Assembly: GCA_913058215.1 (NCBI GenBank)
Contig: CAJXQE010000004.1
Coordinates: 1-64,000 of the forward strand
Source of the DNA: an uncultured Verrucomicrobiales bacterium
GTDB lineage: Bacteria; Verrucomicrobiota; Verrucomicrobiia; Verrucomicrobiales; DEV007
Direction: 5' to 3'
DNA: 64,000 nucleotides
Within the stretch, counting starts at the first letter, position 1. Each line of letters opens with the position of its first letter. Under the pieces are notes generated by a model that saw only the letters and a list, made by a program, of their open reading frames with translations, was not told the origin of the DNA and did not search any database. Below are positions 1-64,000 of the stretch, piece after piece. Position numbers and translations under genes: made by a program.

Positions 1-47
1 GAGATCAGCCTCGGTCTCGTGGGCTCGGAGATGTGTATAAGAGACAG
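1..47 (+). other. Untrimmed Illumina Nextera adapter (not genomic)
   Basis: Bases 14-47 match the Nextera Read 2 transposase adapter exactly, ending in the 19-base mosaic end (AGATGTGTATAAGAGACAG, 29-47). Bases 6-13 (CAGCCTCG) fit the Nextera i7 index N710 as it appears in the adapter, and 1-5 (GAGAT) fit the end of P7. The peptide MCIRDS, a common artefact in predicted proteins, is encoded here. True genomic sequence starts at about base 48. Confidence 0.97.
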
Positions 48-201
48 CATCAAGGACGTGGTCAAAAAACTGAAAGAGGAATCAGCCGGCGAGGTTCCCA
101 TTCAATTCATCGCATTTGAGCCAAAAGACGACGACGTGAAGGAGTGGAAGCGGGTTTTGAGGAAAAGCGGGGGAGAATTTCGGGAAATGAAGGAAAAATA
201 G
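48..201 (+). CDS. C-terminal fragment of an unidentified protein
   Basis: About 50 codons remain of a gene whose 5' part lies off the contig; the apparent start at base 19 lies in the adapter and is false. The tail is very rich in Lys and Glu. The pattern of a short beta strand (PIQFIAFEP) followed by a helix and a Gly-Gly-Glu-Phe turn would fit the last strand of a von Willebrand A domain, but this is only a resemblance. It ends with TAG at 199-201. No function is assigned. Confidence 0.5.
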
Positions 202-376
202 CAATTCTTTCGTAGACGTGAAGGAAAACTTGCTTATCAATTGATGAAGTAAGTGTCTGATCATTTTTGGAAAAAATGATTGTGACTTTTGCGCCCCAAG
301 TTCGACTCTTCAATGAAGATGTTGAACACCCGTTCAATATGAATGGGACTCCCCTAACACCAATAAATTAGATACA

Positions 377-1555
377 ATGAAAATTACAGAAAAGATCCAG
401 GAATGGCTTGGAATACTCGGACCTGCGGGTCCTTGGGTTTTTGCGCTCCTCATCATCATCGTTGGCTTTTTCCTTGCCAAGCTCATAAGCGGGCTGATTC
501 GGAAAGTGCTCGGAAAAACCAATTTGGACGAACGTCTCTCCAAGCTTCTTGGACAGGACAGTGCTGGAGCGGAAAAAGGGATCGCGACTTTCGTTTTTTA
601 CCTGATGATGCTTTTCATCGTTGTTTTTGCGCTTACGCAAGCCGGCGAGGAAGAAGCTGTTGCACCCCTGCAGGGAATTTTGACTCAGATTTTCGAGTTT
701 ATTCCCCGCTTACTTGCAGCAGCAGTGATTGGTTTTGTCGCCTGGATCGTTGCTACTTTGGTTAAAAATATTCTCGTCGGGCTGCTCACTGCATCCAAAG
801 TTGATGAACGCCTCGGCATGGAAGAAACCAAGCCGATTACCAACGGTGTTGGTATGATCGCTTTCTTTGGCATCATCCTCATGATGATCCCGAATGCTCT
901 CAAAGCATTGGAAATGACTGAGATTTCTGAACCGATCGGTAACATGATCGATCAGATCTTCGATTACATCCCTAATCTTTTCAGCGGAATTATTCTCTTC
1001 GCGATCGGTTACCTTATTGCGGTGATTGTTCAGAAAGTGCTTTCCAATATCCTCAGCTCCATCGGAGTGGATACGCTTCCTTCGAAGCTAGGTTATCAAG
1101 GCGGTGATTTGATTGCGGGCAAACCTCTCTCTCTCGTAATCAGCTATGTTGCCATGGCGACAATTCTCGTTGTTATTGGTGCTCAGGCGATTGCTACGAT
1201 GCAGCTCGGATTTATCTCCGACCTTGCTCAGGATTTCGTTCCCGGTTACTTCCGCATTCTTGCTGCGATCATCATTTTTGCTGTGGCCATGTATGTAGCG
1301 AACATCGTTGGTCAACTTATTGAGCCGCACAGTGCTTTCTGGGCCAAATACGCACGTATCGCGATCCTTGTTTTCCTCGGAGCAGTTGCTCTTCAGAAAG
1401 CGAACATCTCGAGCCTGACAAACGATACATTCCAAATGCTTATCACTGCTGCGATTATCGCTTCAGCATTCGCGCTGGGTGTGGGTGGAGCGATTGCTCT
1501 CGGTCTAGGTGGTCGTGAAAAAGCCAAGTCAGTTCTGGATAACTGGAAGGGCTGA
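377..1555 (+). CDS. Mechanosensitive-channel-like multipass membrane protein (conserved TM-helix family)
   Basis: The 392-residue protein has repeated pairs of a hydrophobic helix followed by a short amphipathic stretch. A unit like VFALLIIIVGFFLAKLISGLI is followed by KVDERLG-type linkers, and the pattern recurs at about residues 20-50, 110-145, 190-225 and 290-320. This is the layout of the 'conserved TM helix' family related to small-conductance mechanosensitive channels (CmpX-like), expected in the inner membrane. I do not see the soluble beta domain of classical MscS. The ATG at 377 precedes a plausible amphipathic N-terminus. It stands alone, with a rho-independent terminator just after it. 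Channel activity is inferred from the family only. Confidence 0.7.
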   Translation: MKITEKIQEWLGILGPAGPWVFALLIIIVGFFLAKLISGLIRKVLGKTNLDERLSKLLGQDSAGAEKGIATFVFYLMMLFIVVFALTQAGEEEAVAPLQGILTQIFEFIPRLLAAAVIGFVAWIVATLVKNILVGLLTASKVDERLGMEETKPITNGVGMIAFFGIILMMIPNALKALEMTEISEPIGNMIDQIFDYIPNLFSGIILFAIGYLIAVIVQKVLSNILSSIGVDTLPSKLGYQGGDLIAGKPLSLVISYVAMATILVVIGAQAIATMQLGFISDLAQDFVPGYFRILAAIIIFAVAMYVANIVGQLIEPHSAFWAKYARIAILVFLGAVALQKANISSLTNDTFQMLITAAIIASAFALGVGGAIALGLGGREKAKSVLDNWKG

Positions 1556-1586
1556 TCTTTTAGGTTTACTTAAAAATTCTTCGGAG

Positions 1587-1618
1587 CAGGGTTTTCGGTT
1601 TACCGAAAACCCTGTTTT
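1587..1618 (+). terminator. Rho-independent terminator
   Basis: A perfect 12-bp stem (CAGGGTTTTCGG at 1587-1598 with its complement at 1603-1614) closes a 4-base loop and is followed by TTTT. It lies 31 bases after the channel-like gene and separates it from the lipoprotein gene. Confidence 0.85.
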
Positions 1619-1722
1619 CGTTGGTTCATTGCCCGAAAGAGGGTTAGATTATTACTTGAGAAGTTTTAAAAACATTTTTTAATCTCTTAGTAGTACAAAA
1701 TTGTTTTCGTTCACGTATTGTT

Positions 1723-2301
1723 ATGAAGTTCGTCAGTTTGACCAGCCTTGCTTTGATGATGTTGATTTCCATCGCATCGATCAGTTGTAAGAACCGAAAT
1801 TATCCTCCGCCTCCGGCAAGCAATCCGACTGCTGAAGCAGCCCGGTATGGAGAGGGCGCTGCGGATTCGCAGTATCCTGATGGTGAATATGGAGCTGAAG
1901 CCGGTGGTCCGGCTCCCAATGGGAATCCAAACAATCGATTCGGTTTTTCCGGTGAGGAAAACACGGGTCCCAGCCGCAGGGAGATTCGCGAAATGGAGAA
2001 GAAAGAGGAGATCGCTGAAATTCCCGCTCCCAAAAAGGAGGAGCCTGAGAAAATCGAAAAACCCGATCCTCCGAAGAAAACCGGTCCCCCGAGCGTAGGC
2101 GAAATGAAGTTTGCCAATCGAGTTCCCGGTGATGCACTTTCAGTGACCTTGGCCGGCAGCGGTTCCTCATTGGGACAGATTTCTGTAGAGAAATACGATT
2201 CTTCCGGTCAACCCACTGGCGAACCACTTCCCCGGGGAACCCCCGTGGAGATTCCTGATCCCAATAATCCGGGAGGAAAAATTTACTTCAAAGTCCCCTG
2301 A
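1723..2301 (+). CDS. Proline-rich lipoprotein of unknown function
   Basis: The 192-residue protein starts with a basic/hydrophobic signal (MKFVSLTSLALMMLISIAS) ending at Cys22, which suggests lipidation; the residues before it (S-I-S-C) are a poor but usable lipobox. After the Cys the chain is low-complexity: Pro/Ala/Gly-rich, then charged with many Glu and Lys (KKEEPEKIEKPDPPKKTGPP), as in flexible periplasmic spacers. A small folded region may exist at the C-terminus (about residues 125-192). It ends 8 bases before tyrA, so it may share that transcript, but nothing links it to aromatic synthesis. No family was recognised. Confidence 0.7.
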   Translation: MKFVSLTSLALMMLISIASISCKNRNYPPPPASNPTAEAARYGEGAADSQYPDGEYGAEAGGPAPNGNPNNRFGFSGEENTGPSRREIREMEKKEEIAEIPAPKKEEPEKIEKPDPPKKTGPPSVGEMKFANRVPGDALSVTLAGSGSSLGQISVEKYDSSGQPTGEPLPRGTPVEIPDPNNPGGKIYFKVP

Positions 2302-2309
2302 GCGAAGAT

Positions 2310-3173
2310 TTGCCCCATCCGTTTCGCCGGATTGCTGTGCTGGGTCCCGGCCTGATCGGTGGGTCTTTGTTGAAAGCGGTTCGTAAGTATTCGCCGTCAA
2401 TTGAGCTTCGAGCCTGGGCTCGTCGCGAAGAGGCTGTAGAGGAATTGCGGGCGTCCGGATCTGCAGACTTTGCCTCTACAGGCATCGCTGAAGTTGTTGC
2501 GGGAGCCGACCTGGCGATCTTGTGCATGCCGGTCGGCGCGATGGCGGATGCAGTATCGGATTTTCCAGAGGCCAGCCCGGGAGAGCGTTTGCTTGTCACT
2601 GATGTAGGAAGCGTGAAGCAGTCGGTGGTGAACTCTGTCGAGAGTATCGTTCAGAAAAAGGGCGGTTCGTTTATTGGCAGTCATCCTATGGCTGGATCGG
2701 AAAAGTCAGGAATGGAATTCGCGGAAGCGGAACTGTTTCAGGAGGCTCCCGTGATTTTGACCCCCGGAAATTCCGACGGGGAAACCTTGAGTCAGGTTTC
2801 AGCTCTCACTGATTTCTGGGAGAGTCTCGGTTCAAGAGTGAGTCGTATGTCCCCTCCGGAACACGATGAGCTGGTGGCCTCGGTCAGTCATTTGCCACAT
2901 GTAGTGGCCGCGGTTCTCGTGAACACAATTTTGGGGGCGCGGTCGAACGCCGGGCAGTATGCCGGGGGTGGATTCCGCGACACAACGAGAATTGCGGGAG
3001 GGCACGCCGGGATGTGGACTGGCATCTTGATGGAAAATCGAGAAGCGGTTCTCGGTCAGTTGAATGCCTTTTCTTCCGAATTGGAAAAGTGGAAAGAGGC
3101 CATCGGGAAACTTGACACAGACGAGCTTCGCAGCTTTTTAACTCGCGCCTCATCGCTTCGAGAGGATTCCTGA
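2310..3173 (+). CDS. tyrA: Prephenate dehydrogenase
   Basis: This enzyme oxidatively decarboxylates prephenate to 4-hydroxyphenylpyruvate with NAD(P), the committed step to tyrosine, in the cytoplasm. The 287 residues begin with a Rossmann fold (VLGPGLIGGSLL, about residues 10-21). Family landmarks follow in order: DVGSVK (about 97), the substrate-binding GSHPMAGSEKSG (about 124-135) and VSHLPHVVAAVL (about 192-203) leading into the helical dimerisation domain. There is no ACT or chorismate mutase domain. The start used is TTG at 2310; no ATG lies suitably close to the Rossmann strand. It precedes aroA by 35 bases, a frequent pairing. Confidence 0.9.
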   Translation: MPHPFRRIAVLGPGLIGGSLLKAVRKYSPSIELRAWARREEAVEELRASGSADFASTGIAEVVAGADLAILCMPVGAMADAVSDFPEASPGERLLVTDVGSVKQSVVNSVESIVQKKGGSFIGSHPMAGSEKSGMEFAEAELFQEAPVILTPGNSDGETLSQVSALTDFWESLGSRVSRMSPPEHDELVASVSHLPHVVAAVLVNTILGARSNAGQYAGGGFRDTTRIAGGHAGMWTGILMENREAVLGQLNAFSSELEKWKEAIGKLDTDELRSFLTRASSLREDS

Positions 3174-3208
3174 GGAATCTCACCCGGTTTTTTACGCAAA
3201 TTTGCGCT

Positions 3209-4510
3209 ATGTCCGACCTGAAAATTAAAAAAGTTAATAATTTCTCTGCCGAGTTGATCGTGCCGGGAGATAAAAGTATTTCGCATCGCGCCGTGATGTT
3301 TGCCGCCTTGTCGAACGGGGTTTGCGAAATTTCCGGATTCCTTCCGAGTGAAGACTGCTATTCCACTATTGGGGCGATGCGCTCCTTGGGAGTGAAAATA
3401 GAAGAGCTTGGGGGATCGGATAATCGACTTCGGGTTCATGGGTGCCGGGGACAGTTTGATCCACCGGAGCGTCCTATCGATTGCGGAAACAGCGGGACGA
3501 CGATGCGTCTTCTGTCGGGGATTCTCGCGGCTCAGCCTTTTTCTTCTCAGCTGATTGGTGATGAGTCGCTCAGCAAGCGCCCTATGAACCGGGTGGCTAT
3601 TCCTCTCGAAAAAATGGGAGCGAAGATTGTCGGCAGGGGAGACAGGAAAACCCCGCCAATCAATATTACGGGTGCGGAGACTGTTCGCGCGATCGATTAC
3701 GCATCGCCGGTGGCAAGTGCCCAGGTGAAAAGTGCGGTGATGCTTGCCGGAATGTTCGCTAAAGGGAAAACAACGGTCAGTGAGCCATACCCTTCGAGGG
3801 ATCACACCGAGCGAATGCTGAATTATCTCCTCGTGAAGAATTTGAGAGACGGCGATACCGTTTCAATCTGGGGCGGGCAGATTCCCGAGTCCCGCGATAT
3901 CGTGGTTCCCGGAGATATTTCGAGCGCCGCGTTCTGGATTGTTGCAGCTGCTGCGCAGCCGGGTTCGAGGTTGCTTGTTAACAATGTGGGAATGAATCCC
4001 ACCCGGACAGGTATTCTCAGCGCAATGATCCGCATGGGGGCAACTATCAACGAGCGAATCGATGAATCGGGATGCGAGCCGATGGGTTCCGTGGAAGTCA
4101 TCGGAGGAAATCTTCGCAGTATTGAAATAGGTGGAGAGGAAATTCCCCGTCTTATCGATGAGATTCCAATTCTGGCTGTTGCTGCTGCGATGGCGGAAGG
4201 GAAAACAGTAATCAAAGATGCAGCTGAGCTTCGGGTCAAAGAGAGCGACCGGATTTCAGCGGTGGCAGAGAATCTCCGACGCATGGGGGTTCCCGTGCAG
4301 GAATTTGCCGATGGGATGGAGATCACCGGTGTTGAGGAATTGCAGGGTGCAGAGGTGGAATCCCTGGGAGATCACCGCATTGCAATGGCTTTTGCGATCG
4401 CCGGGATATACGCCAGTGGTGAAACCATCATTCGAGGAACGGAGTGTATCGAGACTTCCTATCCAGGATTTGTTCCGGAGCTTGAGCAGCTTATGGCTGG
4501 AAATCATTGA
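3209..4510 (+). CDS. aroA: 3-phosphoshikimate 1-carboxyvinyltransferase (EPSP synthase)
   Basis: The enzyme joins phosphoenolpyruvate to shikimate-3-phosphate to give EPSP, the sixth step of the shikimate pathway. The 433-residue length is normal. Visible signatures are GDKSISHRA (about residues 20-28, with the catalytic Lys), DCGNSGTTMRLL (about 91-102, PEP binding), RDHTERML (about 198-205) and the late KESDRI segment (about 346-351). The ATG at 3209 gives the expected N-terminus. It follows tyrA closely and is probably co-transcribed with it. A 217-base non-coding gap follows. Confidence 0.95.
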   Translation: MSDLKIKKVNNFSAELIVPGDKSISHRAVMFAALSNGVCEISGFLPSEDCYSTIGAMRSLGVKIEELGGSDNRLRVHGCRGQFDPPERPIDCGNSGTTMRLLSGILAAQPFSSQLIGDESLSKRPMNRVAIPLEKMGAKIVGRGDRKTPPINITGAETVRAIDYASPVASAQVKSAVMLAGMFAKGKTTVSEPYPSRDHTERMLNYLLVKNLRDGDTVSIWGGQIPESRDIVVPGDISSAAFWIVAAAAQPGSRLLVNNVGMNPTRTGILSAMIRMGATINERIDESGCEPMGSVEVIGGNLRSIEIGGEEIPRLIDEIPILAVAAAMAEGKTVIKDAAELRVKESDRISAVAENLRRMGVPVQEFADGMEITGVEELQGAEVESLGDHRIAMAFAIAGIYASGETIIRGTECIETSYPGFVPELEQLMAGNH

Positions 4511-4656
4511 AAAGATCAGAAAAGGTTTGCCTCCGGTGGCCCTGATTTGCTATTTCAGATTCCGTAGTCTGAAATTCGCGACGTAAATACATCGTAAAGC
4601 CAAAAATTTGGCCTGTTCAGCAAAATTGTCTTGTATTGTCATTGTAATTGCATCAG

Positions 4657-4669
4657 TTTACATTGTAAA
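4657..4669. promoter_or_regulatory. 13-bp palindrome upstream of the Verru_Chthon cassette
   Basis: TTTACATTGTAAA is a perfect inverted repeat (6-bp arms, one central base) 58 bases before the cassette's first start codon, in an AT-rich stretch with two further ATTGTMA-like half sites just upstream (4634-4647). It could be an operator or overlap the promoter of the cassette. No regulator can be named from the sequence. Confidence 0.35.
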
Positions 4670-4727
4670 ACATTTGTGAAGTCCCGTTCCGGGTCCCTTT
4701 TGCTTCAATTCAACCACCTCATATAAA

Positions 4728-7700
4728 ATGAAAATTGCGGAAAAAATTCGAAAGACCCGATTCTTTTCGATCCCTCGGGGCAACAAAAACAAAGCCGGGA
4801 AACGCGGTGTCGCGTTGATCACTGTCCTCACGATTATGTCGTTGACGACGATTCTGGTGCTGACGTTTTTCTCACTCGCAAACAGTGAGCGAACCGCTTC
4901 AAACACTTATTCACACGGCCTCCAGGCACAGCAGGTTGCTGAGCAGGCAGTGAACATGGCAATCGGCCAGATTCGCAAGGCGACTACGGTTGATGTGGAT
5001 ACCTCAACCAATGCCTGGGCTTCGCAGCCTGGTGCGATTCGGGTGTGGGATGATTCAGGAAATTTGCTTTCCCTCTTCAAGCTCTATTCCGATGAGACGA
5101 TGGTTGAAGGGGATGTCTTGGGAGCGACGACAGATTTTGATGACATGTTGGGCTGGAGCTCTCAGCCCGAGCAGTATGTCGATTTGAACGAGCCGGTGAT
5201 TCGGGGCAAAAAGGTCTACTACCCAATTGTGAATCCAGCTGCTGCTGAAACTCCCGCCTGGCCAAAAGCGATTGGGGATGATGATCGTGGAGTGGAAGGA
5301 TTCCGCTACAATTACGACAACCTTCACACACTCTCGGATGAGGGGCGGATTGGTCAAAAGGCTGCGGGTATACTTGAGGATGAAGAAAAGCTGACTTTGA
5401 TCGGTGGTCATCCGGCGATGCCTGCTAAATGGATCTATCAAACCGCTGATGGAAGCCTGGGCACAGTGATCGCCGGGTCGGGGAAATTTAAGCCCTTTAC
5501 CGGGGCGACTCCGGCATCGGAGGAAAATCCTATTGTTGCTCGATTTGCGTTCTGGTCGGATGACGAAACTTCCAAGCTGAATGTAAATGTTCATGCGGGT
5601 GGTCTCGCCTGGGACATTCCAAAAGCCGGTGGCGACATGGATATGGACATGGCCAAGTACCAACCTGCGCAGCACGAGTGGCAGCGTTATCCCGGTCACC
5701 CTGCCTCAACGCACTTGATTCCTGCATTGGCTCCCGGAGTTCTCGATATCGTAAATGATCGGGATGCTATGGAGATGCTTTTTCGAATTGTCCCGCGTGT
5801 TGTCGGTGGGGGTTCAGAGTCGGGAACGCGTCTGATTGATACCCGAAATGAGGAAGAGGCCAATGGGCTGATTGCGGATAAAGATAATCTGTTCCCGACA
5901 ATTGATGATATCATCATGCGTCCGGACCGGACGGTGGCTGAATTTCCCGATGCGAAAGGAAAAGCTCTCCCTGAAGAAGAGCTCAGTGAATATCTGGAGA
6001 GGGCAAAGTTTTTTATTACCGCAGTGAGTCGGGCTCCTGAGGTTAACCTTCACAATAAGCCGCGTGTTGCCATCTGGCCGATTAATGAAGCGGAGTATGG
6101 CTCTGAGGACTATGACCTGAAGCTGACCGCATTTGACAGGTTGATTCACTATTGTGCATCGATGGGGGAAGATTCGAGTGAGTTTGGTCGTTACGAATAC
6201 ATTTTCAAGCGTGGGCAGGCTGATAGTGATATCTACGACTACGAGAGCATTCCGAGAAACAAGGAGTTGTATGAATATCTTTACAAATTCCTCGACAAGA
6301 AAGTGCCGGGATATGGCGGTAGTTTTACCGGCAAGTATTCAGAGGCTGACACAAAGCAGCTTCTGACTCTGATATTTGACTACATTCGTTCGACCAATCT
6401 TCATGATGATACCGTTTACGGTAAGCAATTCGAACAAGCATTTAAAAAGGTGAACTCCTCTAAGCACCGGACTTTTACCAACTGGCGTGATGGTAATGAT
6501 TTTAACAAAGGGTTTGGACAAAAGGGGCACGGTCAGGTCACGCCGATTCGAATTGACGGCACCAAGGGTATTGGTCGCTTTTTCACTCTATCGAGTTCAG
6601 AAATTATGATTTCCTGTGTGGCGGAAGTCACCAGAGGGCATCCTCAGTATCCCGGTGTTAATGGTTATCGCGGAAATGGTCAGCAGGATCCCGGTGATAT
6701 TAAGCAATACACCAACTTGCCTCCACTTGCACCAGCGGTGAGGCAGGAAACTCCCAGTTCATGGCCTCCATGGCTGACAGCGCTGAAGACTGCCGCGAAT
6801 GGAGGCGATGCAGAAGCTGAAGAGGAATTTGAGGCTGCGTTCAAAGAGTGGAACTGGAACTGGAACCTTGCTTTCCTCAGTGATTCCTACAAAGCGGCTG
6901 TTCTCGCAAATCCGACCAGTGCAAAATTCAACCGGGGCCTTCTTGCCGGAACAGGAGATGAGCTTCGTTTGAAGGACGGGGAAAAAATGGCTCAGGCAGT
7001 GTTTCTCTTTAATCTCTTCAGCCCGAGTATCGGATGGAGCGGGATCAATCCGGACATGGAAGTTCACATTGAGAAGAAAAACGGAATGACCTTCAGTGGC
7101 GAAACCGGCGGTATTGAGTTCCTCGGGTTTTCCGGTCAGGGCAACCTCCAGAGAAATGGCGGCGGTGATGCCTCGACCTACATCTGGGCGACAAACTGGA
7201 TCAAGCCTCACCGCGAGGGTGGAGTGCGAGCCTGGGGTGGTCTGATGCCTTTTCCTTTTACCTTTCAAGCACGTGACGTGCTCGGTGACAGGGCTTACCG
7301 TCGTCAGGCGGGGTCTGTATGGCGGCAGATGTGGGACAAACAGGATTCTACCAGTCCTCATGTTCGCTGTAAATTAACTCCTCTGGACCGCGGTTATGAT
7401 AAGTTGGAGGATGCGCTGGGTGCCGTCTCCAATGCTCGGGATATCGGGAATAACGGCGTGGAGAATACCAGTCAGTCTTATCGTTACGACCTGGTCACAG
7501 TTCCTTTCAAAGTCACTGGCGGGAGCGGAGTGAGCTTCTCCGGTGGAGACGTGGAATTCCGGATTTACGATGGTGGCGAATATACGGAGAATTCGTATCA
7601 GGATGATGGAAGCGGGGCAGATGCCAATACTCTCGTTCAGACGATTGAGTTGGAATATCCCAGCTTCAGTCACGGAACAAATGAGCTGATTATGGCTACC

Positions 7701-9392
7701 GGTCGTCCAGGTTATGTGAATGAATTTAATGCTCTGAGTTCCGATTCTTCCGGGGTGTTGGAAATGGCCAGTCTTACCGCTGATCCGGCAAATCCGTGGG
7801 ATACGGAATGGACATCGGCTCAGTTGAAAGGTGGTCGCTGGTCCAACAGTGTCGGCCCGGCTGACAATGCGATCTACTCCGGAAATACGAGATATCTCAA
7901 TTTGAGAGGTCGGATGGCTGATGCGACGATTCACTGGAGTGGTCCCTATGTTCACAACGGTGATATTGTGAAGTCTGTCGCTGTTGCGCATGGGGATATG
8001 CGGATTATTGCGGCACGTCCTGAAATCGACAAAAACGATGACTATTTTCAGCCGCACCGGAATTACGGGAAAAATCAGAAGATGGCCCACTCTTTGACGA
8101 ATGCACTGGGACGATCGGTGACCGGATTCAACGCGGACGACAGTAAGGATTATCTGATTGTTACCGGTTTGCCGGGCAATCGTCCTTATCGGGGTGCCGC
8201 GCCGCTTCCGTTTGCCACTGAGAAATCTGAGGATGTCCAGTTGTATGGTGATTTTGACAATGGTGCCGGGACGATGATTGACGGCCCTTACATCAACAAG
8301 CCTGATGAAGGAAATGTTCACGCCTTGAAAACCAAGTTCGAGCAGGAGCTTGTCCATCACTGGGAAGCGCTTCGGAACTATGGAGATTTCCCTTACTTCA
8401 GTAATCCTGAGAAGGCGGAGTCAGGTGGCCCTGCTTACTTCTCACCGAACCGGATTGTCTCCGGACCGGGGATGTTTGGTTCTCTGCCAACCCAGGCTGA
8501 TGACAACAGGCCCTGGCAGACCCTTCTGTTCCGTCCAAATGTCATTGGGGCTGGTTACTCTTCGCACCCCGGGGCTGAAACCCCGCCTGATCACCTGATT
8601 ATGGACCTGTTCTGGATGCCGGTGGTTGAGCCTTATGCAATCAGTGAGCCGCTTTCCACGGCGGGTCGGATCAACATGAATTACGACATCCTGCCTTATA
8701 GGCATATTGACCGTAGCACGGCGATTCGCGGAGTCTTCCGTTCGGAGTTGATCCTCTGTATTCCGAATAAGTGGCACGAGAGTTACAAGCACAATCGCGG
8801 TCGCGGTCGGGGTTACCACTGGCGTGATGCTCCCTACAACGGTCAGCTTCAAGGCAAGCGTCTACGGGGTGTTATTGTCGAGGATGCGACACTGGAACAA
8901 TTCAGGTCGAAGTTTGACCAGGGTGAAATCTTCAAGTCAGCAACAGAGATTTGCGATATCCACTTGATCACAGAAGAGATCGCGGTTCGTCTCGGGATTA
9001 ACTCCAATAAAGCGAAGATCGGCACTTACGAGCCAACCCTTGAGGACATGGAGAATGGTAAATATTGGAGAGATCATTCTCTGGTCGGGGACAATTCCCG
9101 CGAGCGCCCTTACACTAATATCCATCAGCGTCTCACCACGAAGTCGAACACTTTCCGTGTTCACTATCGGGCTCAGGTCTTGAAGCAGTCGAGAAGAGAT
9201 AACAGCACTGACTATGAGAATTGGAACCCTGCGCTGGACACTGTTCAGGCTGAGTACCGCGGTTCTTCCATTGTTGAGCGCTATATCGACCCTGATGATC
9301 CTGAGGTGCCTGATTTTGCGGATGCAAATTCGATTTCCATCGATGAATTCTATAAGTTCCGCGTCGTGAATCCCCGTAGATTTGCCCCTTAA
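4728..9392 (+). CDS. Verru_Chthon cassette protein A
   Basis: This giant 1554-residue protein opens with a basic stretch and a single hydrophobic helix (GVALITVLTIMSLTTILVLTF, about residues 27-47) like that of PilX/GspK-type minor pilins: a short hydrophobic anchor followed by SERTAS and an amphipathic helix. The remaining 1500 residues are soluble, beta-rich and full of Gly, Asp, Asn and aromatic residues, fitting a large surface or periplasmic domain. Length, anchor and the three pilin-like genes behind it match the four-gene Verru_Chthon cassette (proteins A-D) known from Verrucomicrobium and Chthoniobacter, whose function is unknown. I infer that A is the cargo or tip-like component of a type II/IV-like pseudopilus. 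Confidence 0.85.
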   Translation: MKIAEKIRKTRFFSIPRGNKNKAGKRGVALITVLTIMSLTTILVLTFFSLANSERTASNTYSHGLQAQQVAEQAVNMAIGQIRKATTVDVDTSTNAWASQPGAIRVWDDSGNLLSLFKLYSDETMVEGDVLGATTDFDDMLGWSSQPEQYVDLNEPVIRGKKVYYPIVNPAAAETPAWPKAIGDDDRGVEGFRYNYDNLHTLSDEGRIGQKAAGILEDEEKLTLIGGHPAMPAKWIYQTADGSLGTVIAGSGKFKPFTGATPASEENPIVARFAFWSDDETSKLNVNVHAGGLAWDIPKAGGDMDMDMAKYQPAQHEWQRYPGHPASTHLIPALAPGVLDIVNDRDAMEMLFRIVPRVVGGGSESGTRLIDTRNEEEANGLIADKDNLFPTIDDIIMRPDRTVAEFPDAKGKALPEEELSEYLERAKFFITAVSRAPEVNLHNKPRVAIWPINEAEYGSEDYDLKLTAFDRLIHYCASMGEDSSEFGRYEYIFKRGQADSDIYDYESIPRNKELYEYLYKFLDKKVPGYGGSFTGKYSEADTKQLLTLIFDYIRSTNLHDDTVYGKQFEQAFKKVNSSKHRTFTNWRDGNDFNKGFGQKGHGQVTPIRIDGTKGIGRFFTLSSSEIMISCVAEVTRGHPQYPGVNGYRGNGQQDPGDIKQYTNLPPLAPAVRQETPSSWPPWLTALKTAANGGDAEAEEEFEAAFKEWNWNWNLAFLSDSYKAAVLANPTSAKFNRGLLAGTGDELRLKDGEKMAQAVFLFNLFSPSIGWSGINPDMEVHIEKKNGMTFSGETGGIEFLGFSGQGNLQRNGGGDASTYIWATNWIKPHREGGVRAWGGLMPFPFTFQARDVLGDRAYRRQAGSVWRQMWDKQDSTSPHVRCKLTPLDRGYDKLEDALGAVSNARDIGNNGVENTSQSYRYDLVTVPFKVTGGSGVSFSGGDVEFRIYDGGEYTENSYQDDGSGADANTLVQTIELEYPSFSHGTNELIMATGRPGYVNEFNALSSDSSGVLEMASLTADPANPWDTEWTSAQLKGGRWSNSVGPADNAIYSGNTRYLNLRGRMADATIHWSGPYVHNGDIVKSVAVAHGDMRIIAARPEIDKNDDYFQPHRNYGKNQKMAHSLTNALGRSVTGFNADDSKDYLIVTGLPGNRPYRGAAPLPFATEKSEDVQLYGDFDNGAGTMIDGPYINKPDEGNVHALKTKFEQELVHHWEALRNYGDFPYFSNPEKAESGGPAYFSPNRIVSGPGMFGSLPTQADDNRPWQTLLFRPNVIGAGYSSHPGAETPPDHLIMDLFWMPVVEPYAISEPLSTAGRINMNYDILPYRHIDRSTAIRGVFRSELILCIPNKWHESYKHNRGRGRGYHWRDAPYNGQLQGKRLRGVIVEDATLEQFRSKFDQGEIFKSATEICDIHLITEEIAVRLGINSNKAKIGTYEPTLEDMENGKYWRDHSLVGDNSRERPYTNIHQRLTTKSNTFRVHYRAQVLKQSRRDNSTDYENWNPALDTVQAEYRGSSIVERYIDPDDPEVPDFADANSISIDEFYKFRVVNPRRFAP

Positions 9393-9438
9393 TGTTGAAA
9401 CCTGTGTTTCGCGTGAGGATATTTAGATCTGATAAATT

Positions 9439-10011
9439 ATGAAGAATATACAGACGAGTCATTCCAGAGCTTTCAGTCTGGTGGAGGTGACCATTGCAAT
9501 GGCGATTGCCGCCGTGGCCATGGTTACGCTTCTGGGATTGATCCCGCAGGGGATGAATACCATGCGGGAGGCCGGTGATCAGGCGATTGAAGCCCGGATT
9601 CACCAGGGGATTCTCAGTGAGATTCAGTTGACTCCATTCGAAGGGAAAGGCGGGGGGGGGTCCCCCTTGGATTCCTTTAATGATCAGCAACGCTTTTATG
9701 ATTCTCAGGGAGAGGAATTGGAGGAGAAACAACGGGGCGAGTTGGAGCATATTTACTCCGCAAGAATTCGGATTCCCTCTTCAGGCTCCGGAGAGCTTCC
9801 TGCCAGTGTTGGTGGAGGAAAGTTCGCCGGGTATGACTTTGGTGACGGTGAGCTCAATCCCAATCTGAGGCTTGTGATTATTGAGGTCGGAGCAGTGGGT
9901 GGGCGTGACTCAGCCAGCAATCAGTTTAAATGGGATGACCCCAAGAACTTTGATATTATTTCAAGCTACCAGACAATGGTGGCGAAAATGGGTCAGGATT
10001 ACACGAAGTAG
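9439..10011 (+). CDS. Verru_Chthon cassette protein B (prepilin-like)
   Basis: The 190-residue protein has a type IV prepilin N-terminus: a short basic leader, then AFSLVEVTIAMAIAAVAMVTL (about residues 11-31), with the conserved Phe and the Glu at position 5 expected of a prepilin-peptidase substrate. The leader ends in Ala rather than the more usual Gly. A globular domain follows, with a Gly run at about residues 72-75 encoded by nine consecutive G bases (9652-9660). It sits 46 bases after protein A. By family and position it is cassette protein B, probably inner-membrane anchored until assembled. Confidence 0.82.
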   Translation: MKNIQTSHSRAFSLVEVTIAMAIAAVAMVTLLGLIPQGMNTMREAGDQAIEARIHQGILSEIQLTPFEGKGGGGSPLDSFNDQQRFYDSQGEELEEKQRGELEHIYSARIRIPSSGSGELPASVGGGKFAGYDFGDGELNPNLRLVIIEVGAVGGRDSASNQFKWDDPKNFDIISSYQTMVAKMGQDYTK

Positions 10012-10020
10012 AATTCGGAT

Positions 10021-11085
10021 ATGAGAATGAACAAATTTACAATTTCAAGACGGCATGGCTTCTCTCTGATCGAGCTAATGGTAGCGATGGGGATTTTAAG
10101 CGTTTTGATGCTGATGATGACCGTCCTTCTGGATCAGGTTCAAAAAAGCTGGCGCTACTCTGAAAACAGGATTGGCCAGTTTCGCGAGGCGCGGGTCGCT
10201 TTCGACATCATGACCAAGAATATTGGTCAGGCAGCGATGAACACCTATTATGACCTGATTGATACGGACGAAGACAATTCGCCTGATGAGTATGTGAAGA
10301 CATCCGAGCTTCACTTTGCCACAATGGAGGCTTCCAAAATCGGGGGAAGCACAGACGCTACTTTGACGGGGCACGCTATCTTTTTTCAGGCCCCGCTGGG
10401 TTTTTCGACCCGCTTCCGGAATCTGAATAACCTCTTTAATGGACGCGGGTACTTTGTTGCTCACGGCAGTGATATTCGGTTCCGCCCTTCCTTCGTGAAA
10501 TCTGAGCCAAAATATCGCTATCGCCTGATGGAGTTCCGTCCACCTGCGGAGTCCAACCAGATTTTTGAGGATGGGATTGAAGAGCGCGAAGCTGATCAGC
10601 CGCAGGCTTTCACTAAATGGTACAATCAGACCGGGTCTGCAGGTGATGGGAGCTTTGAGGAGTTTCTCAATCCTCTTGCCGAGAATATTGTTACTTTGGT
10701 GATCGCTCCGAGGGATTCAATTGAGGTGGCTGACGGTGATCGTAAAGAGACTCACAGTGAGATCGCCCCGGACTATTTCTTCGATTCAAATACCATTATC
10801 AAGAAGTATGCGCAGCAGGTTCCTCCTTTGGTTCGTGTCACCATGGTTGCTCTCGATGAGTCCAATGCAGTGCAGTTGCAGGCCCAGTCCGGAGCTGAGC
10901 AACCATCAGAGGTCGTGTCTGCTCTGAACGGGCTTTTTAAGAAGACGGACGAGTATGATGCGGATGTCATCAAGATGGTGGATGCTTTGAATGAGGAAAG
11001 GATCAATCACAAAGTATTCAGCACTCTGGTAATGCTCCGAAGCGCCAAGTGGAGTACTTTTGAAGGAAATAACACGCAACAATAA
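10021..11085 (+). CDS. Verru_Chthon cassette protein C (prepilin-like)
   Basis: The 354-residue protein begins with a leader ending in Gly (RRHG) followed by FSLIELMVAMGILSVLMLMM, a textbook class III prepilin cleavage and assembly motif with Glu at +5. The remainder is a long soluble domain similar in size to GspJ-like pseudopilins. It starts 9 bases after gene B and so is translated from the same message. Gene order identifies it as cassette protein C. Processing needs a prepilin peptidase (PilD), which is not in this window. Confidence 0.83.
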   Translation: MRMNKFTISRRHGFSLIELMVAMGILSVLMLMMTVLLDQVQKSWRYSENRIGQFREARVAFDIMTKNIGQAAMNTYYDLIDTDEDNSPDEYVKTSELHFATMEASKIGGSTDATLTGHAIFFQAPLGFSTRFRNLNNLFNGRGYFVAHGSDIRFRPSFVKSEPKYRYRLMEFRPPAESNQIFEDGIEEREADQPQAFTKWYNQTGSAGDGSFEEFLNPLAENIVTLVIAPRDSIEVADGDRKETHSEIAPDYFFDSNTIIKKYAQQVPPLVRVTMVALDESNAVQLQAQSGAEQPSEVVSALNGLFKKTDEYDADVIKMVDALNEERINHKVFSTLVMLRSAKWSTFEGNNTQQ

Positions 11086-11170
11086 GCAAGTTGGCGGTGG
11101 GGCTGGCTGATCCGTCTTTGGATCGAATCCCTTTGTCTCAGGTAATATTTTAGAATTGTCTCAATTGATT

Positions 11171-11839
11171 ATGAATTTAAGAAAGAATGTGATTCAGGCC
11201 TTTTCTCTCATCGAAATGATGATTGTTCTCGCTGTCGTCGGGTTGCTGCTCGCTTTTGCCGCGCCGAATTTGTTCAGCTTGATGACTTCCAACACTCTAA
11301 GTGCGGAAGGTTCGCTCCTTCGAAACCAATTGACGCTTGCGCAGCAGTTGGCCATCTCAAAAAGTGCTGATGTTGAGGTTCGCTTCTTCAAGCTTGCTGA
11401 TTACGCCAATGCTGAGACTGAGGAGTTGGTCAGGGCGTTTCAGTTGTTCCAGTATGATGCAGAAGGGGATCTTGTTCCTGTGAGCAGCTTCTTTCGGATT
11501 CGTTCACCGGTCGCTGTGAGCCAGAGGTTGAGTACTATTGTTCCTTTGCGAACTCAGAGAGCGAGCGGAACTGACGAAAAATTCGGTTTTGTCTCACCTA
11601 CGGAAGGTGTTTACGATGCCCCGGTAGGGGAAGGTGGCAAACTTGAGCCCACTGATTACATTGCCTTCCGCTTCAGGCCGGATGGATCTACAGATCTCCC
11701 ATACAGGGCCGAAGGCTCTGAGACCTGGTATGTGACTTTGGTGCAGGGTGAAGGTGCCACGGACGACGATAGTCCCGATAACTTTCTCTGCCTTCAGATC
11801 AATCCTTACAACGGTCAGATCTCTGAGTTTCGTCCGTAA
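11171..11839 (+). CDS. Verru_Chthon cassette protein D (prepilin-like)
   Basis: The 222-residue protein carries the prepilin motif AFSLIEMMIVLAVVGLLLAF (about residues 10-29), again with Ala at -1 and Glu at +5, followed by a GspH-like region (AAPNLFSLM...LRNQLTLAQQLAISKSADVEVRF). I start it at the ATG at 11171; an in-frame TTG lies at 11156 without a better context. The last gene of the cassette, it is separated from C by 85 bases and followed by a strong terminator at 11862. It is probably a minor pseudopilin. Confidence 0.82.
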   Translation: MNLRKNVIQAFSLIEMMIVLAVVGLLLAFAAPNLFSLMTSNTLSAEGSLLRNQLTLAQQLAISKSADVEVRFFKLADYANAETEELVRAFQLFQYDAEGDLVPVSSFFRIRSPVAVSQRLSTIVPLRTQRASGTDEKFGFVSPTEGVYDAPVGEGGKLEPTDYIAFRFRPDGSTDLPYRAEGSETWYVTLVQGEGATDDDSPDNFLCLQINPYNGQISEFRP

Positions 11840-11861
11840 GCTTACTTTGTATCTTTTTTGG

Positions 11862-11895
11862 AAACCGCTCCGATAAATTTCGGAGCGGTTTTTTT
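11862..11895 (+). terminator. Rho-independent terminator after the Verru_Chthon cassette
   Basis: The 12-bp stem AAACCGCTCCGA (11862-11873) pairs perfectly with 11880-11891 across a 6-base loop and runs into seven consecutive T residues (11889-11895). It closes the cassette and isolates it from the respiratory operon. Confidence 0.92.
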
Positions 11896-12021
11896 GTCTT
11901 CCTTCGAAAGGCGGGGCATGCGTAAGCTCTGAAAATCAAGGAGTTTTGGACGGGTAATGTGCGATTCAGGAAAGGGAAATGCAACCTCTGAACAGAATCC
12001 TTCGTATTTTCCAAAAAAAGA

Positions 12022-12043
12022 GCTTGTGAAATATTTCACAAGC
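12022..12043. promoter_or_regulatory. Rex-like operator upstream of the alternative complex III operon
   Basis: A perfect 22-bp palindrome lies 29 bases before actA. Its 18-bp core TTGTGAAATATTTCACAA (12024-12041) equals the classic binding site of the redox repressor Rex (TTGTGAA-N4-TTCACAA), which leaves DNA when NADH rises. It has no T tract, so it is not a terminator. Placement just before a respiratory operon is what a Rex site would show. A rex gene is not in the window, so the assignment rests on the motif alone. Confidence 0.65.
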
Positions 12044-12072
12044 GATTTAGTGGCCACCTCTCAAGCATAAAA

Positions 12073-12831
12073 ATGGGTAATCTTTTTCCACGTTGGACCA
12101 ACCTTCTTCCTGTCAAAATCCTTGTCTGCCTTGGCGCTCTTGGTACGGCAGTGGTGGCGCTGGCATGGTATTCGTGGACGCCGAAATTTACGCGTGTCGG
12201 CTACATGCCTCAGCAGCCTATTCCTTTTGATCACAGCGTTCATGCCGGGCAATTGGGACTGGATTGTCGCTACTGTCACACTTTTGTTGAAAATTCTCCG
12301 CATTCCAATATTCCGGCCGCACAGGTTTGCTGGAATTGTCACGGCCCCGGAAAGGTGAAGTCCGATTCGGTTAAGCTTGAGCCGCTCCGTCAGGCGATGG
12401 ATACGAACAGTGAGAATTACACCGGGAAGCCGATTCCCTGGGTGCAGGTTCACGAAACTCCTGATTATGCGTATTTTAACCATTCGGTTCATGTGAATCG
12501 CGGTGTGAGTTGTGTTGAGTGTCACGGACGCGTTGACGAGATGCCGGTGGTTTACCACGCGAAGACGCTCAGTATGAGTTTCTGTTTGGACTGTCACCGG
12601 AATGTTGATGAGCACCTTCGGCCTCTGGATGAGGTTACCAATCTTGCCTGGGAGGCAAAAGATGAAGATGCGAATGAGTTTTATGCGAAAATCGCCGGTA
12701 AAGGTGGTAAAGCTGAAGAATTGAAAGAAGCAGATGCGGATAAGACCTGGGATGAGAAGCTCCTTGGCGCGCATTTGCAGAAATCCTGGAATGTAAATCC
12801 GCCAACCGACTGCGCGGCCTGTCACCGATAG
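12073..12831 (+). CDS. actA: Alternative complex III subunit A, pentahaem cytochrome c
   Basis: The 252-residue protein has one N-terminal membrane anchor (ILVCLGALGTAVVALAWYSW, about residues 16-35) and then five CxxCH haem c sites: CRYCH, CWNCH, CVECH, CLDCH and CAACH. This is the expected pentahaem ActA, which carries electrons in the periplasm within the quinol:cytochrome c/oxidase complex ACIII. It is the first gene of the act operon, directly behind the Rex-like palindrome. The ATG at 12073 places the anchor correctly. Confidence 0.93.
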   Translation: MGNLFPRWTNLLPVKILVCLGALGTAVVALAWYSWTPKFTRVGYMPQQPIPFDHSVHAGQLGLDCRYCHTFVENSPHSNIPAAQVCWNCHGPGKVKSDSVKLEPLRQAMDTNSENYTGKPIPWVQVHETPDYAYFNHSVHVNRGVSCVECHGRVDEMPVVYHAKTLSMSFCLDCHRNVDEHLRPLDEVTNLAWEAKDEDANEFYAKIAGKGGKAEELKEADADKTWDEKLLGAHLQKSWNVNPPTDCAACHR

Positions 12832-12869
12832 TGGTGTAGTTGAGTGTGGAATTAAGATTTTCTTTTTGA

Positions 12870-15800
12870 ATGAAACGTAAGTGGATCCATCCCGAAGAGC
12901 CTGAAGCATCGCGCACTCACTGGCGCAGTGAGGGTGAATTGCAGGGTTCTGAAGAGTTTCAGGGTTGGTTGCAGCGTGAGTTCCCGCAGGGAGCCGCTGA
13001 GCTCGAAGGGGGTGAGGATTCTCGTCGAGGCTTTTTGAAGCTGATGGGGGCCTCGACTGCTCTGGCTGGTTTTGGTGTGGCGTGTAGCCGCCCGCTTCGT
13101 CACTTGGTTCCTTTTAATGATCATGTGGAGTGGCTGGTTCCCGGTCGTGCTCTCTATTATTCGTCCGCCAAGCCGCGTTTGAATGGGGTTGGTTGTGATC
13201 CGCTTGTTGTGTCGACATTTGAAGGGCGTCCGACCAAGGTGGATGGGAATCGCCTTCATCCGGCGAAGTCAGGCGGATCTGATGCTTATACTCAGGCTTC
13301 GATTCTGGACCTTTACGATCAGGATCGTTCGAAAGGTTATTTGAAATCGGGTAGTCCAACGACTCGTAAGGATTTCGAAGAGGGGTATTTTAACGCCTTT
13401 CAAAAAGCCGGGAGTGGATCGAAGACGGCGTTTGTTTTGCCTCGATCGACATCGCCTACTCGAAATCGCCTCTTGGCTGAGCTTGCTGCTCGTTATTCCG
13501 GTGCTTCATTTTATACCTGCGCACCGCTTGATTCGGTGGGCTCGGATCAGGCTTCTGAAGAGTTGTATGGAAAAGGGATTGTTCCTGTCCCGCAGTTGGA
13601 TAAGGCGGAGAAGATTTTTTCCCTGGATTGTGATTTTCTCGGGTATGAGCCAGTGGGTGAGGACTCAATGGCGGAATTTTTCCGTGGTCGTAACGTGGAT
13701 GGTGTTGATGGTGCGGTGAATCGTCTTTATGTGGCGGAAGCGGCTTTCACTTTGACGGGTGGCACTGCGGATCATCGCTACCGGATTTCTCCGAGTCAGA
13801 TTCTTTCGATTGCTCTATTGCTGGCGAGTGAGTTGGCCGCAAAGACGGGTGATGCCGGTCTTGCTGCTATCGCTGCTGCCGGCAAAGGAAAGGTGAATTC
13901 TTCAGTCTTTAATTTGGATTGGATTCGCGAGTGCGCTGCTGATCTGGCTGTTTCCGCTGGGAAGAGTTTGGTTCTTGCCGGTTCTCGTCATGATCGTGAG
14001 GTTCATTTGGTAGTTGCGGCAATTAATCAGGCGCTTGGGGCTTTTGGTCCGGTTGTGTCTCTGGTGAATCATAAGTTGCCTGAATTTAAGGGTATCTCGG
14101 ATCTTGCTAAGTCGATTGATGGTGGCGCTGTTGAGCATCTGTTTATCGTTGGGGAAAGTGATCCGGTGTTTGATGCTCCGTCCGAATTGAAATTTGGCGA
14201 GTTGCTTGGGAAAGTGGCAAATGTTGTTCATCTCAGTAATCGTCTGAATCAAACTGCGAAGGCGGCTGATTGGCATGTGCCGGGTGCTCATTACCTGGAA
14301 TCCTGGGGTGATCACTGGAGTTGTTCCGGTGTTTATTCGGTTCAGCAGCCCATGATCGATCCTCTCTGGGGAGGGGTTTCGGAAAATGCATTTTTACTTT
14401 CCCTTCTTGCGGATGCTGAAGGAAATTCCGATTTGCCTCTCGATGCGGTAAAGAAAACTTTTGCTGCGGTTGGCGGTGCTGACTGGGTGGCTGCTTTGCG
14501 CGATGGTTTTGCAAAGGGGCCGAAGCTTGAGAAATCAACAGCGGTAAATGCCGGTGGTGCTGCTGCTGCTCTTGGTTCTGTTGAGATTGCTGATCTTCCT
14601 TATCCTGAAGCGCTCGAAGTGGTTCTGGCGACCAGTGGTTCTTGTTATGATGGCCGGTTTGCGAATAATGGCTGGCTCCAGGAAGCTCCGGACCCAATCA
14701 CGAAGTTGACTTGGGATAATGCTGCTTTGATCAGTTTCCATACCGCTGAGGAAATGGGTCTTGAAGATGGGGACCTTGTCAGTCTTTCAGTCGAGGATCG
14801 CGAAGTCCGTGTTCCTGTATTGCGGAGCCCCGGTCATGCTGATTACACTTTGACTCTTCCTGTCGGTTATTACGGTAAAAAGGGTTTGGGCATTGTTGAG
14901 AAGGGTGTGGGATTTAACGCGTATCCTTTGGCGACTGTTGATAGTTCTTATATTGTCAGTGGTGTTTCTCTCAGTTTGAGTGAAGAAAAATATCCTCTGG
15001 CTCTCACTGCTGAGCATTACAGCATGGAAGGCCGCGCTATCGCCCGTGAGGGTACGGTGGAGATGCTGAAAGAGGATGAGCATTTTGCGCAGCATCAGGG
15101 GATGGATCATCACGTCCCGGAGACTGTCAGTCTTTACAAGGGGTTTGAGTATCAAAATTTAAATGAGGATAAGGTGGCTCAAAATGAGAGTAACCAGTCT
15201 CCTGCGTTTGATGGGCACGAATTTAAGGTAGATCCACTTCATCAGTGGGCGATGACCGTTGATTTGAATTCCTGCACCGGTTGTAATGCTTGTGTGATTG
15301 CCTGCCAGGCAGAGAATAATATTCCGATCGTCGGTAAGGATCAGGTCATGCGGGGCCGTGAGATGCACTGGATCCGGATGGATCGTTACTTCACCAGTCC
15401 GAACGATCACAAAACCGTTGCTGAGCAGGGGATTGATTTCGAGGCGAACGGAACTCCCGGTCGTCGGAAGGTTGATGATGATAATATCGAGATGATCAAT
15501 CAACCGGTCGCTTGTCAGCAGTGTGAGTCTGCTCCGTGTGAAACGGTGTGTCCGGTCAATGCTACGACGCATACCAGTGACGGTCTCAATGCGATGACCT
15601 ACAATCGTTGTATCGGAACTCGTTATTGTGCGAATAACTGCCCTTACAAAGCTCGTCGTTTCAATTTTTACGATTACAACAAGCGTCCGCTTGATAAGTT
15701 GATCTACGGTCCTCTTGCTCCAGCTAATGGTCACGGAACCACGACGCAACAGTTGCAGAAGAATCCAAATGTTACGGTTCGGATGCGTGGTGTGATCGAG

Positions 15801-16124
15801 AAGTGCACCTACTGTGTTCAGCGCATTAGTGCGGCGAAGATTGGTGCGAAAGTGGCGGCTCGCGATTCGGATGATATTCAGGTCCCTGCGAATTCTTTCA
15901 CGGTTGCCTGCCAGGATGCATGTGGTTCCAGCGCGATTGTCTTCGGGAATCTGATGAACAAAAAGGATCGCATCAACGGGATGAAGACGAATCCCCGCAA
16001 CTACGATTTGTTGAAATATGTCGGGGCGATGCCGCGGACGAGTTATCTCGCCAAGATTAAGAACCCGAATCCGAAGATGCCGGGCGCCGACAAGGTTGGC
16101 ACGGTGACTTCGAAAATGCATTAA
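12870..16124 (+). CDS. actB: Alternative complex III subunit B, molybdopterin-like/iron-sulfur protein
   Basis: The 1084-residue protein fuses a catalytically silent molybdopterin-oxidoreductase-like domain to a four-cluster ferredoxin domain, as in ActB of other ACIII complexes. A twin-arginine motif (SRRGFLKLMG, Arg52-Arg53) precedes a hydrophobic stretch ending near Cys73. The C-terminal part shows the cysteine groups CTGCNACVIAC, CQQCESAPCETVC, CIGTRYCANNC and CTYC, then the last Cys pair near CQDAC. It is periplasmic and membrane-associated, moving electrons from the NrfD-like subunits to the haem subunits. The ATG at 12870 follows actA by 38 bases. Confidence 0.93.
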   Translation: MKRKWIHPEEPEASRTHWRSEGELQGSEEFQGWLQREFPQGAAELEGGEDSRRGFLKLMGASTALAGFGVACSRPLRHLVPFNDHVEWLVPGRALYYSSAKPRLNGVGCDPLVVSTFEGRPTKVDGNRLHPAKSGGSDAYTQASILDLYDQDRSKGYLKSGSPTTRKDFEEGYFNAFQKAGSGSKTAFVLPRSTSPTRNRLLAELAARYSGASFYTCAPLDSVGSDQASEELYGKGIVPVPQLDKAEKIFSLDCDFLGYEPVGEDSMAEFFRGRNVDGVDGAVNRLYVAEAAFTLTGGTADHRYRISPSQILSIALLLASELAAKTGDAGLAAIAAAGKGKVNSSVFNLDWIRECAADLAVSAGKSLVLAGSRHDREVHLVVAAINQALGAFGPVVSLVNHKLPEFKGISDLAKSIDGGAVEHLFIVGESDPVFDAPSELKFGELLGKVANVVHLSNRLNQTAKAADWHVPGAHYLESWGDHWSCSGVYSVQQPMIDPLWGGVSENAFLLSLLADAEGNSDLPLDAVKKTFAAVGGADWVAALRDGFAKGPKLEKSTAVNAGGAAAALGSVEIADLPYPEALEVVLATSGSCYDGRFANNGWLQEAPDPITKLTWDNAALISFHTAEEMGLEDGDLVSLSVEDREVRVPVLRSPGHADYTLTLPVGYYGKKGLGIVEKGVGFNAYPLATVDSSYIVSGVSLSLSEEKYPLALTAEHYSMEGRAIAREGTVEMLKEDEHFAQHQGMDHHVPETVSLYKGFEYQNLNEDKVAQNESNQSPAFDGHEFKVDPLHQWAMTVDLNSCTGCNACVIACQAENNIPIVGKDQVMRGREMHWIRMDRYFTSPNDHKTVAEQGIDFEANGTPGRRKVDDDNIEMINQPVACQQCESAPCETVCPVNATTHTSDGLNAMTYNRCIGTRYCANNCPYKARRFNFYDYNKRPLDKLIYGPLAPANGHGTTTQQLQKNPNVTVRMRGVIEKCTYCVQRISAAKIGAKVAARDSDDIQVPANSFTVACQDACGSSAIVFGNLMNKKDRINGMKTNPRNYDLLKYVGAMPRTSYLAKIKNPNPKMPGADKVGTVTSKMH

Positions 16125-16142
16125 ACCAAAGTTTTATAGTAG

Positions 16143-17588
16143 ATGGCAGATTCGAATACAGATCAGACTCCGGTCCATCCCTCCGAAGCGGAAGGGATTG
16201 CTCGTGAGCCTTTGGTTTTGAACAACCGCTCGATGGGGTGGATTACGAATCAGATTTGCGGCATTGTCGAAAATCGGCAGCCAATGGTCTGGTGGGTGGT
16301 TTTTGTTCCATCGGTCCTTTTGTTCGGTCTTCTTGTATTTACTCTTGTTCACCTTGTCTCCACGGGTATCGGCATCTGGGGGAATAATCAGCCGGTTGCC
16401 TGGGGTTGGGCGATTGTGAACTTCGTTTTCTGGATTGGTATCGGTCATGCCGGAACCTTGATCTCAGCGATTCTGTTTCTAACGCGACAGAAATGGCGAA
16501 CCTCGGTGAACCGGGCTTCGGAGGCGATGACGCTATTCGCCGTGATGTGTGCAGGGATTTTCCCGGGCTTTCACGTGGGCCGTTTCTGGATGGTCTGGTT
16601 TCTTGCTCCCGCTCCAAATGCCAATGCGATCTGGCAGAACTTTAAGAGTCCGCTCCTCTGGGATGTGTTTGCGGTTTCGACCTACTTCACGGTATCTGTG
16701 ATCTTCTGGTATATTGGTTTGATTCCTGATCTCGCTACTCTTCGTGATCGGGCGAAGACTTTCCTTCCCAAGTTTCTCTACGGGTTCTTTGCTCTCGGTT
16801 GGCGTGGTGCGAATCGGCACTGGCGTCATTATGAGATGGGTTACCTGCTTTTGGCTGCTCTTTCGACTCCTCTGGTTCTTTCCGTTCACTCGGTCGTCTC
16901 CTTTGACTTTGCGACTTCCATTGTTCCCGGTTGGCACACCACGATTTTCCCGCCTTACTTTGTTGCCGGTGCGATTTTCGGTGGCTTTGCGATGGTGCTG
17001 ACTCTGATGCTTCCTGTTCGTAAGCTCTATGGGCTTGAGGACATGATCACAGCCAAGCACATTGATAACATGGCGAAGATCATTCTCCTGACGGGAACGA
17101 TTGTCGGTTATGCTTACATCATGGAGCTGTGGGTCAGTTACTACGGTGCGAACAAGTATGAAAGTGATGCTTTCCACCTCCGGATTCTGTCTGGACCGTA
17201 TACCTGGGCCTACTTTTGCATGTTTTTCTGCAACGTCATTGCTCCTCAGGTCTTCTGGTTCAAGTGGTCCCGGCACAACTTGTGGTTTGTCTTCATTATT
17301 GTGAACTTCGTGAACGCAGGGATGTGGTTTGAGCGTTTCGTAATCATTCCAGGATCTATTGCCAGGGATTTCCTTCCCGGGCAGTGGGGGGATTACTCTC
17401 CGTCCTGGGTGGAGAAGCTGATGTTCCTCGGGACTTTCGGAATGTTCCTGATGTTGTTCCTTCTTTTCATTCGCTTCCTGCCGGTGATTGCGGCAAGTGA
17501 AGTGAAGGGTGTCCTGCCCGAGTCGGATCCACATTATCCGGAATGGAAGCGTTTGCGTGAAAAACGACGGGAGGCCAGTGAGGCGTGA
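16143..17588 (+). CDS. actC: Alternative complex III subunit C, NrfD/PsrC-like quinol site protein
   Basis: The 481-residue polytopic protein has about ten membrane helices in the NrfD/PsrC family. Typical features are [27 protein letters not shown] at the N-terminus, the [17 protein letters not shown] helix and the [30 protein letters not shown] segment. It forms one of the two quinol-interacting membrane subunits of ACIII. It starts 18 bases after actB. The ATG at 16143 is well placed. Confidence 0.93.
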
Positions 17589-17627
17589 AAATAGCCTCTT
17601 TGGTAGTAATATAGAATTTTTTAGACG

Positions 17628-18185
17628 GTGAGTGAATCAACAGACAGTTCCAAGCAGCTTTTCGGGTATGTGGCTGAGTTTTCTTCAGCAGCAGATCTCT
17701 ATCATGCAGCAGAGAAAGTTCGTGATGCCGGTTTCCGGAAGTGGGACGTTCATACTCCTTATCCGGTTCACGGAATGGATGCTGCCATGGGAATGGGGAA
17801 ATCCTGGCTTTCGGCTCTCGTTCTTGCCGGTGGTATCACCGGTTCCTGCGTCGCTTTGTTCATGCAGTTTTTCACTCAGGTGAATTTGTATCCAACGGTT
17901 GTGCAGAATAAGCCGACCAATCTCTTCACTTTGCCTGCTTTTTTCCCCGTGACTTTTGAGCTCACTATTCTTCTTTCAGCTTTTGCTGTGGTTTTCGGTT
18001 TGCTCGTATTTTTGATGTTACCCCGATGGAATCATCCGCTGTTTGAGTCAGCGCTCTTCCGGAAATTTTCGGATGATGGTTTTATCATGGTGATCGAGGC
18101 TCGTGATCCTCGGTTTAAAAAAGAAAAGACCCGTGAGTTTCTCGAAACAATCGGTGCTTCTCAGATCGAGGGAGTCGAATACTAA
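17628..18185 (+). CDS. actD: Alternative complex III subunit D (DUF3341)
   Basis: The 185-residue protein has the DUF3341 layout: a small soluble N-terminal domain (about residues 1-60; GYVAEFSSAADLYHAAEKVRDAGFRKWDVHTPYPVHGMD) followed by two membrane helices (about 64-84 and 107-131) and a cytoplasmic tail. It starts with GTG at 17628. It is an accessory subunit of ACIII with no redox cofactor visible. Order and spacing fit the act operon exactly. Confidence 0.9.
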   Translation: MSESTDSSKQLFGYVAEFSSAADLYHAAEKVRDAGFRKWDVHTPYPVHGMDAAMGMGKSWLSALVLAGGITGSCVALFMQFFTQVNLYPTVVQNKPTNLFTLPAFFPVTFELTILLSAFAVVFGLLVFLMLPRWNHPLFESALFRKFSDDGFIMVIEARDPRFKKEKTREFLETIGASQIEGVEY

Positions 18186-18212
18186 TTTTATCTGGATTCA
18201 GGAGATTATTTA

Positions 18213-18848
18213 ATGCGTTGGTTTTTTCTAGTCCTGGCTTTGGCAATTGTCACTTTCGTAGTGGCATTGGGGCCCCGTGGTGCCAAGTTTTCCGATCCAC
18301 CTTTTGAGTTGTTTCCGGACATGGACCGGCAGTATAAATTTAAGTCTCAGAAGCCGAGTCACTTTTTTGAAGATGGCCGGGCTTCCCGGAAGCCGGTCGA
18401 TGGAACCATTCCAATGGGCTACTCGGCTCCTCTCAACAAGGAGGACGGCGTTCCGACTTCCGCTTTGGATTTCAGTTACGGTGAAGGCTATTACAACACC
18501 GGCTTATTCGGAGATTACTTTGGCAGTGGGTATCCGGAAGAGCTTACCCTTGATCAAGCTTTGTTGGAGCGCGGAAAGCAGCGTTTCCAAATCAACTGCA
18601 CTCCTTGTCACGGTGAATCCGGCAATGGGCAGGGCATTGTATCGAAATACTGGCTCATTCCACCAACCGCTAACTTGCAGTCGGATCTGGTAAAGGCGCT
18701 GCCTGAAGGCCAACTTTTTTGGACTATTACGCACGGGAAAGGTCTGATGGGTCCATATAAAGGGACGATCAATGTGCAGGACCGGTGGGCGATTGTTGCC
18801 TATCTGCGAGCACTGCAAAAAACATCCGCAACTACGGCGGCTAACTGA
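18213..18848 (+). CDS. actE: Alternative complex III subunit E, monohaem cytochrome c
   Basis: The 211-residue protein has an N-terminal helix (WFFLVLALAIVTFVVALGP) and a single CTPCH haem site at about residue 129, followed by the usual GESGNGQGIVSKY and a Met ligand candidate in KGLMGPYK. It is the cytochrome c subunit that passes electrons out of ACIII. A GGAG sequence lies upstream of the ATG at 18213. Confidence 0.92.
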   Translation: MRWFFLVLALAIVTFVVALGPRGAKFSDPPFELFPDMDRQYKFKSQKPSHFFEDGRASRKPVDGTIPMGYSAPLNKEDGVPTSALDFSYGEGYYNTGLFGDYFGSGYPEELTLDQALLERGKQRFQINCTPCHGESGNGQGIVSKYWLIPPTANLQSDLVKALPEGQLFWTITHGKGLMGPYKGTINVQDRWAIVAYLRALQKTSATTAAN

Positions 18849-18880
18849 ATTTTCCTGACTGTTTTTACGAATTAACCATC

Positions 18881-20389
18881 ATGGCTGGACTGAAGGACGC
18901 AGACGATTTTAAGGACGGGGAACACTTTAAGGGTGCCGGACTGCTGAAGTTTGTACTCGGTATTGTGGGATTTGGAGGCATGGCTTTGTTTCTTCTTCTC
19001 GCTTTCTTCTGGAAGGATAAGACTCCCGAGATGGCCTACAGCTGGCTTTTCGCAGTTGTGTTCTTCCTGAGCCTTTCCGTTGGTGGCCTTTTTTGGACGC
19101 TTTTGCATCATGCCAGCAACTCGGGATGGGGGACGGTTGTCCGTCGTCTGATGGAAAACCTGGGTAGCATGATTCCCTTTATTCTTATTCTTGGTGTTCC
19201 ATTCCTGATTGAGGGCTGCGGTTTCCGTAATGCCCTTTGGGAATGGTTTCCGGAAAGAGAAGCTGCTCTTCATTCGGCTGAAGTGGAAACGGAAGCTCAC
19301 TTTGCCGAATACAAGGCGGATTTGGAAGCTGATGTCGCAAAGGCGGATGCTGAAGTAAAAGCTGGCGAGGCTGCAATTTCTTCGCAGCCGAATCTCAAGC
19401 CGGGCGAGAAGCGTCACTTGGAAGACAAGCTGCAAGTCCTTAAGAAGCAGGCTGCGGAACTTGGGGAGGAAGATCTGTCCGACGATGCGGGGCTGAGAGC
19501 AAAACTTAAAGATGATTACTTCCGTGAAGAGGCTGCGCTTCTTCACGCAAAGCAGGGATTTCTCAACGAAGGATCCTGGTTTGTTCGCTACCTTCTCTAT
19601 TTTATAGGCTTGACCGGGGTGATCTTCATATTGCGCGGTTGGTCGATCAAGCAGGATCGCGATGGAGATCCGAAATGGTTTCTTTTAATGCGTCGCTGGA
19701 GTTGCGGATTTCTTCCTATCTTTGCAGTGTCCTGGACATTCCTTGTTTTCGATTGGCTGATGGCCCTGGATTACACCTGGTTTTCAACCATGTGGGGTGT
19801 CTATCTCTTTGCCGGTGCGGCATTGAACTCAATGGGACTCCTTGTGATTGTCCTGACGCTGCTCCGCCGGGCTGGATACCTCAAGAATGTAGTGACCATG
19901 GAGCACTACCACCTCATGGGGAAACTGATGCTCGCCTTCACCATTTTCTGGGCATACATCGCCTTTTCCCAGTTCTTCCTGATCTGGTATGCGAATATTA
20001 CGGAGGAAACCAAATTCTACCTCACTCGAAATACCGATTTCTGGAACGTTTACACAATCACCTTTCTGGTGATCGGTCACTTCTTCGTCCCTTTTGCCGC
20101 CCTGCTGATTCAAAAGTTTAAGATGATGCCAGCGGTGCTTTCCGGGATTGCTGTGTGGAACTTGATCATGCACTCCTTGGATATATACTGGATTATTATT
20201 CCGGAACGTGGCGTGTCTCTGACCAATGGTACCCAGATGACGATGCCGGGTGCGTGGCTGTTTGATTTGTTGGCCTTTGTCAGTGTGGCTGGGATATTTG
20301 GATTCTTCCTTTTGCGTCAGTTGGGTAGTGCCAGCTTGTTCCCTTGCCGGGATCCGCGCCTCGATGAATCCCTGAACGTCGTTAACTGA
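18881..20389 (+). CDS. actF: Alternative complex III subunit F, NrfD-like, with a coiled-coil insertion
   Basis: The 502-residue polytopic protein is the second NrfD/PsrC-like subunit of ACIII, with about ten helices; MEHYHLMGKLMLAFTIFWAYIAFSQFFLIWYAN and the C-terminal pair are characteristic. Between the third and fourth helices (about residues 125-220) lies a highly charged, Ala/Glu/Lys-rich stretch predicted to form a coiled coil, rather than the short loop I would expect. The reading frame is intact, so the insertion is part of the protein. It is the last act gene and precedes the lysine-rich membrane protein by 25 bases. Confidence 0.9.
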   Translation: MAGLKDADDFKDGEHFKGAGLLKFVLGIVGFGGMALFLLLAFFWKDKTPEMAYSWLFAVVFFLSLSVGGLFWTLLHHASNSGWGTVVRRLMENLGSMIPFILILGVPFLIEGCGFRNALWEWFPEREAALHSAEVETEAHFAEYKADLEADVAKADAEVKAGEAAISSQPNLKPGEKRHLEDKLQVLKKQAAELGEEDLSDDAGLRAKLKDDYFREEAALLHAKQGFLNEGSWFVRYLLYFIGLTGVIFILRGWSIKQDRDGDPKWFLLMRRWSCGFLPIFAVSWTFLVFDWLMALDYTWFSTMWGVYLFAGAALNSMGLLVIVLTLLRRAGYLKNVVTMEHYHLMGKLMLAFTIFWAYIAFSQFFLIWYANITEETKFYLTRNTDFWNVYTITFLVIGHFFVPFAALLIQKFKMMPAVLSGIAVWNLIMHSLDIYWIIIPERGVSLTNGTQMTMPGAWLFDLLAFVSVAGIFGFFLLRQLGSASLFPCRDPRLDESLNVVN

Positions 20390-20414
20390 TTTTAGAGAAA
20401 GAATTTATCACAAG

Positions 20415-20981
20415 ATGAGCGAGAAAAGAGAGTCTGCCGTCACAGGTTCCCGGATATTCATCGGGAGCGTTGTCGCCCTGTTTGGATTCGGGTTGCTGGT
20501 CACGCTCGTCGTGGCCAGTGGAACCGGGCAGACCCCAATTGATCGAACTGCGGCGGGTGATTTTGATGCCGAGACGACTAAGCTTCGCTGGAAAAATTTG
20601 GATGAGGTTTCCTCAGCTCAATCTGCGGCCCTTGATCAGGATGCCCTCGATAAAGCGATGTCAGCTGTCATTCAGGAAAGCGCATCTGCCAAGGCTACCA
20701 AGACGGAACTGGTTGTGCCGGGTTCGCCTACATTTTTGAAACAGGCTGCTGCTGCGGCTCCACCAGCTCCGACGGATGCCGCGCCGACGGATGCCGCGCC
20801 ACCTGCTGTGGCTCCTACGGATGCTGTTAAACCAGCGGAAAAGACTGATAAACCTCAGGCTCCGGGCTCAGATGCCAAGCCGAAGAAGGGCAGAAAGAAG
20901 AAGACTGAGGCTGAGAAAGAAGAAAAGAAGAAGGCCAGGGCAGCCAAGAAGAAGGCGAAAGAAGGGGACTCCTCGCAGTAA
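20415..20981 (+). CDS. Membrane-anchored Ala/Pro/Lys-rich protein between act and cco-like genes
   Basis: The 188-residue protein has one N-terminal helix (IFIGSVVALFGFGLLVTLVVAS, about residues 14-35), a short soluble segment, then a low-complexity tail: a PTDAAPTDAAP repeat and a very basic end (KPKKGRKKKTEAEKEEKKKARAAKKKA). I recognise no family. Its place between actF and the oxidase genes suggests a structural or assembly role in the respiratory supercomplex, but that rests on position only. The tandem TDAA codons suggest repeat slippage. Confidence 0.6.
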   Translation: MSEKRESAVTGSRIFIGSVVALFGFGLLVTLVVASGTGQTPIDRTAAGDFDAETTKLRWKNLDEVSSAQSAALDQDALDKAMSAVIQESASAKATKTELVVPGSPTFLKQAAAAAPPAPTDAAPTDAAPPAVAPTDAVKPAEKTDKPQAPGSDAKPKKGRKKKTEAEKEEKKKARAAKKKAKEGDSSQ

Positions 20982-21026
20982 GGCAGAGGGCCGTTCATTG
21001 ATTGGATCGATTCCAGAAATTTGACT

Positions 21027-22490
21027 ATGACAGTGCAGCAACCAACAGCGGAAGATATGCAGGAAAGAGCGATCATTGATCGTTCAGCCCGCTTTCCCGT
21101 GATGTTTTTCTTCACCAGCGCCGCTGCCTGGTTATTTGTGGGAACACTTCTCGGACTGTTCAGTTCGCTGAAGTTAAGCCAGCCCGGACTCGGAGACAGT
21201 TTTGGTATCTTCGGTTACGGCCGTATTTACCCTGCCCACACGATTGCCATGGTTTATGGTTGGGCGATGCAAGCCGGGATCGGAGTTTTGATCTGGCTAA
21301 TGGCACGGCTGACACGCAACCCGGTCCGACGAGGTCTTGCGATTCTTGTTGCGGGTCATGTTTGGAATGCCGCTGTCGCAGTGTCCATCATTTGTGTCAT
21401 TATTGCTAAAGGACGTTCCATTCCCTGGCTTGATTTCCCGGGGTGGCTTTGGCCGTTGTTTGCCTTTTCCTATGCTTTGATGGTGATTTGGGTGATTCCA
21501 ATGTTTCATTCCCGCAAAGGGGGCCCCGTTTATATTTCCGAGAAGTTCATCGTTGGAGCCGTTATCTGGTTCCCGTGGATTTTCCTCACTGCAAATTTCC
21601 TGATCGGGGCTGAGACAGCGCCGGTTCTGAGTGCCGGGGTTGATGCCTGGTATATCAGTAACCTGATTACCTTCTGGATGGCTCCTCTCACTCTTGCTGT
21701 GGCTTACTACATCGTGCCTAAGATTGCAGGCCGACCTCTTTACAGTTACACGCTGGCCAGCATCAGTTTCTGGGTCTTGGCCGTTCTTGCAGGCTGGACA
21801 GGTTTTTCCCGCTACATGGGTGGTCCTTTCCCATCGTGGATGCCTGCGATCAGCGGAGCGTGTTCGATTCTTTTGCTTCTGGCAATCATCGCAGCAGTCG
21901 CCAATATTGGAGTTACGCTTAAAGGTTGTTCCAAGGTTTGGGAATTGAGTCCATCGCTTCGATTTACTGTTTTTGGAGTTCTGATGCTGGCGGTATACGC
22001 CTTGCTTGCGGCTGCCAGTTCCACTTTCCTGATTGGCGGTCCTCTTCAGTTCACGCCGTTCTCGGCAGGACTTGATACCTTGGCGGTATACGGATTCTTC
22101 TCCATGTCGCTCTTCGGTGCGATTTACTTTATCGTTCCCCGGATCACCGGAGCGGAATGGCCTTCCGGTCGCCGGATTCGCCGCCACTTCTGGTTCAGCG
22201 CTTATGGAATTATTTCTCTGATCGTTCTCATGCTGGTTGGCGGAATTGCTCATGGAGGTGGCATGGCGGTCTGGAACCGGCCTTTCTCCACTCTGTTTTC
22301 GATCTCGACGGCTTACTCGACCGGGCTTTGTGTTGTCTGGGCGATGATTTCTTTTTCCAACTTTTGGTTTATGCACCAACTGGGGATGATGTTTATCGGA
22401 AAGGGTAGGAAATCAGGTGGCCCTACTTTGATTCACGGAGAGCCGGGTGCGGCAGTTGGCGCGAAGGAGGCTGCGGGGATTACCTCGTAA
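21027..22490 (+). CDS. CcoN-like subunit I homologue lacking haem-copper ligands
   Basis: The 487-residue protein has about twelve membrane helices and aligns without gaps, from memory, to cbb3 oxidase subunit I (CcoN): GRIYPAHTIAM, AYYIVPKIAGRPLYSY and GAIYFIVPRITG are all recognisable. His71 (first low-spin haem ligand) is kept. The residues at the CuB ligands are Ser211 (His in GHN) and Ser261-Arg262 (the HH pair), the cross-linked Tyr is gone, and the HVH giving the b3 and second low-spin ligand is Leu349-Asp350-Thr351. It therefore should not reduce oxygen. The frame is open and the gene sits with ccoO- and ccoP-like genes, suggesting a repurposed membrane subunit. I start at ATG 21027 rather than TTG 21021. 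Confidence 0.85.
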   Translation: MTVQQPTAEDMQERAIIDRSARFPVMFFFTSAAAWLFVGTLLGLFSSLKLSQPGLGDSFGIFGYGRIYPAHTIAMVYGWAMQAGIGVLIWLMARLTRNPVRRGLAILVAGHVWNAAVAVSIICVIIAKGRSIPWLDFPGWLWPLFAFSYALMVIWVIPMFHSRKGGPVYISEKFIVGAVIWFPWIFLTANFLIGAETAPVLSAGVDAWYISNLITFWMAPLTLAVAYYIVPKIAGRPLYSYTLASISFWVLAVLAGWTGFSRYMGGPFPSWMPAISGACSILLLLAIIAAVANIGVTLKGCSKVWELSPSLRFTVFGVLMLAVYALLAAASSTFLIGGPLQFTPFSAGLDTLAVYGFFSMSLFGAIYFIVPRITGAEWPSGRRIRRHFWFSAYGIISLIVLMLVGGIAHGGGMAVWNRPFSTLFSISTAYSTGLCVVWAMISFSNFWFMHQLGMMFIGKGRKSGGPTLIHGEPGAAVGAKEAAGITS

Positions 22491-22532
22491 GTAAGTTGGG
22501 TATTGGGATACGGTGTTAACGATTTGTCATTA

Positions 22533-23171
22533 ATGAATTCAAACGGTACGTGGAAATTTCTGGGTGGTCTTGGAGTGGTGTTTGCCTTGCCTTGGTTAGT
22601 GCTGATTGTCATCCCTTTCCTGAGTATGTCATCGACTGCTCCTGTCGCCTACGTCGAAGCTGATGAAGTCGAGGGCGGATTGACTGCCTACCCGGACCGT
22701 TCAACTCTTCGTTACGGTGCGAGTGATTTCGGAGCCGATGTGTATGCCTCTGAGGGATGTGTCTATTGCCACACGCAGATGGTTCGTCCTACTTATGCGG
22801 GTCCGGACATGTGGCGACAAGGCTGGGGTGGACGCGAAGCGGATGGTCTCGCCCGCGAAACCCGCCCGGAAGATTATTTAGGAGAGAAGTTTGCTTTTCT
22901 TGGATACCAGCGTATCGGCCCGGATTTGTCGAACGTAGGATACCGTGTTGCGAATCGGGAAGAGATGCATCAGCATCTTCGCGATCCGAAGAGTGTGATC
23001 AGAGACGGATCCGACAACAGGGACAGCGGAATGCCGGCATACAAGCATCTTTATAAATTGGATACGATGACAAATAAGCTGGTTCCCACGGATCGAGCAG
23101 AAGCCCTCGTGGATTATTTGATGTCGAGAAGGAAAGACGCAAAGATTCCCGCGTCACTAGTCGGAAAATAG
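22533..23171 (+). CDS. CcoO-like monohaem cytochrome c
   Basis: The 212-residue protein has an N-terminal helix (FLGGLGVVFALPWLVLIVIPFL), a haem site CVYCHTQMVRPT near residue 78 typical of CcoO (CHTQMVRP), and an axial Met in SGMPAYKHL. In cbb3 oxidase this subunit passes electrons to subunit I. Here the neighbouring CcoN-like protein lacks its metal centres, so it may instead relay electrons between ACIII and the aa3 oxidase. I use ATG 22533; an in-frame TTG 30 bases upstream adds ten residues of no family character. Confidence 0.85.
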   Translation: MNSNGTWKFLGGLGVVFALPWLVLIVIPFLSMSSTAPVAYVEADEVEGGLTAYPDRSTLRYGASDFGADVYASEGCVYCHTQMVRPTYAGPDMWRQGWGGREADGLARETRPEDYLGEKFAFLGYQRIGPDLSNVGYRVANREEMHQHLRDPKSVIRDGSDNRDSGMPAYKHLYKLDTMTNKLVPTDRAEALVDYLMSRRKDAKIPASLVGK

Positions 23172-23212
23172 AAACAGGAAGTATCCGATCTCTCCCCAAG
23201 GATTTTTGATTG

Positions 23213-23983
23213 ATGAACAACGACGAAACCAGGAACCTCGATTCAGAAGCAGGAACGGCCAGCGTGGTCGATATGCACGATGCGGTAAAGCGGGAGAAAA
23301 CCCTTCTTATGGCGGGGAATGCTGCGGCTGGCATCTCAGTTCTCGTCGTTAGCGCTGTAATTTTGTTTGTTGCCGGTGGACAGCTTTTCAGCAACGCCAA
23401 TGGCTTTAGCTCCAGTATTTACAAGTCAGATTTCTATTCGCCCGAAGCGCGGCCGCCTCTTGGGGGTGAAGAGGAAGTAGGCGCGGATGTTGCGTGGATC
23501 GAAGACTGGATGTCTGACGGGAAGAAAGTGTATAACAATTGCGTTGCCTGTCACCAGCCTTCCGGAACGGGAGCTCCCGGACAGTTTCCTCCCTTGAAGG
23601 GATCAGAGTGGGTTGATGGCGGAACTGAGCGTCTCGGCGCTATTATGCTCAAGGGTATCACCGGTCCGTTTACGGTTGCTGGTCAGAGTTACAATCAGCA
23701 GATGCCTGCATGGAACGCTTTGAACGATGAGAAAATTGCTCAGGTTCTTACCTATATTCGCCGCGAATTCGGCAGTCTTGCTGAGGGCGAAGACGGCATT
23801 GTGACGACGGAGATGATGAAAGCTGCGCGTGAGCAATACGCTGACAAGGCAGGTTTTTGGGATGAGGCTTCATTGAAAGCAATTTCGGCAGATGCAAATT
23901 TGCCTGGTGCTAAAGTGGACCTTATAACAGGGAAACCACTTGGTGAAGAGGAGGCTGCTCCGGAAGGTGCAGAAGCCCCGTAA
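23213..23983 (+). CDS. Membrane-anchored monohaem cytochrome c (CcoP-like position)
   Basis: The 256-residue protein has one anchor helix (AAAGISVLVVSAVILFVAGG, about residues 37-56) and a class I cytochrome c domain with CVACH at about residue 110 and an axial Met in QQMPAWNAL; ITGPFTVAGQSYNQ is typical of oxidase-linked cytochromes c. Only one haem is present, where true CcoP has two. An AAGGA sequence (23198-23202) precedes the ATG at 23213. Its likely role is electron delivery to the aa3 oxidase encoded next. Confidence 0.85.
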   Translation: MNNDETRNLDSEAGTASVVDMHDAVKREKTLLMAGNAAAGISVLVVSAVILFVAGGQLFSNANGFSSSIYKSDFYSPEARPPLGGEEEVGADVAWIEDWMSDGKKVYNNCVACHQPSGTGAPGQFPPLKGSEWVDGGTERLGAIMLKGITGPFTVAGQSYNQQMPAWNALNDEKIAQVLTYIRREFGSLAEGEDGIVTTEMMKAAREQYADKAGFWDEASLKAISADANLPGAKVDLITGKPLGEEEAAPEGAEAP

Positions 23984-24056
23984 GAAGGGTGTGGAATTTG
24001 AGATTAACTTTTTTGAGCTACCGGATCAGTAGAAAACGTAGAGCTTTCACGGAACT

Positions 24057-25985
24057 ATGAGCGACGCGACAACAGCAGACGGCCACGATCATGCACACGA
24101 TGAGCATGAGCATCACGATGCGCCTTTCTGGAGAAAATACATTTTTTCAACCGACCACAAGGTGATCGGGATTCAGTATGGGTTCACCTCGCTCCTGTTT
24201 TTGGCGCTGGGATTTTTCCTTATGATGGTGATGCGATGGAGTATCGCCTATCCGGATCGCGCTGTACCGATGCTGGCTGACTGGCCCTGGTTTCAGGCCT
24301 GGTTGGATGACGAAGGAAAAGTTACCGGTGATCTCTACAATATGTTCGGTGCGATGCACGGAACCATCATGGTTTTCCTCGGGATTGTGCCGCTGGCCTT
24401 CGGTGCCTTCGGTAACTACGTCACCCCGCTGCAAATCGGTGCTCCGGATATGGCCTTTCCCCGCCTCAACATGGCGAGTTATTGGTTTTTCCTAATCGGT
24501 GGTGTTTTGATGTTCGTCAGCTTCTTCCTGCCATCAGGTGCGGCGAAAGCGGGGTGGACCAATTATTCTCCGCTGGCAACCACGACTGATTTACACTATT
24601 CCGATCTATTCTGGACCGGCCAGACGCAATGGATTCTAGGGATGGTCTTTTTGATTAGTTCCTCGCTTCTTGGCGCCGTGAACTTCATCTGTACGATTAT
24701 CAATCTCCGTTGTAAGGGGATGACATGGATGCGTCTCCCATTCTTTGTCTGGGCGATGTTAGTGACCGGTTTCCTTCTTCTTCTTGCCTTCCCGCCGCTC
24801 GAAGTTGCGGCAATTATGCAGCTGATGGACCGCCTTGGTGGAACCAGTTTCTTTGTTCCCACGGGTCTGAATGTGGGTGGAATGGCTTTTGATGCTGCCG
24901 GTGGTGGTAGCCCACTGCTCTACCAGCACCTTTTCTGGTTCCTGGCTCACCCTGAGGTTTATGTTTTGATTCTGCCAGCAATCGCGATTGTTTCCGAAAT
25001 TATCCCGTGTAATACCCGTAAACCTTTGTGGGGCTACAAGACGATGGTGTATGCCGTCATGGTTCTCGGCTTCCTCGCGTTCATCGTGTGGGCTCACCAC
25101 ATGTATATCACCGGTATGGGAACGGCGATTTCGACTTTCTTCCAGATTACGACGGTCCTGATTTCAGTGCCCTCGGTGATTTTGATTACATCGCTCTTAA
25201 TATCGATGTGGGGAGGATCGATTCGTTTCAATGTCCCGATGCTTTTCGCGACGGCATTCATTCCGATGTTCGGAATTGGTGGTCTTACCGGCTTACCCCT
25301 GGCGTTCAGCCTTCCTGACCTCCACCTGCATGATACCTATTACGTGATTGCTCACTTCCACTATGTGGTGGCGCCTGGAACGATTTTCGGTCTCTTTGCC
25401 GGGATCTATCATTGGTATCCGAAAATGACCAATCGGATGATGAGCACAAAGCTGGGGCATCTTCACTTCTGGCCTTCACTCATCTGCATGAATGGTATTT
25501 TCCTTCCGATGTTCTTTCAAGGGATGGCTGGTTTCCACCGTCGAGCCTTTGATGGCGGAATGGCTTACGAGCAAATCAGTTCCCAACTTTTCGCCGAGGC
25601 GGGAACCATTACTGCGAAGATGTTTGAGTTGCTTCACGTTATTGAACCGGGTGCGGCAGTGAAGCTGATCGATTTAAATATCGTGACCTCCGGGTTTGCC
25701 TGGATGCTGGCGATTGCCCAGGTGCCTTTCATTATTAACCTTTTTGGTTCCGTTTTCTGGGGCAAAAAAGCCGAGGGTATCAACCCCTGGGGTGCAACCA
25801 CTTTGGAATGGAGCACTCCGACTCCTCCGCCACACGGAAACTTTGAGTCCGAGCCAGTGGCTTATCGTGGACCATACGAATACAGTGTACCCGGTGCGGA
25901 TTCTGATTTTACCGCCCAGTTTGATGGTGAGGCTCCGGTGACGGACGCTGAAGTGGAGGATGAAGTTTCTGAATCCCACGCCTGA
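24057..25985 (+). CDS. ctaD: Cytochrome c oxidase subunit I (aa3 type)
   Basis: The 642-residue catalytic subunit has all the ligands missing from the CcoN-like protein: His in GAMHGTIMVF (haem a), the AHPEVY motif (CuB His-Tyr pair and proton-channel Glu, about residue 300), WAHHMY (CuB) and IAHFHYV (haems a3 and a). The proton-pathway signature IGAPDMAFPRLN is present, so this is an A-type proton pump. The N-terminus is unusually rich in His (GHDHAHDEHEHH). It reduces oxygen to water in the inner membrane with electrons from ACIII-linked cytochromes. Confidence 0.96.
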   Translation: MSDATTADGHDHAHDEHEHHDAPFWRKYIFSTDHKVIGIQYGFTSLLFLALGFFLMMVMRWSIAYPDRAVPMLADWPWFQAWLDDEGKVTGDLYNMFGAMHGTIMVFLGIVPLAFGAFGNYVTPLQIGAPDMAFPRLNMASYWFFLIGGVLMFVSFFLPSGAAKAGWTNYSPLATTTDLHYSDLFWTGQTQWILGMVFLISSSLLGAVNFICTIINLRCKGMTWMRLPFFVWAMLVTGFLLLLAFPPLEVAAIMQLMDRLGGTSFFVPTGLNVGGMAFDAAGGGSPLLYQHLFWFLAHPEVYVLILPAIAIVSEIIPCNTRKPLWGYKTMVYAVMVLGFLAFIVWAHHMYITGMGTAISTFFQITTVLISVPSVILITSLLISMWGGSIRFNVPMLFATAFIPMFGIGGLTGLPLAFSLPDLHLHDTYYVIAHFHYVVAPGTIFGLFAGIYHWYPKMTNRMMSTKLGHLHFWPSLICMNGIFLPMFFQGMAGFHRRAFDGGMAYEQISSQLFAEAGTITAKMFELLHVIEPGAAVKLIDLNIVTSGFAWMLAIAQVPFIINLFGSVFWGKKAEGINPWGATTLEWSTPTPPPHGNFESEPVAYRGPYEYSVPGADSDFTAQFDGEAPVTDAEVEDEVSESHA

Positions 25986-26037
25986 CCCAAATCCATTAGA
26001 GTGTATCTAAATTTAGATTTTTGCCTTTTTCGATATC

Positions 26038-27540
26038 ATGGAAATTCCCTACGAAGTGACACCACGCCGCGATACGGGTTTGTTTAACGCAAAACTCGGG
26101 ATCTGGTTGTTTCTGGCGTCCGAGGTAATGCTTTTTGGCGGATTGTTTTCCGCTTATGTCTTCCTGCGCGTTGGTGTTCAGGAAGGTGTCGACACCCCCT
26201 GGCCATGGGGAATCAATGTTCACAAAGACTTTGTGTATCTCGGTTTCCTCAACACCCTTGTTCTGATTCTATCCAGTGTTTGGGTGGTTTTTGCCTGGGT
26301 TGCCTTGAAGGAGCGAAACTGGAGAAAATTTCAGCTCTACATGTATGGCGTGGTTGCCTGCGCCATGATCTTCATGGTAGTGAAAGGGATCGAGTACAAT
26401 TCCAAACTGAATCATCACCACGGTATTAAGCTGACGGACAATTCGGTAATGGAGGGCACGATTGTTCACGGAACCGACAAAATCGATTTCACTGGAACGA
26501 AATTCACGTTCAATCTCCAGGGCGGTTTGCCCGGATTCATCAAGGACATTACCAAGGATGATGTTGGATTCTCTCTAGAAGGGGAAGAATCCGTGGAGTT
26601 TGCCAACGCCGCAGAGGTGAAAGCATGGTTCCTCAAGTCGCGAAGTAAAGTTGCCAACGAACTTGCGCTCGAGCGGAAACGTTACCGTTCGGAGTTAGCT
26701 GTGGACCGGGATTCAGCAAAGCCAGTGAGTGTAAACACCAAGGCTACGGTGATCGCAAAGGGGCCGATCCAGATGAAGGCGAATCCTCGCAAAGTAGTCG
26801 CGCATTCCGCTACTTCTTTGAGTTATAAAGATGGGACGAGTGTTGAAGGTAAGCTCGTTCGCGACGCGGTTGAGTTTGTTGTTCATGAAGTGGATATGCA
26901 ATTGGTGCTCCCACAAAATCAGCGGACATCTATCGTTTGGGATGTCATCGGAGACGAAGGCGCCAAGAAGCAGTTTTTCGATGCTCAGAAGCTCCGTTAC
27001 GATGAGCTCGCAGAATACTATGAGAAGCGTGGTAAGACGATTCCTCTTAGCACAATGCGTGGTTATATTTTGAACCTTCATCCGGTCCACATCGGGGGGC
27101 ACGGTGATGATCATGGTGACGGCGACCACAAAGAGCACGGCAAGGAAAAGAAAGATGGCGATCATCACGCTGGAGTTTCGACACATCTGAGCGAGGCCAT
27201 TCCTACGGCAGACACAGAGAGTGCCGGGAGCGAAGAGGGACACGAACACGGTGGGCATGATGAACACACCATTTCCGTTCCGCGCGACAAGATTAAATTC
27301 ATGGGTAACCACGGTCCCCGTTACGGGAACTACTACGCGATCTATTTCACGATGACAGCCCTTCACGGTCTTCACGTTGTGGGTGGTGCGCTGGTGCTTC
27401 TCTTTATGGTGGTATTCGGTAAGAAACTTTACCTGAAGAATCCGGAGCATCTCGCGAATCGCGTCGAGGTGGGCGGTCTCTTTTGGCACTTTGTGGATCT
27501 GGTGTGGATCTTCCTCTTCCCACTGATGTATCTTCTCTAG
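26038..27540 (+). CDS. ctaE: Cytochrome c oxidase subunit III with a large hydrophilic insertion
   Basis: The 500-residue protein is nearly twice the usual subunit III length. Residues 1-127 hold the first three helices (NAKLGIWLFLASEVMLFGGLFSAY and two more). The last 81 residues resume the family with GNYYAIYFTMTALHGLHVVGG and end with FWHFVDLVWIFLFPLMY. Between them, about residues 128-419, lies a hydrophilic region of some 290 residues, rich in charged residues and with a His cluster near 355-400 (GGHGDDHGDGDHKEH). It is in frame and not a separate gene. The protein supports subunit I; the insert may be an extramembrane assembly or metal-binding domain. Confidence 0.9.
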   Translation: MEIPYEVTPRRDTGLFNAKLGIWLFLASEVMLFGGLFSAYVFLRVGVQEGVDTPWPWGINVHKDFVYLGFLNTLVLILSSVWVVFAWVALKERNWRKFQLYMYGVVACAMIFMVVKGIEYNSKLNHHHGIKLTDNSVMEGTIVHGTDKIDFTGTKFTFNLQGGLPGFIKDITKDDVGFSLEGEESVEFANAAEVKAWFLKSRSKVANELALERKRYRSELAVDRDSAKPVSVNTKATVIAKGPIQMKANPRKVVAHSATSLSYKDGTSVEGKLVRDAVEFVVHEVDMQLVLPQNQRTSIVWDVIGDEGAKKQFFDAQKLRYDELAEYYEKRGKTIPLSTMRGYILNLHPVHIGGHGDDHGDGDHKEHGKEKKDGDHHAGVSTHLSEAIPTADTESAGSEEGHEHGGHDEHTISVPRDKIKFMGNHGPRYGNYYAIYFTMTALHGLHVVGGALVLLFMVVFGKKLYLKNPEHLANRVEVGGLFWHFVDLVWIFLFPLMYLL

Positions 27541-27574
27541 AATTCGTTTCGTAATAATTTTCGACTAACAGACA

Positions 27575-27961
27575 ATGGCTGGTTCAACAACATCAACAGA
27601 TTTCACCAAGGAGAAGAGCGCATACAAGGTCGTGATGTGGTCTTTGTTCGTTTGTACCTTCATTACTCTCGGCCTCGGGAAATTGGATTTTCTCGATTTC
27701 GGCCCTCCCGGTGCAGACTGGGTTGATATATTGGTAGGTATTTCCCTGGCTGGTGTAAAAGCCTCCCTGGTTTCCCTAATTTTCATGCACTTGAATCATG
27801 AAAAAGGGCTCATCTACAAGATGCTCCTGTTTACTCTCGCTTTCTTTATCAGCCTCATGGGGCTGACTCTCTTTGCCGGCTCTGATCCGATAGTGGAGCA
27901 GTATGAAACTCTCCAAACTACAAAAGGGAATCTGACTGAGACGCCTGTTACAAACGATTGA
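27575..27961 (+). CDS. ctaF: Cytochrome c oxidase subunit IV (CtaF/CoxD-like)
   Basis: The 128-residue protein has three hydrophobic helices (about residues 20-40, 50-70 and 78-98) and the prokaryotic subunit IV pattern VWSLFVCTFITLGLGKLDF followed by KASLVSLIFMHLNHEKGLIYKML. It is a small non-catalytic subunit of the aa3 oxidase. It starts 34 bases after ctaE and overlaps nothing. The assignment is by family and position. Confidence 0.85.
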   Translation: MAGSTTSTDFTKEKSAYKVVMWSLFVCTFITLGLGKLDFLDFGPPGADWVDILVGISLAGVKASLVSLIFMHLNHEKGLIYKMLLFTLAFFISLMGLTLFAGSDPIVEQYETLQTTKGNLTETPVTND

Positions 27962-27975
27962 CCGGAATTTTCGCT

Positions 27976-28173
27976 ATGTCCCTGAAACACTTCCATCTCT
28001 TTTTTATAGCTCTGTCGATTTTGATCGCCTTCGGCTTTGGAGCATGGTCATTGTTGGCGATGGGACTTCCCTCCAGCTTTTTCTGGATGGGGTGGATCAG
28101 TCTAATTGGTGGAGTGGTGCTGTCTATTTACGGAGTTCGATTTTACCGAAAGGCAAAGCACGTAATCGTTTAG
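27976..28173 (+). CDS. Small two-helix membrane protein in the oxidase operon
   Basis: The 65-residue protein consists of two hydrophobic helices (about residues 5-24 and 31-51) with a basic tail (RFYRKAKHVIV). I choose ATG 27976 over a TTG that overlaps the ctaF stop. I do not recognise a named family. Position between subunit IV and subunit II suggests an oxidase accessory or assembly peptide. Confidence 0.6.
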   Translation: MSLKHFHLFFIALSILIAFGFGAWSLLAMGLPSSFFWMGWISLIGGVVLSIYGVRFYRKAKHVIV

Positions 28174-28189
28174 AGAACGGGGAATTGAG

Positions 28190-28408
28190 ATGACTATGGA
28201 AACGATCTATCTGGCATGTCCAATGTGTATGAGCGGTGCAGAGGGAAATACCCTTCAGGCAGCGAACATGGCCATTGCAATGATGCTGGTATTTCTTTTC
28301 GGCATCCTGGGAAGTCTTTTCAGTTTCATCATTTACCTGGCCCGCCGATCAAAGCAAATGGCCAACGAAGTCCCTGCAGTTGAAGGGCAAGCAACTCAAC
28401 AGCGTTGA
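28190..28408 (+). CDS. Small membrane protein with an N-terminal CPMCMSG motif
   Basis: The 72-residue protein has LACPMCMSGAEG at its N-terminus, then one membrane helix (AIAMMLVFLFGILGSLFSFIIYLA, about residues 28-51) and a short polar tail. Two Cys and two Met residues packed as C-x-M-C-M would suit copper(I) binding. It lies 41 bases before ctaC, the subunit that needs the two-copper CuA centre. A copper chaperone role is a guess from motif and position; the ATG at 28190 is preceded by GGGGAATTGAG. Confidence 0.6.
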   Translation: MTMETIYLACPMCMSGAEGNTLQAANMAIAMMLVFLFGILGSLFSFIIYLARRSKQMANEVPAVEGQATQQR

Positions 28409-28449
28409 ATCACTGACCTGACCCTGTTGAAACGAATTTTTGAAAAATC

Positions 28450-29217
28450 ATGATTGAGTGGATTAACGACAAGATTTTCATGCACGAGGTCGCTTCAGAG
28501 CATGGCGACATCGGTAACCATATGATGGCCCTGATCCACTGGTTCATGGCAATCCTTTTTGTGGGTTGGACAGCATTTCTCCTGGTAATTCTGGTGAAGT
28601 TCCGCAAACAGAAGAATCCCAAAGCCAGCTATCACGGTATCACCTCACACTTTTCGACTCACATTGAAATCGGGGTGGTGATTGTGGAAGTGGTTCTCCT
28701 CATGGGATTTGCCTTCCCGCTTTGGGCGAAACGTGCAGATCGAAGTGCCCGACCTGTCGGAGATGAAGTGGTGAATCTGCGTGCAGTCGGTGAGCAGTAT
28801 CGTTGGACATTCCATTATGCGGGAGCTGATAAGCAGGTGGGAATGAGTTCCTACGAGCGGGTCAATGCGGGATCGAATCCAGTTGGTCTGGTTAAAGAGG
28901 ACCCGAACGCAACCGACGATTTTGTGACAATCAACGAATTGGTGATTCCTAAGGGACGTCCTGTCGTGATTCAGGTGACTTCCAAGGATGTGATTCATGG
29001 TTTAGCGATTGTTCCTATGTTCATTCAACAGGATGCCATTCCCGGTTCGGAGATTCCGATGTGGTTTGTTCCTGATGAAGTGGGTGAGTGGAATATCGTA
29101 TGTGCTCAGCTATGTGGAGCGGGGCATGCGAAGATGGTTGCTGAAGTCAGAGTCGTTGAGAGCGAAGAATTTGACGAGTGGTATGGTTCTCAGAACCCTA
29201 TTCTTCCGAAAGAGTAG
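28450..29217 (+). CDS. ctaC: Cytochrome c oxidase subunit II
   Basis: The 255-residue protein has two membrane helices (about residues 28-50 and 72-93) and a periplasmic cupredoxin domain with a full CuA site: His183 (DVIHGLAI), Cys218 and Cys222 (CAQLCGAGH), His226 and Met229. The electron-entry aromatic patch is EQYRWTFHY. There is no C-terminal haem domain, so it is not a caa3 subunit II; separate cytochromes c must deliver electrons. It is the last structural gene before a terminator. Confidence 0.95.
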   Translation: MIEWINDKIFMHEVASEHGDIGNHMMALIHWFMAILFVGWTAFLLVILVKFRKQKNPKASYHGITSHFSTHIEIGVVIVEVVLLMGFAFPLWAKRADRSARPVGDEVVNLRAVGEQYRWTFHYAGADKQVGMSSYERVNAGSNPVGLVKEDPNATDDFVTINELVIPKGRPVVIQVTSKDVIHGLAIVPMFIQQDAIPGSEIPMWFVPDEVGEWNIVCAQLCGAGHAKMVAEVRVVESEEFDEWYGSQNPILPKE

Positions 29218-29259
29218 CATTTTTCGAATTCGGGATCTGCGGGATCCTTCAATTGAATG

Positions 29260-29294
29260 GGCGGAACTTTCCCGGAAGTTCCGCCATTTTTTTT
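29260..29294 (+). terminator. Rho-independent terminator after the oxidase genes
   Basis: A perfect 10-bp stem (GGCGGAACTT at 29260-29269, complement at 29276-29285) is followed by A and eight T residues. It ends the long act-cco-cta transcript and separates it from ctaA. Confidence 0.9.
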
Positions 29295-29345
29295 GATCAT
29301 CAATGATTGCCCAAAGTGAGCTTCCTACGTAATTGATTATCAGAA

Positions 29346-30440
29346 ATGCAGAGCGACCAGTCACTTCCTATTGGATTTCAGAGATTCACCCGCTGGGTCG
29401 TTTTTTTCGCCATCCTGTTGATCTGGTGGGGCGCTGCTACGACAACGAAACAGGCGGGGATGGCTTTCGCCGACTGGCCGTTGAGCCTCGGATCTGTGAA
29501 TCCTCCGGGATGGCTCAGCTATATGGTGCCTTTTCTGGAACACAGTCACCGATTGCTCGCAACCGTAGTGGGACTGATGACTCTTGCTCTATTTTGGCGG
29601 GCCTATGTCAGCCGAACACGGCGATGGTGGGAAGTGCTTCTCCTCGTGATTTTCCTGGCGATTGTTTTCGGAACGTTCATTTCTGCGGGAGCGGAAAGGG
29701 AAGATGCGATCGTAAAAGCGAAACTCATTAAAATCGGGTTGGCTCTTTCGCTGGTTCCTTTGGCCTGGTTCGTTTGGAGTTGCTGGAAACGGAACTGGTC
29801 TTCCGTTGAAAAACTGAGTGCATTTGCTCTCCTTATGGTAACTGCTCAGGCGATCTTTGGAGGCTTACGAGTGACCGAGATTTCAAATGCATTTGCAGTG
29901 GTTCACGGATGCGTGGCTCAGGCATTTTTCTGCGTACTGATTTTGATTTCCCTGATGGCGTCTCCAAAATGGAGTCGCTTTCGATTTAAAGATGATTCGA
30001 AGACGGCTGCGACTGCAGTTGGGCTTACCCTGACCCTCCTGGTTTCCTGCCAACTCATTTTCGGAGCGTCGATGCGTCACTTTCATCGAAGCGGTCTTGC
30101 CGATCATGATTTGCTCAAAACACAGGGCGCCTGGATTCCCTCTTTTGATGAGCCGATTATTGCAGTGATGTTCCTTCATAAGCTGACAGCATTTGTAATT
30201 TTCCTAGGTGTTATTGCTGCTGCTTTCGTTTTTCGAAAGCTTCAGTCGGGGCGTTATTTACGTTGGGTGCTTGGCTTGGTTCTGGTTCAACTGGGGCTTG
30301 GGTTGACTGTAATTGCCACCGGTAAGAATTTTTGGATTACTAATTTTCATGTTCTCTCAGGGCTGGCTATTCTCGCGCTGAGCTTTACCTTTCTGGTAAG
30401 GGCACTTCGCAGTGCCCCGGCGGATTTGCCTCAAGAATGA
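29346..30440 (+). CDS. ctaA: Haem A synthase
   Basis: The 364-residue, eight-helix membrane protein matches the COX15/CtaA family, which oxidises the C8 methyl of haem O to make haem A for the aa3 oxidase. Landmarks are TKQAGMAFADWPL, the paired ligands EHSHRLLATVVG, VHGCVAQAFF, HKLTAFVIF in the second half and NFHVLSGLAILA. It overlaps ctaB by 4 bases (ATGA), indicating coupled translation. Confidence 0.93.
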   Translation: MQSDQSLPIGFQRFTRWVVFFAILLIWWGAATTTKQAGMAFADWPLSLGSVNPPGWLSYMVPFLEHSHRLLATVVGLMTLALFWRAYVSRTRRWWEVLLLVIFLAIVFGTFISAGAEREDAIVKAKLIKIGLALSLVPLAWFVWSCWKRNWSSVEKLSAFALLMVTAQAIFGGLRVTEISNAFAVVHGCVAQAFFCVLILISLMASPKWSRFRFKDDSKTAATAVGLTLTLLVSCQLIFGASMRHFHRSGLADHDLLKTQGAWIPSFDEPIIAVMFLHKLTAFVIFLGVIAAAFVFRKLQSGRYLRWVLGLVLVQLGLGLTVIATGKNFWITNFHVLSGLAILALSFTFLVRALRSAPADLPQE

Positions 30441-31366
30441 GTGAGATTTCAAAAGAATCAGACGGTCAGTCCGTTCAAAACAGCAGCACCAGTGTGATGC
30501 GTGAGTTGGCCGACGACTTCATGTCGTTAACGAAAGCCCGCCTTAGTATCCTCGTGGTATTCACGACTGCATTTGGGTATCTCGTAGCAACGAAGGTTTC
30601 CGGAAACTTTTCGTGGATGATTTTTATTCATACCATCTTTGGGACAGTGTTAGCGGCTTTTGGTGCCGCTGTGTTCAATCAGTTGATGGAGGTGGATGCT
30701 GATGCAAAAATGAAGCGGACATCCAACCGGCCATTGCCCTCGAAGCGTTTACCGCGCGGCCTTGCCTTTGTCATTGGCTGGCTTTTTTCAGCTTTCGGGA
30801 TCATTCATCTCATGTTGAAGACGGAGCCAATCGCAGGAGCTGCCGCAGCTGCGACCCTGGTCGTCTACCTTTTTATCTACACTCCGATGAAACGGTATTC
30901 ATCGTTCAATACCATTGTAGGAGCCGTGTCAGGTGCATTGCCTCCCCTAATCGGTTGGGCAGCGGGGGGCGGATCGATGCTTTCAATTGGGGCAGCTTTT
31001 CTCTTTGCTCTTCTGTTTTTCTGGCAGCTTCCCCATTTTGCAGCGATCAACTGGATGTATCGCGAAGAATATGAGAGAGGCGGATTTGTGATGTGGTCCA
31101 ATCAGGATGTTTCAGGAAAGAAGACGGCGAAAATCGCGGTCTTTTTCTCGATTTGCGTCGTAGCGGTCGGAGTCGTCTTTGGATTCTTTTCCATTATGGC
31201 AACCTGGTTTGCCGTGGCTGGCGGACTTCTCGGTTTCGCTATGTTGTGGCTCGCTCTTAAATTCTTGAAGACTACGGAGCGGAAGGACGCGCGTGTCCTT
31301 TTCTTTTACACGCTTCTCTACCTCCCTGCGGCGATGGTGGTTTCCTACCTGGCATGGAGATCCTGA
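30437..31366 (+). CDS. ctaB: Protohaem IX farnesyltransferase (haem O synthase)
   Basis: The 309-residue UbiA-family prenyltransferase adds a farnesyl group to haem B. The diphosphate-binding motif NQLMEVDADAKMKRTSNRPL (from Asn81) is the first Asp-rich site, and FYTLLYLPAA closes the protein. About nine membrane helices are expected. It is coupled to ctaA and followed by sco, forming the oxidase assembly set. Confidence 0.94.
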   Translation: MSEISKESDGQSVQNSSTSVMRELADDFMSLTKARLSILVVFTTAFGYLVATKVSGNFSWMIFIHTIFGTVLAAFGAAVFNQLMEVDADAKMKRTSNRPLPSKRLPRGLAFVIGWLFSAFGIIHLMLKTEPIAGAAAAATLVVYLFIYTPMKRYSSFNTIVGAVSGALPPLIGWAAGGGSMLSIGAAFLFALLFFWQLPHFAAINWMYREEYERGGFVMWSNQDVSGKKTAKIAVFFSICVVAVGVVFGFFSIMATWFAVAGGLLGFAMLWLALKFLKTTERKDARVLFFYTLLYLPAAMVVSYLAWRS

Positions 31367-31377
31367 GTGATAGCTGA

Positions 31378-32103
31378 ATGAACGAAAGATTTTCGATGGA
31401 GAAAGAAGAAATAGAATCTGAACGGGCAAAAATTATCACCTGGTGGGCGAGCATCATCGGGGTATGCCTCGTGATCGGCTTGGGTTCCACTCTGGTGACG
31501 CGGGCCTATCTGGAGCGACGGCACATGGAAGTGAGAAACTGGCGTCCGCCGCAGATTGCTCGCCTGGAGGATAATTTGGAAGCTGTGAACCGGGATGGCG
31601 AAACCGTGAACCTCGGTCAGTTGGAAGGAAAAATTTACCTGACAGGTTACCAGTATACGGACTGTCCGGCCGGCTGTCTGGGAATGGCCTCGGTCATGAA
31701 AGTGATGATGAGCGAGTTTGGAAAGGACCCGCGTTTTCACCTTGTCTCGATCAGCGTCAATCCTGCTGAGGATACTCCGGAGAAGATGGATGCCTGGGTC
31801 AAAGACAAGGGAGTGGATATGCCGAATTGGTGGTTCCTGACAGGAGACGAAAAGATCATTCGAAAATACATGATCTCCCAGTTTAAATTTTACGGCGTGG
31901 AGGAGAACACAGATCCTGCCAAAATCCTCGCTGAAGGAAAATTTGCACACGATCAGCGTTTGGCTCTCGTCGATGAAGGGGGACACCTCCGGGGGTATTA
32001 CAACGTGATGAGTCCCGAACACGGAGAGTATGAACTCAAGAGAATGCGGCGGGACCTCAAGATGGTTTTAAATCCTGAATTGAAACTTTCTGACTTTGAG
32101 TAG
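31378..32103 (+). CDS. SCO1/SenC-type copper chaperone
   Basis: The 241-residue protein has an N-terminal anchor (IITWWASIIGVCLVIGLGSTLV, about residues 19-40) and a thioredoxin-like domain with the SCO copper site: Cys96 and Cys100 in TDCPAGC and a downstream His in FAHDQRLALVDEGG. It delivers copper to, or reduces, the CuA site of subunit II on the periplasmic side. It begins 11 bases after ctaB. Confidence 0.9.
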   Translation: MNERFSMEKEEIESERAKIITWWASIIGVCLVIGLGSTLVTRAYLERRHMEVRNWRPPQIARLEDNLEAVNRDGETVNLGQLEGKIYLTGYQYTDCPAGCLGMASVMKVMMSEFGKDPRFHLVSISVNPAEDTPEKMDAWVKDKGVDMPNWWFLTGDEKIIRKYMISQFKFYGVEENTDPAKILAEGKFAHDQRLALVDEGGHLRGYYNVMSPEHGEYELKRMRRDLKMVLNPELKLSDFE

Positions 32104-32115
32104 ACTTTCCATTGT

Positions 32116-32853
32116 ATGAAATGGTTCCTCTTCCCTGTGACGGCTCTCGCTGCGATTTTGGGTGCCTGTGATTCCGGGGAACAAAATCAGAGCGGGGATA
32201 CAAAAGAGAATTCGAGGTTTACGGTAATTTCCGAGTTCGAGACTTTGGGTAGCCTTCAGTTTTCTCCCGGTTCTCAAGCCATCAAAGTGGATGCCGGAAC
32301 TGAAACAGTTGAGACCGCCATTACCGTAAGAAATAAGGGCGCAGAAACCGTGACGCTGACAAGGCTGGAAAGCGGATGCAGTTGTCTCTCGGTGGAAATA
32401 GATCGAAAGATCCTCGCTCCCGGTGGAGATGCCGTTATTTCAGGGATTTTTTCCACAAAGAAATTGTGGGGTCCGTCTGAAAAAACGATCACGGTGCAAA
32501 CGGACGAGTCCCTGATGAAGAAAGCATTTATCAAGATCCGGCTGGATGTTGATCCGCTCTACGTAATTGAGGAAAGCATGACCAATTGGGAGATTGATGA
32601 AAAGCCGGTAACCAAGACGGTGTCATTTGAGGTCAAGCGGGTGAAGCCCATTCGAATTTTAAAAGCCACCAGTATGCGGGACGAAGTAAAGTGCGAATTG
32701 GTAGAGCTTGAAGAGGGCCGGCGTTATGAATTGAAGCTGACGCCAGCATCGACAGAGAACCCCTTGCTGGGAATTGTGAAGATCGAAACCGATTGTGAGA
32801 TTCCTGAACACGAACGAGCGATGGCCTACTTTTCCATTCAAAGAGCGAAGTGA
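32116..32853 (+). CDS. DUF1573 lipoprotein
   Basis: The 245-residue protein has a clear lipoprotein signal (MKWFLFPVTALAAILGAC, lipobox LGAC with Cys18). The first half is an Ig-like DUF1573 domain: VRNKGAETVTLTRLESGCSCLSVEI, with the typical CSC pair. A second beta-rich region follows. DUF1573 proteins are often found near respiratory assembly genes, but their role is not established. It starts 12 bases after sco and ends 3 bases before the rhodanese gene, so it is clearly in the same transcript. Confidence 0.8.
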   Translation: MKWFLFPVTALAAILGACDSGEQNQSGDTKENSRFTVISEFETLGSLQFSPGSQAIKVDAGTETVETAITVRNKGAETVTLTRLESGCSCLSVEIDRKILAPGGDAVISGIFSTKKLWGPSEKTITVQTDESLMKKAFIKIRLDVDPLYVIEESMTNWEIDEKPVTKTVSFEVKRVKPIRILKATSMRDEVKCELVELEEGRRYELKLTPASTENPLLGIVKIETDCEIPEHERAMAYFSIQRAK

Positions 32854-32856
32854 TCA

Positions 32857-33297
32857 ATGAAGTCGACGTTTCAGCAGGCCGTATTGATTCTCGGGATCGC
32901 CCTGATTGCCGCACTTGTTACCGCATTCGTTCATCCAAAGCGCCCTCCCTGGTTTGAGGTTTCGGATCCGGTGGAAGAGAGGTGGAATCTGTCTGTCGAA
33001 GGGGCGCGTAAGATTGTCGCGGAAAACGATCAAATTCTCTGGGTAGATGCCCGGGACAGTTCCCTCTACAAGGAACGCCATTTCCCGGAAGCAATCTCCC
33101 TGAATACTGATGAGTGGGGAGATCTCATGTTTCAGAATATGGACACCCTACAGGCGGCGATGGGCAATCCAGTGATTGTTTACTGCGACGGTTCGGCGTG
33201 TGATAAAAGCAGGGAAGTTGCCTTGCGACTTCGTGAGTTGCTGGGAATGGATCCCGTCTATGTCTTGAAGGGCGACTGGAAAAAGGTCCGTCTCTGA
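32857..33297 (+). CDS. Membrane-anchored rhodanese-like protein
   Basis: The 146-residue protein has an N-terminal helix (FQQAVLILGIALIAALVTAFV) and a rhodanese domain: ILWVDARDSSLYKERHFPEAISL and the active-site loop VIVYCDGSACDKSREVA with a Cys in the expected place. Rhodaneses carry sulfane sulfur; here the enzyme would face the periplasm. It is the last gene of the oxidase assembly group. Its substrate is unknown. Confidence 0.82.
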   Translation: MKSTFQQAVLILGIALIAALVTAFVHPKRPPWFEVSDPVEERWNLSVEGARKIVAENDQILWVDARDSSLYKERHFPEAISLNTDEWGDLMFQNMDTLQAAMGNPVIVYCDGSACDKSREVALRLRELLGMDPVYVLKGDWKKVRL

Positions 33298-33316
33298 TTC
33301 CGGTTTTCGTTGATCG

Positions 33317-33331
33317 CTTTGTGTGGCAAAG
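33317..33331. promoter_or_regulatory. CTTTG-N5-CAAAG operator-like site 1
   Basis: CTTTGTGTGGCAAAG is an inverted repeat 8 bases before the start codon of the membrane protein at 33340. The same core occurs in a longer perfect palindrome at 34281-34307 on the other side of the winged-helix regulator gene. Paired sites around a regulator suggest autoregulation. Confidence 0.55.
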
Positions 33332-33339
33332 TGGTGAGT

Positions 33340-33954
33340 ATGGATACTGAATCGGCAGAGGAGAATCTGGAGGTCATCCGCAAATTGATGGAGCGGGCTT
33401 CCGTCTATCGCCTGGTGGCGTCGTATTCTGCCGTGATCGGTGGGCTGTTCAGTCTTTCGCTGGGAGTTTTCTTTTATTTGAGAAGTGTTCCCATTACTTC
33501 CCTGAAATATTTTCTTAGTTGGATGGGAGTCCTGTTGGTTGTCGATTGCGTGAATACATTCTTTCTTTTCAAAGATTCAAAAAAGAGAGGGGACAGTTTT
33601 CCTTCCCGGAGAATGATTCATGCGGTCTTCGCAATGCTTCCGGGTTTTCTAGTTGGGGGGATTGTTAGTGCTGTCTGTATTTTTCTATACCGGGACTCAG
33701 TTAACGCATCGATATTCTGGGCAATCGGAGCGGGGATCGGTTTACTGGGAACGTCCTCTTTCTCTCCGAAATCGATCCCGGTGCTAGGATGGTTCTTTTT
33801 ACTCAGTGGGCTCCTTTATTTTTGCTGGCGGGAAACGATCGGCAAATTCACTGCGACCGACACGATCGGGGAAGCGGGGCTATTTATGGCGGCAACGTTC
33901 GGACTGGGCTTGTTGATCTACGGGCTCGTTTCTTTTCGCAAAGAGAAATCCTGA
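33340..33954 (+). CDS. Six-helix membrane protein paired with a winged-helix regulator
   Basis: The 204-residue protein (ATG 33340; an upstream TTG would put the operator inside the gene) has an amphipathic N-terminus (ESAEENLEVIRKLMERASVYRLV) followed by about six membrane helices. The pattern of a SAxENLxxIRxLMERAxxYR start plus helices is typical of uncharacterised proteins encoded beside HTH_34-type winged-helix regulators. It ends 17 bases before the regulator and probably shares its transcript. No transport or enzyme motif is visible. Confidence 0.7.
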   Translation: MDTESAEENLEVIRKLMERASVYRLVASYSAVIGGLFSLSLGVFFYLRSVPITSLKYFLSWMGVLLVVDCVNTFFLFKDSKKRGDSFPSRRMIHAVFAMLPGFLVGGIVSAVCIFLYRDSVNASIFWAIGAGIGLLGTSSFSPKSIPVLGWFFLLSGLLYFCWRETIGKFTATDTIGEAGLFMAATFGLGLLIYGLVSFRKEKS

Positions 33955-33971
33955 TACCGGTTCGAAGAATC

Positions 33972-34268
33972 ATGTTTGATTTTGAGAAGCTGAATAAGGT
34001 GATTCATGAAAAGAGTCGTCTTGCGATCATGTCTCTGATGGCGACGAGGCGTGTGTGGGGATTTCAGGATCTCAAGGGCGAGTTAAAGATGAGCGACGGG
34101 AACCTCATTACCCATCTTCGAACCTTGGAGAAACACGGCCTGATATCTTCTACAAAGGCTGAAGGCAACAAGCGGGGAACGGTCTACGCGATTACCGAAT
34201 CCGGACGAATGGAGTTCGAATCCTATCTCGCAATTCTCGAGCAGATCGTGAATTCGAACAAAAATTGA
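33972..34268 (+). CDS. Winged-helix transcriptional regulator (HTH_34/MarR-like)
   Basis: The 98-residue protein is a single winged helix: FDFEKLNKVIHEKSRLAIMSLM (helix 1), FQDLKGELKMSDGNLITHLRTLEKHGLI (helices 2 and 3, the DNA reader) and the wing KRGTVYAITESGRMEFE. The family acts as small dimeric repressors. Palindromes with the same CTTTG-N5-CAAAG core lie just before its partner gene and just after its own stop, before ispH. I infer that it binds them. The ATG at 33972 is chosen because translation upstream is the shadow of the membrane protein. Confidence 0.85.
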   Translation: MFDFEKLNKVIHEKSRLAIMSLMATRRVWGFQDLKGELKMSDGNLITHLRTLEKHGLISSTKAEGNKRGTVYAITESGRMEFESYLAILEQIVNSNKN

Positions 34269-34280
34269 AGAATTTCTGAA

Positions 34281-34307
34281 AGATTACTTTGTGTTGCAAA
34301 GTAATCT
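34281..34307. promoter_or_regulatory. CTTTG-N5-CAAAG operator-like site 2, upstream of ispH
   Basis: AGATTACTTTG (34281-34291) and its exact complement (34297-34307) flank TGTTG. The 11-bp arms contain the same CTTTG-N5-CAAAG core as site 1. It lies 12 bases after the regulator's stop and 41 bases before the ispH start. There is no T tract, so an operator is likelier than a terminator. Confidence 0.6.
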
Positions 34308-34348
34308 ATATTGAAGGGCAAAGTGCCCTCAGTAAACACAGGAAATTT

Positions 34349-35227
34349 ATGAATATCCATTTAGCGGAACATTTTGGAATGTGCTTTGGCGTCAAAGCGG
34401 CACTTCGGAGCATCAACGAGATTGAAACATCAGGAGGCGTGACGGTCTTGGGAGAGCTGGTCCACAATCCTGTGGTTCAGAAGCAATTGGTGGAACAGGG
34501 GATTAAATATGGGAGTCCGGAGAAGATAGGGGAAGCAGAATCGGGGACGGTGGTTTTCACCGCTCATGGAGTTTCGGACAATACCCGGCGGGGCTGGAGT
34601 GAGACCAGCCTTCAGGTGGTCGACACCACTTGCCCTCTCGTGAAAAAGGCGCATCGATCTCTGGAGTGTCTCGTCCTGGCGGGATACCTGCCGGTGGTCA
34701 TCGGCCAAAGGGATCACGTTGAAGTTCGGGGACTAACGGGAGATTTTCCTGAGGCCATTGTAGTGTTGGAAGCCTCAGATATAGATGCCATTCCCGAAGG
34801 TGTCGAAAAGATCGGCATCATTTCACAGACGACTCAGCCAGTGAAGCGAGTGCAGGGATTGGTCGACGAAATTGCAAAACGCTTTCACGGCGCTGAGGTC
34901 AGGTTTGTGAACACGGTTTGCCAACCGACAAGGGATCGTCAACAGGCGATGGAAGATCTCTGTCGAAAATGCGATACGGTTGTCGTAGTGGGCGGTCGTA
35001 ACAGCAATAATACGAAGCAGCTGGTTGAATCGTCCCGTGCACGAGGATGCGACACCATTCATGTGGTCGAGCCCGGAGAGTTGTTCAAAGACCGCTTTGC
35101 GAACAGCCGGAATGTCGGAGTGACTGCCGGAACTTCGACTCTGGATGAAACTGTCGAAGAAGTGGTCGAGACTCTTCGCGGGTTTACTGTTTCTTCTTCT
35201 GTTTTGGCGACCGAACTTTCCAGTTAG
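34349..35227 (+). CDS. ispH: 4-hydroxy-3-methylbut-2-enyl diphosphate reductase
   Basis: IspH makes isopentenyl and dimethylallyl diphosphate, the last step of the MEP pathway, with a [4Fe-4S] cluster. The 292 residues contain the three cluster cysteines: Cys12 (GMCFGVK), Cys95 (DTTCPLVKKAH) and Cys191 (NTVCQPTRDRQ). The substrate-binding histidines His39 (LVHNP), His73 (TAHG) and His123 are also present. I use ATG 34349, preceded by AGGAA; a frame extending to 34289 would run through the palindrome. The 3' end overlaps the opposite-strand sulfatase gene by 44 bases. Confidence 0.93.
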   Translation: MNIHLAEHFGMCFGVKAALRSINEIETSGGVTVLGELVHNPVVQKQLVEQGIKYGSPEKIGEAESGTVVFTAHGVSDNTRRGWSETSLQVVDTTCPLVKKAHRSLECLVLAGYLPVVIGQRDHVEVRGLTGDFPEAIVVLEASDIDAIPEGVEKIGIISQTTQPVKRVQGLVDEIAKRFHGAEVRFVNTVCQPTRDRQQAMEDLCRKCDTVVVVGGRNSNNTKQLVESSRARGCDTIHVVEPGELFKDRFANSRNVGVTAGTSTLDETVEEVVETLRGFTVSSSVLATELSS

Positions 35228-36632
35228 GATTGGGTTCATGGCCCTGTTTCATGAAGCCCTCAGCTTTAGCAACAATGTCAGGAAGCTCTTTGGCGAGATT
35301 GTTTTCCTCTCCAATGTCGGATTTCAAGTCATAGAGTTCAGTCTCCCCGGTGAAAATCGGTTTTCGAATGGCTTTCCACTTTCCAAACCGGACAGCCTGC
35401 TTGCTGCCTTTTTCGTAGAATTCCCAGTAGAGAAACTCAGGGGATTTCTGCGAATCAGGCGCTCCTTTCAGGCTGGGGGCGAAACTTACGGATTGAGTGT
35501 TTTTCGGCACATCTACTCCAGCCAGATCGCAGGCGGTCGCCATGAAATCTGCGAATGAAGCGGGATGAGCTGATTCGCTTCCGGCTTTGATAGTTCCGGG
35601 CCACCAGGCGACAGTGGGAACCCGGATTCCTCCTTCAGTGAGATCGCGCTTCATTCCGCGGAGGGGACCGTTGGCATCAAAGAAATCCGGATCATTTCCT
35701 CCTTCACGATGGTGTCCGTTGTCGGAACTGAAAATCACCAGGGTATTTTTAGCATTTCCGGTCTTCTCCAGCGTTTTCACAATGCGTCCGACATCTCTAT
35801 CCATGCGTGAAATCATTGCGGCTTGTCCTTTGTTAGGATCTGACCAGTCTTTACTTTCGTAAATTCCGTAGTCGGGAACCTCCTGGCCGTCTCCGAGGAA
35901 TCGACCTGCTTCGTTGTTGGCATGAGGGATCGTCAGCGCCATGTAGAGAAAGAATGGTTTTTCCTTTTTTGATTGGTTTTCGAGCCAGGCAACTGCTTCG
36001 TCTGCAATGAGATCGTGGGAGTAATCCATTTTGCTATCCGATGCAGCGAAACCGGCCCCGTCATCCACGAGGTCACGCCCCTTACGTTTTTCCAGCCATT
36101 CGGGTGAATATACATTCCTCAGTTTTACGACCTCTTCATTTCTAACAAGGAAAGTTGGATAATAATTGTGGGCGTGCCGCTGGTTGAGATATCCATAGAA
36201 ATAGTCGAACCCTTGTTTGTTGGGATGGCCGGTGGATTTGAGTTCGCCGAGTCCCCATTTCCCAATGAGAGCCGTGGAATAGCCGGCTTCTTTCAATTTT
36301 TTAGCAACAGTGATATCTGATGGTCTCAGGGTTTGCGTTTCGGCAGCGCCATTTCCACGAACCCAGGTATGGCCGGTATCCTGGCCCGTCATGAGAACGC
36401 TTCTGGACGGAGCACAAACGGTGGATCCTGCGTAGAAGTCGGTCAGACGCATTCCCTCTGCAGCGAGTTTATCGATTTCGGGCGTCTTGATTTTATCCTG
36501 ACCGAAACAGCCGACATCCCCGTAGCCCAGATCATCTGAGAGAATGAAAATAATGTTTGGCTTATCCGCAGCAGATAGAAGAGACAGTCCGAGACTGAGC
36601 GCCGTAGAAATAAGGATGCTGGTGAATCTCAT
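35184..36632 (-). CDS. Formylglycine-dependent sulfatase
   Basis: The 482-residue secreted protein has a signal peptide (MRFTSILISTALSLGLSLLSA) and the type I sulfatase fold: calcium-binding SDDLGYGDVG near residue 32 and the formylglycine motif CAPSR (Cys73), then FSSDNGHHREGG. It hydrolyses a sulfate ester, probably on a sulfated sugar, after Cys73 is converted by a maturase not seen here. The C-terminus is very basic (RSPKQKKKQ). ATG 36632 is used because it starts the signal peptide. Its 3' end overlaps ispH tail to tail. Substrate unknown. Confidence 0.93.
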   Translation of the reverse strand: MRFTSILISTALSLGLSLLSAADKPNIIFILSDDLGYGDVGCFGQDKIKTPEIDKLAAEGMRLTDFYAGSTVCAPSRSVLMTGQDTGHTWVRGNGAAETQTLRPSDITVAKKLKEAGYSTALIGKWGLGELKSTGHPNKQGFDYFYGYLNQRHAHNYYPTFLVRNEEVVKLRNVYSPEWLEKRKGRDLVDDGAGFAASDSKMDYSHDLIADEAVAWLENQSKKEKPFFLYMALTIPHANNEAGRFLGDGQEVPDYGIYESKDWSDPNKGQAAMISRMDRDVGRIVKTLEKTGNAKNTLVIFSSDNGHHREGGNDPDFFDANGPLRGMKRDLTEGGIRVPTVAWWPGTIKAGSESAHPASFADFMATACDLAGVDVPKNTQSVSFAPSLKGAPDSQKSPEFLYWEFYEKGSKQAVRFGKWKAIRKPIFTGETELYDLKSDIGEENNLAKELPDIVAKAEGFMKQGHEPNPNWKVRSPKQKKKQ

Positions 36633-36681
36633 TTCAAAACTTCGATTAGGGTCTGTCGGTAGCAAGTCGAAAAACGTTCTT

Positions 36682-37095
36682 TCAGTTCCCGTTCATTGCC
36701 TTCCAATAGTCTTCATACGCGTTCCTGAGAAACCATTCCAGAGTCCATGATTCAGAGGAAAGGATTCTCGAAGCGGTATTCGACGAAACGGCATAGGTCT
36801 CTGCTGCAATGATTTCACCTTTCAAAGTGCTTACTTCAACTTCCGTTCTGAAATAGAATTGGTCTTCGTAGGCATCGAGTGATCGAAGGGTTTCGGGGGC
36901 GATTTTGTGAAGCAGCCGGCCGGGAACGATATCCTGATTCTTACCGGTATGCGTGATCGCAGGGAAGCTCGCATTTTTCACTTTGCGGATGGAGTAACCC
37001 GGAAGCGATCCTTCCTCGTTTTCAGGAAAGGTGTCCGATGTCACAAGCGTCCAGATCTGAGGCACGAGTAAAGTTCCGTAGACAAACAGGTTCAT
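36682..37095 (-). CDS. Gamma-glutamylcyclotransferase-like (AIG2 family) protein
   Basis: The 137-residue protein begins MNLFVYGTLLVPQIW, the YGTL motif that opens the AIG2/GGCT fold, followed by LPGYSIRKV, FPAITHTG and VPGRLLHKIAPETLRSLDAYED, where the final Glu is the usual catalytic acid. Members release pyroglutamate from gamma-glutamyl amines; the exact substrate is unknown. I start at ATG 37095, since the longer frame adds 22 residues before the first core strand. It lies 49 bases upstream of the sulfatase start on the same strand. Confidence 0.8.
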   Translation of the reverse strand: MNLFVYGTLLVPQIWTLVTSDTFPENEEGSLPGYSIRKVKNASFPAITHTGKNQDIVPGRLLHKIAPETLRSLDAYEDQFYFRTEVEVSTLKGEIIAAETYAVSSNTASRILSSESWTLEWFLRNAYEDYWKAMNGN

Positions 37096-37170
37096 AGGGA
37101 GGGCAAAGAATAGCATTGATCCAGGGACTGAGGACTTGATTTTGTCGGGTCGACCCTTCATCCTCTAAAG

Positions 37171-37629
37171 GTGGAGACTCATTTAAAAAGGCGGGATTTC
37201 GTCGTCGTGATAGTTTGCGGTCTGTCGATGCTTTTTGCCGGATGCAAAGGGCTGCCGAAAAATCAGGAGAAGCAGAACGAAGCTTCGCAATCGGGAGACA
37301 ATGGAACAGGTCTTTCAGCACCGATGAAAATTCCTGTGGGAAGCGTTCTTTCAGTTCATCCGGAAGGCGGGTTTGCTTTGATCAAGTCATCGCGTTCGAA
37401 TTCCATTGAGCCCGGGACAAGTATTTCAACATTTGATTCGACGGGAGGTCAGACCAGCTCGCTTCAAGTCAGCAATGCTCGTAAGGGTCCTTTTCTTACC
37501 GCAGATATCATTTCCGGCAACCCGACGCGGGGCGATCAGGCGGTGATGGATTTCGTCCTCGACAGGGAACCCAGTCCAGACGAAGAGGCTGACCCGGTCG
37601 CTGGCGACGATATCCAAGTGCTGGAATAG
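37171..37629 (+). CDS. Small lipoprotein of unknown function
   Basis: The 152-residue protein starts at GTG 37171 and has a lipoprotein signal (RRDFVVVIVCGLSMLFAGC; lipobox FAGC near residue 25). A Ser/Gln/Asn-rich linker leads to a small beta domain (about residues 53-125) with the pattern PVGSVLSVHPEGGFALIKSS, resembling SH3-like or FlgT-like barrels. The C-terminus is acidic. No family is assigned. It is divergent from the AIG2-like gene. Confidence 0.65.
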   Translation: METHLKRRDFVVVIVCGLSMLFAGCKGLPKNQEKQNEASQSGDNGTGLSAPMKIPVGSVLSVHPEGGFALIKSSRSNSIEPGTSISTFDSTGGQTSSLQVSNARKGPFLTADIISGNPTRGDQAVMDFVLDREPSPDEEADPVAGDDIQVLE

Positions 37630-37691
37630 TTGTACGAATGCCCTTGCCGGGAAGTGATTGCACTCCTCGTGTTCTAAGGGGCGGTTTTCAC

Positions 37692-39227
37692 TTATTCGCG
37701 AATAGGCACTTGAGGCCTGGTCACATTCCCCCGATTCACACCCGTGGGTTTGTCCTCATCATAGCTCTTATTGCTCACCGGCATTTGTGCGCCGACAGAC
37801 TTTCTCCAGTCGTTCAGGCGACTGAGGAGTTCCGATGTAATAGCTTCTTCAGTTTTGGCGCGATTGTTGTCCTCGTGAATGTCGCCCTCGAGATTGTAGA
37901 GCTCAATCCCGCCGTCGGTATGTCGCTCAATCAGTTTCCACCCTCTTGCCAGAACTGCGCTGTAAGGCTGAGCTCCCATCGAATGGTAGTGTGGGTAATG
38001 CCAGTAAATCGCATCGCGCTCCATGGTGGAATCAGGATTCTCAATTAGACCAGTCAGAGATACTCCATCGAGAAGCTCTTGATCGAACTCATCCGGATAA
38101 GAGACATCAAGTGCTTCCATGATCGTTGGAAGAAAATCCATCGAGATCAGCGCTTCTTTACACTCGGCACCTTTCGCTCCCTTCTCAGGCCATTTGATAA
38201 TCGTCGGAATCCGAACGCCTCCCTCATAGATCCCACCCTTGCCCTGGCGTAGCGGATGGTTGTCCGTTGCCTGTGGACGCAGGCCCCCATTGTCCGAGGT
38301 GAAAATTACCATGGTGCTGTCATCGGCATTGATATCTTTCAGCTTGGTCAGAATTGTCCCCACGGCTTCGTCGACACTTTCCACCATAGCCGCATACTTC
38401 ACATTGTTGTGCCGCACCTTTGGATTCCTTTTTAATTTGGCTTCATATTTCGCAAGCAAGTCGGGGCGTCCCATCAAAGGCGTGTGAACATTGTAAAAGG
38501 AGAAATACATGAAAAACGGGGATCCATTCTTTTGAAATTCATCGAGGACACGGACACCTTCTCTGGCCAGTCTATCTGTTAGATACTCTCCCTCTCCGCC
38601 ACCTTTCGGGAGGGTTTTGAAAATAGTATTCTGTTTCCGGACATCGATGGTTTTCCCTCTTCCGTAAGGCCAGAAATAGCTCGGGGGCGCTCCATGTTCA
38701 TTGCCGCCAATGTTGATATCAAATCCCTGGCTTTCCGGGTAAAACTCAGGGTCAGGATTGTCGGTTCCCCCTTTTCCACTGCGGTCGCGGTGGGTGAGGT
38801 GCCACTTTCCCAGATGAACCGACTGGAATCCTGATGGCTTCAACAACTCCGGGATTGTCAGGTGGCGATGTTCCAGAACTTTCGTCCAATCAGGAATCGT
38901 TAAAGGTGTGTTCACAAAAGGATGGCCCGGAATAAAGTCGGTGACATGAAGCCGTGCCGGATTTTGTCCGGTAAGAAGAGCGGCCCGGGTGGGGGAGCAG
39001 ACAGTGCAGGCAGCATAGGCACTGGTGAACTTCACTCCCTCCGTTGCCAGCTTGTCGATGTTCGGAGTTTCGTAAAAGTCGCTCCCGAAACAGCCCAGGT
39101 CGGTCCATCCAAGATCATCGACTAAAAAGACGATAGCATTTTTAGTTTCAGCACCGGGAGACCTGTGCGTGACAAAAACGATCGTGGTGATCAAGATGAG
39201 CCGGAGCCAATGTCTGAGAATATTCAT
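37692..39227 (-). CDS. Formylglycine-dependent sulfatase
   Basis: The 511-residue protein has a signal peptide (MNILRHWLRLILITTIVFV) and the sulfatase core: FLVDDLGWTDLGCFGSDFYETPNID, formylglycine motif CSPTR with Cys77, and FTSDNGGLRPQATDNHPLRQGKGGIYEGG, a pattern typical of exo-acting sulfatases. ATG 39227 is chosen at the signal peptide; the open frame extends about 160 codons further upstream, but that part reads antisense to the glycosidase gene. Its start is only 24 bases from the divergent glycosidase start, suggesting joint control of sulfated glycan breakdown. Substrate unknown. Confidence 0.92.
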   Translation of the reverse strand: MNILRHWLRLILITTIVFVTHRSPGAETKNAIVFLVDDLGWTDLGCFGSDFYETPNIDKLATEGVKFTSAYAACTVCSPTRAALLTGQNPARLHVTDFIPGHPFVNTPLTIPDWTKVLEHRHLTIPELLKPSGFQSVHLGKWHLTHRDRSGKGGTDNPDPEFYPESQGFDINIGGNEHGAPPSYFWPYGRGKTIDVRKQNTIFKTLPKGGGEGEYLTDRLAREGVRVLDEFQKNGSPFFMYFSFYNVHTPLMGRPDLLAKYEAKLKRNPKVRHNNVKYAAMVESVDEAVGTILTKLKDINADDSTMVIFTSDNGGLRPQATDNHPLRQGKGGIYEGGVRIPTIIKWPEKGAKGAECKEALISMDFLPTIMEALDVSYPDEFDQELLDGVSLTGLIENPDSTMERDAIYWHYPHYHSMGAQPYSAVLARGWKLIERHTDGGIELYNLEGDIHEDNNRAKTEEAITSELLSRLNDWRKSVGAQMPVSNKSYDEDKPTGVNRGNVTRPQVPIRE

Positions 39228-39251
39228 TTCAACCAAGCTACGAGCACCGCT

Positions 39252-41459
39252 ATGAAGCGAAAAGTAAAAAAGGCAATCCTCCTGGCGATGTTTGTTGCTG
39301 TCTGTCCGGCAAAAGCGGAACTGCCGCCCTTTTCCGGAGGCGCTCCCTTGTCGGAAAGTACCTGTTCGGATCCTGCAATTATAGATGTGGAACCCATTCC
39401 TCCCGGAGATTTCTGGAAGAATTATCTCATCATGATCTGGCAGTTCAAAACCAGCGCAGTGAGAGATGTTAAGCTGTATGAGGAGGCCGGTTTTCACGGT
39501 TTTCATATCGACCGTGGGGCGGGTCAGGGGGATAAGGTTCAGTTCGCTTCCGAGAATAATTTCCCCTACTACGTGGATCACCTTGCTGACAAAGGAATTC
39601 TCCACCTCACTGAGAGAACAGGCGTCGATCAAGTTTTGAAGAAGCGTGAACTGGTGGCTCGACCGAATAGTCTCGCCCGAAGCGATATCCTGGCGGAGTT
39701 GAAAGGACACATCGAAAAGAATATTGAAGTGACCAAAAAGGGGCCGGTTGTGGCGTATTCATTTGATGATGAGATTTCCCTGGGTTCTTTCAATTCCCCT
39801 GCAGAAGTAGACGCATCTCCGGAGTCAGTGGCCCTCTTTCGCAAGTGGCTTGAGCGGAAATACATTTCTATCCAAAGTCTCAATCAGTCCTGGGGAACGA
39901 ACCTGGGAAATTTCGAAGAAGCCGGGCCGGTCTCCTTCGAGGGAATTCGAAAAGCACATTCCAGCGGTCCCTTTCGGAACTGGAAATTGGCACAGTGGAT
40001 GGATTGGAGGTCCTATATGGACAGTCAGTTTGCTTCCGTCCTTGGAGAACTAAGCCGCTATTCCAACTCGATCGATCCCACGACCCCGGCAGGATTTGTT
40101 GGCGGACAGACCCCTTCAGCTTTTGGTGGATTCGACTACGAAAAGCTATGTCGTTCGGTGCAGTTCATGGAGTCCTACGATATTGGAGGGACCAATGAAA
40201 TTCTTCGATCGTTCTGGAATGGACCGGAAAGGCGCCCGTTTGTGCAAACCTGGTTCAGCACGGGGAATCAAAAGAAGGACAGCTGGTTTCTCTGGTACTA
40301 TCTCGTGCACGGAAATCGTGGGATGATCGCCTGGCCGGACACAGGAGGAAAAACGGGCTCATGGTTTCAAGAGGGAAAGGGACTGCTTCCCCATTTGAAG
40401 GAGCTGGCTCCAACAAGCCGGGAGGTTCAAGGCCCTGTATCGAAGTCGTTCCTTTCGACGAAAGCCACATTCGATTCCGATCCCATCGCGGTTTATTACT
40501 CGATGCCATCTGTACGAGCGTCCTGGGTGACAGATGTCATACCACATGGTGGAACCTGGCCGAATCGCTCTTCCAGTCTGGATAATCGATGCCAGTCCGC
40601 TGCCAAAAATCGTGTTGCCTGGTTCAAGCTCCTCGAAGATTGCGGTTATCAGTATCAGGTCGTTTCGTCTGCTCAGGTTTCGGAGGATCACTTGGTTCAG
40701 AACGGCTATCGTGTCCTGATTTTGAACCGGGCTCTTTGTTTATCTGATAACGAGATCGATTCAATTCAGCGATTTGTTGATGCCGGTGGGACCCTTGTAG
40801 CAGATCATTGGACGGGCCTGTTGGATGAAAATGGAAATGGTCGGAACTCGACTGCCACTATAGACCGACTCTTTGGAATCGAGAGGAAACCGCTTAGCGG
40901 ATACTTTGGAAGTGATATTTTGTGCGAGCTAAACGGAGAGAAATACAAGGAACCCTATTTGCAGCGCCTGGAATATGAGAAAGCGAAGCGTGTCGACGGG
41001 ATCGTCCTTGTTGGCGAAACCGAGAGCGATGGCTCAAGTCGGAAGAACGTCCACTTTCTCGACCTTTCGCCGCTGGAATATTTCGACAACGAATGGAGGA
41101 ACGGACCGGGAGGAGATGCCTGGAGGAAATTGCTGAGCGATATTCTCGCGAAAGCCGACCTCACCCCTCGTGCTGAAGTTTATCAGGCAGGAGTCAGGAT
41201 TCCGACAGCTGAAGTTCTCCATTGGAAAAATGAAGGGAAGCGAGTGCTTGCCGTTGTCATGAATCCGGTCCGGGAGGGGAGCATCACTTCAGCCGGGGCG
41301 GTGATCGGAGTTACCGGGGAGCCCTTTGAAGCGGAAATCCGATTTCCCAAGCCCCGGGCAAACATCAAAAACCTCCGCACGGGAAAATCGCTTCCAGATG
41401 GAAATTCAGTCCATCTGGAATGGCGACCGTGGGAGGCTTTGGTGATTCAAACTGACTGA
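39252..41459 (+). CDS. Secreted GH42-like (beta-galactosidase-type) glycoside hydrolase
   Basis: The 735-residue protein has a signal peptide (MKRKVKKAILLAMFVAVCPAKA). The N-terminal half looks like a TIM barrel of the GH42 type: AGFHGFHIDRGAG, VVAYSFDDEISLGSF (candidate acid/base region near residue 177), the long segment FRNWKLAQWMDWRSYMDSQF and MESYDIGGTNEILRSFW. A later region resembles the GH42 trimerisation domain (YRVLILNRALCLSDNEIDSIQRFVDAGGTLVAD). It probably cleaves a galactose-like sugar outside the cytoplasm, fitting the divergent sulfatase. The subfamily is uncertain. ATG 39252 is used since it begins the signal peptide. Confidence 0.75.
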   Translation: MKRKVKKAILLAMFVAVCPAKAELPPFSGGAPLSESTCSDPAIIDVEPIPPGDFWKNYLIMIWQFKTSAVRDVKLYEEAGFHGFHIDRGAGQGDKVQFASENNFPYYVDHLADKGILHLTERTGVDQVLKKRELVARPNSLARSDILAELKGHIEKNIEVTKKGPVVAYSFDDEISLGSFNSPAEVDASPESVALFRKWLERKYISIQSLNQSWGTNLGNFEEAGPVSFEGIRKAHSSGPFRNWKLAQWMDWRSYMDSQFASVLGELSRYSNSIDPTTPAGFVGGQTPSAFGGFDYEKLCRSVQFMESYDIGGTNEILRSFWNGPERRPFVQTWFSTGNQKKDSWFLWYYLVHGNRGMIAWPDTGGKTGSWFQEGKGLLPHLKELAPTSREVQGPVSKSFLSTKATFDSDPIAVYYSMPSVRASWVTDVIPHGGTWPNRSSSLDNRCQSAAKNRVAWFKLLEDCGYQYQVVSSAQVSEDHLVQNGYRVLILNRALCLSDNEIDSIQRFVDAGGTLVADHWTGLLDENGNGRNSTATIDRLFGIERKPLSGYFGSDILCELNGEKYKEPYLQRLEYEKAKRVDGIVLVGETESDGSSRKNVHFLDLSPLEYFDNEWRNGPGGDAWRKLLSDILAKADLTPRAEVYQAGVRIPTAEVLHWKNEGKRVLAVVMNPVREGSITSAGAVIGVTGEPFEAEIRFPKPRANIKNLRTGKSLPDGNSVHLEWRPWEALVIQTD

Positions 41460-41507
41460 ACAGCGGTGATTCGGCAGACTAAGAGAGCAGAACCGTCGAG
41501 TGTATCC

Positions 41508-41834
41508 CTATTCAACAAGCTTCGCCAGTTGGGCGGGGGCAGCGAGTCCGGTGTGACGGAGAACTTCTTCACCATCGCGGAACACGATCATTGTAGGAAT
41601 CGATCTGATACCCAGTTTTTCCGCAATCCCGGGTTCGTCCGTGATGTTCACCTTCGCAACAGTGACTCCCTTGGGCTCACTGTCGGCAAACTGTTCCAAA
41701 ATCGGAAGTTGTTGCATGCACGGTCCGCACCAGGGGGCCCAGAAATCGACGAGATAGGTGTCGCCATTTCCAATCTCTGAATCAAACGTCGAGGTCGTTA
41801 AGGTTTTGATTTTACTAGTGGTTGTTTCACTCAT
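41508..41834 (-). CDS. Thioredoxin
   Basis: The 108-residue protein is a complete thioredoxin with the active site WAPWCGPC (Cys36, Cys39), the LVDFWA strand before it and the cis-Pro region IRSIPTMIVFRDGEEV. It has no signal peptide, so it acts in the cytoplasm as a disulfide reductase. It is a stand-alone gene, convergent with the glycosidase (48 bases between stops). Confidence 0.94.
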   Translation of the reverse strand: MSETTTSKIKTLTTSTFDSEIGNGDTYLVDFWAPWCGPCMQQLPILEQFADSEPKGVTVAKVNITDEPGIAEKLGIRSIPTMIVFRDGEEVLRHTGLAAPAQLAKLVE

Positions 41835-42144
41835 GCACCTTTAGACGCCTGTTCTAAAAATTCCTTTCAGCGATGGAGCGAGTCCAATTGAATAGCTTCA
41901 AAGTCGTAAATTTCATACAAACGAGTAAGGTATACTGTTGATGCTTATCAGGATTTTTATATCGGGAGATCATTCCCCCAAGGGAGAATTCGGACCAGTT
42001 GGAGGTCCGGCCGTGCGAATTCGCATCAATTCAAGCGGTTCAGGTCCTGAAAATAGGGATCAGAATCAACTATCCAACCTTTGCAGAAATCCAAAAAAGA
42101 GTGATATTACTAGAAACACTGTAATTACTAATAAGCACAGACTC
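41835..42144. other. Intergenic region between thioredoxin and the GTPase operon
   Basis: This 310-base divergent region probably carries both promoters. It holds one clear hairpin, CGGACC (41991-41996) with GGTCCG (42004-42009), flanked by two copies of GAATTC (41986-41991 and 42017-42022) that could extend the stem. Two copies of ATTACTA lie 20 bases apart (within 42105-42130). The + strand is open in frame with the next gene from 41938, but that translation (Asn/Ser/Gly/Pro-rich, no family character) does not look coding. Confidence 0.4.
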
Positions 42145-42465
42145 ATGAATGACGATAGTCAAAACGGAGAAGACACCCATCAGAATCTCGACTCAGGTCG
42201 CGAAGAAGAGAGCCGTGTCGGAAAAATTCGCGATCTACTCTTTGGAGAGCAGATGGTGGGATATGATGAGCGATTCGCCGGATTGGAGCGTGCCCTAAAC
42301 GAGAAGGTCGATGCCCTGAGAGAATCAGTGGAGAAACAACTCGAAGAGGTTCGTCGGGAACTTGGAGAGCGTTCTGACAATATCGAGCGGGATGCGGTAA
42401 AACGTGATCGCCTTGCCACAAAACTCGAGAATCTGGCGGCATCTCTTCGTGACCGCTCAGAGTAG
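42145..42465 (+). CDS. Coiled-coil protein at the head of the GTPase operon
   Basis: The 106-residue protein is highly charged and helical. After a polar N-terminus, the stretch KIRDLLFGEQMVGYDERFAG opens a continuous coiled coil with heptads such as LERALNEKVDALRESVEKQL to the C-terminus. Proteins with this LLFGEQ-coil pattern occur next to OmpA-like membrane proteins and Ras-like GTPases in other bacteria, which fits the next genes. ATG 42145 is used. Role unknown; perhaps an adaptor for the GTPase or membrane protein. Confidence 0.7.
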   Translation: MNDDSQNGEDTHQNLDSGREEESRVGKIRDLLFGEQMVGYDERFAGLERALNEKVDALRESVEKQLEEVRRELGERSDNIERDAVKRDRLATKLENLAASLRDRSE

Positions 42466-42519
42466 AGGGGCTTCCTGAATTATTCCGCGCATTTCTTGCG
42501 GATTTGCAAACTAGACTCG

Positions 42520-43887
42520 ATGAAAGCAAGCGCCAGCGAGACAGAAAGGCTTGAGACCATCAAGACCTTGTTGCTCGATGATGAGTTGCAGGAAATTGAG
42601 CGTCTCCGGAAGCGGATCAAAAAGTACGAAAAGGGGGACAAGGACAGGATCAAGAAAAATCTGTCGATGGCCCTGCGTGAGCTGAGCGCAGACGATGAGA
42701 GTGGATTTCACGAATTAACAGAGGCTCTTCAACCGGGCACGGAAGCTGCGATCACCCGAAGCGTGGTCGAGGACAAAAGCCGAATGTCGCGGGCATTGTT
42801 CCCCGTAATGGGGCCGGCGATTCGCGATTATGTTTCGGAAATGTTTCGAAATCTTGCTGAGGAGTTGAACGAAACAATTCGAAATACGACTTCGTTGGAG
42901 CGGATAAAATGGCGTTTTCAGGCGCGCATGGCAGGAAAGCCGTTTGCTGAGTATGTGATGCTGAAAACAGCAAACTACAAAGTGGAGCGAATCCTTTTGA
43001 TTGATCGTGAGTCCGGAATTTTGATCGATCAGGTTTCGAGAGGAGATGATGACGGTAATGCTGATCTGATGTCAGGAATGCTCACTGCGATTCGCAGCTT
43101 TGTTCGGGATTCATTCGCGGATCATACGGATCCAGACAAGGAGAATGAGTTGAACCGGTTTTCCTACGGGGATCATCAGGTTCTAATCGAAGGGGGACCT
43201 GATATGATTCTTGCTGCGGTGGTAGAGGGTGTCGCTCAGGCTGCCTTGCGCGAGAAACTACGCGAGGTTCTCGAAAATATTCATCAAAGGAAGAATCCCT
43301 GGATTGGTGATGCAAAAGAAGACGAAGGGGAGAGCGAATCGGAAAAGGACGATGTCTACGACCGCAAGGAATTGATGCGCCCTGCCTTGATTGAGAATCA
43401 GTCTGGTTCTCAGGAAGGAGGTGGCGGACTCTGGAGGTTCTGGTTACTCTTTGGCGTGATCGTAGCGGTTTTGGGAGGATGGATCGCATTAAAATACACA
43501 AAAGCTTATGCCTGGAGTGAGTTTATAACTGCTCTGGATAAAGAACCGGGTATCCAGGTTACGGCACACAAATCGTGGGACGAGATTCATGGATTGAGAG
43601 ATCCTCTCGCGGCGTCCCCTGCGGAGATTGGTGAAATTTTTAAAGTCTACCAGGAGGATGTCACTTTTGAATTTGAGCCCTTTCAATCTCTCGACCCGAT
43701 CATTTCGGCTAAACGCGGCACGACTGATATCTCGAGAATTCAAACAGGGCTGGCGGCTGCTCAGTTCGAACTGGCTCGACAGGAGAAAGAGTTTCAGAAG
43801 AAGCTGGAAGAAGCGGCAGCAAAACAGCGAAAACTTGCCAGTGAGGTCATCGCGAGCCGCTTTGGGCATCTTGAGCAAGTGAAGTGA
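42520..43887 (+). CDS. N-terminal part of a single-pass OmpA-family protein, ended by an in-frame UGA
   Basis: The 455-residue product has a long cytoplasmic N-terminal domain with the conserved runs SRALFPVMGPAIRDYVSEM, KWRFQARMAGKPFAEYVML and MSGMLTAIRSFVRDSF, then one membrane helix (WRFWLLFGVIVAVLGGWIAL, about residues 305-325) and a periplasmic part. Relatives I recall end in an OmpA-like domain. Here a TGA at 43885-43887 stops the chain after GHLEQVK, yet the same frame continues straight on (NLRGEELAVFGLAPYPEY...) into that domain. A single TGG-to-TGA change, a sequencing error or readthrough would explain it. ATG 42520 is used. Confidence 0.85.
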   Translation: MKASASETERLETIKTLLLDDELQEIERLRKRIKKYEKGDKDRIKKNLSMALRELSADDESGFHELTEALQPGTEAAITRSVVEDKSRMSRALFPVMGPAIRDYVSEMFRNLAEELNETIRNTTSLERIKWRFQARMAGKPFAEYVMLKTANYKVERILLIDRESGILIDQVSRGDDDGNADLMSGMLTAIRSFVRDSFADHTDPDKENELNRFSYGDHQVLIEGGPDMILAAVVEGVAQAALREKLREVLENIHQRKNPWIGDAKEDEGESESEKDDVYDRKELMRPALIENQSGSQEGGGGLWRFWLLFGVIVAVLGGWIALKYTKAYAWSEFITALDKEPGIQVTAHKSWDEIHGLRDPLAASPAEIGEIFKVYQEDVTFEFEPFQSLDPIISAKRGTTDISRIQTGLAAAQFELARQEKEFQKKLEEAAAKQRKLASEVIASRFGHLEQVK

Positions 43888-43986
43888 AATCTGAGAGGGG
43901 AAGAGCTGGCGGTATTCGGTCTGGCACCCTATCCAGAGTATCAACAAATCCTGGACCTTCCGCGGCAGTTGCCATCACTGGGAAAA

Positions 43987-44376
43987 ATGGACACCTCCAA
44001 ATTGAAGAATGCGAACGAGGAGAATATCAAGGAGCTCCTCGCGAAGATCGAAAAATCCCCGCTCCTATACGACTCCGGTGAGGTCCTTCCCAAAGATGCG
44101 GTCGCCGGTGTCTCATCACTGGCCGCTCTCGTCAAAGAATTGAGAAATGAAGGATCGCTCCTTGGAAGGGAGTATCGGTTTAAGGTCACTGCTTATCCAT
44201 TGATAGGTGCGAAGTCGGATGCAAACCGGACCCAGATCAAGGCCAGGGCAGAGGCGATTATGACCCGACTGGTTCTCAACGGGGTTGATCGCAATAGTCT
44301 CGATGTCGAAATTTCCACGCACGAAGATCAGGCCGGGAGTGGCGTGAAGATCATTCCCGAGTTAGTTTCGGAGTGA
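43987..44376 (+). CDS. OmpA-like C-terminal half, in frame with the upstream membrane protein
   Basis: The coding signal really begins at 43888, directly after the UGA, and is in the same frame as the upstream gene; the first ATG is 43987 (a TTG lies at 43969). The segment 43888-43986 reads as a BON-like strand pattern (LRGEELAVFGLAPYPEYQQI) and the rest as an OmpA-like domain: LLYDSGEVLPKDAVAGVSSL, then NRTQIKARAEAIMTRLVLNGV, matching the N-x-x-L-S-x-x-R-A helix. The Asp normally binding diaminopimelate is not evident, while the Arg is. As a separate cytoplasmic fragment it would make little sense. The stop abuts the GTPase start. Confidence 0.65.
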   Translation: MDTSKLKNANEENIKELLAKIEKSPLLYDSGEVLPKDAVAGVSSLAALVKELRNEGSLLGREYRFKVTAYPLIGAKSDANRTQIKARAEAIMTRLVLNGVDRNSLDVEISTHEDQAGSGVKIIPELVSE

Positions 44377-44883
44377 ATGCCGGAGTTTAAAAAGAAGGTT
44401 TGCCTGATTGGCTCATTCGCGGTTGGGAAAACCAGCCTTATTCGTCGTTTCGTTTCGGGAGTTTTTTCGGATGAGTATCTCACCACTCTCGGAGTAAAAG
44501 TGGATCAGAAGACCGTCACCCTTGAGGGCAGGGAAGTCCTCTTGTTGGTTTGGGATTTAGCGGGTTCCGATCAATTTGCGAAAGTTCAGCAGGCTTATCT
44601 GGCCGGGTCATCCGGATTTCTTTTTGTCGCTGACGGAACCAGGAAGTCTACTCTCGATGATGTAGTAGAGGAAGCTGAGGGTATTTTGAAACTGTTTCCC
44701 GTAGTGTCGATCAGCTTTCTGATTAACAAGGTGGATCTGGCTGAGGAGTGGGAAGTCACGGAGGAGCGAATTTCTGAATTAAAAGAGCGGTACCCTGTCC
44801 GATTGACCAGTGCTTTGACCGGGGATGAAGTTGAGGAAACATTTCTCAGTTTGGCCAGAGAAATGGTGGAGGTGTCGAGGTGA
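44377..44883 (+). CDS. Ras/Rab-like small GTPase
   Basis: The 168-residue protein is a complete small GTPase domain: P-loop GSFAVGKTS (residues 12-20), switch I Thr in EYLTTLGV, WDLAGSD (59-65), NKVD (117-120) and a TSAL G5 loop. The residue after the switch II Gly is Ser64, where eukaryotic Ras/Rab proteins have the catalytic Gln, so hydrolysis may need a partner protein. There is no lipid-anchor motif. It follows the OmpA-like frame with no gap and overlaps the kinase by 4 bases, so it is part of one translationally coupled signalling operon. Confidence 0.92.
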   Translation: MPEFKKKVCLIGSFAVGKTSLIRRFVSGVFSDEYLTTLGVKVDQKTVTLEGREVLLLVWDLAGSDQFAKVQQAYLAGSSGFLFVADGTRKSTLDDVVEEAEGILKLFPVVSISFLINKVDLAEEWEVTEERISELKERYPVRLTSALTGDEVEETFLSLAREMVEVSR

Positions 44884-45950
44884 GTGGCGAAGTCGAGGAT
44901 CCAAAGTCGAATGTCCGTCGGCTTATTGATGCAGCGATTCTGAGCTCGGATGATGGCATCCATTTTCATGCGGAAGATGGATTTCCAGATTGGTATCCAA
45001 GCATCTTTGGGGAATCAAGTGATCCCGGAAAGCAGTCACCTTTTCTCGCCGGATTTATTGATTTGGTTCGAGACAGTGATGAATCAGAGAGAAAAAAGTC
45101 AGGGTTGTGGGAGGAGCAATCGAGGTTTTTTGAGGCAGTCGCGGTAAAGCAGGGCTCCCGAATTCTGTTGATGGTTGAATGCGCGGACGAACGTCACCAT
45201 TTTGAGCAACAGATTTTACACAGCAGCCATATTCACGAACTGAACCGGGAGCGACTTCAAAAGGAACTGGAATTGAAAAAGGTGCTTTTGGAATGTGTGA
45301 TGCACGACCTCGCGAATCCAGCAGCCGTTTTATTGATGAATCTCCAGCACATTGAAAAGAAACTGGAGTCCGGGGATGAGCGATCACTTCGGGCGGCAGT
45401 GGAGCGGGCCATCAATCAGGTAAATCGACAGAAGCAATTGATCCAATCCATTTCCGAAGTTTTTGGAGCGGAGGCAAATGAGGCGAGGGAGATGAAGTGG
45501 GATGAGGCTCCTGATCTCGTGGTTTTGGCGGGAGAAATTGCGGACGAAATGGAGTCTGCGGCAGAAAGCCGCGCGGTGAGTCTTTCACTGGAGGTTTCCG
45601 ATCCGGGAGTGACACGGGTGAAGGCGGATCCAGTCTATGTAAAGAGGGTCCTTGTGAATATTGTAGGGAATGCCCTCCGGCACAGTCCTGAGCGGGGAAG
45701 TGTTGGGATTTCCGTTGGACGGAATGGAGGGTTTGTTCGCTGCCGGGTTTCTGATCAAGGGAGTGGATTCGAAGAAGAGGCAGGCGATCCATTCAAGGCT
45801 TTCAACCAGGGATCTTCGAATACCGGAAGCTCAGGTCTTGGTCTCTACTTTTCCAAACTCGCAGTGGAAATGTTTGGTGGCACCATTCTGGCGGAGAATG
45901 AAAAGGGCGGTGGTGCCGCAGTTATCTTAAATTTACCAGTGGCATCATGA
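44880..45950 (+). CDS. Soluble sensor histidine kinase
   Basis: The 356-residue protein has no membrane helix. Residues 1-110 form a PAS-like sensor (GIHFHAEDGFPDWYPSIF, PFLAGFIDLV); the phosphoacceptor is His142 in MHDLANPAAVLLMNLQHIEKKL, and the ATPase has NIVGNALRHSP, VSDQGSGF and GSSGLGLYFSKL boxes. It starts with GTG at 44880 inside the GTPase stop and its own stop overlaps the regulator start (ATGA). It probably phosphorylates that regulator, linking GTPase or membrane state to sigma-54 transcription. Confidence 0.92.
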   Translation: MSGEVEDPKSNVRRLIDAAILSSDDGIHFHAEDGFPDWYPSIFGESSDPGKQSPFLAGFIDLVRDSDESERKKSGLWEEQSRFFEAVAVKQGSRILLMVECADERHHFEQQILHSSHIHELNRERLQKELELKKVLLECVMHDLANPAAVLLMNLQHIEKKLESGDERSLRAAVERAINQVNRQKQLIQSISEVFGAEANEAREMKWDEAPDLVVLAGEIADEMESAAESRAVSLSLEVSDPGVTRVKADPVYVKRVLVNIVGNALRHSPERGSVGISVGRNGGFVRCRVSDQGSGFEEEAGDPFKAFNQGSSNTGSSGLGLYFSKLAVEMFGGTILAENEKGGGAAVILNLPVAS

Positions 45951-47389
45951 GTTCAGAAAGGGAGAGGGCGAAGATTCTCGTAGTCGACGATGATGAGGGT
46001 ATCCGGGATACCATCGAAATGATTCTGGGAGATGAAGGCTACTCGGTGTGCCTGCGAAAAGATGGCGCCTCCGGATATGATGAAGCGATCGAGGGAGATT
46101 ACAATCTGGTTCTAACTGATTTTAGAATGCCGGGGATGGGGGGGCTTGAGTTGATTGGTAAGCTGGTTGAAGAGATTCCACAGTGTCCGGTGATTCTCAT
46201 GACAGCTCATGGGAATACCGATTTGGCAATCGAAGCTACCAAGCTGGGAGCCTTTGATTATCTTTTGAAGCCGTTTGAAATCTCCGATCTACTTGAAGTC
46301 GTTGAAAAGGGAGTGAGTGCTTCACAGCGAGGACGTTCCCGGACAGCAACTTCCTCTGTCGGAAGAACTGATTCAACGCCGGAGCCAAAGATGCTTGGCA
46401 ACAGCCGGGCGATGCAGGGCGTTTACAAAGAAATCGGACGCGTAGCCCCAACGGAAGCGACGGTCATCGTTTTCGGTGAAACAGGAACCGGTAAAGAGTT
46501 GGTAGCAAAGGCGGTTCACCAGCACAGCCCAAGGTCGAATGGGCCCTTTGTGGCCGTTAATTGTGGGGCGATTCCGGAAAACCTTCTCGAGAGTGAATTG
46601 TTCGGGCACATCAAAGGGGCTTTTACCGGGGCCGATGCCAACAGAATCGGGAGGTTTGAACAGGCTGAGGGAGGAACGCTGTTTCTGGATGAGATAGGTG
46701 ATATGCCTCTTCCTGTTCAGGTAAAGCTCTTGCGAGTCCTGCAGGAAGGAACATTTCAGGCACTGGGTGCTTCCCGGGAAAAGAAGTCTGATGTCAGAAT
46801 CATTGCGGCGACTCATCGAGATTTGCGGAAAATGATTCAGGAGGAAACCTTTCGCGAAGACCTTTTCTTTCGATTGAGTGCCATGCAGATTTCTCTGCCG
46901 TCCCTGAGGGAGAGGCGGGAGGATATCAGTCTGCTGGCTACCAGTTTCGTGAGATCTTCGGCGGAAGAGTATGGGGTATCGGTGCCACAGCTTTCGCCAA
47001 AAATAGTTTCGTGGCTGGAGGAGCAGGGCTGGCCGGGAAATATCAGGCAGTTGCAGAATGTGCTGAGATATGTCGTTTTGCACAGCCGGGGATTCGCTAT
47101 TCAGAAAGAGCTTCTGGAGGAGGCAATTTCCGGTACGGATTTTTCTTCAGAGTCGATAAGTGAATCGGACCGGAACGTGGACAATTGGATTGAAGACGCG
47201 CTGAGTGCTGCCGCTGATTCATCCACAGGGAATGTCCACGGAGCTTTGGTCGGGAAACTCGAATCGCGATTGATTAGGAAAGCATTGCAGAAATCGGGTG
47301 GTCATCTCGGCAAAGCAACTGAATGGCTTGGGATTTCGAGAGTAACGCTTCGGAAAAAGATGAACGAGTTGGGCATCCAGCTTGATTGA
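45947..47389 (+). CDS. Sigma-54-dependent response regulator (NtrC family)
   Basis: The 480-residue protein has a receiver domain with phospho-acceptor Asp58 ([12 protein letters not shown]). The AAA+ domain follows with Walker A GETGTGKE (177-184), the sigma-54 contact loop GAFTGA (224-229) and [11 protein letters not shown], and the C-terminus is a Fis-type helix-turn-helix ([17 protein letters not shown]). All elements needed to activate sigma-54 RNA polymerase are intact. Two palindromes spaced like its binding sites begin 5 bases after its stop, with a possible sigma-54 promoter downstream. Confidence 0.95.
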
Positions 47390-47394
47390 CGCAG

Positions 47395-47433
47395 ATTGAA
47401 AGTTTCTTTCAATTCCCTGAAAGTATCTTTCAG
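47395..47433. promoter_or_regulatory. Tandem TGAAAG-TWT-CTTTCA palindromes (candidate enhancer)
   Basis: TTGAAAGTTTCTTTCAA (47396-47412) and CTGAAAGTATCTTTCAG (47417-47433) share the 15-base core TGAAAGTWTCTTTCA. Their centres are 21 bases apart, two helical turns, as for cooperative dimers of an NtrC-type activator. They lie about 90-130 bases upstream of the candidate sigma-54 promoter at 47523. No T tract follows, so they are not terminators. Confidence 0.65.
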
Positions 47434-47520
47434 AATATGCAGCATCGAGAGATGTGATCCACAATGCCAAATTGTATTCAAGTAGTTGTTTATAAGCGTG
47501 TTGTGAATATTCAGGAAGGG

Positions 47521-47538
47521 TTGGCACACTTCGAGCGA
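47521..47538 (+). promoter_or_regulatory. Candidate sigma-54 (-24/-12) promoter
   Basis: TTGGCACACTTCGAGCGA has the -24 box TTGGCAC with GG at 47523-47524 and GC at 47535-47536, exactly ten bases between them as sigma-54 requires. The -12 box is GAGC instead of TTGC, so it is imperfect. Transcription would begin near 47548 and run into the structured stretch and the GrpE-like gene. Confidence 0.5.
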
Positions 47539-47575
47539 TTAGATGGGTATGCTGCGTAACCGATCGTTCCTAATA

Positions 47576-47733
47576 GGGGCTCAATCGATATGCAGCGTAG
47601 CACTTCAGATTCTGAAGTTATTCCCAAACGATTGAGTTTCCCCCGAAACGTTGCGCAACAAATAAAACAAAGGCTCATCCAGTCGAAGACGTCGTCCCCC
47701 AAATGTCGTTCGTCTTCAAGGGTGGGCCTTTGT
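47576..47733 (+). ncRNA. Candidate structured non-coding RNA or leader
   Basis: Two nested hairpin systems lie here. First, GGGGCTCAATCG (47576-47587) can pair with CGATTGAG plus CCCC (47629-47644), enclosing the perfect hairpin ACTTCAGA-T-TCTGAAGT (47602-47618). Second, 14 pairs form between 47667-47680 and 47720-47733 (two G-U), enclosing GAAGACG/CGTCTTC (47685-47691 with 47711-47717). It starts about 28 bases after the predicted sigma-54 start site. It could be a small RNA or the 5' leader of the next gene. No U tract marks its end, and no known RNA family was recognised. Confidence 0.45.
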
Positions 47734-47867
47734 GGTATTTGGGTGCTGTCAATACTCGACAGAGCGATTTAAGAGGCTTGAATCGTTGACCTGACAGGGT
47801 AGAAACAATATTCTTGAATGAATGGGGGATTAGTTAGTCTAATTGATGACTCCTTCTATCAAGACGT

Positions 47868-48422
47868 ATGGCTGAAAGTTCCGACACTTTATTCCCGTGG
47901 ATTTTTATTACCGTCGGCTGCATGGCTGTTGTGGCGGCGGTTTCTGCACTTCTGTATTTTGTCCAGAAATCGAGAGCTTCCCGAAGCGAAAAGGAAGAGG
48001 ATTTCGAAGAAGAGGATGATGACAGCCCGACTGCGCCCATTGTTCCAACGGTGGAGATGTCCAGATCGCCGCATGACCGGCATCGGGATTTGACTGCGGG
48101 AAGGTCAGTGGTGGATCAGATTGAGCGTCTCGAAATAATTATCGCCAGTTCGAAACGCCAAAGCAAAGATCACATTGTTGGGCAGTTGGATATTTTCCGG
48201 GATTCATTTGATCGTCTGCTCGACAGTTGCTACTTCGAAGAGTTTTCTTTTGAACCCGGGACCATTGTCGATCTTGAAATCCGGAAAAAAATTATAGTCT
48301 CGGAAGGGGACTCCACTGGCGAGCAAACAGAAATCGCTGAGACTCTGAGATGTGGGTTCGTCTACCAATACAAAGACGATGAGCCCGAATTGGTTAGAAA
48401 AGCGGAAGTGGCCATCCGGTGA
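47868..48422 (+). CDS. Membrane-anchored protein with a GrpE-like C-terminus
   Basis: The 184-residue protein has an N-terminal membrane helix (LFPWIFITVGCMAVVAAVSALLYFV, about residues 8-32), an acidic linker (EKEEDFEEEDDD), then a helical region and a beta-rich end. The end, FEPGTIVDLEIRKKI...TEIAETLRCGFVYQY...VRKAEVAI, follows the strand order of the GrpE head domain (pathway: G-V-V-x-E-V-x-x-x-G-Y, then R-x-A-x-V-x-V). The match is weak and it would be an unusual, membrane-bound GrpE relative lacking the long dimer coil. It is downstream of the structured RNA. Confidence 0.55.
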   Translation: MAESSDTLFPWIFITVGCMAVVAAVSALLYFVQKSRASRSEKEEDFEEEDDDSPTAPIVPTVEMSRSPHDRHRDLTAGRSVVDQIERLEIIIASSKRQSKDHIVGQLDIFRDSFDRLLDSCYFEEFSFEPGTIVDLEIRKKIIVSEGDSTGEQTEIAETLRCGFVYQYKDDEPELVRKAEVAIR

Positions 48423-48435
48423 TTTTTCGGGGTGA

Positions 48436-51400
48436 TCAATTTCGTCCTCCCGATTCCAGCCACGCGAGTAGTGCAAGGATTTCCTGCTTTGTGAGGGTGT
48501 TAAGCAGGCCGGGAGGCATTGGGGACGCAGGCGATTCTTCGCTCGAAGCTATTTCATTCTTGTTCACCTCGACCATTTCCCCCGGGGAAAACGGATTGGG
48601 AGAAAGGTAGAGAAGAGATTTTCGGAAATCATCCCGGATGATACGACCGGAGACGATCGTTCCGTCCTTTTTTGTAATGATCTGATTCCGGTGAACTTCG
48701 GCGACCACTTGTGAGGGATTGAGAATCGACTCTAACAAATCCTTTCTTGAAAACCGGCTGCTGACTCTGGTGAGGTCGGGACCGGATGGAAAGCCGACAT
48801 CTCCGCACACATGACAACTTGAGCACAGTGCCGCAGTGAATAAGTTTTGTCCTTTCCCCATCGATTCTTCCGGGACGCCGGTATTGAGCTCAGCGTCTTC
48901 AAAGTCGGACAGGGTCCAGTTTTTCACGAATGGTCTGGATGCCGTCGGCACTCCTTTTGGCTCCTTCAATTTGTGTTCCACGAGAAGATCTGCCATCGCT
49001 TCCCGCTCGCCGTCGTCCAGGACATGGGATAACGCATCTTTCTCCACTCTTTCAAAAAACGGAGCCATGAACCGATCTCCCCGGGAGAAGTATTTGGCAT
49101 AGCCAAGGTGTTTAAAGTAGAGGCTGCGCTGTGAAGCTGTCCAATGATCTTTCATTCCTGCGAGAATCTCCAGATAGTGAAGTGCATCGAGTTGGTTGTC
49201 CGTCAGGGCGAATCGTTCCAGACAACTCTCGATTGCTGCCTCCGAGTTGAGAAGCACGAGTGAACGGCACGCTTCTTTGTTCACTGGTTCCGAAGTGGAG
49301 GGGAGCAGTGAGCTGACCATTTCATTCAAGTTCTTGCTGAGGGCCGCGTCGATCTCGGCGGAGCCTTTCAAACAAGTCTCGCAGATTCGGAGAAAGGTAA
49401 GCTGTTCGCCAGGCCCGTTGCCTGTGAATTTTCCAGCCGCGAGTCTTTTAAGGATTTTCAGATGCTCTTCTGAGTTTCCTTTTCGGGAAAGGGCGAGTAA
49501 GGCGTTTAATTGTCCGGGGCTTGAGCCTTCCGTAAGAGAAAAATCACTCCAGGTTTCGACAGGGCAGAATTCGAGAGCGACTCTGGCAGCATTTCGAATC
49601 CAGGGGTCAGGGTTTCCCAGTTCCTGCAGGACAGACTTTTCGGGAGCATTGCTCGAAGGGCGATGGAAAACCTCCAGAGCCCTTCTTTTTTCTCTGGCCG
49701 ATCTTGAGAACTTTTCGCGTTGGCGGGACTGGTCTGATTCCTCTGAATCGGCCCCGGGTTCTCCGGTATAACTCACCCGATAGAGAGCGGATCTCGTTTT
49801 ACGTCCACCAGTGATAAAGAGCATCGAACCGTCAGCCGCAAAATCCAGGTCAGTGACATTGAGCGGTCGTCCGGCAAGAAACGTTTCACCGCTTGCCTGA
49901 TAGCTCGCTCCCCGCGGAGTCATGTGGACTGCGACAATTCTCCCATAGGCCCAGTCGAGGGCGAAAAGAGCATTTCGGTATTTTCCGGGAAAATTGCTTT
50001 CTGTCCCAAATTTGACGGCGGTCGGAGATCCTCTTCCCACATCATAGGTCGTGGGCCAGGAATCAGGAGCGTAGACGGTCATGTTTCGTGCGTTCTCCTC
50101 TTCCTGATGCCAGCCATAATTTGCTCCGGAGACGAGATGATTCACTCGTGTTGGTCGATAAAAGGGCAGTCCGATATCCCCCTCATTGTCGGCATCATAG
50201 GTGAAGCATTCCCCCTCTTCGTTGAAAGCAATCCCGTAGGGATTTCGAAGGCCACGCGCCAAAACCTGCCATTCTTTACCACCTTGGTTTGCTCGAATCC
50301 AATGCCCCAGTTCCTGAGGCGCCCCGGCTTCCGGGGTGGTTCGTCGATGCGTTTCCTTATTCACTTGAATTGAATCCCCGTGGATGAGGAACAAGTTTCC
50401 ATTTGGGCCCTGAGCAAGATCATTACGTCCATGGCCTGCTCCGCCTTCGGTTGATTGCAAGAGAGTTACTTCATCGAATGCATCGTCGCCTGTGGTATCT
50501 CGAAGGCTGTAAAGTGCTTTCGAATCATTGGCATTCGCGAAAAGGGTTCCGTCTTTCCAGAGAAGTCCGCGGCATTCCTCCAGTTCTTCATTCACCACTT
50601 CGACCTTATCTACCTCCAGTGTTTCTTCGTTCAAGCTCATCCGAAGAATTCCCTTTTGTTCTTTGGCGAGAAAAATTCTGTTTTGATTGTCGATCTCAAG
50701 GTTAACCCACGAGTCTTCGTCATCCCGGGCGATCCGCAGGCATTCGACTTTGAAACCGGATGGAATCGATGTGAGTTGGGAAATTATTTCATCTTTGGGG
50801 TCTGTTCCCGATGCTTCTTTCCATTGGTTGTATTCAGAGAACGGGCTGATGTCTTCGAGCTGGTTTCCCGCCCATCTCTCTTCAGTGATTCTTCCCTTTG
50901 AGATGAACGGAGAACACTCAAATTCGGATTCCAGGCCCGTCAGGAATCGTTTCGTTTTTCCGCTCTTCTGGGTGACTTGAAGAGTCGCTGCGATGGCTGA
51001 AGGGCCCTCGACACCGCGACAAATGATGGTCAAAACTCCGGAATCCTGGAGAGGAATACTCAATGGCGGATCATACGGGTCGACGGATGCGATTTCTTTG
51101 TCATCGATCATGATTACAGCTGAGGCAAAGTCGGTGACAACTTTGAGATTGACCGAGGATTCTGAAATGGGCTCTTCGAGGGTGTGCTTAATTTGAAAGA
51201 CATTTTCAGCATCTTCGTTTTCAGAATCCTTATGCCATATCCATTCGGCCAGCCCGTCCTCATCTTCCCGCATTTCCTTCTGCGTTGCATCGAATTCTGA
51301 AGCGAGCTCCTTGTCTTTTTCTGAATCCCCGGCAAGATCCTTTGATTCCGACAGGTCCGTCATCAAATTAAAAAGCATCCAGGGCTTCTTCGGGGATTCC

Positions 51401-52617
51401 CTGACAATTTTCCAGTCACCTTTCCGGTAAGCCGCGTGATTCCGAAACTCGAAATAGAAACCGGTGTGAGCAGATTCTGAGCCCTTCGTCAGCAGGGGGA
51501 GTGGGTCGCGACCGTCGTAGGCCCGGTCTTCGGGGATGGGGGCATCTGCCAATTTTGCAGATGCAATCAAGAGATCAGGAGACCAGAAAGGTTCGTCAAT
51601 CACTGACCCCGGCTTAATGTTCCCCGGCCAACGGGCAATCGCGGGTACACGGAGTCCGCCTTCCCAACAAGTCACTCCTCCGCTGCGAAGGGGTGTGTTG
51701 ATCCCTACATCAAGACCTTCTCTGTTCAGCCGAAAAGCCCCGTTATCTGACATGAAGAAGACAAAGGTCTCTTCCGAAACGCCAGCGTCCTCCAGGGAAT
51801 CGAGAACTTTCCCGATGGCCTGGTCGAGTGCATAGACGACGGCACCATATCTTTTACGGGGATCCGTTTCGTCAGGCTTCAAACCGATGGCTTCGAAGGC
51901 ATCGTCCGGCGCTTGATAAATATTGGGCTGGCCCGGTTTCTTATTGCTCTTGGTAGGGAAATGAGGGGCATTAAAGGGGAGGTAGATAAACCAGGGATTA
52001 TCCCCCTGACTTTTCCGATCAATGAAGTCGATGGCAGCATCCGCAAAAATGTCGGTTATGTATTCTCCTTCGCGATGAAGCTCCTCGGTGCCCCGGTAGA
52101 GGTCGTGTTTCTCCCGATAATTGTGATGATAGTGATCTGCGTTTCCGGAGGCGTGACCGAGGAATTCATCGAATCCCCGTTCTGTGGGCCGGGAGCCCGG
52201 AGCAAAACCGATATTCCATTTACCGAAGCAGGCAGTGGCGTAAGGCTTTGCTGCGTTTTTCAGTATCGCCGGGATCAGGATTTCCTTTTGTGACAACCCA
52301 ACTCCGTAATTGCCTTTGACTCCCCCGAGTTGATTGACGAGGCCGTGTCGTTGGGGGATTCGCCCTGTGAGAAGGCATGCCCGTGAAACCGTACACGTGG
52401 GGGAGGCTGTATAAAAAGAAGTGAGCCTTGCTCCCTGAGAAGCCAGTCGATTAATCCGCGGGGTTTGAATTTCACTATCCGGGTTGTAGATCTTCAAATC
52501 CCCGTACCCGAGATTGTCACAAGTGATCAACAGGATGTTAGGGGCGGCGAAAGTAGATGCCGGGGGGACAAATGAGAAGAGAAGCAAAAGCGAGGTCAGG
52601 TAAAGTCTGCGCAACAT
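48436..52617 (-). CDS. Sulfatase / PVC-type dehydrogenase / cytochrome c fusion protein
   Basis: The 1393-residue secreted protein (signal peptide to about residue 25) joins three modules. Residues 26-470 form a sulfatase domain, but the motif is CTVSR (Cys75) with Val where Pro is normal, and the metal site reads CDNLGYGD rather than DDLGYGD. After a beta-sandwich linker (about 480-590), residues 610-970 form the PVC-type beta-propeller dehydrogenase domain (IPSGFKVECLRIA, GLLWKDGTLFANAN, LARGLRNPYGIAFN). After HEAT-like helices, a C-terminal haem domain has CSSCH (1265-1269) and NPSQVVAEVHRNQIITKKDG. It probably acts on sulfated sugars. Tail-to-tail with the GrpE-like gene, 13 bases apart. 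Confidence 0.88.
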   Translation of the reverse strand: MLRRLYLTSLLLLFSFVPPASTFAAPNILLITCDNLGYGDLKIYNPDSEIQTPRINRLASQGARLTSFYTASPTCTVSRACLLTGRIPQRHGLVNQLGGVKGNYGVGLSQKEILIPAILKNAAKPYATACFGKWNIGFAPGSRPTERGFDEFLGHASGNADHYHHNYREKHDLYRGTEELHREGEYITDIFADAAIDFIDRKSQGDNPWFIYLPFNAPHFPTKSNKKPGQPNIYQAPDDAFEAIGLKPDETDPRKRYGAVVYALDQAIGKVLDSLEDAGVSEETFVFFMSDNGAFRLNREGLDVGINTPLRSGGVTCWEGGLRVPAIARWPGNIKPGSVIDEPFWSPDLLIASAKLADAPIPEDRAYDGRDPLPLLTKGSESAHTGFYFEFRNHAAYRKGDWKIVRESPKKPWMLFNLMTDLSESKDLAGDSEKDKELASEFDATQKEMREDEDGLAEWIWHKDSENEDAENVFQIKHTLEEPISESSVNLKVVTDFASAVIMIDDKEIASVDPYDPPLSIPLQDSGVLTIICRGVEGPSAIAATLQVTQKSGKTKRFLTGLESEFECSPFISKGRITEERWAGNQLEDISPFSEYNQWKEASGTDPKDEIISQLTSIPSGFKVECLRIARDDEDSWVNLEIDNQNRIFLAKEQKGILRMSLNEETLEVDKVEVVNEELEECRGLLWKDGTLFANANDSKALYSLRDTTGDDAFDEVTLLQSTEGGAGHGRNDLAQGPNGNLFLIHGDSIQVNKETHRRTTPEAGAPQELGHWIRANQGGKEWQVLARGLRNPYGIAFNEEGECFTYDADNEGDIGLPFYRPTRVNHLVSGANYGWHQEEENARNMTVYAPDSWPTTYDVGRGSPTAVKFGTESNFPGKYRNALFALDWAYGRIVAVHMTPRGASYQASGETFLAGRPLNVTDLDFAADGSMLFITGGRKTRSALYRVSYTGEPGADSEESDQSRQREKFSRSAREKRRALEVFHRPSSNAPEKSVLQELGNPDPWIRNAARVALEFCPVETWSDFSLTEGSSPGQLNALLALSRKGNSEEHLKILKRLAAGKFTGNGPGEQLTFLRICETCLKGSAEIDAALSKNLNEMVSSLLPSTSEPVNKEACRSLVLLNSEAAIESCLERFALTDNQLDALHYLEILAGMKDHWTASQRSLYFKHLGYAKYFSRGDRFMAPFFERVEKDALSHVLDDGEREAMADLLVEHKLKEPKGVPTASRPFVKNWTLSDFEDAELNTGVPEESMGKGQNLFTAALCSSCHVCGDVGFPSGPDLTRVSSRFSRKDLLESILNPSQVVAEVHRNQIITKKDGTIVSGRIIRDDFRKSLLYLSPNPFSPGEMVEVNKNEIASSEESPASPMPPGLLNTLTKQEILALLAWLESGGRN

Positions 52618-52722
52618 GAATCGAGTGTAGAGCTAAGCTGGCGAAGCTCGCAATGACGTAAATCATGTAAACCGTTTTGCAGGTCCAGTTGACGAAGTCT
52701 GATTAGGCGGGACACTGAGACG

Positions 52723-53430
52723 ATGAAACGATTCTTTCAGACCTCCAGATTTCTCGCTGCTGTCCCTTTCTTTTTTGCTTCGGCATTCTCTAACGCTTCA
52801 GAAAACGCGAATCAACTGACCGATGCAGAAAAGGCTGAGGGCTGGGTTCTTCTTTTCGACGGTAAGAAGATCGAGGGATGGAGAAGTTACAAGTCGGAGA
52901 CCTTTCCTGAAAAGGGTTGGCTTGTTCAGGACGGGACTCTTCACAAGCAGGCTGGAGAAAAGCCGGGGGATATCATGACCGCTGACACCTACGGGGACTT
53001 TGAATTTGCCTGGGAATGGAAACTTCCTGCGAAAGGAAATAACGGGGTCAAATATTTCATAACGAAGGAAAGAGGGGCTCCCGTTGGGCACGAGTATCAG
53101 ATGATCGATGACGAGACTGTTAAAGATCCCAAATCGGGCAATGCGTCTTTCTACCTGGTGGTGGCACCTGGTTCGAACAAGAAAAACAAAACGATGGGGG
53201 AATGGAATTCCTCACGACTGCTAGTGAAGGGAAATCACGTGGAACATTGGCTCAACGGCGAGAAAGTGCTCGAGTATGAGTGTGGCGACCCGCTTGTGAT
53301 GAATCAGATTGCCCTAACGAAATTCAAAAAATATCCCGGATTTGGAAAGAAGGTAAGGGGACACATTCTGCTGACGGATCACAAAGATCCGTGTTGGTAT
53401 CGAAACTTGAAAATTCGCGAGTTGAAGTAG
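52723..53430 (+). CDS. Secreted DUF1080 (3-keto-disaccharide hydrolase-like) protein
   Basis: The 235-residue protein has a signal peptide (FLAAVPFFFASAFSNASA region) and one DUF1080 jelly-roll: GWVLLFDGKKIEGWRSY, GWLVQDGTLHK, FEFAWEWKLPAKGNNGVKYF, GHEYQMIDDE and WNSSRLLVKGNHVEHWLNG. Some members hydrolyse 3-keto-glycosides; many are uncharacterised and act outside the cytoplasm on glycans. It is divergent from the fusion sulfatase gene (105 bases between), fitting a shared glycan-use locus. Confidence 0.9.
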   Translation: MKRFFQTSRFLAAVPFFFASAFSNASENANQLTDAEKAEGWVLLFDGKKIEGWRSYKSETFPEKGWLVQDGTLHKQAGEKPGDIMTADTYGDFEFAWEWKLPAKGNNGVKYFITKERGAPVGHEYQMIDDETVKDPKSGNASFYLVVAPGSNKKNKTMGEWNSSRLLVKGNHVEHWLNGEKVLEYECGDPLVMNQIALTKFKKYPGFGKKVRGHILLTDHKDPCWYRNLKIRELK

Positions 53431-53532
53431 CAAAAGGAAGGAAAGGTCCCTCTTTCAATTTCTTGAGAATGGTTTGAATCAACAGTTCCGGATTGAGAAA
53501 CTTCCAAAGGCACACTAGTCCGGCTCTATTCC

Positions 53533-54942
53533 TTACACAAGAATCTGATTGATTACGTGACCATGAACATCAGTCAATCGGCGGTCGATTCCGTTGTGAT
53601 AGGCGCTTAGTTTCTGGTGATCAATTCCGAGAAGGTGAAGAACGGTTGCGTAAAAGTCCCAGACTGATGTCTTGTTCACTTCAGCCCGCCTTCCAAATGG
53701 ATCGGTCGCACCATAGCTAACGCCGCCTTTGACTCCCGCTCCCATCATCCAACAGGTAAACGCATCGGGGTTGTGATCTCTTCCGACAGTTCCCGCCTGG
53801 TGTGTAGGCATTCTTCCGAACTCTGTCGACCAAAGGACCAGGGTGTCTTCGAGCATTCCCCGCTGTTTTAGATCTGAAAGTAGAGCAGCGGTTGGTTGAT
53901 CGAATATTGGACAATGCCTTTCGTAGTCGCCTTTAAGGGTTTTATGGGCGTCCCAGTTCAGCAAGCCGTCCACGCCCGAAGCTCTTGAGGCGCAGTAAAG
54001 GTTTACAAACCGAACTCCGCGTTCAAGAAGGCGACGGGCCAGAACACAGTTATTCGCATAGCCTGCTTTGAGATGATTTGGGTCATCCATCCCGTATGCT
54101 TTGCGCGTCGAAGAGGACTCTGAACTGAGGTCGGAAACTTCCGGAGCGCTAAGTTGCATCTTCGCTGCCAACTCGTAAGCATGCATCCTTGCCTGCAGTT
54201 CGCTCAAGCCTGGATTTTTCTCGAGATGCTTTTCGTTGAGCAAGCGCAGTAAATCCCGGGATGCACCTTCCTCCTTCGGACTGATGTTACGGGGAAGTTT
54301 CAAATTCCGGATCGGTTTCTGCGCATTCATCAGGATCGCCTGATGTTGTGCGGGAAGAAACCCGTTGGACCAGTTCGCTTTTCCGTTGGGTGGCTCGCCT
54401 CTTAAATCTGTGATCGCAACGTAGGCAGGAAGATCATCGGTGAGGCTGCCGAGAGCATAGCTCGTCCACGCACCTGCCGAAGGGAACCCCTCGTCAGCGA
54501 AGCCTGTGTTCATAAAAATACATCCCGGCCCGTGAGTATTCGACTTTGACCACATGGAATGACAGAAGGCCATGTCGTCGACATGTCTTGCCATGTTGGG
54601 AAGATTTGTGGAAAACATTTTCCCGGATTGGCCAGCCTCTTTAAACGGCCAGGGGGACTTCATCAGGTTCCCGTTTTTTCCCTGGAACGAAGAAAAGTCT
54701 TCCTCGCCCGGGAGTGGATTCCCGGACATTTTCTCAAGCTCCGGTTTGTGTTCCCAGAGATCGATATGCGATGCTGCACCGGGACAGAAAATCTGGAGTA
54801 CCCGTTTGGCTTTCGCTACAGGGCCGCCTGCAGGAGCGGAAAAGAGTTCACGGCTCAAAAGGTCGGTCAAACCCAGTCCCGCCATTGCACCGGGCATGGT
54901 GCTGAGAAAATGTCGGCGTGTATTCTGGAGAAGGTCCGTCAT
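53533..54942 (-). CDS. DUF1501 protein with a twin-arginine-type signal
   Basis: The 469-residue protein begins NTRRHFLSTMPGAMAGLGL, a Tat-like leader, and continues as a DUF1501 (sulfatase-fold-related) protein: KAKRVLQIFCPGAASHIDLWEHKP, DDMAFCHSMWSKSNTHGPG, FVNLYCASRASGVDGLLNWD and VLWSTEFGRMPTHQAGTVGRDHNPDAF, ending with [15 protein letters not shown]. It is exported, role unknown. Its ATG shares one base with the stop of the upstream PSCyt1 protein, the standard pairing of these families in PVC bacteria. Confidence 0.93.
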   Translation of the reverse strand: MTDLLQNTRRHFLSTMPGAMAGLGLTDLLSRELFSAPAGGPVAKAKRVLQIFCPGAASHIDLWEHKPELEKMSGNPLPGEEDFSSFQGKNGNLMKSPWPFKEAGQSGKMFSTNLPNMARHVDDMAFCHSMWSKSNTHGPGCIFMNTGFADEGFPSAGAWTSYALGSLTDDLPAYVAITDLRGEPPNGKANWSNGFLPAQHQAILMNAQKPIRNLKLPRNISPKEEGASRDLLRLLNEKHLEKNPGLSELQARMHAYELAAKMQLSAPEVSDLSSESSSTRKAYGMDDPNHLKAGYANNCVLARRLLERGVRFVNLYCASRASGVDGLLNWDAHKTLKGDYERHCPIFDQPTAALLSDLKQRGMLEDTLVLWSTEFGRMPTHQAGTVGRDHNPDAFTCWMMGAGVKGGVSYGATDPFGRRAEVNKTSVWDFYATVLHLLGIDHQKLSAYHNGIDRRLTDVHGHVINQILV

Positions 54943-57791
54943 CAGTTTACGTAGATGAGCTCGTTGCTGTTGAGAAGAGTGCGGGTCAGTGCGGGGAGTC
55001 CGAAGTCTCGAACTACTTTGACGGCCGCTTCTCTTTCATGCTCTGTCGGCGGACGTCCGAAAGCCAGTTGAAAGGCTGAATTCACCCGGCCCGCTATGTC
55101 TTCCGCATCCTGTTCGAGGCGTGCCGCGAAAAACCCTGCCATCTCGGTCGTGAACGAATGATTCATTAAAGTCAGAGCCTGTAGAGGGGTCGTAGTCGTA
55201 GCCCGGCGGGGAGTGGCCAAAGCCGGATCCGGGCAATCAAAATCCGTAAGCAGATCCATCGTCGCGGCGCGTGGATTCTGATGATACACGGCGCGACGCC
55301 AGGTTTCCGGTCCGTGGTGGTCGAGTGGAAAGTAGGTGCAGACATTGTCCTGAGTAAATTTGTAGAGCCGAAACCCCGGGCCGCCTGCAGCATTAAGATT
55401 CAATTTTCCGGCAATGGTCAGGATGGAATCCCTGATTTCCTCAGCGGAGAGTCGGCGTGGAGGAACTCTCCAGAGTAATCGAGAGTCGGCATCTATCGAT
55501 GCCGCTTCCTTCCGGTAGTCAGCGGACTGCCGATAGGTTTTCGAAAGTAAGATCTCACGATGGAGTGGCTTCCACTTCCAGGAGTGCTTTTTAAGACGTG
55601 ATGCGAGAAAGTCGAGAAGTTCGGGATGACTGGGTTTCCCTCCCATGTATCCGAAATCCGAAGGAGTGTTTACGATCCCTGTTCCGAAGTGATAATGCCA
55701 CACCCGGTTGGCAAGAACGCGCAAGGTGAGCGGATTGTCAGGATGGCAGATCCACTTTGCCAATTCATGACGACGTTCCGCCTCAGGGGTTTTTGATGTG
55801 AGGGCATAGGCGGGGACTTCTTTGGGAAGTTTGGCAAAGCTTGCCGGGACGACTTCGTCAGCGGGCTTGTTTGGATCTCCTCCGACGGCGAGATGAGTGG
55901 GCTTTTCGGGCTGCACGAAATTCCCCGCCCAGACAGTAGGCAATGGTTTAATGGCACCCAGTTTTGCTTCGACTGTGGAGAGTTCTTTTTTCAGAGAAGC
56001 CAATTTTGATTTCTCTTCTTTCGAAGCGCCGAATCTCAATTGACGCGACCGGAGGAAAAGTTTGTTGAGCGGCGGGCGATTCCAGGATTCAGAAACAATT
56101 TTCCAGTTTTCGCTATCCGTGCTGACCTCTAACTTGTACTCGCCCACAAACACCATTTTCGGAAGAGTGGGAAGTTCTGCCGGGCGGTCGCTGGAATAGA
56201 CGACCCGGTTAATCTTCTCCGGTTTCGAAAAGTGAATCGTCAAGGTCGGGTTTCCCGATGAGATCCAGCGCTTCCCAAATTCTCCATCATTGACCAAAAC
56301 GGGACCGTAGGCATTGGCGGCATTTTCTGCAGAATCTTCCACTTTGCGTCCCTGGGCCTCTGCGGTCCCTCCATTTGAAGAAAGGGCGACATTCCGACTC
56401 TCCGTTTCGTCAGTCCACACTTCAAATTCATCGATGCGAACTGAATTCGCGTTTGGATTCGAGTCGTTGGAGTAGGGCGTAAGGCGAATCGCTTTGGCGA
56501 GAACGGATGGGAACTCATCTGTTGTTCCGGTCCGGTCCATTTTTGACCGGGTGACTTCAGGGAGGATACTCGGTGATTCTGCGACTCGCTTTGCGGCTGC
56601 ATTTTCCAGTTCTTTGATCGCCTTGTTTAGTTTTCCTTTTTCGTCATTCAATGGTTTTATTAACTCTGCGTGGGCTTTCCGGTCCTCCGCCTTTGCCATT
56701 ACCCTCTCTCCCTGTTTGACCCCTTCAAAGGCTGCCCGTAGCCGGTAGTAATCTTTCTGTTCGATGGGGTCAAATTTGTGGTCGTGGCATTTGGCACAGT
56801 TCACTGTCAGCCCCATGAAAGCGGACCCAGTGGCGGTAATCATTCCGTCGAGAGTGTTCGCCCGAATGATTGCAGCGGCCTTGGCATCTTTGTTACCGAC
56901 ATCATCGTAAGGTCCGGCAACAAGGAATACTGTTCCCACTTCAATGTCAGGGTTTCCTTTCCCGACCACATCGCCGGCCAGGTGCTCGGTAATGAGTTGA
57001 TCGAAAGGCTTGTCTTCGTTGAGTGAACGAATCACGTAATCTCGAAACGGCCAGATGTTGTCCAGAATCACATTTCGCTCATAACCCTTGCTTTCCCCGA
57101 AACGAACAACGTCCAGCCAGTGCCGTCCCCATCGCTCTCCGTAGCGGGGAGAGGCGAGAAGACGATTAATCAAAGCCGTGTATGCCGCCTCGAAATCAGA
57201 TTGAGTGGATTCCTCAAAGCGCTTTGCTTCTTCTGGAGACGGAGGAAGTCCGTGGAGGTCATAGGTGACTCTTCGAATCAACTCCCGGGCGGAGGCCGGA
57301 TCGTTTCGGGAAAGTCCTTTTTCGGATAATTTTTCATCGATGAACCCGTCGATCGAATCTTTTGCATCAAATTTCCTGAGAGCTTGGAAAGCCCACCAGG
57401 AAGCGTCTGCCTTTGAGGCTTCTCTTAAAACGATTCCTTCCGGCCAATTGGCACCTTCATCAATCCACTCTGCCAGTAGCTTTGCTTCCGCTTCTGTAAG
57501 CGCCTCCCCCTTCTTTGGCATCTCGGGTTTTTCTCCGGGTTCGAGAGGGATGGTGACTTGATGTAGAAGGCTGTCGCGATGATTCCCTGAAATCAAGAGT
57601 CCCTCATCTGCATCGCGAATTTCCGAAAGGGTTGATAAAGACAGTTTACCCTTCCGAAGGTTCGGGTTGTGACAACTCAAACACTTGGCTTCGAGGACAG
57701 GTTGAATCTGCTTTTCAAAATCTACCGCTCTCACCTGGGAGGCCAAAAGGAGGAGAAAAATGAAAGGGAGCTGAACGAAGGGTATCCGCAT
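54942..57791 (-). CDS. PSCyt1/DUF1549/DUF1553 protein with a discoidin-like insert
   Basis: The 949-residue secreted protein (signal to Ala22) opens with a planctomycete cytochrome c domain, CLSCH at residues 37-41. DUF1549 follows (SIDGFIDEKLSEKGLSRNDPASARELIRRVTYDLHGLPPSP and YGERWGRHWLDVVRF), then an F5/8 type C-like beta sandwich (about residues 430-590: VRIDEFEVWTDETESRNVAL, INRVVYSSDRPAEL). DUF1553 closes it (LANRVWHYHFGTGIVNTPSDFG, REILLSKTYRQSADYR). It is translated just before DUF1501 with a one-base overlap. The pair is thought to act in outer-cell glycan processing, with no proven reaction. Confidence 0.93.
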   Translation of the reverse strand: MRIPFVQLPFIFLLLLASQVRAVDFEKQIQPVLEAKCLSCHNPNLRKGKLSLSTLSEIRDADEGLLISGNHRDSLLHQVTIPLEPGEKPEMPKKGEALTEAEAKLLAEWIDEGANWPEGIVLREASKADASWWAFQALRKFDAKDSIDGFIDEKLSEKGLSRNDPASARELIRRVTYDLHGLPPSPEEAKRFEESTQSDFEAAYTALINRLLASPRYGERWGRHWLDVVRFGESKGYERNVILDNIWPFRDYVIRSLNEDKPFDQLITEHLAGDVVGKGNPDIEVGTVFLVAGPYDDVGNKDAKAAAIIRANTLDGMITATGSAFMGLTVNCAKCHDHKFDPIEQKDYYRLRAAFEGVKQGERVMAKAEDRKAHAELIKPLNDEKGKLNKAIKELENAAAKRVAESPSILPEVTRSKMDRTGTTDEFPSVLAKAIRLTPYSNDSNPNANSVRIDEFEVWTDETESRNVALSSNGGTAEAQGRKVEDSAENAANAYGPVLVNDGEFGKRWISSGNPTLTIHFSKPEKINRVVYSSDRPAELPTLPKMVFVGEYKLEVSTDSENWKIVSESWNRPPLNKLFLRSRQLRFGASKEEKSKLASLKKELSTVEAKLGAIKPLPTVWAGNFVQPEKPTHLAVGGDPNKPADEVVPASFAKLPKEVPAYALTSKTPEAERRHELAKWICHPDNPLTLRVLANRVWHYHFGTGIVNTPSDFGYMGGKPSHPELLDFLASRLKKHSWKWKPLHREILLSKTYRQSADYRKEAASIDADSRLLWRVPPRRLSAEEIRDSILTIAGKLNLNAAGGPGFRLYKFTQDNVCTYFPLDHHGPETWRRAVYHQNPRAATMDLLTDFDCPDPALATPRRATTTTPLQALTLMNHSFTTEMAGFFAARLEQDAEDIAGRVNSAFQLAFGRPPTEHEREAAVKVVRDFGLPALTRTLLNSNELIYVN

Positions 57792-57821
57792 CGGTTCAAT
57801 CTCACTGGATCAACCTAAAGC

Positions 57822-60026
57822 TCAAGACTTCGGTTCTCCCTCTTTGCGTGAAAAGAAGGCCATCATTGCTGGAAGAAGAATCAGGTCGGAGAGCAAAGCT
57901 ACTGCCAGAGTCGCGATACAAAGCCAACTGAAGAGGCGGAGTGTGGGGAAGCCGCTGATTTGGAGGAGGGCCATTCCTGAGACCAGAACAATGGTTGAAG
58001 TAACGAGGGCGGAGCCAACTGCCCTCACGGATGCATGAATGGCTTTCAGCGGAGCAAACCCGGATTTCCGCTCTTGTTGGTAACGAGATAGAAAGTGAAT
58101 CGTATCATCCACCGAAACGCCCAGACAAATGGTCAGGGCCAGTGTGCTGATGTATTGAAAGGGAAGTCCTGACAAGGCAAGAAAGCTTCCGGTCAAGCTC
58201 ATCGGGAGGAGGTTGGGTATGATGCTGATCAGTCCTATCCTCCAGGATCGAAAGCCAATGGAAATGATCAGGAAAATTGCGGCAGCTGCGGCGAAGAGAC
58301 TGCCAATCAATTCCTGAATCATGATGCGACTGGAACGGATCGATGCCTCTGTCAGACCGGTGAACTTGATGCCGAAACCCTCATGCTTTCTTTCGATCTG
58401 CTCCAGCTTCCCGGAGATTTCCTTCAGGTAGGGTTCCAGTTTTCGCGAACCGGCGTCGCGAAGCGGGACGGACACAATTGCCTCTTTCGTTTCGAAATTA
58501 ATGAAAGTGGAAAGGTCAGCATCAGGAAATGCCGCTCTAAATTCGGCGACGCTATCCGTTCGGGTAGATTCTATCAGGTTTAGAATGGAGAAAGGTTTGC
58601 CGGTAAACTTTGAGTCAGAAAAGACAGATTCAATTTCGGCGAGAACCTCCTCCAGGCCAACTGGCTCGGAAGTCTTCCAACTGGCGAGAAGGTAAAGTGG
58701 TTGGGAGCCTCCGAATTCTTTATCGATCAGTTCGACGGTTTGAAAAAGAATGGTATCACGATCGAGATTCTCCCGGTAACGATAGTCCGACTCCACGGTG
58801 AAACAGATCAGGATGCTGATGGCGCACAGGGCGAAACCGGTCAAAATTACACGCTTCCTCCGACCGAGGGCCCAGTTTGCAGACTGCTCAAAGATTTTCA
58901 ATTGGGCCGGGTCGCGACCCGTTACATCGAATCCAAAATTCTTGTGGGCGACGATCAGGGCGGAGAGTGGGACCAACAACAATACCGTGATAAACACTAA
59001 CATTGTGCCTGCGGCGCAGACCAATCCGAACTTTGCAATGACCCAGTTACTGGAGAATATCAGTGATGAAAATGCGATGGCGGTGGTAAAAGAAGTAAGG
59101 AAGCAGGCCCCGCCGACTTTGCCGATTGCAATGATGATGGCTTCCGAGACCGGGCGGTCCTTGCGGGAATTTCGTCGAATCGACAGGACCAGATGGACGG
59201 TGTCGGTAAGTGCAACAATCATCACGATGACATTGACCATGTTGTTCATCGCATTAACCGGTTCCCCAACCAGCCCCATTGCGCCCATGATCCAGAGCGA
59301 TGAAATGAGGGGGACGGGGAGACAGATAACAACAGCCCGGAAATTTCGAAACATGATCAGGGCGACGAGAAGTCCAATCAGGGAGCAGCCGAAGGTGAAG
59401 AAGATCTGCTCCTTTCGGGTCATCTCTATAATCTCCACTCGAAGTGCCGGCACTCCTGCAACTCTTGCGGAAATCCCGTCCCCATCTGAAATTAGTCGTT
59501 CGACTGCTTCTTCGATCGAAGCCTGAACGGGTAGAAGTTCATCCACCTGATTTGCTTCGGGAACCGGGTCCGCAAAAAACAGTAGAGTGTTCGCCTTTTC
59601 GTTTATGAGGACAGATGCGATTGCGGGATGCCTTTGCGCTTCTGTCTTTGCTTTTTCGAGAGCCGGGGGACTCGCATCGTCAGATGGCATCAGGGGTGGG
59701 TAATAGTCGTCTTCGGCGGTAAGCGAACGGGCATCGAAAATGGAGACAACCCGGGATACTTCTTCAACTTCCCGGAGGGAGAAATCGAATTCGCGCAGGG
59801 CGGTGATGTTGCGGTTGGAGAAAAGGCTGTCGGCCTCGACGAGGATGATGTAGGCGTTCTCGGGAAGTGAAAAATGATGATTCTCTTCGGACTCAAATGC
59901 TGTCCGTAAATCGTCATCGAACTGAAGCCGGGAAGCTCCCCAGAGAGCGCACCCAGTGAGTAGCAAGAAGATCAACCATCCTGTAAGAGGATGACGAACC
60001 AGCCACTTTGCATAGGCGGTCATCAT
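57822..60026 (-). CDS. MMPL/RND-family exporter
   Basis: The 734-residue protein has the two-fold RND layout: one helix (HPLTGWLIFLLLTGCALWG), a periplasmic loop of about 170 residues, five helices (FFTFGCSLIGLLVALIMF onward, with TDTVHLVLSIRRNSRKDRPVSEAI), then the same order again ending with SVDDTIHFLSRYQQERKSGFAPLKAIHASVRAVGSALVTSTIVL. This is the MMPL/hopanoid-lipid type exporter, in the inner membrane. ATG 60026 is used; the longer frame starting at 60089 adds 21 polar residues. Substrate unknown. Confidence 0.88.
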   Translation of the reverse strand: MMTAYAKWLVRHPLTGWLIFLLLTGCALWGASRLQFDDDLRTAFESEENHHFSLPENAYIILVEADSLFSNRNITALREFDFSLREVEEVSRVVSIFDARSLTAEDDYYPPLMPSDDASPPALEKAKTEAQRHPAIASVLINEKANTLLFFADPVPEANQVDELLPVQASIEEAVERLISDGDGISARVAGVPALRVEIIEMTRKEQIFFTFGCSLIGLLVALIMFRNFRAVVICLPVPLISSLWIMGAMGLVGEPVNAMNNMVNVIVMIVALTDTVHLVLSIRRNSRKDRPVSEAIIIAIGKVGGACFLTSFTTAIAFSSLIFSSNWVIAKFGLVCAAGTMLVFITVLLLVPLSALIVAHKNFGFDVTGRDPAQLKIFEQSANWALGRRKRVILTGFALCAISILICFTVESDYRYRENLDRDTILFQTVELIDKEFGGSQPLYLLASWKTSEPVGLEEVLAEIESVFSDSKFTGKPFSILNLIESTRTDSVAEFRAAFPDADLSTFINFETKEAIVSVPLRDAGSRKLEPYLKEISGKLEQIERKHEGFGIKFTGLTEASIRSSRIMIQELIGSLFAAAAAIFLIISIGFRSWRIGLISIIPNLLPMSLTGSFLALSGLPFQYISTLALTICLGVSVDDTIHFLSRYQQERKSGFAPLKAIHASVRAVGSALVTSTIVLVSGMALLQISGFPTLRLFSWLCIATLAVALLSDLILLPAMMAFFSRKEGEPKS

Positions 60027-60110
60027 TGAATTGTCGATGGGGGAATCATGGCGCACCTTCTGATACAGGAATAGTTGCAATCGAGGCAATCAGATCTTTA
60101 CAGTTCTTTC

Positions 60111-60656
60111 ATGGTCCGGTTCCTATTCTTCTTGTTCTGTCTGGCATTCGCCAGCTCCGTATATTCCCAACAAGCCTTGAAGACAATTCGTCAGGCTTCA
60201 AAGCCGGGGGTGAATCACGCGAAACTCGATTTCCTCGAAGGCGACTGGAAAATTCGGATTCAGTATCAACTTCGTCCCGGAAGCAATCCGGAATCGGCAA
60301 GCGGGACGGCGACGTTTCGCTGGATATTGGGAAAACGGTTCATGGAGCAAAAGGTGGACGGGAAAGGGATTGCGGGCAATTTCGAAGGTCATGGCACTAT
60401 CGGGTATGATAATGTCCTGGGGCACTTTGTCGGTGTTTGGGTCGACACGATGAACAGTGGACTCACCCGGTCGAAGGGGGTGGCTGAAGAAGGGGGAAGT
60501 GTTTTGAGGTTTTCTGGAAAAACAAGCGATGCCCTTGAGCAAAGGGAAGTGTCTTTTTCCTCCGCACTCGAAAAAATCAGTGCAGACGAATTGCTCTACA
60601 CAGTTACTTCAGAAGGTGGCGAAAAGGTTCTCGAAATTCAATATCGGCGAAAATAG
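60111..60656 (+). CDS. Secreted DUF1579 protein
   Basis: The 181-residue protein has a signal peptide (MVRFLFFLFCLAFASSVYS) and a DUF1579 beta-barrel: LDFLEGDWKIRIQY, then RWILGKRFMEQKVDGKG, FEGHGTIGYDNVLGHFVGVWVDTMNSG. Proteins of this family have a nitrobindin/lipocalin-like fold; function is unknown. ATG 60111 starts the signal peptide. It is divergent from the MMPL exporter (84 bases apart) and convergent with the esterase gene. Confidence 0.82.
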   Translation: MVRFLFFLFCLAFASSVYSQQALKTIRQASKPGVNHAKLDFLEGDWKIRIQYQLRPGSNPESASGTATFRWILGKRFMEQKVDGKGIAGNFEGHGTIGYDNVLGHFVGVWVDTMNSGLTRSKGVAEEGGSVLRFSGKTSDALEQREVSFSSALEKISADELLYTVTSEGGEKVLEIQYRRK

Positions 60657-60668
60657 CCGTCGATATTC

Positions 60669-61874
60669 TTATTCAGACCAGAGCCACTTCAGCATTTCCG
60701 GGAGCATCACGGCTGCATGCCGGCTTCCGTGAAAACCGTTTCCCCACCAGTATTGATAGTCGTAGCTGGAAAATTTCAGAGCCGCATCCATCTGCCTGTT
60801 GGCGAGAGGCCAGCTTCCATATTTGTTGTCGATGTCGTTGTTCTCTCCCAGCAGCGCAGCACGGATCGGTTTTGTTTCCGTCTTTCGAACGAGTGAAGGG
60901 TAGACATGCGCTCCCCGAATGTCGGTGAATGTTCCAACCCAACCGAGAACTTTCCCGAACTGGTCCGGCCGTTCCCACGCCGCGGTCCAAGCACAGGCAC
61001 AACCACTCGATCCGCCTGCGATGGCCCGCATTTTCGGATCGCTTGAAATGTTTAAGTCGTGTTCTTTCGTGACAAAAGGAATGATTTCCACCTCCAGAAA
61101 TCGAACGTAGGAATCGCCAAGTGAATCATATTCAAAGCTGCGATTGCGTGGCTTATCACCGGGTTTCTGAGTGGTCAGAGAACCGGGATTGATAAAAATA
61201 CCAATGGTGACCGGCATGTCGCCGGAAGCAATCAGGTTGTCATAGACGGTTGGAGCTCGAAGGCCGCCCGATGCATTGACATCGGCGTGTCGAAGTCCGT
61301 CCTGAAAAACCATCAGGGCCGCAGGTTCTGAGCCGTCGTATTGTTCAGGGATGTAGACCAGAAAATCGCGGACTGTTCCCGGGAAGATCTTCGAATCCTT
61401 CCACACATGGGGTAAGAGCTTACCCTGGGGAACCCCGTCGTGTCGTTCTGACTCAGGAGGGTAATCATAATGTTCGATCTTGATATTACCGCCGCCGATT
61501 GTCTTTCCTGATGTCGTTTTGAGCTGGTAGTCGAAATCCTGATGGTTCCCCATTTCCCGTGCGAAAACGTGAAGTCCATCCTCATCAAGTTGAATCATTT
61601 CACCGATCTTACTTCCGTCCTTTTTCATCACTATGACGGCCTCTTTTGAGGTGACCCCGAGGATTACGGCGGTCTTTTCAATCCACTTCAGCTTTCCGCT
61701 GGTGAGTCCGGTTTTCCCCCAACTGCTGCGAACTTTTTTCGCTGCAGCAGCCTTGTCAGTTTTGATCAATTCGATGATCTCGTAGACCGGAGGCGGGGTC
61801 CATTTCTTTTGTTGTGCATTAGAGACGGAAAGAATTGAGAAGGTGAGAAAAAAGAGAAGGATTAGACGGTTCAT
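60669..61874 (-). CDS. Secreted esterase D-family hydrolase
   Basis: The 401-residue protein has a signal peptide (MNRLILLFFLTFSILSVSNA), an N-terminal SH3-like region (about residues 40-120) and a C-terminal alpha/beta hydrolase of the Fes/esterase D type: FLVYIPEQYDGSEPAALMVFQDG, nucleophile Ser in IAGGSSGCACA, and a late His in GNGFHGSRHAAVMLPEML. It may remove acyl groups from sugars or siderophores outside the cytoplasm. ATG 61874 begins the signal peptide. Its stop is 12 bases from that of the DUF1579 gene, with a short shared inverted repeat between. Confidence 0.85.
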   Translation of the reverse strand: MNRLILLFFLTFSILSVSNAQQKKWTPPPVYEIIELIKTDKAAAAKKVRSSWGKTGLTSGKLKWIEKTAVILGVTSKEAVIVMKKDGSKIGEMIQLDEDGLHVFAREMGNHQDFDYQLKTTSGKTIGGGNIKIEHYDYPPESERHDGVPQGKLLPHVWKDSKIFPGTVRDFLVYIPEQYDGSEPAALMVFQDGLRHADVNASGGLRAPTVYDNLIASGDMPVTIGIFINPGSLTTQKPGDKPRNRSFEYDSLGDSYVRFLEVEIIPFVTKEHDLNISSDPKMRAIAGGSSGCACAWTAAWERPDQFGKVLGWVGTFTDIRGAHVYPSLVRKTETKPIRAALLGENNDIDNKYGSWPLANRQMDAALKFSSYDYQYWWGNGFHGSRHAAVMLPEMLKWLWSE

Positions 61875-61986
61875 GAATTGACTTTCACGTGATTTTTCTG
61901 ATTCACAAGTCATTCAGTTTGCGTGATCAGAGAGCGAAAAATTGAGATGATGATATTCGGAACAGCCTTAACGTTCCCCGATTCCT

Positions 61987-63690
61987 ATGAAGTCCATCGT
62001 CGCCATTATCACTACCCTCACGGGAATGCAAACGAGTCGCTACAACTTGATTGCTCTCCTGAAGCTCGTGATTGTATTGATCTTATTGGTGACCGGATTC
62101 AGCATTGTCTTCCACGTTCTGATGGAGCGGGAGGGGCAGCATCACAGCTGGATAACTGGCTTTTACTGGACTCTGACGGTGATGTCGACTCTCGGCTTCG
62201 GGGACATTACTTTTGAAAGCGATGCCGGGCGGGCCTTCTCCGTGATCGTTCTGGTGACGGGAGTTCTGTTTCTTCTTGTTTTGTTACCCTTCACTTTCAT
62301 CGAGTTTTTCTATGCTCCGTGGATGGCGGCTCAGGAAGCAGCCAAGGCTCCGACGCATGTGCCTCCCAAAACGAAACGACATGTGATTCTGACCTGTTAT
62401 GGCCCGGTAGGGAAAATGCTGGTTCAGTTGCTGGAGGAATCAGGATACGAGTATTTTGTGCTGGTCCCCACGGTTCATGACGCCCTGGAACTTCGGGCGC
62501 AGGGAGTCCCAACCGTTACAGGCGACCGGGTGGATCCTGAAACATACCGGCGTTGTAATATTGATACGGCCGCCATGGTCATTACGACTCTCGACGACAT
62601 TGCGAATACGAACGTGACTTTCACGGTGCGGGAGCTTTGTGAAAACGTTCCGATCGTGGCATCAGCGACGAAAGACAGCGTTCGTGATGCCCTTGAACTG
62701 GCCGGGGTCACTCATATTCTCCGACTTGAGGAAATGATGGGAAAAGCTTTGGCAAGGAGGGTGATCGGGAATGATGCCGCTGCTCATATCATCGGAGAAA
62801 TGGAAGGCCTGATTCTTGCTGAGGCGAGTCCTGCCAGAACGACCCTTCTCGGGAGGACCCTGGGTGAGAGTAATTTGCGGACGGAGACGGGTGTGACAGT
62901 GGTAGGGCTTTGGGTTCGAGGGCAATTCGAACCTTCAGATCCCGCGTCTGTAATTTCCGAGCATACCATGCTGGTTCTCGCGGGAACCAGAGCCCAGGTG
63001 GAAAAATATAATGAAGTGTATGGTCAGCAAAACAGCGGTGATACACGTGTGGTGATCGTGGGTGGGGGACGGGTTGGCAGAGTCACTTCTGCGACTCTAA
63101 CGGAAGCCGGAGTCGAGTGGACCCTGATTGAGAAACTTCCTGAGCGTGTGAAAAATATTAAGCACAAAGTGATTGGCGATGCTTCTGATTTTGAAGTTCT
63201 CGTAGAAGCCGGAATGCAGGAAGCCACTTCCGTGGTCATCACGACGCACGATGATGACATCAATATTTTTCTGACGATTTTCTATCGACGGCTTCGCCAC
63301 TCCATGCAAATCATCAGCCGTTGTACTGCTAAAATGAGCGCGGAGAGATTGCACCGCGCCGGTTCTGATTTGGTTTTGTCCTATGCTTCGATGGGCGCCA
63401 ACACCATCTTCAATGTCCTCCGTGGAAGAGATACAGTTCTCCTCGCAGAAGGAGTAAATATCTTCCCGGTGGACGTCCCCCCGTCCCTGGCGGGAAAAAC
63501 GGTAGCTGGATCCGCTGTCCGTTCCACCACCGGCTGTTCAATTATTGCAGTTGAAAGCCGAAATGGGGAAAGGGCTATTAATCCTCATCCTGACACACTT
63601 CTAGCGGGCGACGGGAAACTCGTCCTGATCGGGACGCTGGATGCCGAAAAGGAATTCTTCGATACTTTCAAGCCGGTGATCGAAAAATAG
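61987..63690 (+). CDS. Two-pore-helix ion channel with two TrkA/RCK domains
   Basis: The 567-residue protein has two membrane helices flanking a pore loop with the selectivity filter TLGFGD (residues 68-73), then a first RCK domain (RHVILTCYGPVGKML, loop lacking the full GxGxxG), a second RCK domain (RVVIVGGGRVGRVTSATL with a classic nucleotide loop) and TrkA-C-like ends. The filter resembles TVGYGD with substitutions, so K+ is likely but not certain. It is in the inner membrane, gated by nucleotides or ions. ATG 61987 is used. Confidence 0.9.
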   Translation: MKSIVAIITTLTGMQTSRYNLIALLKLVIVLILLVTGFSIVFHVLMEREGQHHSWITGFYWTLTVMSTLGFGDITFESDAGRAFSVIVLVTGVLFLLVLLPFTFIEFFYAPWMAAQEAAKAPTHVPPKTKRHVILTCYGPVGKMLVQLLEESGYEYFVLVPTVHDALELRAQGVPTVTGDRVDPETYRRCNIDTAAMVITTLDDIANTNVTFTVRELCENVPIVASATKDSVRDALELAGVTHILRLEEMMGKALARRVIGNDAAAHIIGEMEGLILAEASPARTTLLGRTLGESNLRTETGVTVVGLWVRGQFEPSDPASVISEHTMLVLAGTRAQVEKYNEVYGQQNSGDTRVVIVGGGRVGRVTSATLTEAGVEWTLIEKLPERVKNIKHKVIGDASDFEVLVEAGMQEATSVVITTHDDDINIFLTIFYRRLRHSMQIISRCTAKMSAERLHRAGSDLVLSYASMGANTIFNVLRGRDTVLLAEGVNIFPVDVPPSLAGKTVAGSAVRSTTGCSIIAVESRNGERAINPHPDTLLAGDGKLVLIGTLDAEKEFFDTFKPVIEK

Positions 63691-63697
63691 AAAACTG

Positions 63698-64000
63698 TCA
63701 GGCCACGATTTGTTTCACGACATGGCCGTGTACATCTGTTAGGCGGAAGTGTCGTCCTTGATACCGATAGGTGAGCCTTTCATGATCGACTCCCAGAAGG
63801 TGAAGGATGGTCGCATGAAAGTCGTGCACGTGGACTCCATCATTGGCGACATTGTAGCCATAGTCGTCGGTTTCCCCGTGTGAGTAACCTGATTTAACTC
63901 CGCCGCCGGCGAAATAGGTGGTGAAGCATCGGGGATGGTGATCCCGTCCGAAGTTGCTCGCGTTGAATTTTCCCTGGCAGTAATTGGTTCGACCAAATTC
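63698..64000 (-). CDS. C-terminal part of a second DUF1501 protein (runs off the contig)
   Basis: Only the last 100 codons are present, read leftward from 64000. The peptide begins [12 protein letters not shown], continues [19 protein letters not shown] and [21 protein letters not shown], and ends [15 protein letters not shown], closely matching the end of the complete DUF1501 protein at 53533. The stop is TGA at 63698-63700. The upstream partner (a PSCyt1 gene) would be expected beyond the window. No start codon is in the window. Confidence 0.9.

Follow-up and report, generated by a model that had tools for sequence, protein, structure and literature searches.

The CcoN-like protein encoded at the alternative complex III (ACIII) locus analyzed here belongs to a real family of pseudo-oxidase subunits, here called CcoN*, which has ligand-complete sister forms and is richer than first described. 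We propose that, independently in at least two lineages and probably in three, an oxygen-reducing oxidase became a cofactor-free scaffold that fixes a haem-c relay of CcoO and CcoP between ACIII and a different oxidase, and that the "cbb3 oxidase" reported beside ACIII in methanotrophs would be such a pseudo-oxidase without O2 reduction, an account which, taken as a whole, we hold to be evenly poised between right and wrong.

Loss of the catalytic residues in a predicted CcoN fold

The ccoN* gene was found in a stretch of 64,000 nucleotides, here called the window. Its frame was open from the ATG at 21027 to the stop at 22490. The encoded protein belonged to the COX1 superfamily (PF00115, 120.2 bits against a gathering threshold of 34.8), and its best curated relative was the ccoN family TIGR00780, although the score of 98.8 bits was below the equivalog cut-off of 583.15. 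The only solved structures related to it by sequence were the N subunits of cbb3 oxidases. In a comparison with the Pseudomonas stutzeri structure 3mk7, the identity to the cbb3 subunit I was about 21%, and the protein fell in a clade of its own.

The catalytic sites were read from a gapped alignment that included P. stutzeri CcoN (3mk7) together with more than 160 homologs, in which seven catalytic positions were scored (H60, H207, Y251, H257, H258, H345, and H347 in P. stutzeri numbering). All three CuB histidines were lost, with H207 replaced by Ser211, H257 by Ser261, and H258 by Arg262. The cross-linked tyrosine was also gone (Y251 to Ala255), and the HVH motif with the ligands of haem b3 and the second haem b read Leu349-Asp350-Thr351, such that H345 was replaced by Leu349 and H347 by Thr351. 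The original prediction had read the same residues at the CuB and HVH sites, and a loss of the tyrosine, from an ungapped comparison with a CcoN sequence, and the gapped alignment gave the same register. S240 and Y317, which we take to be residues of the proton (K-) channel, were replaced by Ala244 and Leu321, respectively. The anchor motifs WYxxN, RPxYSY, FW, and IVPR were intact around the lost positions, in line with the prediction of an open frame with conserved motifs elsewhere, and the histidines therefore have not shifted position. Shifted histidines were ruled out by the gapped alignment together with the fold model described below.

H60, which aligned with His71, was the sole catalytic position that matched P. 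stutzeri CcoN. It had been predicted that only this low-spin haem ligand remains, and the residue is indeed aligned but is not conserved: across the ligand-less set the position was occupied by 72 His, 18 Phe, 16 Ala, and 13 Gln, and also by Ser, Leu, Glu, and Arg. Because of this variation, His71 cannot be taken as a sign that a haem remains, nor was it regarded as a retained haem ligand.

An AlphaFold model inferred with 55 homologs (mean pLDDT 89.7, pTM 0.91) matched 3mk7 with TM scores of 0.85/0.89 and an rmsd of 2.0, and the best solved matches were cbb3 subunit N chains. The model thereby indicates that CcoN* keeps the CcoN fold, and the alignment to the P. stutzeri structure, which had been put forward as a check, gave absent ligands in a kept fold. 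The positions fixed in canonical and in complete act-linked CcoN and lost in both ligand-less sets were, in P. stutzeri numbering, R57, E122 (presumably the calcium site of CcoN), W203, H207, T215, S240, Y251, H257, H258, Y317, H337, H345, and H347. These positions clustered at the active site and the channel. The scaffold was retained, with W24, R83, W102, W204, K228, P265, H384, and G403 unchanged in the ligand-less proteins.

The ACIII locus and its oxidase genes

The gene order in the window was actABCDEF, a gene for a small membrane protein, ccoN*, ccoO, ccoP, coxA, coxC, coxD, coxB, ctaA, ctaB, and sco (Table 1), as predicted for a gene situated between ACIII and a normal aa3 oxidase together with ccoO- and ccoP-like cytochromes. 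The genes for ActA to ActF were located together, with ActF assigned by position, which indicates that the window encodes ACIII. The CcoO-like protein matched the CcoO chains of solved cbb3 oxidases and scored below the ccoO equivalog cut-off. The CcoP-like protein contained a single CxxCH motif, as opposed to the 2 haem-c sites of canonical CcoP, and a single motif was also found in all complete sister forms for which an ORF was available.

Table 1. Genes of the ACIII locus in the window
Feature	Position	Strand	Evidence or remark
ActA, five CxxCH	12073..12831	+	
ActB, iron-sulfur protein	12870..16124	+	Domain search and place in operon
ActC, NrfD-like	16143..17588	+	PF03916; ACIII structures 6f0k_C (596 bits) and 6btm_C (506 bits)
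ActD	17628..18185	+	PF11821 ActD, 194 bits
ActE, monohaem cytochrome c	18213..18848	+	
ActF	18881..20389	+	Size, position, and conservation; Pfam without match
Small protein, one membrane helix followed by an Ala/Lys/Pro-rich tail	20415..20981	+	
CcoN-like pseudo-oxidase subunit (ccoN*), 487 aa	21027..22490	+	Without CuB, haem b3, second haem-b ligand, and cross-linked Tyr
CcoO-like membrane-anchored monohaem cytochrome c	22503..23171	+	CVYCHTQMVRP, Met in SGMP; PF02433 FixO, 53.5 bits vs 29.6
CcoP-like monohaem cytochrome c	23210..23983	+	CVACH; PF00034/PF13442; TIGR00782, 31 bits
CoxA, aa3-type subunit I	24057..25985	+	PF00115, 433 bits; TIGR02891, 546 bits; all ligand motifs present
CoxC, subunit III	26038..27540	+	Insert of about 300 aa separating the two halves
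CoxD, subunit IV	27575..27961	+	PF03626
CoxB, subunit II	28450..29217	+	PF00116, CuA motif, no fused cytochrome c

It was also noted that the N-terminal half of the small protein resembled a membrane-anchored monohaem cytochrome c encoded at the same place in relatives (L083, L084, L107, L180, and L181), and that the haem domain was absent from the window copy. The insert in CoxC was partly His-rich and split the COX3 domain; some relatives had a long protein (546 to 557 aa) and others a short one (about 295 aa). Upstream of the act operon, 3 consecutive ORFs at 9439-11839 encoded proteins with type IV prepilin-like N-termini.

Ligand-less and ligand-complete forms share one operon position

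A match was found in 29 of the 37 near genomes, most often to the window gene and in some cases to canonical ccoN only. A search of named genomes yielded the best 80 loci, all from Verrucomicrobiota, and 80 further loci were drawn from 388 genomes of the phylum. The act-linked homologs in one Verrucomicrobiota class (n = 150) comprised 124 ligand-less and 26 ligand-complete sequences, the latter with HHYHHHH at the scored positions. Of the ligand-less sequences, 83 were of the window type and 41 were not; the set included those of the isolates Persicirhabdus sediminis and Haloferula sp. BvORR071.

Among the named loci, ccoN* was followed by ccoO, ccoP, and coxA wherever the contigs reached, and the act genes were nearly always located upstream, with the exception of L076, which lacked act genes over a distance of 10 kb, and of L102 and L110, which had only actE and actF. 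The act operon was split in L102, L110, and L234 (genome G033), where actE and actF accompanied the ccoNOP-cox genes and the other act genes were located elsewhere. All across the Verrucomicrobiales set, ccoP was immediately followed by coxACDB. The complete forms were mostly encoded in a nine-gene act-ccoNOP operon without cox genes behind it, and coxA was close in 2 cases (L152 and L155). There were also 41 ligand-less act operons with no coxA nearby. A strict rule that ligand loss needs an adjacent coxA was rejected on account of these 41 operons and the 2 ligand-complete operons with coxA. About 40 ligand-less operons stopped after ccoP with no adjacent coxA, and the oxidase partner must there lie elsewhere.

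The haem-c motifs of the neighboring cytochromes were kept. Among loci with an ORF, CxxCH was present in CcoO in 111 of 111 ligand-less and 26 of 26 complete loci, and in CcoP in 118 of 119 and 24 of 24, respectively, that is, in 229 of 230 neighbors of ligand-less CcoN* overall. The class sample included 93 genomes with an ActC of this type, 91 of which contained the N family (counted by hand), and CcoN*, CcoO, and CcoP thus appear, with good genetic support, to be part of an ACIII-linked module. The 2 exceptions were G399, in which the contig ended at actE, and G043 (L232), which lacked N, O, and P altogether and had coxC, coxD, and coxB after the act genes. G043 belonged to the same family (f8) as the pmo-bearing genomes discussed below, and the joint absence fits N, O, and P as one unit.

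The complete act-linked proteins (L144, L152, L155, L171, and others) kept the cross-linked tyrosine and had Thr or Gln at the canonical Glu323, a residue that has been called mandatory in cbb3 oxidases (PMC5492636), and they therefore constitute an unusual C-type group. A further COX1 gene was present in 50 of the 50 ligand-less genomes checked, each of which had another haem-copper oxidase. The ligand-complete act-linked form was the only COX1 in G037 and G178 (98% to 99% complete) and so is probably a working oxidase.

Two other types of ligand-complete proteins were observed without act genes. In another class, L160, L161, L176, and L183 contained a C-type subunit of 458 to 479 aa, distinct from canonical CcoN, with an adjacent CcoO-like ORF. 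Furthermore, L166, L168, and L170 encoded a CcoN relative of 550 to 634 aa (YYMHQ, GTHHF) with a CcoO-like partner of 338 to 363 aa.

Repeated loss of the ligands and purifying selection

In a tree of 42 sequences, from which the ligand columns were removed, the act-linked family formed a clade separate from canonical CcoN, and the ligand-less sequences required 3 changes. One was placed along the lineage leading to Verrucomicrobiales and their allies, another within a second large group adjacent to the complete L171, and the last in L197, which was nested with the complete L144 and L184. One ancestral loss was ruled out by the AU test (p = 1.8e-5 for a single origin of the ligand-less forms), and 2 origins, with L197 apart, were weakly rejected (p = 0.037). 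A quick tree of 77 sequences also gave 3 losses, which were placed differently (L146 beside L155, L197 beside L144, and one large clade). The phylogeny of verrucomicrobial CcoN-like proteins called for in the original prediction thus firmly indicates at least 2 independent losses, and a third is likely.

Among the close ligand-less pairs, 29 gave finite estimates; their dN/dS values ranged from 0.014 to 0.287, with dS saturated in many of them, and those of ligand-complete pairs from 0.014 to 0.075. On these values, decay of the gene was rejected, and the ligand-less proteins are under purifying selection. The prediction that the protein was repurposed rather than decayed is borne out by this selection, the intact frames, the conserved operon, and the repeated loss. 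It had also been expected that all homologs in this gene context would lack the ligands under purifying selection; the selection was recovered, but the 26 complete act-linked relatives, which belong to other lineages, show that the loss is not universal.

The "cbb3 oxidase" beside ACIII in methanotrophs

According to a review, the ACIII genes of verrucomicrobial methanotrophs adjoin a cbb3-type oxidase, and the pairing of ACIII with a C-type oxidase is restricted to these methanotrophs and Opitutaceae (PMC8498564, after Refojo 2010). The Kam1 genome paper tied the cbb3 oxidase beside ACIII to high O2 affinity (PMC6688271), a cbb3 oxidase has been listed among 3 oxidases (PMC10205796), and cbb3 was placed beside aa3 at the ACIII locus of M. 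caldifontis IT6 (PMC11102522). The gene pairing is thus not new (PMC8498564, PMC6688271). The passages on this oxidase in PMC8498564, PMC6688271, PMC10205796, and PMC11102522 make no mention of missing ligands, no ligand-less CcoN-like protein was found in a search of the openly accessible literature, and the missing active site of CcoN* seems to be undescribed.

Five genomes of the class, each with 2 to 4 pmo/amo genes and a size of about 2.2 to 2.5 Mb, had a ligand-less subunit I (motifs SESSHFV and ADAAHQT) in their ACIII locus, with coxA downstream. The other COX1 genes in these pmo-bearing genomes were A- and B-like, and no second C-type oxidase was recognized among them. A COX1 protein of 476 aa (L225, genome G075), considered as a possible real CcoN in a methanotroph-like genome, read as NorB when inspected by eye. 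The pmo/amo genes, the class, and the oxidase set suggest that the pmo-bearing genomes represent Methylacidiphilum and its kin; if they do, what has been reported as a "cbb3 oxidase" next to ACIII is a pseudo-oxidase. Judging from the passages cited above, some published genomes seem to count the ccoN* cluster as a real oxidase.

A putative scaffold for a cytochrome relay

We think it fairly probable that CcoN* is a cofactor-free pseudo-oxidase subunit that anchors a CcoO-CcoP relay on ACIII. It would descend from the catalytic subunit of a C-type oxidase that was linked to ACIII and encoded by actABCDEF-ccoNOP, and that is still complete in the sister lineages. Another oxidase would have taken over O2 reduction, in the window lineage the aa3 oxidase encoded by coxACDB behind ccoP, and the active site and proton channel would have been lost after this takeover, with the membrane fold retained. 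CcoN* presumably keeps its contact surfaces for CcoO and CcoP, such that the N-O-P module would stay as an anchor for 2 monohaem cytochromes c at ACIII. Electrons might then pass from menaquinol to ActB, to the five haems of ActA, and through ActE/CcoP/CcoO to the CuA of CoxB and O2. The original prediction envisaged a membrane scaffold or relay subunit in a respiratory supercomplex. A genetic module with ACIII is well supported, and a scaffold that carries a cytochrome relay is the reading we favor; that ACIII, NOP, and aa3 form a physical complex, and the sequence of steps in the relay, we infer.

The bridge between ACIII and aa3 is a sixth ActA haem in Flavobacterium johnsoniae and a cytochrome domain on CoxB in Rhodothermus marinus (PMC8552683, PMC5928083). 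Five haems were counted in ActA in all 112 loci counted, and CxxCH was found in none of the 73 clusters in which CoxB was encoded beside the N gene. A CoxB with CxxCH was identified in L235 and L236, two ACIII clusters that lack NOP, and in 3 stand-alone clusters. With a five-haem ActA and a CoxB that lacks the cytochrome, CcoO and CcoP are natural candidates for the bridge, and an electron relay from ACIII through them is plausible. The CoxB in L232 of G043 has no fused cytochrome, yet N, O, and P are absent; the NOP module is thus not strictly required, and the argument from a missing bridge is not absolute. Where no cytochrome is fused to an aa3-type oxidase, the enzyme often relies on soluble cytochrome c.

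A role of CcoN* solely in the structure or assembly of ACIII, or as a glue between ACIII and the oxidase, with CcoO and CcoP feeding soluble cytochrome c and other acceptors instead of a bound aa3, would explain why the NOP module stays with the act genes where there is no adjacent coxA. It would also agree with the finding that ActE is dispensable for aa3 in F. johnsoniae, from which it follows that the electron paths of ACIII may branch (PMC8552683). We nevertheless consider this role unlikely, given the coxACDB genes directly behind ccoP in the Verrucomicrobiales set and the CoxB without a cytochrome domain. That CcoN* is still chemically active, with His71 and polar residues binding a haem, redox, or ion cofactor in an ion channel, a sensor, or another reductase, is very improbable: the fold and some polar residues, among them His387, Lys232, and Arg94, are very strongly conserved, but the latter are conserved in canonical CcoN too and are therefore probably structural, and His71 is replaced in many relatives.

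The lost catalytic residues, and the lineage of G043 without the whole module, might also be expected of a decaying relic carried by an essential operon. The omega values, the full-length frames in many genera, and the repeated loss followed by long retention make such a relic highly unlikely. The window comes from a fragmented assembly of 595 contigs, which could have raised the suspicion that the histidines are located elsewhere or were removed by sequencing errors. We give this artefact practically no credence, as the 124 sequences agree, isolates included, the flanking motifs fix the register, and the fold model superposes.

If the scaffold reading of CcoN* is true, a haem-copper oxidase subunit would clearly have been retained as a pseudoenzyme, and since live and dead forms occupy the same place in the operon, the transition from catalyst to scaffold would be traceable. 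CcoN*OP also bears on how ACIII hands electrons to its oxidase, and cbb3 calls beside ACIII in Verrucomicrobiota, including methanotrophs, need a ligand check before they are counted as high-affinity oxidases.

Comparison with known systems

The window module shares the subunit I fold, the N-O-P gene order, the CxxCHxQMxRP motif of CcoO, and the membrane anchors with the cbb3 oxidase CcoNOP of P. stutzeri (3mk7). The latter keeps the ligands of CuB, haem b3, and the second haem b, the cross-linked tyrosine, and a two-haem CcoP, whereas the window proteins have lost these sites and include a one-haem CcoP. The published ACIII-linked C-type oxidase of Opitutaceae and methanotrophs appears to belong to the gene family of ccoN* and to occupy the same place in the operon. 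The passage on Opitutaceae in PMC8498564 may refer to the ligand-complete sister forms. The methanotroph enzyme is treated as cbb3 in the passages concerned, but subunit I is ligand-less in the Methylacidiphilaceae-like genomes.

The supercomplexes of F. johnsoniae and R. marinus link ACIII to an A-type oxidase, with direct electron transfer, as is proposed for the window. Their bridge haems are absent here, and a CcoN*-CcoO-CcoP module, known from its genes, is placed in between. A redox-enzyme fold without cofactors serves as a structural partner in bd oxidases, for example, where CydB accompanies CydA. CcoN* differs from CydB in its descent from the haem-copper superfamily and in its partner, which would be another, working oxidase.
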